DNA from: an uncultured Ruminococcus sp.
GTDB lineage: Bacteria > Bacillota > Clostridia > Oscillospirales > Acutalibacteraceae
Assembly (NCBI GenBank): GCA_902776375.1
Contig: CACYPV010000025.1
Span: 1-34,017, forward strand
Direction of reading: 5' to 3'
DNA length: 34,017 nucleotides
Shown: positions 1 through 34,017 of the stretch, piece after piece
How the letters are laid out: each line of letters begins with the position of its first letter
Position numbering within the stretch: the first letter of the stretch is position 1
The notes under the pieces: model-generated
What the model was told of the DNA's origin: nothing
Databases searched by the model: none
Seen by the model: only the letters and a program-made list of their open reading frames with translations
Made by a program: the position numbers and the translations under genes

Positions 1-349
1 AGCTCCTTTTCGGTCTGAAACCGTAGCTGTGGTCGCTGAATAGCGGCTCGAATATCGGACTTAGCACCTGTGTAATTGCCTGTTCGATTGTTCTGTCGAT
101 AACTGTGGGGATACCGAGCTTTCGCACACCGCCGTTTGGCTTTGGGATTTCTACTCTCAATACCGGTTGCGGCTTGTACTTTCTCTCTCGGATTTGCTGC
201 TTGATACTCTCCCAATTCTTTGACATATATTCGTCAAGCTCTTGGACTGTTACACCGTCAACACCGCCTGCGCCTTTGTTTGCATAAACACGCTTTTTGG
301 CGCGGATGATGTTTTCGTCGCTGAGTATCTTCTCAAGCATTTCTGACAT
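1..349 (-). CDS. ltrA: Group II intron reverse transcriptase/maturase, N-terminal fragment
   Basis: The protein begins MSEMLEKILSDENII and runs to the window edge (about 116 residues visible). It shows the RT0/RT1 signatures of intron maturases: a KGAGGVDGVTV block near residue 25, the RVEIPKPNGGVRKLGIPT block near residues 67-84, and FEPLFSDHSYGFRP close to the edge. These are the conserved N-terminal features of LtrA-type reverse transcriptases, which splice and retro-mobilise their host intron. The start at 349 follows AAGGAG about 13 bases upstream; an internal ATG at 340 is an alternative. The catalytic YADD box, maturase X domain and any endonuclease domain lie outside the window. Confidence 0.92.
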   Translation of the reverse strand, partial: MSEMLEKILSDENIIRAKKRVYANKGAGGVDGVTVQELDEYMSKNWESIKQQIRERKYKPQPVLRVEIPKPNGGVRKLGIPTVIDRTIEQAITQVLSPIFEPLFSDHSYGFRPKRS

Positions 350-843
350 ACTTCCGTCTTTCTCCTTTCCGCTTCTCCGCATATCCAGTTATGTTGCGCG
401 GGTTACCCTCATATACGTTTCGGGAATACCGAGAAAACATACATTACGATTGACGTCTTAAATTGTTCGGTCCTTCCCGAAGTTTTTTTTTCGGTACTAT
501 GACCTCTGCTGACTTCTCATAGTTCGTTGTTACTATGTCGGCTATGGAATCATTATTCCCACCACACCTATGAGACCTCACGGGATAAACCAATACTCTT
601 TCCTCGTCTGCCTGCCTGATTTACACATTAAGGTTACGGTTACCTTTTTGGACTTCGCTGCCGCTTGCCAGCTTATCCGCTTAATGTGCCTTTGTATCAG
701 GTTTCTATTCGTCAGGCTACGATTTCGCTATCCCTTCTTCTCGCCTGTACCTCGCGATACAAACCTTGGGAGTCGCTTTTGAGTTCGTTGGTAACTACGC
801 CTCGGTGGACTTTCACCACAGAGCATTGATATGCCCGTCATAC
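1..843 (-). mobile_element. Group II intron, 5' portion (runs off the left edge)
   Basis: The region combines the N-terminus of an intron-encoded reverse transcriptase (1-349) with about 490 bp of preceding non-coding sequence that reads like intron RNA domains I-IV on the minus strand. The putative 5' boundary is at 843, where the minus strand reads GTATGACGGGCAT, a plausible variant of the usual GTGYG intron start. A GTGGTGAAAGTCCAC-type stem follows shortly after. The boundary lies four bases past the T-run of a Rho-independent terminator, which is the known preference of bacterial class C group II introns. The 3' half, including domains V and VI, is outside the window, so class and 3' boundary cannot be confirmed. 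Confidence 0.8.
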
Positions 844-847
844 AAGC

Positions 848-882
848 AAAAAGGCACCACCCTTGCGGCGGTGCCTTTTTTT
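848..882 (-). terminator. Rho-independent terminator at the intron insertion site
   Basis: A GC-rich stem (GGCACC pairing with GGTGCC) is flanked by A-runs and T-runs on both sides. It is therefore a terminator on either strand. On the minus strand its T-run is followed by GCTT and then the intron 5' end. Confidence 0.8.
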
Positions 883-1373
883 ATGAATGAAGAATGGTGA
901 ATAATGAAGAATAATACTATTTTCTGATAAAACGCTTTAAAACAGATGTTAGCGGAAAATAACGCAGAGCAAGGCGGAGGACGCAGGAATCCTGACGGAT
1001 TCCGAGGACGACAACGCAGCTATGCGGTATTTTACGCAACAAGCGCGGCTTTGCAAAAAATCGGACTAACGGCGCATTTGAACGCGGGAGTGACGGTAAG
1101 ATTTCTTGCCACTCTCGGTTTCGCGAATTGGATGCAACGTCACGTTGCCGCCATCAGTAGGTTTGTTTAATGCGAGAAGTTCGCACTCGCTTGCTGCGGC
1201 GTGTTCACAGTTTAACGTTTCTGCAACGCTCTCCGTTTGAAACATGGTCGTTCAGCGTCGTGCCTGAAGGCACTTCCTCGAGCTCCCTGTTTCTGCGCTT
1301 CCTCGTACTCCCTTTATCCGCCACCGGCGGCGGTCGTACTCGTCACCTTCGAGCCCCTGATGGCGCTTAATAC
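883..1373. other. 491-bp block between two look-alike terminators; no firm gene
   Basis: The block starts with a 7-bp-period repeat (GAATGAA, GAATGGT, GAATAAT, GAAGAAT, 884-911). The rest contains several short inverted segments (for example GGAATCCTGACGGATTCC near 987-1004) but no convincing protein. It could be a non-coding repeat element or a decayed mobile sequence. A 59-codon minus-strand ORF is listed separately. Confidence 0.4.
1066..1245 (-). CDS. Possible 59-aa ORF, unknown, doubtful
   Basis: An ATG at 1245 opens a minus-strand frame of 59 codons beginning MFQTESVAETLNC and ending YRHSRVQMRR. The C-terminus is very basic. I see no good ribosome-binding site and recognise no family. 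Its position between two terminators argues against strong expression from the upstream operon. It may simply be an open frame inside a repeated non-coding element. Confidence 0.2.
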   Translation of the reverse strand: MFQTESVAETLNCEHAAASECELLALNKPTDGGNVTLHPIRETESGKKSYRHSRVQMRR

Positions 1374-1374
1374 C

Positions 1375-1409
1375 AAAAAAAGACACCACACTTAAGTGGT
1401 GCCTTTTTT
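1375..1409 (-). terminator. Terminator of the TIR/pseudokinase unit
   Basis: On the minus strand GGCACCAC, a short loop and GTGGTGTC are followed by seven Ts, with As on the 5' side. It lies about 210 bp past the pseudokinase stop. It is nearly a twin of the hairpin at 848-882. Confidence 0.8.
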
Positions 1410-1616
1410 GGCTAAAGCTGTAACGATTGATACAATACACCCCGATGCAACCTCTGATTTGATCATTATTCACTTATTCAGCGAGCAGGTTCTTATGTAC
1501 TGTCTAACGTCAGCGCCTGATTGCAGGTAGCGCCAGGAGTATTTCAGCACAGGCGCGGCTGTCGCTGTTTGCCTGATGGTGGTTCAGGCAGATTCCGTAA
1601 CGGTCGCAAACGTTAT

Positions 1617-3758
1617 TCAATTTGCGGCTTGTTTTTTATTGAAAGCCTCGTCGAACGCTTTTGCCAGAGCCGTGTTGTTTGTGGCGATCACAAAGGTGCC
1701 GTCTGCTTTTTTCCCGATGCAATAATTCTCACCGGTTTGAACCGCGACGATATCTTTCCACCCGGAAACATTGCACTGTCCGCATGAATTATCGCCCGCC
1801 GCTATAACGGTACCGTCTTTTTTGACAGCTACAGCGTAATTTCCGGCGTAGGCATCAAACGCGACGATATCCTGCCAAGCTGAGACTTCATCCTGATAGA
1901 GCGGGAAAACATTATCCGGAAAATCTAAGGTACCGTCGTTTTTCAGCACCAAGCAGGAGCTGTGCCGGGCGAGTGCGGCGACATTGTTCAATCCGGAATA
2001 ACCTTTAACCCAATCGGAATCTTCCGTCATATTGGCGTAACAAACGGTGCCGTCGGATTTCAAGCCCAAAATATCAAAACCGTCGAATGTAACATCAACG
2101 ATATCGCTCCACTTAGCTATTTCCGACAAGTACGGACGATAGAAAGCGTTTCCGCCTGTTTCGTACTGCAGCGAAGCCACCGTTCCGTCGTTATATACAG
2201 CCAATATTTCGTCGTCAATTGCCGCCAGACTGCGTATTTTATCCCATGAACCGGAATCCGCCTTTTGGTAATCGGTGCTTTCACGCAAAACGCACATCGT
2301 GCCGTCGGTTCTCAGCCCGTAACAGTAACCGTAGCAGAATACAGCAGACACGATATCCTCGTTATTGGTTAACGCTATCGGTCCCCTTTCCGCGGAGGAT
2401 GCATCGACTGCGTCGGGATAAGCGTCATAAAACAAATTATACATACGTGCCTGTTTATTTTCATCAACGATCACGATGTTATAAATCGAATCAATTAAAA
2501 AGCTTCGGGACTGTGCGGAAGCATATTCGATTTCGGGAGAGATAACAAGCCCTGCCCCTGCCGGGGCCGATTCCTCTGCCGCAAACATGTCGTTTGTTGT
2601 CAGCGGTTCTTCTCCGGCAGCGGCTGTGCTGTCGGCAACTGCCATCGTAACAGACGTGCGGTTCAGCACATTTGCCGCCGTGATCCCCGCTGCTGCGAGA
2701 ACCAACGCCGCTGCTATACACGCCGCAACGGCGATTTTCCGTCCATGACGGTTTTTGCCCGACTTCTTTGTCAAAGGGCTGTCCTGTACCTCCAAAGCGG
2801 GTTCAGGCGTATTCGCAAGCATTTTTGCAAGCTCGCTCATGCTTTGGACGCGGTCCTTCGGAAGCACCGCCAAGCCTTTCAGTATCGCGTCTTCCAGGTG
2901 CGGCTCTATGGAAATCCCCAATTCAGAGGGCTTTTTGAGCTCGTCCGAAACAACCCGCTCGGGGGCGTCGGTTGGTTTGACTCCGGTAATGCTTTCGTAT
3001 ACCACGGCGCACAGGGCATATACGTCCGTCCACGGTCCCTGATGGTTTCCGTTTACGTACAGTTCATACGGAGCGTAACTGTTTTTGCGCTTGGAAAAAT
3101 ACGGCTCTGAAATGTTGTCCGAGAAATCGCACTCCGCATCAAAACCAAAGAGCACGAAACGACCGTCGGGCATAACCATAATGGTATCGGGAGAAATATC
3201 CCGGCAAACGACGCCTTCACGGTGCATTTTTTCAAGCAATCGAACCAGCGGGAGCACCTTGCCGATCAGGTCATCCGGAGAAAAAATGCCGTTTTTTTGA
3301 ATCGTTTGCGCAAGGGTGCTTCCGTCAAGGAACTCCGTGACCATATACGCGGTGTTGTTTTCGCTGAAGTAGTCGAGAACTTTAACATAATGAAGCTCCT
3401 CCGAAAATCGTGAAAGGCTAAGCACTTCCCTCATAAATTCTTTTTTTTCGTCCTCAAAGCGATTTTTGTCATGGGAGGCGCTGATCAAAACAGTATTGGA
3501 AACAGCATTTCTGCGCTCGGCATAACCGGACGGATAGTATTCTTTTATGACGACTCTATCGTTTGAACTGCTGTCAAGTCCCGCGTAGGTGACGACCGAT
3601 TTGCTCTCACCCATTTTGTTTCCTACGATATAACGGTTGAAAAGAACAGTACCTGCCGCAAGTTGGTGCTGCGGATTCTGCTGATTCGGTATATGATTAC
3701 AAAAAGGGCAGCTTTTACTGTCATTGGGAATTTCTTTCATACAGTGATAGCATAGCAA
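1617..3758 (-). CDS. Zinc-ribbon pseudokinase with TM segment and RCC1-like ectodomain
   Basis: The 713-residue protein starts with a zinc ribbon (C3-x2-C6 and C17-x2-C20), has a Ser/Thr-kinase fold at about 40-315, one TM helix at 341-364, and an outside region (about 400-700) of RCC1-like repeats with LKSDGTV and VSGWKDIVAV motifs. The ATP lysine (VIKEYYP, K72) and catalytic-loop Asp (CRDISPD, D187) remain. The loop Asn is Thr192, and the DFG triplet reads Gly205-Phe206-Asp207, so metal binding is probably lost. The glycine-rich loop is also weak. I therefore infer a pseudokinase or regulatory ATP-binding scaffold. The start is TTG at 3758, with GGAG seven bases upstream and the zinc ribbon immediately following. 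It lies 16 bp after the TIR gene in the same operon, and both share the ectodomain type. Confidence 0.85.
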   Translation of the reverse strand: MLCYHCMKEIPNDSKSCPFCNHIPNQQNPQHQLAAGTVLFNRYIVGNKMGESKSVVTYAGLDSSSNDRVVIKEYYPSGYAERRNAVSNTVLISASHDKNRFEDEKKEFMREVLSLSRFSEELHYVKVLDYFSENNTAYMVTEFLDGSTLAQTIQKNGIFSPDDLIGKVLPLVRLLEKMHREGVVCRDISPDTIMVMPDGRFVLFGFDAECDFSDNISEPYFSKRKNSYAPYELYVNGNHQGPWTDVYALCAVVYESITGVKPTDAPERVVSDELKKPSELGISIEPHLEDAILKGLAVLPKDRVQSMSELAKMLANTPEPALEVQDSPLTKKSGKNRHGRKIAVAACIAAALVLAAAGITAANVLNRTSVTMAVADSTAAAGEEPLTTNDMFAAEESAPAGAGLVISPEIEYASAQSRSFLIDSIYNIVIVDENKQARMYNLFYDAYPDAVDASSAERGPIALTNNEDIVSAVFCYGYCYGLRTDGTMCVLRESTDYQKADSGSWDKIRSLAAIDDEILAVYNDGTVASLQYETGGNAFYRPYLSEIAKWSDIVDVTFDGFDILGLKSDGTVCYANMTEDSDWVKGYSGLNNVAALARHSSCLVLKNDGTLDFPDNVFPLYQDEVSAWQDIVAFDAYAGNYAVAVKKDGTVIAAGDNSCGQCNVSGWKDIVAVQTGENYCIGKKADGTFVIATNNTALAKAFDEAFNKKQAAN

Positions 3759-3774
3759 TTGTATTCTCCTTCCA

Positions 3775-6465
3775 TTATTGTTTATTTACGGCAGCGTTGA
3801 AGCTTCTTGCAAGCGCCTGATCGTTTGTTGCGATGACATAAGTGCCGTCTGCTTTTTTACCGATGGTGCAGTCGACAAATGTCTGCACCGCAACAATATC
3901 GCTCCATCCGGAAACGTTACATTGACCGTAATCGTTGTTTCCGGAAGCAAGAAGCGTACCATCCGATTTCAGGCCGATCACCTGCTCAAACTCTGCGCTT
4001 CCTGAGCCGTCCATATCAACCTGCACGATATTACTCCATCCTCTTGCCTCTACCCATTCACCATCCGAATAGAAGTTGTACGAAAAGTCGAGCGTTCCGT
4101 CTGTTCGGAGAAGCACCTTCGACGGACCGTGCATCGAAAGCGCGGCTGCCTTCTTTCTGTTCATGCACAGGCTGCTCTGTTCCGTGGCAAAAAGCGTGTT
4201 TTCGGAATTCAGTCCAAACGTCATAAAGGCGTCGGTGCCGATTTCCCGAATATCCGTCCAATTCTTTACATTCAGCACCGGAGTAGAAGGATCTCCTGCG
4301 GTGACGACCGTTCCGTCGTCCTTTACGCCGAGCAGATACCCTCCACCTCCTGCAATACGGGTGATATTCTTCCATCCTGCAATTTCTTTTTGCGCGTCGG
4401 CACTTATCCCGTTTCCGTTGGTATAGAGAAAGGCGACCGTACCGTCTGTTTTCAGCCCAACTATCGAATATCCCGAATCTCCGAAAATTATTGTGCTCAG
4501 GTTTTCGTTGTTGCTGAGCAGATTGGTTTCATCTGTCAGTGTTGAACCCTCAATGGTGAACAGATGTGCGCGATGATTGTTATCAATATACGCAAACGCA
4601 TTGCAGGTTTTGTCTGAGAAAACGGTAAAAGAATACGCGAACGTGCGCGCTTGTTCATTCGCCAGCTTTATTTTTCCGGATAGGTTACCCTGCATTGATA
4701 CAGTGGCCGGCATATCAGCGGTTGTTTTGTTAATGGTTTCGTCGAACGCTTTGGTGAGTTTTTTGTTGTTGGAGGCGATCACAAAATGTCCGTCCGCCAT
4801 TTTGCCAATGGTATAGTTTTTACATGTTTTTACGGCGACAATGTTCTTCCAGTCAGAAACATTGCCCTGACCGTAGTTGTTGCCGCCAATAGCTGCGACG
4901 GTGCCGTCTGACTTCAGACAAACAAGGGACTCCTTGGTATTAAAGGCGTAGGAGTCAACACCGATAACATCCTCCCAATATTTGGCATCGCTAAGGTGGT
5001 CAGGAAAAAAAAGATTTGTACACGTAATCATACCGTCCCATTGGAGTCCGATGTTACTATTATGCGGTGCGACGGCGGCAGTGTTTAGCCAGCTTTTGTA
5101 CTCAGGCATTTTGTCGGGATCGGAAACGATTATCTTTCCGTCTTCTCTTAATCCAAAAACATAGAAGTCAACAAAGATATCCTCGATGCCCGTCCATGTG
5201 CTTTGTATATCGTCAAAAAGAGCAGTGTTGCGTGTACTGATCAGCACTGTCCCGTCCTTCCGCAGTCCGACGACAGAATCTGAGTCGCACGCTATTTTGA
5301 CAACATCGGTCCAGCCGTTGAACGCGTCCGCCTGTCCTTCGGACGGGTTGAGAACAACAACTGTGCCGTCCGATTTCAACCCGATAACTCTTCTTGATGT
5401 ATCCGACGCGCCTGTAAAGCCTACCGAAACAATGTCGCTGTTTTGAGGCGAGTTTAGGGTGTATTCTTTGATACCATCATCGAGCAATTTGTACCACTTC
5501 GCGTGACCGTTGACAATAGTTGCGAAAAAACCGAAATTATCTACTTCAAAGGTTGACATTTGTTTTTTGACGTCCTCGATTTGTTTTGCGATTCCGCTGA
5601 GTTCGGGCTTTGTTGTCGGAGCGGCTGCGGAGTTTTCATTAGGAACGGAGTTCTGCGTTTCAACGGAGGTACCCGGGGCAGGAATGGTATTTGCCGAAGA
5701 CCCGGCGCCGCTGTTCGCTCTGTTTACGGCGGGAATAATTACGGCAGCCGAAACGGCAAGTACGGCAGCTAACGCTATTGCCGGTATCGCGATCAGCAAT
5801 CTGCGGCGGCGTGGCTTCGGCTGCGATGGCGAACCCGCAGTCTTGGGTGCAACCGGCTGCGGCTTCGGTTCCTCCGCCGTCGTATTGACAGTTCTGTCCG
5901 CAACTTTTTTCCCTTTATACTCTGCCGCTTTTTTGCGGTTAAGAAACCACTTGTCACTGAAAGAATCGTTGTTTGCAGCTGTGCCTTCTTCCTCGCTTTT
6001 GAAAGACTGCTTCTTACCTTCGTCACTTATTTCCTTTGACGACGCCATCAACGGCGCGTGCAGCAGTTTGTTATAAAACGCCTCATCCGACAGTTCACAC
6101 ATTCGCAGCGACTGCTCGGTGGACAGTTGCATCATCATACCCGGAGATAAGGCAACATTCTCCAACACGATGGAAATAAACGGTTTTTTTTTCAAAATTG
6201 CATAGTTGATCTCTCGGCGGCAATTGTGCGAATTCATCGCGTTATCCGAAATCATTGCCAAGCATATTGCACAGCCCGTCAGGTGCTCGGCGATGATCTC
6301 CGGCCACTCGCTGCCGGGGTTGATACCCTCGTCGTACCAGATTCGAAAGCCCTCCCGTGCAAGCCTCTCAATAACGGGATAAACCTTTTGCTTGTCCTTG
6401 TGACAGTAGCTGACAAAAATATATTCTTCGTGCCCTTCATAAGGCTTTGCGCTGCAGCTTGTCAT
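3775..6465 (-). CDS. TIR-domain membrane receptor with two RCC1-like ectodomains
   Basis: The 896-residue protein has a TIR domain at about 13-130 (YIFVSYCHKDK, RIWYDEGINPGSEW). The CRREINYAI segment places the conserved glutamate at E85, the position used by NADase TIRs, so enzymatic activity is possible. A linker rich in K, S and P leads to a basic RRRR stretch and a TM helix at 222-246, giving TIR inside and the C-terminus outside. Outside are two homologous modules of about 290 residues (about 300-580 and 600-896), each ending with GQxNVSxWxxIVAV and IGKxADG motifs. The same module ends the neighbouring pseudokinase. The start overlaps the STAS stop by four bases (ATGA), so the two are translationally coupled. 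The ligand is unknown. It could be a peptide or envelope sensor; an antiphage role is a weaker alternative. Confidence 0.88.
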   Translation of the reverse strand: MTSCSAKPYEGHEEYIFVSYCHKDKQKVYPVIERLAREGFRIWYDEGINPGSEWPEIIAEHLTGCAICLAMISDNAMNSHNCRREINYAILKKKPFISIVLENVALSPGMMMQLSTEQSLRMCELSDEAFYNKLLHAPLMASSKEISDEGKKQSFKSEEEGTAANNDSFSDKWFLNRKKAAEYKGKKVADRTVNTTAEEPKPQPVAPKTAGSPSQPKPRRRRLLIAIPAIALAAVLAVSAAVIIPAVNRANSGAGSSANTIPAPGTSVETQNSVPNENSAAAPTTKPELSGIAKQIEDVKKQMSTFEVDNFGFFATIVNGHAKWYKLLDDGIKEYTLNSPQNSDIVSVGFTGASDTSRRVIGLKSDGTVVVLNPSEGQADAFNGWTDVVKIACDSDSVVGLRKDGTVLISTRNTALFDDIQSTWTGIEDIFVDFYVFGLREDGKIIVSDPDKMPEYKSWLNTAAVAPHNSNIGLQWDGMITCTNLFFPDHLSDAKYWEDVIGVDSYAFNTKESLVCLKSDGTVAAIGGNNYGQGNVSDWKNIVAVKTCKNYTIGKMADGHFVIASNNKKLTKAFDETINKTTADMPATVSMQGNLSGKIKLANEQARTFAYSFTVFSDKTCNAFAYIDNNHRAHLFTIEGSTLTDETNLLSNNENLSTIIFGDSGYSIVGLKTDGTVAFLYTNGNGISADAQKEIAGWKNITRIAGGGGYLLGVKDDGTVVTAGDPSTPVLNVKNWTDIREIGTDAFMTFGLNSENTLFATEQSSLCMNRKKAAALSMHGPSKVLLRTDGTLDFSYNFYSDGEWVEARGWSNIVQVDMDGSGSAEFEQVIGLKSDGTLLASGNNDYGQCNVSGWSDIVAVQTFVDCTIGKKADGTYVIATNDQALARSFNAAVNKQ

Positions 6466-6857
6466 GACGATTCCTCCTGCGTGTTGACAATCTCCAGAAT
6501 ATCGGAAAAGCCGCAGTCATCAAAAACGGTTTTGACCTCCTCGGATGGAGAAAGGATGATCAGCGAAGTGTTGGTTTCATCCGCGACCCGCTGAACCGTA
6601 AGAAGAGATTGCAGTGCGTTTCCGGAGATGTATTTTACATTGGACATATCCACGCGAATGGTACGGAAGTGAGGAATCGCCGCCATAAGCTCGTCCTCAA
6701 GCTCAAAAGCAACAGCACTCCGGATCTTTCCGAGCACGCGCATAAGCAGAACGCCGTCATAAACGGTTTCCGAAATCATCATCAGCAGCGTTTCATCCTC
6801 GTAGATTTCCAGAATATTATTCTTTATTTGCCTTTTTACCATATTTGCACCCGTCAA
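6462..6857 (-). CDS. STAS-domain protein (anti-sigma-antagonist-like)
   Basis: The 131-residue product is a single STAS domain of the SpoIIAA/RsbV type. It contains the strand-turn block TIRVDMSNVKYISGNALQSLL near residues 69-89. In classical members a phosphorylatable Ser follows the DS/SS motif at this turn; here the sequence reads ISGNAL, so the acceptor seems replaced by Gly/Asn and a kinase switch of the usual kind is doubtful. The longest start is TTG at 6857, with GGAGG four bases upstream and overlapping the preceding stop; ATG at 6842 is an alternative with a poorer site. It sits between the 59-aa peptide and the TIR receptor, which suggests it partners one of these signalling proteins or a sigma/anti-sigma pair. 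Confidence 0.82.
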   Translation of the reverse strand: MTGANMVKRQIKNNILEIYEDETLLMMISETVYDGVLLMRVLGKIRSAVAFELEDELMAAIPHFRTIRVDMSNVKYISGNALQSLLTVQRVADETNTSLIILSPSEEVKTVFDDCGFSDILEIVNTQEESS

Positions 6858-7033
6858 TCTTCCTCCGCGTCAAACGGAAAGATGTTTTCGCTGGCTGCCG
6901 CCGCTATCTCATCAAGCTCATCCAGCGAAAGCTCACAATCGTCATATTTTTCAATCAGCCTTGAAAGCCGGTCATCCGGAGCAAAATCTTGAGAATCCTT
7001 TATAGTTTCAAGAAATCGTTCAAATTGATCCAT
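6854..7033 (-). CDS. 59-aa acidic peptide, candidate RiPP leader/precursor
   Basis: The peptide starts MDQFERFLETIKDSQDF and ends SENIFPFDAEED. An amphipathic N-terminal half is followed by LSLDELDEIAAAA near residues 36-48. That motif resembles the ELSxDELDxIAGG end of Nif11/NHLP-type leaders, with Ala in place of the Gly pair, and would leave a short acidic tail after cleavage. GGAG lies about eight bases before the ATG, and a sigmaA-type promoter lies 36 bases upstream. The stop overlaps the STAS start. NHLM exporters with a C39 peptidase are encoded 4-6 kb upstream on the same strand. The precursor role is inference; a small regulatory protein that binds the STAS protein is the main alternative. 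Core residues such as Ser, Thr or Cys for modification are sparse. Confidence 0.75.
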   Translation of the reverse strand: MDQFERFLETIKDSQDFAPDDRLSRLIEKYDDCELSLDELDEIAAAASENIFPFDAEED

Positions 7034-7068
7034 GCTATCATCTCCGTTTTCTTTAGTTTATTATATTT

Positions 7069-7097
7069 ATTATACAAGTTCGCATGTCGATAATCAA
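7069..7097 (-). promoter_or_regulatory. SigmaA-type promoter for the 59aa-STAS-TIR-pseudokinase unit
   Basis: On the minus strand TTGATT (7097-7092), a 17-bp spacer and TATAAT (7074-7069) precede the 59-aa gene. This makes the signalling genes a transcription unit of their own. Confidence 0.75.
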
Positions 7098-7166
7098 TAG
7101 TTTTTTATTTCCTCTCCAAAAAACGAACCGGCGACGGGCAATTGGCAAGTTGTTTTGCACAGCTGT

Positions 7167-7640
7167 CTACCAAAAGATAACCAACAGCAGTCCCACTGTT
7201 GCAAGAACGCTAATCATAATGCTTCCCCATTTTTTAGGGCAGAACCATATGATCGCTCCGACAGTGATAAAAAGATTGATGATGTAGAACAAGATAAAGC
7301 CGCCGGCGCCGAGAAGCGTAAGAAATGCGTCGTCGGCGTCATCGTTTACGGTATGATAAAACCCTACAGCCAAAAAAGCCAGGTTCTGTGCAAAAGCCAG
7401 CCCGCAGGCAGCGCCGTTCGCCGCTTTGAAACCCACAGGCAGCGCCCGCATTACCCTTGTGCGGAGCACCGCTGCCACAGCCGCGAAATCCATAATCAGC
7501 AAAACGATCGCTATTTCGATGTAATGCTGCTCCATGAACCGGGCGGCTGCGCAGGCGCCGCCCGTTACGGTTCGTCCGATAATCAGCAGCGCCAGCACGA
7601 CTGCGGCAGTGAAGCCCAATCCCGAAAAAGCCCGGCTCAT
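7167..7640 (-). CDS. Multi-pass membrane protein, unknown
   Basis: The 157-residue protein starts MSRAFSGLGFTAAVVLALL and has about four or five hydrophobic segments, ending in GSIMISVLATVGLLLVIFW. The ATG at 7640 overlaps the stop of the upstream membrane protein by four bases (ATGA), which indicates coupled translation and fixes the start; a longer in-frame opening is probably not used. I recognise no family. Position suggests an accessory membrane component, immunity protein or envelope partner of the exporter/receptor locus. Confidence 0.75.
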   Translation of the reverse strand: MSRAFSGLGFTAAVVLALLIIGRTVTGGACAAARFMEQHYIEIAIVLLIMDFAAVAAVLRTRVMRALPVGFKAANGAACGLAFAQNLAFLAVGFYHTVNDDADDAFLTLLGAGGFILFYIINLFITVGAIIWFCPKKWGSIMISVLATVGLLLVIFW

Positions 7641-8032
7641 GCGATATTCTTTTGGATGGTGGAGGTGATCATTTTGGCAATTTGGAAGGGCGCCACAAAC
7701 ATACCGATAATGATCGATAGAATAAACTTGATCAGGAAATAAATGAGCCAACCCTTGAGGGGCATCCACACGAAGAGGTCGGGGGTGATCCTGTTAAGCG
7801 CTTTCCATCCGAAATAGGTGAATATGGCGATATAGGCGAACATCAGAGGGGAAGAGCCTATATTGATAAATGCCAACATGATTCCCCAGATGACGACATA
7901 GAACACGGCGATCATCCCGATCTTGCCTCCTGTTGACAGAAGGAAATCCTTAAATGTGTAGCGGTTCGTGTCAATTGTGTTGTTTTCCGTATAAGCAGTG
8001 TCGTTTACCATGTATGCAGTGTTGTTTTTCAT
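7637..8032 (-). CDS. Small membrane protein, unknown
   Basis: The 131-residue protein begins with a polar N-terminus (MKNNTAYMVNDTAYTENN) and then has three hydrophobic segments at roughly 38-58, 65-80 and 92-115. AAAGGAG lies seven bases before the ATG. It is 92 bp downstream of the secreted protein and overlaps the next membrane gene. The N-terminus contains a repeated NTAY/DTAY word and is probably cytoplasmic. No family was recognised. Confidence 0.78.
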   Translation of the reverse strand: MKNNTAYMVNDTAYTENNTIDTNRYTFKDFLLSTGGKIGMIAVFYVVIWGIMLAFINIGSSPLMFAYIAIFTYFGWKALNRITPDLFVWMPLKGWLIYFLIKFILSIIIGMFVAPFQIAKMITSTIQKNIA

Positions 8033-8124
8033 AATGATTCTCCTTTATTATTTTATTAATTGATTAGTTGTTATGTTGTATCGTGAACGTATTCGGTCGG
8101 GTCCGGGCAAACCGGACATCGTGT

Positions 8125-8550
8125 TTAATAGATGGTGCAATTAGAAGGGTTGGTGATTTTCCACTTATAGGTGTTTCCGATAACATCCCAATTCTGATTG
8201 GCGTAGTCAAGGTAGATTCTGTATGTATCATGATCATCGCCAAGCTTGATCTTGTCTCCGCCCTTGGCTGTCCACGAGCAGATATACTTTCCTCTGCCGT
8301 CGCGCAGCGTGACCTTGATCGGTCTGCCGGTGTTAAAGATATTCCATGCGGTGCCTGTGCTCAGTTTCACGGTGGCGTATTGCCTTCCTTTCTTGTTGAG
8401 CAGCTTCTGCGAGATTTTGACGGTGCAGTAGCTGTTGTCCATGGTTTTTCCTTTGGTCGCCGCCTGTGCGGACATGGTGCCGAAGGATGCGGCGGACAGC
8501 ATGGTGACGGCGGATAAAAAGGCTGCGATGGCTTTTCTTGTTTTTTTCAT
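8125..8550 (-). CDS. Sec-secreted 141-aa protein, unknown
   Basis: A classical signal peptide (MKKTRKAIAAFLSAVTMLSA, then SFGTMSAQAA with likely AxA cleavage near residue 31) precedes about 110 residues of mature protein. The mature part is rich in Lys, Tyr, Trp and Gly, with a predicted all-beta look (YATVKLSTGTAWNIF, YKWKITNPSNCTIY) and three cysteines (C42, C90 and one in the C-terminal NCTIY). AAAGGAAG precedes the start. The gene follows the exporter genes after a 118-bp gap that holds a strong inverted repeat. Its Sec signal means it is not the C39 exporter substrate. It might be a ligand for the RCC1-like ectodomains or an immunity factor; this is inference only. Confidence 0.8.
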   Translation of the reverse strand: MKKTRKAIAAFLSAVTMLSAASFGTMSAQAATKGKTMDNSYCTVKISQKLLNKKGRQYATVKLSTGTAWNIFNTGRPIKVTLRDGRGKYICSWTAKGGDKIKLGDDHDTYRIYLDYANQNWDVIGNTYKWKITNPSNCTIY

Positions 8551-8596
8551 AATGATAACTTCCTTTCAATATTTTGATCCGAGAGCCGTAAATGAT

Positions 8597-8634
8597 TTTT
8601 GCTCTTCGTATGTATATACACACGAAGAGCAAAA
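8597..8634. promoter_or_regulatory. 13-bp perfect inverted repeat with nested palindrome
   Basis: The arm TTTTGCTCTTCGT (8597-8609) is perfectly complementary to 8622-8634. The 12-nt loop contains the self-complementary word TGTATATACA. It lies between the second exporter gene and the secreted-protein gene. No clean T-run follows on the minus strand, so an operator or RNA structure is as likely as a terminator. Confidence 0.6.
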
Positions 8635-8668
8635 GTGTTACACAATATGAAAAATTTTTGAGGTTCCG

Positions 8669-10840
8669 CTAATAAAGTATCTGCCGATGCACCAACTCGC
8701 TGAACAAGCCGCTCTGTTTCATCAAATCGTCAAAGCTTCCTTGTTCCGCAACAGCACCGTCTTTTATCGTGATGATCCGGTCGCATTGAGAAAGCGTGCT
8801 GAGCCGATGAGCGATCACGATGCGCGTGACAGGCAGCGACGCTATGGTTTCTGCCACCACTCGTTGGGCGGCGTTGTCAAGCGATGAGGTCGCTTCATCC
8901 AGCAGAAGCAGCGCGGGCTTCGGTAACAATGCGCGCGCGATCAGAATTTTTTGCCGCTGACCGTCCGAAAACGTCTCGCCGTCTCCGCTGACCAATGTTT
9001 GCAGCCCCATCGGCATGGCGGCGATGTCCTCTTCAAGACCTGCCGCACGCACCGCGTCGGTTATTTCTTCTGCCGTCGCGTCGGGCTTGGTGAGCGCGAT
9101 GTTTTGCGCGATGGTGCCTGACATCAGCTTGCCGTCCTGTATCACCACGCCGATTTGACGGCGCAAAGCTCGCAAATCCAAACGGGAAACGGATGTATCC
9201 GCGTAACGCACTTCGCCTTGCTGCGGTAACTCAAACCCGAGCAGCAACCGGAACAATGTCGTCTTGCCGCATCCGGATTCTCCTGTTATCGCAAGATATT
9301 CTCCGGCGCTGATGTTAAGTGAAAGATCGCGCAGCACCGGCGGCATATCCGACTCATAAGCGAAGGTGACATTATCAATGGAAATATCGCTTCCGGCATC
9401 CGGCTGAACATCGTCGGAGATGTTCTCGCGATATTCCCCCGTGGCAGACTGCAGTTTTTGCAGCATCTTCCCGCGCCGCCCGAGCAGCGTCAGCGAATTT
9501 GCGACGGAAACGGCGCAGATCGCGCAGACAGACATTGCGCCTACGCATCCAAAAGGCAGCTCACCCCTGAACAGCGGGAGCAAAACGACGGTGAAAGCCA
9601 TGGGAACAACGGAGAAAAAAGCGGCGAAAAACCCGCTGCTACGGCGTATGGACGCCTGTGCGCGAACATGCACGAGCTCATGCTTGAGATATTCGAGCAC
9701 CGCGCGTTCCTCGGCGCCCGATATGCGCAGTGTCATAATCTTTGTGGCAAACTGATACAATAGCGCATCCGCTTCCTCTGACGCTTTGACAGAGGCTTCT
9801 CTGCGGCGCTCGTTTGTCGTGAGCACAAAAGCATAAGCTGTTATCAAGGCAGCCGTCCAGAAGGCTCCGAACAGTGCCGGAAGCGGCGCGAGCACAAAAG
9901 CGCACACCAGACCTGCGGCACCTGTCAGCGTGCCGCAGACCACTGCGATACTGTCTGTCAGCAGAGAGGCATACATTCGGTAAGAGCCGAGCAGCGATTG
10001 AGCGGTTTTCGTTATTTTTTCGCGGCGAAGCAGGCTCAAGCGCATCAGAAAGTATCGTTCGGTCACTTGCTTTTGCAGCCGCTGCGCCGCGTTCGAGACG
10101 ACTGCTCCCGCGAGATATCCTCTGCCTGCTATCGCCGCTGCGAACATCACAACGAGCAGAATCGACATAAAAATGCTTTGCGCAGCCGAATCAGGCTGTG
10201 GCACAAGCCAATTTTGCAGACATAGCGAAAACACAACGACGGAACAGGCGGAAAGCAGCGCCACTGCCGCAAGCACTGCCTTGTTCGCAGCAGAAAGTTC
10301 ACGACAACAGTGTCTGCCTGTTTTCAGGGCTTCCGGCAGATCGGAATGTCGTTTTTCGCGGTGTTTCTCCGTTTTGCCGCCGTGAAGCATGTCTATCAAC
10401 TGTTCCGCATCGCCGGCGTTGCGGCGGCGCTGCTGCTCAGAGCGTAGGATGAATCCCTCGTCGACCACGCGGGCAGTGCGCAAGCTGTCGCTCAACGCTT
10501 CAAAAAAATCCTCCTCCGCTTTTTCGGGCACACATTTTTTCAGAAAGGCGGTGCGCAGCTTTTTGGTGGAGCCGTTCTCGATAATACGGATCACCGCGTA
10601 GTCTTGTACGGCAAGCAGAAAGCGGTGCCGCTGATGATTGACGTCGGTGTAGCAGAAAGAGGGAATGACCTCTCCGCGGCGCGCTTCATATAAGAAACGC
10701 CGCTTGCCGTATCTGCCGCCTTTTGTTTCGGTGACGGCGAATACCAACAGCGTTCCCTCCCGGACAAAGAAGGCATCGTCGTTGTGCTCGGCAAGATAGA
10801 TTTCACCGCTGTGAAGTGTCAGCAAAGCAGGGTGACTCAT
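8669..10840 (-). CDS. NHLM-type ABC exporter, permease/ATPase without peptidase
   Basis: The 723-residue protein has an N-terminal soluble region (about 1-130) with a beta-rich, cupin/cyclic-nucleotide-like look, then a six-helix exporter domain (about 185-455) and an ABC ATPase. The ATPase has Walker A GESGCGKTT near residue 515, a signature reading FSDGQ (Asp replacing the usual Gly) and Walker B LLLLDEATSSLD. This order, paired with a C39-containing sister, is the pattern of the NHLM bacteriocin ABC pair described for Nif11/nitrile-hydratase-leader peptides. Its start overlaps the stop of the C39 partner (ATGA). The two probably act as a heterodimer. Confidence 0.88.
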   Translation of the reverse strand: MSHPALLTLHSGEIYLAEHNDDAFFVREGTLLVFAVTETKGGRYGKRRFLYEARRGEVIPSFCYTDVNHQRHRFLLAVQDYAVIRIIENGSTKKLRTAFLKKCVPEKAEEDFFEALSDSLRTARVVDEGFILRSEQQRRRNAGDAEQLIDMLHGGKTEKHREKRHSDLPEALKTGRHCCRELSAANKAVLAAVALLSACSVVVFSLCLQNWLVPQPDSAAQSIFMSILLVVMFAAAIAGRGYLAGAVVSNAAQRLQKQVTERYFLMRLSLLRREKITKTAQSLLGSYRMYASLLTDSIAVVCGTLTGAAGLVCAFVLAPLPALFGAFWTAALITAYAFVLTTNERRREASVKASEEADALLYQFATKIMTLRISGAEERAVLEYLKHELVHVRAQASIRRSSGFFAAFFSVVPMAFTVVLLPLFRGELPFGCVGAMSVCAICAVSVANSLTLLGRRGKMLQKLQSATGEYRENISDDVQPDAGSDISIDNVTFAYESDMPPVLRDLSLNISAGEYLAITGESGCGKTTLFRLLLGFELPQQGEVRYADTSVSRLDLRALRRQIGVVIQDGKLMSGTIAQNIALTKPDATAEEITDAVRAAGLEEDIAAMPMGLQTLVSGDGETFSDGQRQKILIARALLPKPALLLLDEATSSLDNAAQRVVAETIASLPVTRIVIAHRLSTLSQCDRIITIKDGAVAEQGSFDDLMKQSGLFSELVHRQILY

Positions 10841-12954
10841 GTGCTCACCTCCTTCATCAGCGCGCGGTACACGCCCTCGCCTGCAAGCTCTCGATGTGTC
10901 CCTTGTTGCACCACACGGCCGTTATCCAACACAAAAATAATATCGCAGTCTCGTACCGCACTCAGACGGTGTGAAATCATCACACAGGTGCAGCCGCGGC
11001 GGCGGATATTCTCAATGATCCTCTGTTCGGTCACAGCGTCCAGCGCAGCGGTTGCTTCATCGAGAATCAGCACCGAAGGATTGCTTGCCAACGCACGGGC
11101 AAGCGCCAGTCTGCTGCGCTGTCCTCCGGAAAAGTTCGCGCCGTTTTCGGTAACGGGAGCGTTCAGACCGCCCCGCCGCTCAATACACTCGCCGATACAT
11201 GCGTCCTGTATTGCGGCGGCGATATCTTTTTCGGAAATGCCGGCGTTCCACATGGTGATATTGTCGCGCACGCTGCCGGAAAAGAGCGAGGGATGTGTGT
11301 CGACGATTGCCACGCTTGCGTTGATAACGCTCTTTTGAACCTTATCCAACGTGATATGATCCAGGGTGACTCTCCCCTCCACAGGGCGGTACACGCCGCC
11401 GAGCAGCTTGGCGGCAGTAGACTTGCCGCTGCCCGACGTGCCGACAATCGCCGCAAAGCCTCCCGCAACAACGCTGAGCGAAAGACCGTGTATCACCTGC
11501 GGCGACAACGCACCGTAGGAAAAGCTGACGTTCTCAAGTGCCACCGCGCCGTCGGCTTTTTTGACGGAGGACAACTTGTCTTTCCTGTACAGTTCGTCCG
11601 GCGCGTAATCCGCTACATCGCACACCGCCGCCAAATCCGTTCGGAAGGACGGAAGGCGGATAAAGGCAATGACCACATCCCGCATCAAATGCAAAAGCAG
11701 TAGAAAAAGCAGTAGAAACGCCGCCGTCTCTCCTTCGGAAGCACCGTCTGCACGGCAAACAACGGTTATCAGCAGCACGGAAGCCGGCACAAGCGCTGCG
11801 GCGCAGGCGCGTGAAAGACCGTGAGCCGCCTCTCTTCTTTTTCGTGCGCACGAAAGCTTATTCATTTCCTTTTTCAGAACAGCAGCCCAGCGCTCCTCTG
11901 CGCCGGCTGCTTTAAGTGTTTCCATCTCGCATAATCCCGTATATATCCTGCCTGCCAGCACACTCTCTCCGGCGGCAAGCCTTGCAACGGAGCCCTCCAG
12001 GGCCATCGGTAACAGCGGAGCAACTGCGGCTGCTGTTGCGGCGGCCAGCGCGGAAAACGCACGCGGCATACTGTTGTAAAACATCAGAAAAAGCACCGGC
12101 AAAGCAGCGGTCAGACCCGATACTGCATTTGTCAGTGTTTCGGAAATATAGCGATTGACGGCGGCGCTGCGGTGCGATCTTCCGACAGGATCGCCCGCGT
12201 AGCGCTGCTCGAAGAATAGGAAGGGTAGCCTGAGCAGCTTCTCCGCAAATGCCTTTGCGGAGCGCAGGGAAAACTGACGACCGTTGACGCTGTTTACAAA
12301 GCAGCGCAGCACAAGAAAACCTGCCGCCGCCAAAACCGAAAGCAGCAAAACGACAACCGGGAAAAAACCTAAACTTTCCTGCAGTACAGATGCGTCAATT
12401 TCCCTCCACAGGCATCTGCAGGCAACACAGCAGCAAGTCACCGTTAGCAGCCGCAAAACGATTCCAAGTGCCATGCCTTGCGCGTATAAGCGTATTTGCC
12501 GCCTTGCAAAGGCAGGAATATCGGTTGGTTTCTTCTTTTCAAAGTCTGCTGTACGCTCAAAGGTAAGCACAATGCCGCCGTAAAGCGTGCGCAGTTCGCC
12601 GGGAGCCAGTTTGCGCCTTCCGACGGCAGGGTCGTTAATCAGGATGGATTTGCTTTTAAAGCCCTCCAAAACAACAAAGTGACCGCCCCGCAGCAAAAGT
12701 ATGCAGGGAGTTTGCAGGTCGCGCAAGCGCTCAAAGCTTTTTTTGAAACCGTGACCCTCCAAGCCGTGCTTTGCTGCAGCGCGGATCAAATTGCCCGCCT
12801 TGCTGCCGTCGCGCGAAACGCCCGCGTCAATCCGCAGCTGCTCCAGCGAAACCCTTCTGCCGTAGAACGCCAGAATCATTGCGAGCGAGGCGGCGCCGCA
12901 TTCGGCGGCTTCAAACTGAAAAATCGTAGGTGTCCTGTGAATCATTTTCATCAT
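10837..12954 (-). CDS. NHLM-type ABC exporter with N-terminal C39 peptidase
   Basis: The 705-residue protein starts with a C39 peptidase carrying Cys19 (AAECGAASLAM), His92 (RGGHFVVLEG) and Asp108 (INDPAVG), the triad that cuts leaders after double-Gly-type motifs. An exporter TM domain spans about 155-435. The ATPase has Walker A GTSGSGKS (505-512), signature FSGGQ (608-612) and Walker B VLILDE (628-633). It should cleave and export a leader peptide across the membrane. It overlaps the sigma gene upstream (TGATG) and the sister ABC downstream, so the three are one unit. No lanthionine synthetase or other modification enzyme is visible nearby, so the exported product may be unmodified. Confidence 0.93.
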   Translation of the reverse strand: MMKMIHRTPTIFQFEAAECGAASLAMILAFYGRRVSLEQLRIDAGVSRDGSKAGNLIRAAAKHGLEGHGFKKSFERLRDLQTPCILLLRGGHFVVLEGFKSKSILINDPAVGRRKLAPGELRTLYGGIVLTFERTADFEKKKPTDIPAFARRQIRLYAQGMALGIVLRLLTVTCCCVACRCLWREIDASVLQESLGFFPVVVLLLSVLAAAGFLVLRCFVNSVNGRQFSLRSAKAFAEKLLRLPFLFFEQRYAGDPVGRSHRSAAVNRYISETLTNAVSGLTAALPVLFLMFYNSMPRAFSALAAATAAAVAPLLPMALEGSVARLAAGESVLAGRIYTGLCEMETLKAAGAEERWAAVLKKEMNKLSCARKRREAAHGLSRACAAALVPASVLLITVVCRADGASEGETAAFLLLFLLLLHLMRDVVIAFIRLPSFRTDLAAVCDVADYAPDELYRKDKLSSVKKADGAVALENVSFSYGALSPQVIHGLSLSVVAGGFAAIVGTSGSGKSTAAKLLGGVYRPVEGRVTLDHITLDKVQKSVINASVAIVDTHPSLFSGSVRDNITMWNAGISEKDIAAAIQDACIGECIERRGGLNAPVTENGANFSGGQRSRLALARALASNPSVLILDEATAALDAVTEQRIIENIRRRGCTCVMISHRLSAVRDCDIIFVLDNGRVVQQGTHRELAGEGVYRALMKEVST

Positions 12955-13463
12955 CAGTAATTAATTTTGTTTATTTCAAAGTATTCCTTAAGTTTTTTGA
13001 TTGAACGTTTCAGTGTAACGCGCACGTTTGTCGGCGTCATACCGAACTGTTGGGCAATCTCGGTGGCGTTTTTGTTCTTGAAGTAGCGCAGAATCACAAT
13101 TGCCTGTTGTGTTTCGTTCAGGGTTTCCAGCGCATCCGCCAGCTTGTCGCGGAGGAACATGATATGCTGTGCGCGAATCACAGTTTCCTCCATATCATCG
13201 CTGACAGACAACTGCTCATTCAGCTCCGCAAAGTCCTTGCGGTCACGGTAGTAGTTTTTCAGCCGATTATTTGCAACCGCAAATACCCATGTACCATAAG
13301 ATGCTTTTTGGGGATTATATTCCTCAAAATGCTGATAGCAGCAAGTAAACACATCCATGGTTAAATCCTCGGAAAGATGAAAATTCGCGGTTTTTTTCAA
13401 AATATATTTATAGACCTTTTCATAGTAAGTTTTGTAGAATTCCTCATATTGTATTTTTTCCAT
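12954..13463 (-). CDS. ECF-like sigma-70 family factor
   Basis: The 169-residue protein carries region 2 (YEEFYKTYYEKVYKYILKK, LSEDLTMDVFTCCYQHF, WVFAVANNRLKNYYRDRK) and region 4 (ALETLNETQQAIVILRYF, ATEIAQQFGMTPTNVRVTLKRSIKKLKEYF), the two domains of ECF factors. AAGGA precedes the ATG. It heads the exporter operon and overlaps the C39 exporter start, so it probably drives this locus. No linked anti-sigma factor is evident; the STAS protein 6 kb away is the only partner-like gene. The recognised promoter is unknown. Confidence 0.92.
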   Translation of the reverse strand: MEKIQYEEFYKTYYEKVYKYILKKTANFHLSEDLTMDVFTCCYQHFEEYNPQKASYGTWVFAVANNRLKNYYRDRKDFAELNEQLSVSDDMEETVIRAQHIMFLRDKLADALETLNETQQAIVILRYFKNKNATEIAQQFGMTPTNVRVTLKRSIKKLKEYFEINKINY

Positions 13464-13555
13464 GGCTCATTTTCCTTCGCGCTTCCTGCTCTATCGAAGC
13501 CCGCTCTGCTTGACGTAACATATTATTTTGAAATTGCTTTTTTGGGTTCTCTTTA

Positions 13556-13584
13556 ATCATAGCAGAGTCGAATAAAAATTGCAA
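13556..13584 (-). promoter_or_regulatory. SigmaA-type promoter of the sigma/exporter operon
   Basis: On the minus strand TTGCAA (13584-13579), a 17-bp spacer and TATGAT (13561-13556) lie about 93 bp before the sigma-factor start. Basal transcription may thus be independent of the ECF factor. Confidence 0.7.
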
Positions 13585-13935
13585 GAACTATACCTTGCTT
13601 TTTCAAAAGCTTTACGAAGATATATTAGGTAAACACTGATTAATTCCAAATGCAGCCTTTTGTCGCAGGGGCGGTACGGCTGCGCAGGGAACGCAGCGAA
13701 CGGATGCGAAAAACAAAACAAATAATATGGATTTTGATTCCGGTGGACGCGTTCAACCGGTGGTTGGAAAGTCAAAGTCAAAAAGATTAGTGAAATATCG
13801 GAACAAGTTGCATAGTTGTATGCAATTTTTTTCGATTTCGTCCTATTAGTGGAGGGGCTTTCCCTCAACTACATTTTAGGAGGAATTATTATCAGTGTTT
13901 TATTGAACTATTATGACCCCGAGGAGGTGATAAAA
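13585..13935. other. 351-bp gap between sigma promoter and PrimPol gene
   Basis: There is no convincing gene. It contains a terminator-like hairpin (TTGCATA 13808-13814 with TATGCAA 13819-13825, followed by seven Ts) in the plus direction. It also holds AGGAGG at 13880, too far from any good start. The left boundary of the PrimPol element should lie in this gap, but I see no clear terminal repeat. Confidence 0.5.
13808..13832 (+). terminator. Hairpin plus T-run upstream of the PrimPol gene
   Basis: A 7-bp perfect stem with a 4-nt loop is followed by TTTTTTT. It is A/T-rich and therefore weak. It could shield the PrimPol gene from upstream transcription or act as an attenuator. Confidence 0.45.
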
Positions 13936-16269
13936 ATGAACGATAATTTTATGGATTTGAAGGAGCAGCGCATCTGGCTCTGCTGGAACTTCCGCGAGAA
14001 GGACGGCAGAAAAACGAAGGTTCCTATCGCCGCGTCTGGAGAAAAGACCGGCACGGACGAGGCGCACAGCGGCACTTGGGTGACATTCGGCGAAGCCAAA
14101 AAAGCGGCGGAGAAGCGCCGATACAGCGGCGTTGGCTTTGTTATTCCCAAGGGTTACTTCTTCCTTGACATCGACCATCGGGAGTGGGACGATCCGTACA
14201 TCAAAATGATGCTGGAGCGGTTCGGAAGCTACGCCGAAAAGTCCGTCAGCGGCGAGGGCTTGCACATCTACGGCAAGTGTGATTTTTCGCAGATACCGAC
14301 GGAGGAAAAGAGCGGCAGACGAAAGCTTCACCGCAAATACTACCAGAAGAATCCGGGCAACGGCACGGAGCTTTACATCGGCGGACTGACCAACCGATTC
14401 GCGGTGTTTACCGGGAATATCATTCAGGACAAGCCGCTGAAGGACTGCACAAACGCCGTACTCGTCACCCTTGAGAAGGATATGGCGCGAGCCGCGCAGC
14501 CAAAGCCGCCTTTGAAAAAGTCAGAAATAATTCAAAACATCATCAACGGCGGAGCTGAAAAGGCTGATTGCTCTGACCTTATCCGCAAGCTTCAAAAACA
14601 GAGGAACGGCGAAAGGTTCCGCAGGCTGTTTGACAAAGGCGACTTGTCGGACTACTGTTCTCATTCCGAAGCCGATCTTGCGCTTTGCTGCATGATAGCG
14701 TTTTGGTCGGGAAATAACCCCGACCTGATCGATTCGGTGTTTCGTAAGTCCGCGTTATACCGCGAGAAGTGGGAACGTGACGACTACCGCGAAGAAACAA
14801 TAAGTAAGGCGATAGCGAGCTGCGGCGGCGTATTTCACAGGTCAGCCGGACCCAAACCGCCTTTTATCCGGGAGGATGACAAAGGAAACTATTATGTTTG
14901 CGCGCCTGCTCTCGCGAAATACGTCAGGAAGCACCATACCTTCCTGCTCGTGAGAGATAACGGCAAACAGGCGGTGCTGATTTACGTCTACGAAAACGGT
15001 GTGTACAAGCTCTATGACGAAAAGATGTTCAAGGGAATAATCAAGGACTATATCGCCGCGTATGATGAGGAAATGGTGCGGATGAACAACGTGAACGAGG
15101 TCTATCAGAATATCCTCACCGACCGCAACTACATTTCGCAGGACGAGCTCAACGCGCGTGAGGATATTATCAATTTCAAAAACGGTCTGCTTGTCGTGAC
15201 CGCTGATGAGATTCGGTTGATCCCGCATTCTCCGTCAGTGTATTCGACGATACAAATTCCCTGTAACTGGAGCGGAGAAAAGTCAGACGCTCCGGTGTTT
15301 ATACAGTATTTGAAAACGCTGACAAACGGTGACGGCGCGGCGGCAAGGCTGCTTTTGCAGTTTATCGGCGCGTGTTTGTCAAACGTCAGGGGCTGGCGCA
15401 TGAAAAAAAGCCTGTTCCTCGTCGGCGACGGCGATACAGGCAAAAGTCAGTTAAAATCTTTGGTGGAGCGTTTGCTTGGCAAAGGTAACTTCATCGGCGC
15501 CGATCTGTCCGAAATCGAGGCGCGTTTCGGCACCGGCACGATCTACGGTACAAGGCTTGCCGGTTCCTCGGATATGAGTTTTATGACCGTCAGCGAGCTC
15601 AAGACCTTCAAAAAGATAACCGGCGGCGATTCGCTGTTCGCGGAGTTTAAGGGGCAGCAGGGCTTTGAATTTACCTACAGCGGGCTTCTATGGTTCTGTA
15701 TGAACCGCCTCCCGAAGTTCGGCGGTGACGACGGCAAGTGGGTGTATAACCGAATTATGGTGGTCAACTGCCCCAACGTTATCCCGCCCGAGAAGCAGGA
15801 CAAGCAGCTGCTCGACAAGATGTACGCTGAGCGCGACGGCATTATTTATCTCGCGGTTCGCGCTTTGCAAAAGGTCATCCGCAACGGTTACCGCTTCGAC
15901 GAGCCCGAAACCGTCACTCAGGCGCGCGAGGATTATATGCGCAACAACAATACTGTGTTCAGCTTCTTTGAGGAGTGCATGATAAAGCGCGATGGGTTTA
16001 GGATCGGCGACAACGCCACGACGGGCAAGATTTACAAGGTCTACGTTGCGTGGTGCCGTGACAACAACGGAGGATATGCAAAGACCGCGAGGGACTTCCG
16101 TGACGATCTGTGCGCTTACCTCAGCGCCTCCTATGACGAGCTGACCAAACGCAGCGGCGGGAATACCTACTACAAGGAATACACCCTGTCAGACGAAATC
16201 AAGGAGCAATACGCGGACGTGTATGGTTATGTCAATATCGAAACAGATAACGGCAGTTACCGGAATTGA
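13936..16269 (+). CDS. PrimPol-helicase replication protein of a phage/plasmid-like element
   Basis: The 777-residue protein has an N-terminal primase-polymerase domain: metal-binding Asp pair in FFLDIDH (D78, D80), SGEGLHIYG with His109, and ELYIGGLTNRFAVFTG near 145-160. A C-terminal D5/P4-type SF3 helicase follows, with Walker A GDGDTGKS (497-504) and the downstream GSSDMSFMTVSELKTFKKITGGD segment. Such proteins open the origin and prime replication for phages, plasmids and satellites. I start it at 13936 because GGAGGTGA lies five bases upstream; a 40-residue upstream extension is open but lacks a good site. No integrase, relaxase or capsid gene is near, so it seems an orphan. GTAGCA boxes follow it directly. 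Confidence 0.9.
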   Translation: MNDNFMDLKEQRIWLCWNFREKDGRKTKVPIAASGEKTGTDEAHSGTWVTFGEAKKAAEKRRYSGVGFVIPKGYFFLDIDHREWDDPYIKMMLERFGSYAEKSVSGEGLHIYGKCDFSQIPTEEKSGRRKLHRKYYQKNPGNGTELYIGGLTNRFAVFTGNIIQDKPLKDCTNAVLVTLEKDMARAAQPKPPLKKSEIIQNIINGGAEKADCSDLIRKLQKQRNGERFRRLFDKGDLSDYCSHSEADLALCCMIAFWSGNNPDLIDSVFRKSALYREKWERDDYREETISKAIASCGGVFHRSAGPKPPFIREDDKGNYYVCAPALAKYVRKHHTFLLVRDNGKQAVLIYVYENGVYKLYDEKMFKGIIKDYIAAYDEEMVRMNNVNEVYQNILTDRNYISQDELNAREDIINFKNGLLVVTADEIRLIPHSPSVYSTIQIPCNWSGEKSDAPVFIQYLKTLTNGDGAAARLLLQFIGACLSNVRGWRMKKSLFLVGDGDTGKSQLKSLVERLLGKGNFIGADLSEIEARFGTGTIYGTRLAGSSDMSFMTVSELKTFKKITGGDSLFAEFKGQQGFEFTYSGLLWFCMNRLPKFGGDDGKWVYNRIMVVNCPNVIPPEKQDKQLLDKMYAERDGIIYLAVRALQKVIRNGYRFDEPETVTQAREDYMRNNNTVFSFFEECMIKRDGFRIGDNATTGKIYKVYVAWCRDNNGGYAKTARDFRDDLCAYLSASYDELTKRSGGNTYYKEYTLSDEIKEQYADVYGYVNIETDNGSYRN

Positions 16270-16283
16270 ACACAGATGTTAAC

Positions 16284-16592
16284 TGTAGCAGTGCTCACGG
16301 GATTTGTAGCAGCCGTGTAGCAGCCAAACCGAGTGCTGCTACAAAACAAACGGCTTGCTTATGCGGATATTCACGCTTTTGTAGCAGAAGTAGCAGCGAT
16401 GAAAACTTCTTGGCGATATTTGAGATATTTTACAGAGAGCAATATGTAAATACAGCGTAGGAACAGAGATTTGAAAATACTGCTACTTTTGCTACAATTC
16501 ACTCAATAGCGGCATAGATATGCGATTTTTACTGCTACAGTTTGTGAAAACACTGCTACAGTAACTGCTACACTCTCAACAGTATTGCTACA
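16284..16592. repeat. Array of 12 GTAGCA-core boxes, putative replication origin
   Basis: The core GTAGCA or its complement TGCTAC occurs at about 16284, 16305, 16316, 16336, 16380, 16389, 16480, 16490, 16532, 16553, 16565 and 16585. Five of the first six read TGTAGCAG; all of the last six read CTGCTACA-like, so the array has overall inverted symmetry. Steps are near 10, 11, 20, 21, 42, 44 and 90 bp, close to whole numbers of helical turns. Iterons bound by the adjacent PrimPol-helicase or its partner are the natural reading. Confidence 0.65.
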
Positions 16593-16786
16593 CGGGAAGG
16601 GGACGTCTGATTTACCCACTGTTTAGAGTGATATATGATACTAATGTTCCCTTTTTAATGAATAAAGAATAGTGAATAATGAAGAATGAATAACACACCA
16701 GAAACGCCCTAAGGGTTCATCTGATTATACACTATTCACTATTCATTATTCACTATTCATTGAGCCTCACGTCAGTGAGGCGTTTC
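16593..16786. other. Intergenic stretch with heptad repeats and a 13-bp inverted repeat
   Basis: Two 7-bp-period clusters face each other: GAATAAA/GAATAGT/GAATAAT at 16660-16694 and the complementary ATTCACT/ATTCATT at 16724-16761. CACCAGAAACGCC at 16696-16708 is inverted at 16779-16791, where it includes the CCA end of the tRNA gene. A GCCTCAC/GTGAGGC hairpin (about 16763-16780) may terminate tRNA transcription, though no T-run follows. Confidence 0.55.
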
Positions 16787-16863
16787 TGGTGCGCCATCAG
16801 GGACTCGAACCCCGGACCGACCGGTTATGAGCCGGTGGCTCTAACCAACTGAGCTAATGGCGC
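16787..16863 (-). tRNA. tRNA with CAT anticodon (probably elongator Met)
   Basis: The 77-nt minus-strand sequence folds as a complete cloverleaf. The acceptor stem pairs GCGCCAT with ATGGCGC, the D-arm is AGCTCAGTTGGTTAGAGC, the anticodon loop is CTCATAA (anticodon CAT), the T-arm contains GGGGTTCGAGTCCC, and CCA is encoded. A CAT anticodon can belong to elongator Met or to lysidine-modified Ile2. Elongator Met is more likely, but sequence alone does not settle it. It is not initiator-like, since the anticodon stem lacks the three G-C pairs. Confidence 0.93.
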
Positions 16864-16953
16864 GTGTTGGACTTTTGTTATTATAGCAGAAGTTTGCCGC
16901 TGTGTCAATATGCTATTTCTGCGATATTTTTGAAAATAAATGCAAATCTTTAG

Positions 16954-16982
16954 TTGCGTTTTTAACTTTCTTTTGCTATACT
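16954..16982 (+). promoter_or_regulatory. Promoter of the DUF1015 gene
   Basis: TTGCGT, a 17-bp spacer and TATACT lie about 40 bp before the start codon. Confidence 0.65.
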
Positions 16983-17023
16983 GTTATAGGAAATTTTTTA
17001 TGATAACGAAACGAGGTATGATC

Positions 17024-18313
17024 ATGGCAGTTATAAAGCCGTTCAGGGGCATGAGATTTGACACCGAAAAGGCGGGCGAGCTAAAGACGCTCTGCTGTCC
17101 GCCGTACGACATCATCAGCGAGGAAGAGCGCAAAGAGTTCATCAAGCAAAACGAATACAACGTTATACGCCTTGAGCTTCCCAAGGAGGGCGAGGACGTT
17201 TACGCCCGCGCCGGCGAGGTGCTCGACATGTGGCGCGCAAAGGGCGTTTTGATCCACGAGGATAAGCCCGCGATCTACATTTACGAGATGGAATTCAACG
17301 CCTACAACAAGCGCAGAAGCGTCAAGGGAATGATCGCGCGAGTCAAGGTCGAGGAATTCTCGAAGGGCGTCATCCTGCCGCACGAGTTCACTTTGTCGAA
17401 GGCAAAGACCGACCGCTTCAACCTTATGAAGGCGACCAACTGCAATTTCAGCCAGATTTACGCGCTTTACATGGACAGCGAGCACACCACCCTGAAAACC
17501 ATCGACGAGCAGTCCGACTTTGACGCTCAATACGAATTCACCGACGACGACAACATCACCCACCGCCTGTGGGTATGCACCGACGAGGCGGTTATAGCGA
17601 AGCTTATAAAAGACTTTGCAGACCGCAAGCTCTACATCGCCGACGGTCACCACCGCTACGAGACCGCTGTGAATTACCGCAACTGGTGCCGCGAGAACGG
17701 CATTTCAAAGGAAGGCGACCCGCAGGATTACCAGATGATCTACCTTGTGGACATGGAGCACCCGGGTCTGATAGTGTTCCCCACCCACCGCTTGGTGCGC
17801 GATCTGGAAAGCTTTGACAAGAATAAAGTGCTTAAAAGCTGCGAAGAATACTTTGATATAGAGAAATTCACGAGCGTCGGCAACATGAACACCGTGCTCA
17901 CAAAGCAGTACAAAGAGGGCAAAAAGGCTTTTGCGTTCTACTGCGGCAAGGGCGAGTGGTATCTGCTGACACTTAAAGACCTTGCCGTTATGGACAGCGT
18001 TCTGCCCGAGCTCAGCCCCGCCTCGCGCCAGCTCGACGTGAGCGTGCTGCACAGCCTTGTGCTCGAAAAGACTATGGGCATAGACAAAGAGAACATGGCG
18101 AACCAGATAAACCTGACCTACACCAAGTTCTTTGAAGAGGCTATCATGAAGGTCGACAAGGGCGAGTTCCAGTGCTCGTTCATCCTCAACCCCACCCGCG
18201 TCACCGAGATTCGCGATGTTGCCGCCGCCGGCGAAAAAATGCCGCAGAAGTCCACATACTTCTATCCCAAGATGATAACCGGCATGGTGATGAACGATAT
18301 AAGCGTGGAATAA
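17024..18313 (+). CDS. DUF1015 family protein
   Basis: The 429-residue protein begins MAVIKPFRGMRFDTEKAG and carries the family hallmarks CCPPYDIIS near residues 25-33, an LPHEFTLSKAKTDR motif near 120-135 and ADGHHRYETAVNYR near 205-220. The family is widespread in Clostridia, often near serine or dehydrogenase genes, and its biochemical role is not settled; the conserved His-rich motif suggests an active site. The start follows GAGG by seven bases, while longer openings upstream have no site. It is transcribed alone, and the stop is followed within two bases by a 7-bp-period repeat. Confidence 0.9.
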   Translation: MAVIKPFRGMRFDTEKAGELKTLCCPPYDIISEEERKEFIKQNEYNVIRLELPKEGEDVYARAGEVLDMWRAKGVLIHEDKPAIYIYEMEFNAYNKRRSVKGMIARVKVEEFSKGVILPHEFTLSKAKTDRFNLMKATNCNFSQIYALYMDSEHTTLKTIDEQSDFDAQYEFTDDDNITHRLWVCTDEAVIAKLIKDFADRKLYIADGHHRYETAVNYRNWCRENGISKEGDPQDYQMIYLVDMEHPGLIVFPTHRLVRDLESFDKNKVLKSCEEYFDIEKFTSVGNMNTVLTKQYKEGKKAFAFYCGKGEWYLLTLKDLAVMDSVLPELSPASRQLDVSVLHSLVLEKTMGIDKENMANQINLTYTKFFEEAIMKVDKGEFQCSFILNPTRVTEIRDVAAAGEKMPQKSTYFYPKMITGMVMNDISVE

Positions 18314-18314
18314 G

Positions 18315-18398
18315 GCTAGATGCTAGAGGCTAGAGGCTAGAGGCTAGTGGTTAGTGGCTAGTGGCTATGAGTTATAAGTTATAAGTAATAAGTTATAA
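18315..18398. repeat. 7-bp tandem array, 12 units, drifting from GCTAGAG to GTTATAA
   Basis: Units read in phase without a gap: GCTAGAT, GCTAGAG three times, GCTAGTG, GTTAGTG, GCTAGTG, GCTATGA, GTTATAA twice, GTAATAA, GTTATAA. Every unit begins with G. The array starts two bases after the DUF1015 stop codon. Confidence 0.9.
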
Positions 18399-18447
18399 GA
18401 AGCTGTTAAACTAGGTTTTAGGTACTAGGTTATAATCTTCTAACATC

Positions 18448-18495
18448 TAATCCCGCTAATACCTGATCCCGCTAATACCTGATCCCGCTAACACC
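18448..18495. repeat. 16-bp tandem repeat, three units
   Basis: Three copies of TGATCCCGCTAATACC (first with AA for GA, last with AACACC) end 17 bp before the asparaginase start codon. TAGGTTT-like 7-bp units precede them. Confidence 0.85.
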
Positions 18496-18512
18496 TAATT
18501 CTTGGGAGTTGA

Positions 18513-19430
18513 ATGATATTGAAAAGAATAAGCGTCGTCTTTACGGGCGGCACTATCGGCAGCAGCCGCGCGGGCGGAGTGATATCTCCCGACGCGGACA
18601 ACGGCTCGCTGCTGCTTGACCTTTACAAACAAAAATACGGAGCGGCGGAGTTTGACACCGTCGCTCCTTATATGATTTTAAGCGAAAATCTGTGCGCAGA
18701 GAACCTTCTCGCGCTGCGCGAATGCGTCTCAAAGGCTCTGCAAAAGGGCTGCGGGGGCGTTATCGTCACCCACGGCACCGACACTCTGCAATACTCCGCG
18801 GCGTATCTGGACTTTGTTTTCGGCGCGTGCGGCGTGCCGGTCGTGCTGGTCTCTGCCGCTTATCCGCTTGAGGACGAACGCTCGAACGGGCTGGACAACT
18901 TTGCCGCCGCGGTCGCTTTGATACGCTCGGGCGAAAAGGGAGTTTTCGTCGCCTACCGCAACGCGGGCGACAGCTTTACGACCATTCACCGCGGGTGCGA
19001 CGTTCTGCCCCACCTGCCGCTTGACGACAGCGTTTACAGTCTTTTTGATTCGCCCTGCGGTTATGTCAAGGGCGGTCGTTTTGAGAAGAACCCAAGGTAT
19101 AAATCGGCTGATAGCGTCGATTTATCGGGCAACGAGCTGTGCGGCGAGGTGCTTTTTGTGCGCCCGTATGTCGGCATGAGCTATCCGGAGATACCCCAAA
19201 ACGCCAAAGCCGTCCTGCTTGAAGGCTGGCACTCGGGCACGCTCCCCACGGGGCTTGCGGATTTCAGATCGTTCTGCCTTAAAGCGAAGCAAAACGGCGT
19301 TCCCGTTTATCTGACGGGAAGTCAGGCGGGCTTTGAGTACGCAAGCAAGCAGGCGTTTGCGGAGCTTGGCATCCGCGTCCTGCCGCCGATGTCGCCCGTC
19401 GCGGCGTATGTCATGCTGTGGCTGTTATAA
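18513..19430 (+). CDS. L-asparaginase (asparaginase/glutaminase family)
   Basis: The 305-residue protein hydrolyses L-asparagine to aspartate and ammonia. It has the first catalytic Thr motif VFTGGTIGS at residues 9-17 and the second motif VTHGTDTLQYSA near 84-95, followed by LVSAAYPLEDERSNGLDN. No signal peptide is present, so it is cytosolic. GGGAG lies just before the ATG. Length is slightly short of the usual 320-340. Its stop overlaps the stop of the convergent HTH-like gene inside a perfect 14-bp palindrome. Confidence 0.92.
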   Translation: MILKRISVVFTGGTIGSSRAGGVISPDADNGSLLLDLYKQKYGAAEFDTVAPYMILSENLCAENLLALRECVSKALQKGCGGVIVTHGTDTLQYSAAYLDFVFGACGVPVVLVSAAYPLEDERSNGLDNFAAAVALIRSGEKGVFVAYRNAGDSFTTIHRGCDVLPHLPLDDSVYSLFDSPCGYVKGGRFEKNPRYKSADSVDLSGNELCGEVLFVRPYVGMSYPEIPQNAKAVLLEGWHSGTLPTGLADFRSFCLKAKQNGVPVYLTGSQAGFEYASKQAFAELGIRVLPPMSPVAAYVMLWLL

Positions 19431-20015
19431 CAGCGGCTGGTCAAACTCGTACAGGGCTTCGTTGATTTGGAATTTGTCGTAGATCCCGTGCATAATGAAA
19501 TACTCAACTATTATGTCCGCCTTGCTGCTATGCGACAGCGCGTAGCCCGCCTTCATCAGCATGTCACGCGTTTCGTCAATGCTGAGCTCAAGCGCGAGCG
19601 CGAAGGATATCGCGGTCTGCTTGCTTGGGCGGTAGCCGCTTTGGCTGCGAATCTTTGAGAAAAGCTTGCGGTCGATCTGCGCCCTTTTGTAGCACTGCGC
19701 GTCGGTCATTCCCTTTTCGTCGATCTTGCGCAGCAGCATGTCGGCAAAGCTTTCGTCTATTTGACCCAGCGCGTCGTCAAGCGACTGCGCCGCCTGAAAC
19801 ACCGCCGCTTTTTTACCGCGCTTTTCGGGCTTTGGGCTTTTATCGTAAACGGGAGCGGCAGACGGCTGCATAAGCGGAGCGCCGTATGATACCGGCTCCT
19901 CGGCGCACGCCGCGCACTCATCCCCGGCAAGGGTAACGCCGAGGCAGATATCCATATATTTTTTAAGATCGATCAGCGTTTCGGCGCTGATTTTTTTGTG
20001 CTTTTTAAAGAGCAT
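19425..20015 (-). CDS. HTH-like regulatory protein, function unknown
   Basis: The 196-residue protein has a basic N-terminus, a variable low-complexity middle (PVYDKSPKPEKRGKK) and a helical C-terminal half. The C-terminal part contains KGMTDAQCYKRAQIDRK, RPSKQTAISFALALEL and SIDETRDMLMKAGYALS. This C-terminal pattern resembles the XRE-like helical domain attached to macro-domain and kinase proteins in Clostridia, where it has no proven function. It is divergently transcribed from the GH31 gene, so regulation of that gene is possible but not shown. Confidence 0.7.
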   Translation of the reverse strand: MLFKKHKKISAETLIDLKKYMDICLGVTLAGDECAACAEEPVSYGAPLMQPSAAPVYDKSPKPEKRGKKAAVFQAAQSLDDALGQIDESFADMLLRKIDEKGMTDAQCYKRAQIDRKLFSKIRSQSGYRPSKQTAISFALALELSIDETRDMLMKAGYALSHSSKADIIVEYFIMHGIYDKFQINEALYEFDQPLL

Positions 20016-20052
20016 GGTATCACCCTTTTTCAGTATAATACTATTAGATAAC

Positions 20053-20081
20053 AGTATAACATATTATCTTAATTTTTGCAA
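20053..20081 (-). promoter_or_regulatory. Promoter of the HTH-like gene
   Basis: On the minus strand TTGCAA, a 17-bp spacer and TATACT. Only 9 bp separate its -35 from the -35 of the divergent GH31 promoter. Confidence 0.7.
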
Positions 20082-20090
20082 AGAAAACCG

Positions 20091-20119
20091 TTGATTAACG
20101 CCGCTAAATGGTTTATACT
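20091..20119 (+). promoter_or_regulatory. Promoter of the GH31 gene
   Basis: TTGATT, a 17-bp spacer and TATACT. It is back-to-back with the HTH-like gene promoter, so one regulator could affect both. Confidence 0.7.
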
Positions 20120-20154
20120 TAAACCAAAGCAAATCAATGAAAGGATTTGACGAC

Positions 20155-22053
20155 ATGATAAAAAAATACACCTGCGGCACACCGATAAACACCGAGGCGG
20201 TCATAAAGACTTTTCAAAGCGAAGGTCTTGGCAGCTTTCCCTTTGAGCACACTTTGACCGAGGATAAATTCAGCTTTACCTTCACTATGGAGCCCGACGA
20301 TATCGTGTACGGCTTGGGCGAGGCTCCGCGCGGTATAAACAAGCGCGGCTGGGTATACGAGAGCTATTGCAGCGACGACCCCTTCCACACCGAAACGAAA
20401 AGCTCGCTTTACGCCGCGCATAATTTCATTCTGCTCGCCGGCGGCAAAAACATCGGCGTTTTTGTCGACTTTCCCGCGCGCGTTCGCTGGGACATCGGCT
20501 ACACGCGGCAGGACACATGCGTCGTCACACTGGACGGCACGGACTTTGACATTTACGTCATAACAGGCGAAAAGCCGCTTGATATCATCCGCGAATTCCG
20601 CGCCGCCATCGGCAAAAGCTACGTGCCGCCGAAGTGGGCGTTCGGCTATCAGCAGAGCCGCTGGAGCTACCACAACGCCGAGGCTGTGGACAGCGTTATC
20701 GAGAATTACGACAAAGCCGGCATACCGCTCGACTGCGTTTATCTGGACATCGACTACATGGACAGCTACAAGGATTTCACCATAAACGACGCCGCTTTTC
20801 CCGACTTTGCCTCCTACGTCGAGGGCAAGCGCGAGCAGGGCATACACCTTATCCCGATAATCGACGCGGGCGTTAAAAAAGAGGACGGCTACGGCGTTTA
20901 TGAGGAGGGCAAGGCTAAAGGGTATTTCTGCAAAAAGGCGGACGGCAGCAACTTTGAGGCAGGCGTATGGCCGGGCGTTTGCGCCTTTCCCGACTTTTTA
21001 GATCCCGAGGTGCGCCGCTGGTTCGGCGAAAAATACAAGACCCTGACCGATATGGGGATAGACGGCTTTTGGAACGACATGAACGAGCCCGCGCTGTTTT
21101 ATTCCGTCGACGGCATTGAAAAGGCGCTTGACAAGGCTGCGGCGCTGAAGGGCGAAAACCTTGATTTAAGCAGATTTTTCAACCTGAAAGACACCTTCAT
21201 GGGGCTGTCTAATTCGCAGGAGGACTACTCCTCGATCTATCACAATATCGGCGGCGAGCAGGTAAACCACCAGCGCGTGCACAACCTGTACGGCGCAAAC
21301 ATGACTAAGGCGGCGGGCGAGTACTTTGAGCGCGAGTTCGGCAAGGGCAAGATACTTATGTTCTCGCGCGCGTCATACATCGGCGCGCACCGCTCCAGCG
21401 GCATTTGGTTCGGCGACAATCACTCGTGGTGGTCGCACATTTTGCTCAACCTGAAAATGCTGCCCTCGGCTAACATGTGCGGCTTTTTGTACTGCGGCGC
21501 AGACTTGGGCGGCTTCAACGAGAACGCCACGCGCGACCTGGTGCTGCGCTTTTTGGCGCTGGGCGTGTTCACTCCGCTCATGCGCAACCACTCGGCGCTC
21601 GGCACGCGCGATCAGGAGGGCTACCGCTTTGAACGCCCCGAGGACTTCCGCGACGTTATCCAGGTGCGCTACCGACTTATCCCCTATTTGTACGACACCT
21701 TTGTAAAGGCGAGCGAAACCGACGGCATGATCTTCCGCCCGCTTTCGCTCGATTATCCCGACGACCCCGTCGCCCGCGAGTGCGAAACTCAGCTCATGCT
21801 CGGCGACGAATGCATGATAGCGCCCGTTTACGAGCAGAACGCGAGCGGCAGAACGGTGTACCTGCCAGAGGACATGACCTTTGTGAAGCTCAGCGGCGAA
21901 CGGGTAGAAAAGCAGGAGCTGAAAAAAGGTCTGCACTATGTAAAGGTCGCGCTGAACGAGGTGCCGCTGTTCATCAAAAAAGGCAAAAAAATCCCCCTCT
22001 GCAAGCCCGCCATGCGCACAAGGGACTTGAAGTGGGAGGAGGCCAGAGGCTAG
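20155..22053 (+). CDS. GH31 alpha-glucosidase
   Basis: The 632-residue enzyme hydrolyses alpha-linked glucosides by a retaining mechanism. Visible family features are YLDIDYMDSYKDFT, the nucleophile Asp308 in GFWNDMNEP and the acid/base Asp421 in WFGDNHSWWSH. No signal peptide is seen, so it is intracellular and acts on imported oligosaccharides. I start it at 20155 because AAAGGA lies 11 bases upstream; the earlier ATG at 20137 has no site. The last residues (EARG and stop) are read from a 7-bp tandem repeat, so the native C-terminus may have been replaced. Confidence 0.92.
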   Translation: MIKKYTCGTPINTEAVIKTFQSEGLGSFPFEHTLTEDKFSFTFTMEPDDIVYGLGEAPRGINKRGWVYESYCSDDPFHTETKSSLYAAHNFILLAGGKNIGVFVDFPARVRWDIGYTRQDTCVVTLDGTDFDIYVITGEKPLDIIREFRAAIGKSYVPPKWAFGYQQSRWSYHNAEAVDSVIENYDKAGIPLDCVYLDIDYMDSYKDFTINDAAFPDFASYVEGKREQGIHLIPIIDAGVKKEDGYGVYEEGKAKGYFCKKADGSNFEAGVWPGVCAFPDFLDPEVRRWFGEKYKTLTDMGIDGFWNDMNEPALFYSVDGIEKALDKAAALKGENLDLSRFFNLKDTFMGLSNSQEDYSSIYHNIGGEQVNHQRVHNLYGANMTKAAGEYFEREFGKGKILMFSRASYIGAHRSSGIWFGDNHSWWSHILLNLKMLPSANMCGFLYCGADLGGFNENATRDLVLRFLALGVFTPLMRNHSALGTRDQEGYRFERPEDFRDVIQVRYRLIPYLYDTFVKASETDGMIFRPLSLDYPDDPVARECETQLMLGDECMIAPVYEQNASGRTVYLPEDMTFVKLSGERVEKQELKKGLHYVKVALNEVPLFIKKGKKIPLCKPAMRTRDLKWEEARG

Positions 22054-22105
22054 AGGCTAGAAGCTAGAGGCTAGTTAGTTATAAGTAATAAGTTATAAGT
22101 TATAA
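22042..22105. repeat. 7-bp tandem array overlapping the GH31 stop codon
   Basis: Units GCCAGAG, GCTAGAG, GCTAGAA, GCTAGAG, an 8-nt GCTAGTTA, then GTTATAA, GTAATAA, GTTATAA, GTTATAA. The order GCTAGAG then GTTATAA matches the array at 18315-18398. The GH31 TAG stop is part of a unit. Confidence 0.9.
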
Positions 22106-22127
22106 GAAACGTTGCTGTAAAAGAAAG

Positions 22128-22173
22128 CCTCCTTTCGTAAAGGAGGTGGCACGGCATTTATGCCGTGACGGAG
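22128..22173. repeat. Double-hairpin intergenic repeat element
   Basis: CCTCCTTT-CGT-AAAGGAGG (22128-22146) is followed at once by CACGGCA-TTTA-TGCCGTG (22150-22167) and ACGGAGG. Elements of this form recur in gut Clostridia genomes as I recall them, but the copy number here cannot be seen. Confidence 0.6.
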
Positions 22174-22281
22174 GATTTCCTGCACCGTGTTATCCTTTAT
22201 TGCCGCGGTGTTATCGGAAAAATCGGTGCGAATTATACGGCAACGCTTCTACGCTGCCGATGATCTGCAAAACATGAAAAT

Positions 22282-22320
22282 ACGGTCAAGGTTTGTTAAG
22301 CCTTGACCGTTTTCTTTTCG
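22282..22320. terminator. Bidirectional hairpin overlapping the antiporter 3' end
   Basis: ACGGTCAAGG (22282-22291) pairs with CCTTGACCGT (22301-22310) and is followed by TTTCTTTT in the plus direction. The antiporter stop lies inside the loop. It would end both GH31 and antiporter transcripts. Confidence 0.75.
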
Positions 22321-23477
22321 TTGTATAAGAGCTTTAATAATATCGGGGTCAGGATGCTTGACACGATTATCAGCAGGATGACCGAGGTGAAGTAGGCGGA
22401 GCTTATCATGCCCTCGCTGAGTCCGCGCTGGGCGACTATCAGGGCGACCTCGCCGCGCGTCATCATGCCAACGCCGACCTTTAGGGTATCTTTGCCCTTA
22501 AAGCCGCAGAGCCTTGACATTGCGCCGCAGCCGATGATCTTCGAGCTGAGCGCGACCAAAACGAACGCCGCCGAGAAGAGCACGAGCTCCCATGTTATGC
22601 CGTCGATCTGCGTTTTCAGTCCGATGCTGGCGAAGAATATCGGACCGAAGATCATGTAGGAATTGATGTCCATTTTTTCTTCTATGTAATCGGAATCGTG
22701 CAGCTTTGAAAGTATAACGCCCGCGACATAAGCGCCCGTTATGTCGGCTATGCCGAAGTACTTTTCCGCCGCGTAGCTGAGTCCGAAGCACAGCGCGAGC
22801 GCTAAAATAGGTATCCTTCGCGTGTGCGGCCAGCGCTTGTCGATTATTTTGAACGCCTTGTAAATGACGAAGCCCAGCACGACGGACAGCGCGAAGAACG
22901 CGACTGTGCTCAGCGCGACCCACCCGGGGTTGCTGTCGGGGTTTTTGAATCCGATAACGAAGGTCAGCACCAAAATGCCGATAACGTCGTCGATTATGGC
23001 CGCGCTCAAAATGGTGGTTCCAAGCTCGGTTTTCAGCTTGCCGAGCTCCTTCAGGGTCTCAACGGTGATAGAAACGCTTGTGGCTGTCATTATAACGCCG
23101 ATGAACACGGCGGTAAAGAACTTTGCGCTGCCTATCTCGGCAAAGCCGTAAAAACACATGTACAGCAGCGTTCCGCCGATAAGCGGCACCAGAACGCCCG
23201 CGCAGGCGATAAGCAGAGCCTTTACGCCCGTGTGCAACAGCTGCTTTAGGTTGGTGCCCAAGCCCGCCGAGAACATAAGCAGCACCACGCCTATTCCGGC
23301 GCAGATGTCAAGAAAGTCGTTGAGCTTGACTATGCCAAACACACTGGGGCCTACGATAAGTCCCGCGATTATCTCGCCGACGACCTGAGGCGCCTTTAGC
23401 TTGCGCGCGATAAGCCCGAACACCTTGGCGAACACCACGATGATCGCCAGGTCGCGAAGTACAGACAGAATATCCAA
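22296..23477 (-). CDS. CPA2-family cation:proton antiporter (KefB/NapA-like)
   Basis: The 393-residue protein has about 12 membrane segments and CPA2 hallmarks such as KAPQVVGEIIAGLIVGPSVFG, FSAGLGTNLKQLL and SAAIIDDVIGI, where the Asp pair corresponds to the ion-binding site. It should exchange Na+ or K+ for protons. No C-terminal nucleotide-binding (RCK) domain is present. The start is TTG at 23477: an in-frame stop lies two codons upstream, and GGAG is 11 bases away. It is monocistronic. Confidence 0.9.
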   Translation of the reverse strand: MDILSVLRDLAIIVVFAKVFGLIARKLKAPQVVGEIIAGLIVGPSVFGIVKLNDFLDICAGIGVVLLMFSAGLGTNLKQLLHTGVKALLIACAGVLVPLIGGTLLYMCFYGFAEIGSAKFFTAVFIGVIMTATSVSITVETLKELGKLKTELGTTILSAAIIDDVIGILVLTFVIGFKNPDSNPGWVALSTVAFFALSVVLGFVIYKAFKIIDKRWPHTRRIPILALALCFGLSYAAEKYFGIADITGAYVAGVILSKLHDSDYIEEKMDINSYMIFGPIFFASIGLKTQIDGITWELVLFSAAFVLVALSSKIIGCGAMSRLCGFKGKDTLKVGVGMMTRGEVALIVAQRGLSEGMISSAYFTSVILLIIVSSILTPILLKLLYNEKKTVKA

Positions 23478-23506
23478 TTTTCATGCATCTCCTTTTGTCA
23501 CATGAT

Positions 23507-23535
23507 ATGGTACACCCTAAAAGCGCAAATGTCAA
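23507..23535 (-). promoter_or_regulatory. Promoter of the antiporter gene
   Basis: On the minus strand TTGACA, a 17-bp spacer and TACCAT. A second TTGACA lies six bases further upstream. Confidence 0.6.
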
Positions 23536-23544
23536 TGTCAAAAG

Positions 23545-23574
23545 TACAAAAAGAGCGCGTCCTAAAACGCGCTC
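23545..23574 (-). terminator. Terminator of the phosphohexomutase gene
   Basis: GAGCGCGT, a 6-nt loop and ACGCGCTC form a perfect 8-bp stem. On the minus strand it is followed by TTTTT, seven bases past the stop codon. Confidence 0.85.
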
Positions 23575-23580
23575 AAATCG

Positions 23581-25083
23581 TCATATTTCCAAGCCTTTTG
23601 TCGTTTTCAAAAACTCCATGAGCTTTTTGTATATCACATCCACGCCGCCCGCGCTGTCGCTTTCGATATTCAGGGGCATTATGGGGTCGTGAACGGAAAG
23701 GCGCAGCAAAAACCAGCCGTCGCCGTTTGCCTTGTCAAAGGAAACCCGCACGCCCTCGCGGTTGTCGTCGGCAAGCTGCCAGCCGCTCTCTTTTTCGGCG
23801 TAGGCGGTCAGGTCGGCGATGATGCGCTCGCCGCAGGCGCGGAAATCCTTTTCGGTTATCTTGAAGCGCACCTCGCGGCTTTCGAGCGGTTCCTTCAAAG
23901 CCGCGGTCAAATCGCTGAGATCCTTGCCCTGCTTACGCAGCTGCGCCGCCTTGATGATTATTTTGGTGCAGAGGTACGCGCCGTCGTCGAGGAAATAGTT
24001 CTCGCGCATCGCCGCGTGACCCGAGGTTTCGATAGCCAGCGGACAGTTTATGCCCTGCGCGTTGAGCTCGAGCGCCTTGTCGATGACGTTCTTGTAGCCC
24101 CTGCGGTAGCGGTAGTGCCGGCCGCCGAGGTCTTTTTCGATAAATTCTTTGAGCCCTGCAGAGGTGATCGAGTCGGTGACGATGGTGCCGCCGTCGTTGC
24201 CCTCGAGCGCGATAGCCGCCGCCACGGCGACAAGGCGGTTGCGGTTTATCTCGTTGCCCTTGCTGTCAACAGCGCCGCCGCGGTCTACGTCGGTGTCGAA
24301 GATAACGCCCAAATCGGCGTTGTTTTCGCGCACCGCCTCGCAGATGGAAGCCATGGCAACAGCGTCCTCGGGGTTGGGAACGTGGTTGGGGAACATTCCG
24401 TCGGGGTCAAGATAGCGGCTGCCGGTAGTGTCGGCGCCCAAAACGGCGAGGACTTTGTCGGCGTAAAAGCCGCCCGCGCCGTTGCCCGCGTCCACAACGA
24501 TGTGAAAGCCCTTTAGCGGGTGGTCGTAGTCGTCGGCGTTGACCTCGCGCTTGATCTTATCGCAAAGCCCCTTGGCGTAGTCGGTCATATAGTCGCAGTC
24601 GGTAATGCTGCCGCCGTCCTTGAGCTCGGGGCGTTCGTCGTTCTGCGCGTATTCGAGTATCGCCTCGATGTCGCTGCCCTCAAGACCGCCCTCGCGGGTG
24701 AAGAATTTCAGCCCGTTTCTGTTGAACGGGTGGTGGCTGGCGGTGATTTGCAGCGCGCCGTCGCAGCCCAAATCGACCGTAGTCATGAACATTGAGGGAG
24801 TAGAGGCGAGGCCGCAGCGCAAAACCTCCGCGCCCGCCGCGCAGAATCGCCCGGTAGTCAGCTCCATTATATGCGGACCCGAGACGCGGCTGTCGCGTCC
24901 CACGGCGATCTTAAGCTCGCTTGGAGCCTTATTCACCTTTTTTGACAGCCACAGTGTGAAGCCGTCAGCCATTTTTTTGATAACGTCGTCGGTCAGATTT
25001 ACGCTCTGCCCCGCTACGCCCTCGGTCGCCACGCCGCGGATGTCGGTGCCGCTTTTGAATTGTTTATAAAAATCGTTCAGCAT
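23581..25083 (-). CDS. Phosphomannomutase/phosphoglucomutase
   Basis: The 500-residue enzyme interconverts hexose-1- and hexose-6-phosphates. It shows the phosphoserine loop ITASHHPFN (Ser116), the metal loop DTDVDRGG (Asp263, Asp265, Asp267) and the sugar-recognition loop AIETSGHAA. The order matches the alpha-D-phosphohexomutase family. Substrate preference (mannose or glucose) cannot be decided from these motifs. GAAAGGGG precedes the ATG. It is transcribed alone from a consensus-like promoter into its own terminator, and is likely to feed exopolysaccharide or glycogen precursors. Confidence 0.93.
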   Translation of the reverse strand: MLNDFYKQFKSGTDIRGVATEGVAGQSVNLTDDVIKKMADGFTLWLSKKVNKAPSELKIAVGRDSRVSGPHIMELTTGRFCAAGAEVLRCGLASTPSMFMTTVDLGCDGALQITASHHPFNRNGLKFFTREGGLEGSDIEAILEYAQNDERPELKDGGSITDCDYMTDYAKGLCDKIKREVNADDYDHPLKGFHIVVDAGNGAGGFYADKVLAVLGADTTGSRYLDPDGMFPNHVPNPEDAVAMASICEAVRENNADLGVIFDTDVDRGGAVDSKGNEINRNRLVAVAAAIALEGNDGGTIVTDSITSAGLKEFIEKDLGGRHYRYRRGYKNVIDKALELNAQGINCPLAIETSGHAAMRENYFLDDGAYLCTKIIIKAAQLRKQGKDLSDLTAALKEPLESREVRFKITEKDFRACGERIIADLTAYAEKESGWQLADDNREGVRVSFDKANGDGWFLLRLSVHDPIMPLNIESDSAGGVDVIYKKLMEFLKTTKGLEI

Positions 25084-25121
25084 TAAAATACCCCTTTCGA
25101 TATATCTGTTTTATCCCCTTT

Positions 25122-25150
25122 ATTATAGCCGTAAACCGCCTAAACGTCAA
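25122..25150 (-). promoter_or_regulatory. Promoter of the phosphohexomutase gene
   Basis: On the minus strand TTGACG, a 17-bp spacer and TATAAT. Confidence 0.8.
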
Positions 25151-25403
25151 TAGATAAGCCGTTATACGTTGGGATCGGCGTTATCGGCAGACGCGGCAAA
25201 AAACAAGTTTGTAAAAACACCACCTACTTTTTTGAGTAAAACAACGTAAGTTATGGCATTTGCACAAAGGGAAAGCCGAACAGAGGGCATGTGTCTTTGC
25301 CGCTCGAAGATTTTATGTGCATTGTGTACAAAGTTTGTATGTAATAGTTGGTGGTTATTTACAAGTAAAAGACACCTTGCACAAATATGTGAGTAAGTTT
25401 TTG

Positions 25404-25431
25404 TTGACTTTTTCGAGAAACGGAGTATAAT
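25404..25431 (+). promoter_or_regulatory. Promoter of cassette copy 1
   Basis: TTGACT, a 16-bp spacer and TATAAT. The spacer shares CGA-AA and GGAG/TGAG features with copy 2. Confidence 0.8.
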
Positions 25432-25437
25432 ATCAAG

Positions 25438-25590
25438 TGTCAGGCAAACAGTTGCTCGGCTCAACGATAAAATGAGTCCGATCGGCTGTGAGCCGTTTAA
25501 ATATACTTACTACGTTTTTCACGTTAATTTCAAAACTTCTAAATCCGGAAAGGGGATCGCTGCCAAGCGGCCCCTTTTCCGGTTTTTTGA
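25438..25590 (+). ncRNA. Predicted ~150-nt small RNA (no ORF)
   Basis: A strong promoter (25404-25431) and a strong terminator (25545-25588) bound about 150 nt without a credible ORF. The body can form a stem from CGGCTCA (about 25458) and TGAGCCG (about 25490). It is either a small RNA or a shortened relic of the coding copy downstream. Confidence 0.55.
25545..25588 (+). terminator. Terminator of cassette copy 1
   Basis: CCGGAAAGGGG (25545-25555) pairs with CCCCTTTTCCGG (25571-25582), followed by TTTTTT. Confidence 0.9.
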
Positions 25591-25901
25591 CGAAATTGTA
25601 TAATGTCAATATATGGTATTTACGGAATCCAAACCTTTATAAAACCGCATGCCTAAGCCATTTAACGCCGATAATGGTACTTTTTTAAAAGCCGCAAAAA
25701 TCAAGTTTGTAAAAACGGCACGTTGTTTTATTCTAAAATCGAATAAAGTTGGAGAAGCTGACCAAAAACTTCGTTAAGGATTTAACAATCTAAATTCTTT
25801 TAAAGCATTATATTGTAAGTGTTGCACAAACTACCTGCTGATTAGTTAGCAATAATTGATATCAGAAAGGCAGTTTGCACAAACAGCGCAACGTGAAATT
25901 G
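25591..25901. other. Intergenic region upstream of copy 2
   Basis: No gene is seen. It carries the upstream half of the duplicated cassette, from CAAGTTTGTAAAAAC at 25702 onward. Confidence 0.5.
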
Positions 25902-25929
25902 TTGACTTTTCCGAAAAGTTGAGTATAAT
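25902..25929 (+). promoter_or_regulatory. Promoter of the 89-aa gene
   Basis: TTGACT, a 16-bp spacer and TATAAT. About 180 nt of leader follow, with a GCTCC/GGAGC hairpin (near 26070-26086) just before the ribosome-binding site. That could control translation. Confidence 0.8.
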
Positions 25930-26114
25930 AGTGAGTGTCAAGTAAATAGTCCGCTTGACATTCAGCTAAATTCTTTTAGCAACTCGAGTTACAATTGAAT
26001 CACAAAACGGCTGGATCAAATCATGATTTTGCCAAATGGTAAATGGCGCACGTTATCTAATTCGGTCAGCTCCTTTTTGGGAGCCGGTCAAATGAAATGA
26101 AGGAGGAAATCATA

Positions 26115-26384
26115 ATGATGACACCAATTATGAACTTACACAACATTGATGCAGCAGAGTTCCTCGCCGTGCTTGATACCTGCGAGGGCAACGTTTTTCT
26201 TGTTACCGACGAGGGCGACAGACTCAACCTCAGATCTAAGCTTTCTCAGCTTGTCGGCTTGACTAAGCTGATCGAGGGCGGCAGGATCGCCGAGGCGAGC
26301 GTCCTTTGCGAAAACAAGAACGACGAAACTAAGCTTTTCAGATTCAACTGCTTCGGCGACCTTTCAGGCGCTAAGGTTGGATAA
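26115..26384 (+). CDS. 89-aa conserved-looking protein, unknown
   Basis: The protein starts MMTPIMNLHNIDAAEFLAVL and contains EGNVFLVTDEGDRLNLRSKL near the middle and LFRFNCFGDLSGAKVG at the end. It is cytosolic, balanced in charge, and looks like a compact alpha/beta fold. I cannot assign a function, though similar small proteins seem familiar in Ruminococcaceae. GGAGG precedes the ATG by nine bases; the earlier in-frame ATG at 26097 sits upstream of that site and is unlikely. The strong promoter, long leader and strong terminator suggest high or regulated expression. Confidence 0.82.
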   Translation: MMTPIMNLHNIDAAEFLAVLDTCEGNVFLVTDEGDRLNLRSKLSQLVGLTKLIEGGRIAEASVLCENKNDETKLFRFNCFGDLSGAKVG

Positions 26385-26492
26385 GGAACAGCGATTTTTG
26401 GAAAGTATATTTTGGAAAGTATTTTGAAAAGATTTTGTTGATTAATTAACCGATCCGCGTTTTATTAAACGTTAATTTCAAAACTTCTAAAT

Positions 26493-26533
26493 CCGAAAGG
26501 GACCGCCGAAAAGCGATCCCTTTTGGTTTTTTA
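26493..26533 (+). terminator. Terminator of the 89-aa gene
   Basis: CCGAAAGGGA (26493-26502) pairs with TCCCTTTTGG (26517-26526), followed by TTTTTT. The T-run overlaps the stop codon of the convergent tatD gene. Confidence 0.88.
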
Positions 26534-27316
26534 TTTGATATTGTAAAACCGTTTTGCGTTGGCACATGTCGCGTCCAGAAGCTCCTGAACGCCGATGCCG
26601 CGCAGGGCGGCTATTTTTTCTGCCGCGTAGACTATCATGGAGCTGTCGCAGCGCTTGCCGCGGAACGGAACGGGCGCCATGTAGGGCGCGTCGGTCTCGA
26701 GCAGCAGGCGGTCGAGGGGTATCTCCGCCGCAACCTCAAGGCTGTGGCGCGCGTTTTTGAAGGTGACCACGCCGCCGAGGCTTATGAAGCTGCCGAGCCT
26801 TACCGCCTCGCGCATGAGCTCAACGCTGCCCGAAAAGCAGTGCACCAGCGCCTTTGGCTTGTACTTGCGCAGCAGGTCGAAAACGTCGCCGTGCGCCTCG
26901 CGATCGTGCACGACAATGGGCATATCAAGGTCGAGCGATAATTGCAGCTGCTCCTCAAATACCCGCTTTTGCAAATCGCGCGGGATGTCCCAGTGGTAGT
27001 CGAGCCCTGTTTCGCCTATGGCGACGACCTTAGGGTGCTTTGTCAGCTCGGCGACCCGGTCGAGGTAATCGGACGGCATATCCTCCAGGTTTTCGGGATG
27101 AAAGCCGACCGCGGCGTAAAAGTACGGATATTTTTCGGCGAATCCTATCGCCCGCGCCGCGCTTTTTAAATCGACGGCGTTGTTCACCACGCCGCATACG
27201 CCCTTTTGCGGAAGGTTTAAAAGCACCTCTTCCCTGTCCTCGTCAAACCAACCGTCGTCGTAATGCGCGTGAGCGTCAAAGATGTTTTCAAGCTTTTCAG
27301 ATGATTCAACTCTCAA
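26531..27316 (-). CDS. tatD: TatD-family metal-dependent hydrolase (DNase)
   Basis: The 261-residue protein carries the family's metal ligands: DAHAHYD near residue 14, GETGLDYHW, PIVVHDREA, VHCFSG and LLLETDAPYMAP. TatD enzymes are DNases or exonucleases and often follow metG, as here (25 bp downstream). No ATG is available near the usual N-terminus. The only upstream start is TTG at 27316, which lies inside a GAGAGTT tandem repeat, with an in-frame TGA two codons earlier and no clear ribosome-binding site. The repeat may have replaced the original start region. Confidence 0.9.
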   Translation of the reverse strand: MRVESSEKLENIFDAHAHYDDGWFDEDREEVLLNLPQKGVCGVVNNAVDLKSAARAIGFAEKYPYFYAAVGFHPENLEDMPSDYLDRVAELTKHPKVVAIGETGLDYHWDIPRDLQKRVFEEQLQLSLDLDMPIVVHDREAHGDVFDLLRKYKPKALVHCFSGSVELMREAVRLGSFISLGGVVTFKNARHSLEVAAEIPLDRLLLETDAPYMAPVPFRGKRCDSSMIVYAAEKIAALRGIGVQELLDATCANAKRFYNIK

Positions 27317-27340
27317 CTCTCAACTCTCAACTTTCAACTC
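27307..27340. repeat. 7-bp tandem array between metG and tatD
   Basis: On the minus strand the units are GAAAGTT, GAGAGTT, GAGAGTT, GAGAGTT and GAATCAT. The array fills the whole metG-tatD gap and contains the tatD start codon. Confidence 0.9.
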
Positions 27341-27341
27341 T

Positions 27342-29318
27342 TTAAGAAATTTTCCAGCCGGCGGGCAGGGCGTCATCTACCATGATAAGCTGCAGTTTTT
27401 CGTCATCGCCCTCGCCGTGAACAGCGGAGAGGATCATTCCGCGGCTTTCGATTCCGCAGAGCTTTACGGGCTTTAGGTTGGAAACAAAGAGGATCTTTTT
27501 GCCGACCAGATCGGCGGGCTCGTAGTATTTAGCGATTCCGCTGACTATGGTGCGCTCGCCGCTGCCGTCAAAAATGCTGAATTGAAGCAGCTTTTTGGAC
27601 TTTTTGACCTTTTCGCAGGCTTTTACCTCGCCCACGCGGATGTCGCACTTCGCGAAGTCGTCTATCGATATTTTCTCGATAGCCTCCAAGTCCTCGGGCT
27701 TTTCGCTCTCCTCTATTTCCTCTATCGACTTTTCGCCCTCGGCCGCCGCCTGCTGCTTAGCCTTCAATTCTTCCTCAAACTTTTTGGGGTCGATGCGCAC
27801 GAACAGCGGGGTCGCCTGACCGAGCTGTGTGCCGGGCTTAGTTGCGCCGAACTGCGCAAGGCTTGAATAATCCGCGACGTCGCAGCAGATCTGATTTAAA
27901 ATATTCTTGCAGGTGTCGGGCATGAAGGGCTCGATCAGCACCGCGATATAGCGGATGCTCTCGAGCAGGTTGTAGAGCACGGTGCCGAGGCGCGGCTTGC
28001 CCTCGTCGGTTTTTGCGAGCACCCACGGCGCGGTCTCGTCGATGTATTTATTGCAGCGCTTCGCGAGGTTTATGACAGCCTCGAGCGCGTCGCTGATATG
28101 AAAAATATTTATGGCGTCGTCGACCTTTTTGACGGTATCAAGGCAGAACTGCTTTAATTCGTCGTCAAGCGGTTCAGCGGCAACAGGCTCCTGAATAACG
28201 CCGCCGAAATATTTGTTGTTCATCGCGATGGTGCGGTTCACGAGGTTGCCGAGCGTGTTGGCAAGGTCGGAGTTGAAGCGCTCTACGATGGTGTCGTAGG
28301 TTATAGATCCGTCGTTGGCGAAGGGCATTTCGCTGAGCAGGTAATAGCGCACCGCGTCGACGCCGATCATCTCGCAAAGCTCGTCGGCGTAGATAACGTT
28401 GCCGCGGCTCTTGCTCATCTTGTCCTCGCCGAACAGCAGCCACGGGTGACCGAACACCTGCTTGGGCAGGGGCTCGCCCAGCGCCATAAGCATGATAGGC
28501 CAGTAAATGGTGTGGAAACGCACGATATCCTTGCCGATGATGTGCGCGTCGGCAGGCCAGTATTTTTTGTACTGCTCGCTGCTGCCGTCGGGGTCGTAGC
28601 CAATGGACGTGATATAGTTAGACAGCGCGTCTATCCAAACATATACAACGTGCTTGTCGTCAAAGTCGACGGGGATGCCCCACTTGAAGCTGGTGCGCGA
28701 CACGCAGAGGTCTTGCAGACCGGGCTTGATAAAGTTGTTGAGCATCTCTTTTTTGCGGCTTTCGGGATAGATGAAATCGGGATGGCTCTCGATGTATTCC
28801 TCAAGCTGCTTCTGATACTTTGAAAGGCGCAGGAAATACGCCTCCTCCTTCATGGGCTTGACCTCTCTGCCGCAGTCGGGGCACTTGCCGTCGACAAGCT
28901 GGCTTTCTGTCCAAAAGCTTTCGCACGGGGTACAATAAAGACCCTCGTAGCTGCCCTTGTAGATGTCGCCCTGCTCGTAGAGCTTTTTGAAAATCTTCTG
29001 CACTATGCGCTCGTGCTTTTCGTCGGTGGTGCGGATGAAGTAGTCATACGAGGTGTTGAGCACGTCGCAGATTGCGCGGATCTCGCCCGCCACCTTGTCG
29101 ACGTATTCCTTCGGCGTGCAGCCCTCAGCCTGCGCGTACATCTCTATTTTCTGACCGTGCTCGTCGGTTCCCGTCTGAAAGAACACGTCGTAGCCGAGCA
29201 TCCTCTTGTATCGCGCGATGGCGTCGGTAAGAACTATTTCATAGCTGTTGCCGATATGCGGCTTGCGCGAGGTATAAGCGATAGCGGTCGTAATATAATA
29301 CGGTTTTTTCTCACACAT
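27342..29318 (-). CDS. metG: Methionyl-tRNA synthetase with C-terminal tRNA-binding domain
   Basis: The 658-residue class I synthetase charges tRNA-Met. It has HIGN at residues 21-24, a CxxC-x14-CxxC-like zinc knuckle in the YCTPCESFW/GKCPDCGRE region near 127-150, and KMSKSRGN near 300. An EMAP/Trbp-like domain (about 555-658) begins DFAKCDIRVGEVKACEKV and contains IVSGIAKYYEP. The start follows GAGGAGG. The leader is only about 50 nt, so there is no room for a T-box. The gene heads a unit with tatD. Confidence 0.96.
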   Translation of the reverse strand: MCEKKPYYITTAIAYTSRKPHIGNSYEIVLTDAIARYKRMLGYDVFFQTGTDEHGQKIEMYAQAEGCTPKEYVDKVAGEIRAICDVLNTSYDYFIRTTDEKHERIVQKIFKKLYEQGDIYKGSYEGLYCTPCESFWTESQLVDGKCPDCGREVKPMKEEAYFLRLSKYQKQLEEYIESHPDFIYPESRKKEMLNNFIKPGLQDLCVSRTSFKWGIPVDFDDKHVVYVWIDALSNYITSIGYDPDGSSEQYKKYWPADAHIIGKDIVRFHTIYWPIMLMALGEPLPKQVFGHPWLLFGEDKMSKSRGNVIYADELCEMIGVDAVRYYLLSEMPFANDGSITYDTIVERFNSDLANTLGNLVNRTIAMNNKYFGGVIQEPVAAEPLDDELKQFCLDTVKKVDDAINIFHISDALEAVINLAKRCNKYIDETAPWVLAKTDEGKPRLGTVLYNLLESIRYIAVLIEPFMPDTCKNILNQICCDVADYSSLAQFGATKPGTQLGQATPLFVRIDPKKFEEELKAKQQAAAEGEKSIEEIEESEKPEDLEAIEKISIDDFAKCDIRVGEVKACEKVKKSKKLLQFSIFDGSGERTIVSGIAKYYEPADLVGKKILFVSNLKPVKLCGIESRGMILSAVHGEGDDEKLQLIMVDDALPAGWKIS

Positions 29319-29366
29319 ATTTTGTCCTCCTCAGGCTGAAAACAGCCGTAATTTGCTTTACCCTCT

Positions 29367-29395
29367 ATTATAACAAACTTCGGCTGTTATTTCAA
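29367..29395 (-). promoter_or_regulatory. Promoter of metG
   Basis: On the minus strand TTGAAA, a 17-bp spacer and TATAAT. An 8-bp inverted repeat (AACAGCCG at 29341, CGGCTGTT at 29381) spans the -10 region. Confidence 0.8.
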
Positions 29396-29398
29396 GTA

Positions 29399-29752
29399 TT
29401 ACTTATCGCGGGATTTCGATACCAGCGCGGCGCACAGCGAGAAGAATATCGCCGCGGAAATGCCCGCCGCGGCTATTTTGAGCCCGCCCGTCAGTATGCC
29501 GAGCGCGCCGTCCTCGCGCAAAGCGTCGCGCACACCTTGCGCCATAAGGCTTCCGAAGCCCGAGATAGGCACAGCCGCGCCCTCCTGAGCGAAATCCACC
29601 AAGGGCTGATATAGATTGAACGCGCCGAGAATTACACCCGCCACAACAAAGCCCGTGAGTATCTTTGCGGGGGTAAGGGCGGTTTTGTCGATCAAGATTT
29701 GACCGATAACGCAGATGATACCGCCGACGATAAAAGCTTTCAGAAATATCAT
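29399..29752 (-). CDS. spoVAE: Stage V sporulation protein AE (SpoVAE/SpoVAEb)
   Basis: The 117-residue membrane protein begins MIFLKAFIVGGIICVIGQIL and contains KTALTPAKILTGFVVAGVILG and VPISGFGSLMAQG, the hallmarks of SpoVAE. It belongs to the SpoVA channel that moves dipicolinic acid during sporulation and germination. AAAGGAG lies eight bases before the ATG at 29752; the longer opening lacks a site. Length agrees with the family. Partners SpoVAC and SpoVAD are not adjacent in this window. Confidence 0.88.
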   Translation of the reverse strand: MIFLKAFIVGGIICVIGQILIDKTALTPAKILTGFVVAGVILGAFNLYQPLVDFAQEGAAVPISGFGSLMAQGVRDALREDGALGILTGGLKIAAAGISAAIFFSLCAALVSKSRDK

Positions 29753-29794
29753 AAAAAACACTCCTTTGCTTTTATTCTGCCCCGTTTTGCCAAA

Positions 29795-29843
29795 AAAATA
29801 ACCGCCGATCTGCTTCATGCTGAAACAAACCGGCGGTTTGATT
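29795..29843. terminator. Bidirectional terminator after the C39-like lipoprotein gene
   Basis: AACCGCCG (29800-29807) pairs with CGGCGGTT (29831-29838). The minus strand continues into ATTTTTTT. Confidence 0.75.
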
Positions 29844-29860
29844 TTTGAATTTTGATCGCG

Positions 29861-30682
29861 CTACTGTACAACGATGCACTGACTGCCCATTTCCTCGTAG
29901 CGCTGCTCGCACAGCGACTTTTCAAAGCAGGAGATTATGCCGTCGGTAGAATCGGCGAAGTAGTAATTGTCCTTGTCGTAGCCCATCAGCACAAGGCAGT
30001 GCTGGTGCATGTACCAATCGACCTTGTCGCCGATCTGCGCCTTGGCGTTTTCGTCAACGTAATCGACTACCCAAGTGTCGAAAACATACGGCTCCTGCAT
30101 GTTGGTGGTCGCCCACACCATTACGGGGACGTCGTTTACGATGTAGTCGCGTATGAGGGTCTCCATAGGGATATCCTCGTAGGCGTACGCCTTTAAGTCT
30201 GACTTTTGGTCGGCGAGGTAGTTGTTCATGCTTTTAGCCATAGCGGGAGCGTACACGCCCCAGCCCGCGTAGGCGCTGCCGGCAAAGGCGCTGTGCATAT
30301 CGGGGCCGCGCTTTTCGCCGTCTTCGCCGTATGAGATATAGCGCTCGATAAGATAGTTGTCTGCGATCTCGAACTCGTCAACGTCGAAGCCGAGCTTTTG
30401 AAGAAGCATGGTGGCGGCGTAGGTCTCGCAGCCCGCCTTTAAGGTGGTTTGATTTATGGGATTGAAGCCCTCTATTTTATAGCTTTCGGGCAGCGGCTCC
30501 TGCTCGTCGGTAATGTCCTGCGCTTTGGTCTCCGCTTCGTCGGGAGTATCGGGGGTAGCCTTCGCCTCGCTTCGGGATGAAGAAGATGAGGAACCGGATC
30601 CGAAAAAATTGAAACAGCCGCTAAAGCAGACCGCTATGAACGCCATTGCCGCCGCTGTAAGTAAAGCGATTGGTTTTTTCAT
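29861..30682 (-). CDS. C39-like peptidase-fold lipoprotein
   Basis: The 273-residue protein has a lipoprotein signal (MKKPIALLTAAAMAF, lipobox FSGC with Cys23), a Ser-rich linker and a papain-like C39_2 domain. Catalytic candidates are Cys in TLKAGCETYAATMLL, His in YMHQHCLVLMGYDK and Asp in YYFADSTDG. It probably sits on the outer face of the membrane as a thiol peptidase, possibly on peptide or cell-wall substrates. GGAG lies eight bases before the ATG at 30682, while the earlier ATG overlaps that site. It is unrelated to the exporter peptidase at 10837-12954. Confidence 0.87.
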   Translation of the reverse strand: MKKPIALLTAAAMAFIAVCFSGCFNFFGSGSSSSSSRSEAKATPDTPDEAETKAQDITDEQEPLPESYKIEGFNPINQTTLKAGCETYAATMLLQKLGFDVDEFEIADNYLIERYISYGEDGEKRGPDMHSAFAGSAYAGWGVYAPAMAKSMNNYLADQKSDLKAYAYEDIPMETLIRDYIVNDVPVMVWATTNMQEPYVFDTWVVDYVDENAKAQIGDKVDWYMHQHCLVLMGYDKDNYYFADSTDGIISCFEKSLCEQRYEEMGSQCIVVQ

Positions 30683-30709
30683 ATCAAACACTCCAAAATC
30701 TTTTTACGT

Positions 30710-30738
30710 ATTATAACACAAAAAATAAAAAAAGTCAC
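30710..30738 (-). promoter_or_regulatory. Promoter of the C39-like lipoprotein gene
   Basis: On the minus strand GTGACT, a 17-bp spacer and TATAAT. Confidence 0.6.
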
Positions 30739-30872
30739 CGATATTTCGCGTTTTAACGCGGTTTTCACGCAATTTTGTATTCTTGGATAAATAATTGGTT
30801 TTATTTTTTTGTTTTCTGTGGTATTATAAATTTAATAACTCAGCAGGAAGATAAAAATTTTTAAAAAACTTA

Positions 30873-30911
30873 GAATAAATGTTTGATTTTTGCAGGCAGG
30901 TGTGGTATACT
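30873..30911 (+). promoter_or_regulatory. lexA promoter with overlapping SOS-box-like operator
   Basis: TTGATT (30883-30888), a 17-bp spacer and TATACT (30906-30911) form the promoter. GAATAAATGTTT (30873-30884) resembles the Firmicute LexA box GAACNNNNGTTC with one symmetrical change in each arm, and touches the -35. Autoregulation is likely. Confidence 0.55.
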
Positions 30912-30933
30912 GTTTTAAAAGGCAGGTGTCGTT

Positions 30934-31524
30934 ATGAAACCGTTAAGTAAAAGTCAGCAAACCATTCTGGATTATTTAAAAAGATGCTCCTCGGACGGCA
31001 GGGTGCCGTCGGTGCGCGAGATATGCGACGAGGTGGGGCTCAGCTCGACCTCGACCGTTCATCATCATCTTAAATCCCTAGAAGAAAAGGGCTTTATCGT
31101 GCGCGAGCACGGCGTGAACCGCTGTATCCAAATAGCCGGCGAGGAAAAGAGCACGAGCGTTCCCGTGCTGGGCAGGGTAGCCGCAGGCAACCCCATTGTA
31201 GCCATTGAGGACGTTGAGTGCTATGTTCCCGTGCCAGACCGACTGAGCAGAGGGCGCGAGCTTTTCGCGCTGAGGATCCAGGGCGAAAGCATGATAAAAG
31301 CCGGCATTTTTGACAACGACATAGTTATAGTGAACCGCACGCCCGTTGCGGAGAACGGCGAGATAGTCGTGGCGCTGGTGGACGATTCGGCTACGGTAAA
31401 GCGCTTTTACAAGGAGGACGGTCACTTCCGTTTGCAGCCCGAGAACGACAGCTACGAGCCGATAATCGTCGACGAGGTTATCCTGCTGGGCAAGGTGATA
31501 TCGCTTATCAGAAATTACGAATAG
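30934..31524 (+). CDS. lexA: LexA repressor
   Basis: The 196-residue SOS repressor has a winged-helix N-terminus (PSVREICDEVGLSSTSTVHHHLKSLEEKG), the self-cleavage site Ala84-Gly85 (GRVAAGNP), and the catalytic dyad Ser119 (QGESMIKAG) and Lys156 (ATVKRFY). AGGTG precedes the ATG. It should repress DNA-damage genes until RecA triggers cleavage. The LOG-family gene follows after 13 bp and is probably co-transcribed. Confidence 0.96.
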   Translation: MKPLSKSQQTILDYLKRCSSDGRVPSVREICDEVGLSSTSTVHHHLKSLEEKGFIVREHGVNRCIQIAGEEKSTSVPVLGRVAAGNPIVAIEDVECYVPVPDRLSRGRELFALRIQGESMIKAGIFDNDIVIVNRTPVAENGEIVVALVDDSATVKRFYKEDGHFRLQPENDSYEPIIVDEVILLGKVISLIRNYE

Positions 31525-31537
31525 AGGTCTTTTTTAA

Positions 31538-32107
31538 ATGAAATACATTTGCGTTTTCGGCTCTTCGAGCGAAAGCATCGACCGCCGCTATATGGCGGTC
31601 GCCGAGGAGCTCGGCGCTTTTTTGGCAAAGAAAAACTGCGGCGTTGTTTACGGCGCCGGAAAGTACGGAATAATGGGCGCGGTGTCGCGCGGAGTCATGG
31701 CTGAAAAGGGGGAGCTGTTCGGCGTAAGCCCCGACTTTTTTATCGATCTGGACGTGCTGAACAGGGATTACGGCGAGCTTGTGCTGACCCCCACCATGCG
31801 CGAGCGCAAGGCGATAATGGAGGATAAGGCGGACGCGTTCATCATCTGCGCCGGCGGCATCGGCACGCTGGAGGAGTTTTTTGAGGTGATCACCCTAAAG
31901 CAGCTCGGCAGGCACGACAAGCCCATAATAATCCTCAACACCCTTGGGTTTTACGATTCGATGATCGACATGATGGAGCAGTCGGTGGCGCAGCGCTTTA
32001 TGAGCGAAAAGGTGCACAGGCTTTACAGCGTGGCGGACACGATAGACGAAATGTGGGATCAGCTTGAAAACTACAAGGCGTTCGGCTACAACAAGTACCG
32101 CGACTGA
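31538..32107 (+). CDS. LOG family protein (nucleotide phosphoribohydrolase-like)
   Basis: The 189-residue protein has the LOG/TIGR00730 Rossmann fold with VYGAGKYGIMGAVSRGV, TPTMRERKAIM and CAGGIGTLEEFFEV. The last is the PGGxGTxxE motif with Ala in place of Pro. Family members release the base from nucleoside 5'-monophosphates. The Pro-to-Ala change is modest and activity is probably kept. It follows lexA closely and precedes the Cys-rich small gene by 11 bp. Confidence 0.9.
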   Translation: MKYICVFGSSSESIDRRYMAVAEELGAFLAKKNCGVVYGAGKYGIMGAVSRGVMAEKGELFGVSPDFFIDLDVLNRDYGELVLTPTMRERKAIMEDKADAFIICAGGIGTLEEFFEVITLKQLGRHDKPIIILNTLGFYDSMIDMMEQSVAQRFMSEKVHRLYSVADTIDEMWDQLENYKAFGYNKYRD

Positions 32108-32118
32108 GCGAGGTAAGT

Positions 32119-32289
32119 ATGGATCAATGTGAACAGTGCTCGCACTATGTCACCGACGAGGAATTCGGCGACTACTGCGACGTGAACCTCGACGAGGACG
32201 AGATGGAAAAATTCCTCACCCAAAACATGAAAACCTGCCACTACTTCCGCCTCGACGACGAGTACGGCGTGGTGAGGAAGCAGAATTAG
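32119..32289 (+). CDS. 56-aa Cys-rich protein (DUF6472-like)
   Basis: The peptide starts MDQCEQCSHYVTDEEFGDYC and ends DDEYGVVRKQN. Four cysteines (C4, C7, C20, C40) are arranged as CxxC-x12-C-x19-C, suggesting a zinc or metal site. The pattern resembles the small clostridial DUF6472 family as I remember it. GAGG precedes the ATG. It is the last gene of the lexA-LOG unit. Confidence 0.85.
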   Translation: MDQCEQCSHYVTDEEFGDYCDVNLDEDEMEKFLTQNMKTCHYFRLDDEYGVVRKQN

Positions 32290-32458
32290 AAGCTGGATGC
32301 CAGATAGTTGAAAGTGAAGGGTCGCGCTACGCGCTCCGATTTGTATTGGTGCGTGCTTAGCAGAAACGCTTCCAATAAATCAATTACGCATTACGCATTA
32401 CGCATTACGAATTACGCATTATCTAGCCTCTTGCATCTAGCATCTAGCATCTTAAAAA
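32290..32458. repeat. Intergenic stretch with two 7-bp tandem arrays
   Basis: ATTACGC-type units run from 32383 to about 32423 (ATTACGC three times, ATTACGA, ATTACGC, ATT). GCATCTA units run at about 32433-32453. Read on the minus strand the latter are GCTAGAT/TAGATGC words like those at 18315. No gene is present. Confidence 0.85.
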
Positions 32459-32495
32459 GCGCCGCCGTTTGGGTAAAGCACTCAAACGGCGGCGC
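32459..32495. terminator. Bidirectional terminator, 13-bp perfect stem
   Basis: GCGCCGCCGTTTG (32459-32471) pairs perfectly with 32483-32495. As on the left give a T-run for the minus strand. Confidence 0.85.
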
Positions 32496-32526
32496 GTGTT
32501 ATTTGTTTATGTCAGATCGCAAAGGA

Positions 32527-32625
32527 TCAAACGCCTACGGGCATTTCCCACGGATTCTTAGGATCAAATGCGGGTGGTGTGCCGGTGGGTTCTTCGCCCG
32601 AGGTGGTGATAACGTCTTCAACGTC
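32527..32625 (-). other. In-frame continuation past the TAA of the surface protein
   Basis: After the TAA at 32626-32628 the same frame stays open for 32 more codons (DVEDVITTSGEEPTG ... WEMPVGV) to a TGA at 32527. The residues look coding. This may be a recent nonsense mutation, readthrough, or chance. Confidence 0.5.
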
Positions 32626-34017
32626 TTAGTTTTGTGTGACCTTGGAGGGGTCTGCGATGCTAACGGTGCCGCAGGAGCCGCTTTCGCCCGCGCCGATGGA
32701 GTTGGTAGCGTCTTGGCCCTTTGTCGCGGTGACCTGAGTGACGGTACCGGCAATGGTGATATCGCCGCAATTCGACTCCTGGCCGCTTCCGATACCGGCT
32801 GCCTCTTTTCCGCCGTTGGCTGTGATCGTACCGCCGTTGATTGTGATATCGCCGCAGGATGCTTCATCCAAGCCGCTTCCGATACCGGCTGCATATTCTC
32901 CGCCGTTGGCTGTGATCTTACCGCCGTTGATTGTGATATTGCCGCAGGATCCTTCATATCCGCTTCCGATACCGGCTGCCCATTGACCACCGTTAGCAGT
33001 GATCGTACCGCCGTCGATAACGATATTACCCGCCGCCATTTGATAACCGCCGCCGATGCCGCAGCCATATCCGAATTCGTCGTCGCCGCCTGAGGAAGCG
33101 GTCAAAGAGCCTGTGCCGTCGATGGTGAGCGTTTTGTTTTCGGGAACAAAAATGCCCGGATAATCTTCATAGCCGCCCTTAAGGGTGTTCTCGCCCTCTA
33201 AGAGAATGGTCGCGTCACCAACGGGGTTGATGCCGGCGAAGTATGCAGAGTCGGTCAGGCAAGTGATATTCGCGTCCTTGAGCGTAACGGTCGCGCCGCT
33301 GGCAACGGAGATTTCCTTATTGCCTTGGAGCGTGCCGGTAACAATATCGCCGTCTAATAACGTAATATTGCCGGTGAGGGTAGCCAAATTAACGTTTTTA
33401 TTTCTGGGAATTACCAATGCTTCCGCTGTGGTCGCATTCTCGCCGTTCGCGTCGGTAAAGAGCTCTTCACATTCGGAGCACTTATAGTGCGCCGCTGTGC
33501 CTGCCGCTTCGTGAGTTGCCGGAACCTCGGCTACGGAAACGATGGTATGTGTGTGTACAGGAGCCGCGTCAAAGAACGCGTTAGCCGCCTGGTTGTAGAG
33601 GTAGAGGGACTTTGCGAGGTTCTGCTGCGCGGGGCTCATATTGCTGTTCAATACATTCACTACATAGTTGAGGGGCGAGTATGTAAAGCTTACGTTGCCT
33701 ACAGTGAAGGTCTGCTGATCGTCGAGCTCAGCCGCAGCTATGTTCGCCTTGTCCTTGTAGTAGTAATAGTTTGACAGGTTGCCGTCATACGCGCCGGCGT
33801 TGGGCATATCCGCCGGATATGTCGTTGGAGTGAAGTAAACACGCAGGGTGTTGTTTTGCAGATAGATCAAAGAATTGGTGTGATACTTTGCGTTGAGATC
33901 AGTTGCAACAGCGTTCAAATCGGAAGCTGTGCCGTTGATCTTGGCAGTGACAGCGGCCGCGTTAACGCCGGTGTAATCGGCAGCTTCGTCAAGGTTGCTG
34001 TCTGCACGGTCGGGGTG
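32626..34017 (-). CDS. Repeat-rich surface protein, C-terminal part (5' end beyond window)
   Basis: At least 463 residues are open to the right edge, without start or signal peptide in view. The visible part has an NYYYYKDKANIAAAE-type segment, a HTHTIVSVAEVPATHE module with CSEC (zinc-ribbon-like), and a beta-helix-like region. That region contains three good and one degenerate 29-30-residue repeats of the form GDITINGGTITANGG-xx-AAGIGSG. Such repeats are common in Firmicute surface proteins with parallel beta-helix folds. It is probably secreted or wall-associated. No LPXTG or TM anchor is seen before the stop. Confidence 0.82.
   Translation of the reverse strand, partial: HPDRADSNLDEAADYTGVNAAAVTAKINGTASDLNAVATDLNAKYHTNSLIYLQNNTLRVYFTPTTYPADMPNAGAYDGNLSNYYYYKDKANIAAAELDDQQTFTVGNVSFTYSPLNYVVNVLNSNMSPAQQNLAKSLYLYNQAANAFFDAAPVHTHTIVSVAEVPATHEAAGTAAHYKCSECEELFTDANGENATTAEALVIPRNKNVNLATLTGNITLLDGDIVTGTLQGNKEISVASGATVTLKDANITCLTDSAYFAGINPVGDATILLEGENTLKGGYEDYPGIFVPENKTLTIDGTGSLTASSGGDDEFGYGCGIGGGYQMAAGNIVIDGGTITANGGQWAAGIGSGYEGSCGNITINGGKITANGGEYAAGIGSGLDEASCGDITINGGTITANGGKEAAGIGSGQESNCGDITIAGTVTQVTATKGQDATNSIGAGESGSCGTVSIADPSKVTQN

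Follow-up and report, generated by a model that had tools for sequence, protein, structure and literature searches.

An ECF switch, a peptide exporter, an export-tag look-alike and a TIR signalling set appear to be inherited as one unit in some uncultured Clostridia, mostly of the gut and rumen. The arrangement is established by comparison of loci and is described here from the window, the whole analysed stretch of 34,017 nt. By this comparison the subtype has, on one strand, an ECF factor and a C39-ABC/ABC pair for export, a position for cargo or a secreted protein after an ECF-type promoter, a candidate leader mimic, and STAS and TIR proteins, often joined by parts of Ser/Thr kinase, PP2C and FHA type. 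Between the exporters of the unit, identity falls as low as 34%. TIR signalling, which is usually treated in the context of phage defence, is here connected with peptide export and with a sigma factor of its own, in bacteria of the gut and rumen.

Layout of the island and exporter linkage

The genes named by the first-pass annotation, which had placed them on one strand, are all on the minus strand, near the places it gave them, from 13463 to 1617. The first gene of the island encodes an ECF-type sigma factor (12954..13463; Sigma70_r2 and Sigma70_r4_2 above cut-off; TIGR02937). It is followed by the genes for a C39 peptidase-ABC exporter, a divergent NHLM ABC1 (10837..12954; Pfam Peptidase_C39 and ABC_tran), and for a second, NHLM ABC2-like exporter subunit (8669..10840). 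A putative ECF promoter, TGTAACA-N14-GTGTATA, lies at 8615..8642 on the same strand, and directly after it the gene of a 141-aa protein with a signal peptide judged from sequence (8125..8550). Next are a 131-aa membrane protein, also recognized from sequence and with no family above cut-off (7637..8032), and a 157-aa membrane protein (7167..7640), for which the ATG at 7640 is a better start than 7769, where the listed ORF (7167-7769) begins. A sigma-70-like promoter, TTGATT-17-TATAAT (7069..7097, minus strand, 10/12 matches), stands ahead of the gene for a 59-aa peptide (6854..7033). The STAS gene (6462..6842, Pfam STAS) has an ATG start, with a TTG at 6857 possible. The last two genes encode a TIR protein with a TM helix (aa 225-243) and two RCC1/BLIP-II-like propeller copies (3775..6465), and a protein with a zinc-ribbon-like N-terminus, a pseudokinase, a TM helix and a single propeller copy (1617..3758). 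Overlapping starts and stops, as reported before, are present between C39-ABC and ABC2 (4 nt), between STAS and TIR (4 nt) and, if the TTG start is used, between the 59-aa and STAS genes (4 nt).

The exporter had been called an NHLM exporter. The C39-ABC/ABC pair is indeed NHLM-like, but both subunits score under the NHLM cut-offs (TIGR03796, 609 vs 853 bits; TIGR03797, 386 vs 709 bits, still the best-scoring NCBIfam model for ABC2). Among relatives, L097 (1010 bits) and L106 (975 bits) pass the TIGR03796 cut-off and L116 (530 bits) fails. Residues Cys19, His92 and Asp108 of the C39-ABC protein are invariant in a four-sequence alignment.

Within the genus, TIR was found at E <=1e-25 in 12 of 161 genomes, 3-7 kb from the exporter in 7 of them; an eighth genome, G129, has an exporter-linked TIR with a weaker match. 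Gene order is conserved, with exporters 34-44% identical to that of the window. Genomes G012, G017 and G116 carry, in the same places, ECF orthologues (57-58% identical) and membrane proteins 30-33% identical to the 157-aa protein. The 141-aa protein, whose structure model is poor (pLDDT 46), has matches in 2 other genomes of the 161, one good (5e-12) and one marginal (9e-4, 60 aa).

Linkage was counted in 80 TIR loci of named genomes, at least 10 kb long in 15 of the 19 with STAS and 44 of the 61 without. In 13/19 TIR loci with STAS, and in 0/61 without, C39-ABC or ABC2 is encoded nearby (p=9e-11). The counts are the same for ABC2 alone (13/19 vs 0/61, p=9e-11), 11/19 vs 0/61 for C39-ABC alone (p=7e-9) and 16/19 vs 9/61 for any ABC piece (p=5e-8); as the loci are related, all these p-values overstate the significance. 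STAS stands beside TIR in 23 distinct loci (22 plus L180; the duplicates L094=L043, L095=L042, L096=L075, L098=L044, L109=L076 and L179=L105 counted once). C39-ABC is present in 15 of these, ABC2 in two (L122, L128) and just a contig-edge ABC piece in three (L121, L130, L131); the contigs of L099, L112 and L136 end before the exporter position. Seen from the exporter side, TIR-linked exporters are a rare, minority subtype, with TIR at 3/31 of the exporters found across the order (394 genomes), some of these loci being short contigs. Conserved co-occurrence, the check proposed at the outset, is clear from the signalling side and limited to these 3/31 from the exporter side. On the exporter tree (47 rows; a quick build with long end branches, the window's included), TIR linkage changes once. 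Neither ECF factor, 59-aa peptide nor promoter motif was found in L076-L078, so these parts are not essential to the pairing of TIR and exporter.

The putative ECF promoter and the 59-aa peptide

An ECF-type promoter common to the loci, which the first-pass annotation did not have, is seen in the present analysis. The motif was defined on 5 loci and then run on 18 held-out STAS-TIR loci, 14 of which contain the site TGTAACA-N14-G[T/G]GTATA, mostly preceding peptide genes. At spacing 14 the held-out loci gave 18 sites, compared with 0-2 for each other spacing from 10 to 18 and 0 in 8 shuffles; they have the conserved -35/-10 elements and fixed spacing before target genes by which an ECF promoter is recognized, and the promoter is termed putative. 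In the stretch read, 3 of the 4 motif-less held-out loci have no ECF gene. At <=1 mismatch the motif is absent from 61 control TIR loci and 10 other NHLM loci, and it is absent from 27 further TIR-less exporter loci. The 2.64-Mb genome of the window holds a single perfect copy. A 1-mismatch site at C19:39911 of that genome is at control level (3 control matches). Sigma-70-like sites numbered 17, against 10.9 expected in shuffles, which is weak evidence for the sigma-70-like promoter before the 59-aa gene; with such a promoter ahead of the peptide gene, the 59-aa-STAS-TIR part of the window may not need the ECF factor.

The 59-aa peptide had been described as leader-like. Its ORF is without a GG site, having AA instead, and all 23 members of the family have Ala in place of Gly at -2, which disfavours ordinary cargo. 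Family alignment, leader code and co-occurrence with ECF suggest that the peptide is probably a leader mimic. The tail of the family matches the C39 docking residues for leader tails given in the available excerpt of PMC6363468, and the window peptide has Leu-12, Glu-8, Leu-7 and Ile-4, in agreement with the docking code. The docking pattern (L/M/I at -12, Leu at -7) fits 23/23 members, with Glu-8 in 13/23 and V/I/L-4 in 19/23; the -12 and -7 residues and A or G at -2/-1 were imposed, which leaves as free observations the Ala at -2 and the counts at -8 and -4. The L079 peptide fits the pattern less well. The 37 GG peptides compared (both copies of the L105/L179 contig included) were selected by G at -2 and so provide no test. 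No NCBIfam leader model matched in the five members scanned, and the window peptide is the sole family match in its own genome at E up to 1.

The family is present in 20 of the 21 distinct ECF-bearing loci among 57 loci in all (both, 20; ECF only, 1; peptide only, 4; neither, 32, many of these being short contigs). The ECF-only locus, L181, has a peptide of GG type (E 1.5), and the peptide-only loci L121, L122, L130 and L131 all end before the ECF position. L179 was excluded as a duplicate; L079, with its peptide found by eye, was counted as having both. The peptide filter demanded A[AG] near the site and the profile was seeded with some of the same loci; an earlier, smaller profile without this filter recovered most of the same peptides. 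On the exporter tree ECF and peptide agree in 5/6 independent pairs, the remaining one not differing (p=0.06). In four other NHLM loci the peptide and ECF genes share a 4-nt overlap, and in several TIR loci the peptide gene adjoins or overlaps that of STAS.

GG precursors are present in L044, L076-L078, L100, L105, L106, L112 and L128. In five of these (L044, L100, L105, L112, L128) GG Nif11-type peptides lie directly 3' of the promoter; those tested gave weak scores, under cut-off, with TIGR03798/TIGR03949. This position, together with the same-place small membrane proteins in four loci including the window, is what would be expected of a bacteriocin island with self-protection, which would export bacteriocin-like peptides, with the 59-aa peptide as a minor cargo whose site is unusual and either TIR/STAS/kinase or the small membrane proteins as an immunity and stress-sensing module. 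We regard such an island as possible but rather unlikely. A search of small ORFs for a GG/GA/GS-like site pattern turned up nothing convincing as a GG peptide in the neighbourhood of the window's exporter, and a Nif11 profile of five sequences only found no GG cargo in its genome; a hidden GG cargo in the window was rejected on these searches. The invariant Ala at -2 also counts against a cargo role, and we know of no TIR or kinase that serves as a bacteriocin immunity gene.

STAS, TIR and kinase-like proteins

The window's STAS protein matches SpoIIAA structures. In alignments, the position of the SpoIIAA serine which we take to be phosphorylated is Gly in the window and Ser in 3/8 STAS proteins. 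An RsbW-type gene was found in 0/23 TIR loci and in 12/37 exporter loci without TIR (HATPase_c_2 in both proteins tested). A sigma/STAS partner switch of the standard kind, to which the first-pass annotation had pointed, is not supported, given this Gly and the count of 0/23.

The TIR domain has Glu85, and the glutamate, which aligns with the catalytic one of the Cat1 TIR, is retained in 20/22 aligned TIRs. In L180, Pfam finds FHA but no TIR. Since the glutamate is lost in 2/22 and L180 is without a Pfam TIR, NADase activity is not essential everywhere. The kinase-like protein keeps the Lys and the catalytic Asp. Its Gly loop is degenerate, T replaces N after HRD and GFD replaces DFG, in support of its earlier naming as a pseudokinase: CRDISPDT and GFD stand where an active Hanks kinase has HRD...N and DFG. 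Among 12 kinase hits, GFD occurs in the window only; paralogues with DFG and propeller-like ectodomains are encoded elsewhere in the window's genome.

The two receptors share an ectodomain, as had been noticed, in that the TIR ectodomain has two copies in tandem, both with 34-36% identity to the one copy that the kinase-like protein carries. Its description as RCC1-like stands for the TIR protein, with RCC1_2 above cut-off, but RCC1_2 is below cut-off for the kinase-like protein. The AF2 model of the propeller (pLDDT 81) resembles BLIP-II and RCC1/UVR8 propellers (Foldseek, BLIP-II 2e-10 and RCC1 7e-7), and by this model the fold is predicted to be an RCC1/BLIP-II propeller. A TIR-borne propeller was seen in the window only, Pfam having been run on 8 of the 22 other TIR proteins (L042, L044, L097, L100, L105, L106, L128, L180). 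FHA is present in 18/22 STAS-TIR loci, and PP2C and kinases in several. Around a constant TIR-STAS core, the outside part of the receptors is predicted to vary (LRR, propeller). The order TIR-TM-LRR in three loci is that of a Toll-like receptor mirrored in reverse.

The retained glutamate and its alignment with Cat1 would also suit anti-phage defence, in which TIR would be an NADase effector triggered by kinase/STAS/FHA and the exporter would free an alarm or toxic peptide. PADLOC matched TIRs to ThsB and SAVED-TIR and kinases to PD-T4-6 and Mad6 (L116 kinase, 183 bits). Nevertheless, defence is improbable: the TIRs score low in PADLOC (16-32 bits), kinase matches of the PD-T4-6/Mad6 type are common among Hanks kinases, two TIRs are without the glutamate, and the single TIR change on the 47-row exporter tree is unlike a freely moving defence cassette. 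A known defence system was rejected on the TIR scores and the common kind of kinase match. An accidental neighbourhood, in which a common NHLM-like exporter landed next to a receptor operon, would fit TIR at only 3/31 exporters of the order but is very improbable, and was rejected for the set of loci taken together, in view of the single change on the tree, the counts of 13/19 vs 0/61, the order conserved among exporters 34-44% identical and the promoter common to held-out loci.

Proposed mechanism and related systems

The best reading, held with moderate confidence, is an ECF-controlled export island in which the leader mimic reports the state of the exporter to ECF/STAS and a TIR/FHA/kinase module. 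In this explanation the island is an inherited subtype of the NHLM-like peptide-export island. Transcription by the ECF factor would cover the cargo position and, in several loci, extend to the mimic-STAS-TIR genes. The mimic would dock on the C39 domain via Leu-12/Leu-7/Val-4 and, because -2 is Ala, would stay uncut; docked yet uncut, it would report whether the exporter is free and would relay this state to the ECF factor and STAS. The TIR/FHA/kinase module, which would sit where RsbW-type proteins sit in related export loci, may sense an outside or phosphorylation signal and set the circuit; alternatively, it may act as a brake or effector that consumes NAD. The window itself has extracellular propellers instead of FHA, a kinase that by motif is a pseudokinase and, at the cargo position, a secreted protein of Sec type. 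That a kinase can act on an ECF factor has a precedent in the available excerpt of PMC13147305.

A more specific version is offered tentatively, as rather improbable in all its details. An uncuttable copy of the tag on the exporter peptidase, displaced by real cargo or an idle exporter, would switch the ECF factor via STAS, and a membrane TIR/kinase receptor (FHA, LRR or propeller) in the RsbW seat would set the threshold. If true, this would amount to a new regulatory principle, in which ABC peptide exporters have a sigma switch that is coupled to export and connected to a TIR receptor. The promoter with a single perfect copy, the uncleavable leader mimic and the receptors with a changing outside part are testable predictions.

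Literature searches found no described system with this combination, in agreement with the first-pass annotation. They returned no description of NHLM with a TIR domain (a weak negative, 'NHLM' itself being scarce as a search word and subscription papers mostly outside the search), no paper on Nif11 with a TIR domain, nothing joining three or more of TIR, STAS, serine threonine kinase, double-glycine and sigma factor, and nothing joining ECF, anti-sigma, lantibiotic and exporter regulation. The available excerpts of PMC7159879, PMC7075850, PMC2887384, PMC6363468 and PMC13147305 hold no description of the present system, and the words TIR, STAS and sigma are absent from the text of Haft and others 2010 (PMC2887384).

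As far as the excerpt of that paper goes, NHLM/Nif11 export is alike in its C39-ABC and ABC2 pair, with a HlyD-like gene and Nif11-type GG peptides in several of the present loci, which differ in adding TIR, STAS, FHA, kinase, ECF and the Ala-site peptide. PknS-EcfK, as excerpted in PMC13147305, likewise has a membrane Ser/Thr kinase and an ECF factor controlling a secretion system; the window differs in that its kinase is a pseudokinase, and also in the type of exporter and in the partners. The likeness to SpoIIAA/RsbV-RsbW lies in the STAS fold and in PP2C and kinases in several loci, whereas the Ser is kept in only 3/8, the sigma factor is of ECF type and RsbW-type genes are missing from all 23 TIR loci. 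FxsC-type proteins (NCBIfam NF040588) of FxSxx RiPP clusters are also TIR-like proteins near a peptide system, but the window TIR scores just 20 bits where the cut-off is 130. FlgM is an export-coupled anti-sigma. The mechanism proposed here resembles it in logic, in that a small regulator is linked both to an export machine and to a sigma factor; it has an ABC exporter in place of flagellar export and a regulator predicted to stay uncut.

Linkage of the exporter to STAS and TIR genes

A STAS search of 100 genomes of the genus yielded three clear relatives (63, 58 and 39% identical). At all three loci the genes for ECF sigma factor, C39-ABC, ABC2, a 59-aa-like peptide, STAS and TIR follow in the order of the window, which bears out the co-occurrence in conserved order raised in the first-pass annotation. 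Genome G066 additionally carries PP2C and an intact-motif kinase between peptide and STAS, and further a TIR-FHA fusion, an HlyD-like gene and Nif11-like GG peptides. TIRs of this kind (E up to 1e-25) were found in 12 of 161 genomes of the genus, in seven of them 3-7 kb from an exporter; G129, with a weaker TIR, is an eighth genome with the pairing. In the remaining five TIR loci of the genus (11-17 kb each) no C39-ABC exporter was found.

A wider set comprised the best 80 of 294 loci from a scan with the TIR alignment. STAS adjoined TIR in 19 of these, all from MAGs or uncultured hosts (Ruminococcus, Oscillospiraceae, Ruminiclostridium, Lachnospiraceae, Peptococcaceae and other Clostridia/Bacillota). 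With one criterion for both groups (a C39-ABC or ABC2 gene >300 aa), an exporter was present in 13 of the 19 loci with STAS vs none of the 61 without (p=9e-11, a value that overstates the significance because the loci are related). All six exporter-less STAS-TIR loci stop at contig edges: L121, L130 and L131 have an ABC piece at the edge, and in L099, L112 and L136 the edge lies 7.4, 4 and 0.3 kb upstream of TIR. Named-genome and genus loci plus L180, duplicates taken out, gave 23 distinct STAS-TIR loci, 22 of them with a STAS-TIR gene spacing of -104 to +122 nt.

Across the order, 31 such exporters (E up to 1e-130) occur in 30 of 394 genomes. STAS-TIR was present at two of the 29 exporter loci read, several of which lie on short contigs; one of the two is on the contig of L105, and the exporter locus of G039 (L081) yielded no STAS-TIR. 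Since only three of the 31 exporters, the window's included, are TIR-linked, islands with TIR form a minority subtype within a larger exporter family. The proposed neighbourhood of exporter and signalling unit is supported from the side of the STAS-TIR loci; from the exporter side it is seen in a minority. In a quickly built exporter tree of 47 rows, the TIR trait shows a single change. Among NHLM loci without TIR, L182, L183, L184 and L199 encode a STAS protein of ~100 aa and an RsbW-type ATPase, and L199 additionally about eight GG peptides in a run.

Putative ECF-type promoter and the 59-aa peptide

Common sequence words were first noticed upstream of the window's 141-aa gene and the GG peptide of L044. 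The motif TGTAACA-N14-G[TG]GTATA was defined from five loci and then scanned elsewhere. At spacing 14 and <=1 mismatch, 22 sites were summed over 22 STAS-TIR loci; the 61 control TIR loci lacking STAS (823 kb) and 10 other NHLM loci contained no site. The 18 loci outside the defining five contained 18 sites at spacing 14 and 0-2 at the remaining spacings tried (10 to 18), and eight first-order shuffles of them contained none. The motif was present in 14 of these 18; it was absent from L076, L077 and L078, whose analysed stretches also yielded no ECF gene, and from L136, which lies at a contig edge.

The sole perfect copy in the window's genome (8642-8615, minus strand) precedes the gene of the 141-aa protein. 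The gene behind the motif encodes Nif11-type GG peptides in L044, L100, L105, L112 and L128, the 59-aa-type peptide in L106, L116, L122, L124, L130 and L131, and a membrane protein in L042 and L075; in L097 the nearest gene is that of the peptide, starting ~350 nt away. In L121 an NlpC/P60-domain protein (691-1848) lies ~300 nt behind the putative promoter, ahead of the peptide-STAS-TIR genes.

In 15 of 22 STAS-TIR loci (L122 included), and also in L180, a member of the 59-aa family is encoded between the exporter and STAS. Relatives sit next to ECF in TIR-less NHLM loci; at four of them (L183, L187, L189, L199) the gene for the Ala-site peptide overlaps that of ECF by 4 nt. Of the 57 distinct exporter loci, 21 carried ECF, 20 of them with the peptide; four had the peptide without ECF, all ending before the ECF position, and 32 had neither. 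The two co-vary in five of six independent tree pairs, with none opposite (p=0.06). The C39 docking pattern for leader peptides, taken from PMC6363468, is fitted by 23/23 peptides (V/I/L at -4 in 19/23). Position -2 is Ala in 23/23, vs the usual C39 site of GG, GA or GS. Because the docking pattern fits throughout while -2 is always Ala, we infer that the peptide docks on C39 without cleavage, and read it as a probable leader mimic.

STAS, TIR, kinase and ectodomains

The STAS profile matches SpoIIAA structures; the SpoIIAA phospho-serine position is Ser in three of eight STAS proteins and Gly in the window. The TIR protein may occupy the seat of RsbW, because an RsbW-type ATPase gene is present in 12/37 exporter loci without TIR vs 0/23 with it. 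Two of these ATPases were confirmed as HATPase_c_2.

TIR Glu85 is conserved in 20 of 22 proteins. Because Glu is lost in L077 (Gln) and L078 (Arg), and Pfam finds only the FHA part and no TIR in L180, though that locus retains the island, these copies look like pseudo-TIRs, seemingly kept in the island as if for binding only. L161, L168, L170 and L143 carry two to four TIR genes in tandem, with no C39-ABC exporter in the stretch examined. Of 12 kinase matches, eight have DFG, L124 and L131 have DFN, and the window has GFD; the remaining one is L099.

The region C-terminal of TIR varies, with FHA in many loci and TM without an additional domain in L042, L043 and L075. TIR-TM-LRR proteins, the domain order of Toll-like receptors reversed, are encoded inside the export islands of L100 (10001-12640), L105 (9989-12340) and L106 (7264-9507). 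In the window TIR is followed by TM and two propellers. BLIP-II and RCC1/UVR8 are protein-binding folds; the predicted propeller structure matches both (BLIP-II, E 2e-10), in agreement with the RCC1-like ectodomains first proposed. FHA-ABC transporter fusions of 775-803 aa lie downstream of STAS-TIR in L116, L122 and L131.

Proposed circuit and genomic surroundings

Gene content, gene order, promoter site and residue patterns are established by comparing the loci; every contact and every control direction in the following circuit, the most likely reading, is inferred. The ECF factor would switch on the exported or secreted product, often the signalling genes too. The 59-aa peptide, predicted to be able to dock on C39, would connect the exporter with ECF and STAS. 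Input, or an effector based on NAD, would come from TIR, FHA, kinase and PP2C, and in the window from a TIR protein and a pseudokinase that share the propeller ectodomain.

The exporters belong to a known family. No description of the regulatory and receptor part was found in the literature searched, nor any paper there that combines Nif11 or NHLM with TIR, consistent with the initial statement that no described system of this kind was known. The text of the founding NHLM/Nif11 paper (PMC2887384) mentions a kinase once, beside a Burkholderia TOMM cluster, and contains no TIR, STAS or sigma.

The window corresponds to contig C25 in a genome assembly of 2.64 Mb and 76 contigs, and the island genes run from 13463 down to 1617 on the minus strand. 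A D5-type primase/helicase gene (13816-16269; NrS-1 polymerase HBD, D5_N and Pox_D5 domains) is located upstream on the opposite strand, followed by a tRNA-Met (16787-16863, minus strand); this may be what is left of an integrated element adjoining the island. Downstream, a group II intron extends to the contig end (1-761; two Rfam matches, 470-540 and 592-761, minus strand), which interrupts its reverse transcriptase ORF (2-382, start only). Paralogous zinc-ribbon kinase-TM proteins are encoded elsewhere in this genome (L010, 8165-10531; L011, 9377-11587; L009, with kinase genes in a row), two of them with repeat ectodomains resembling the window's propellers.
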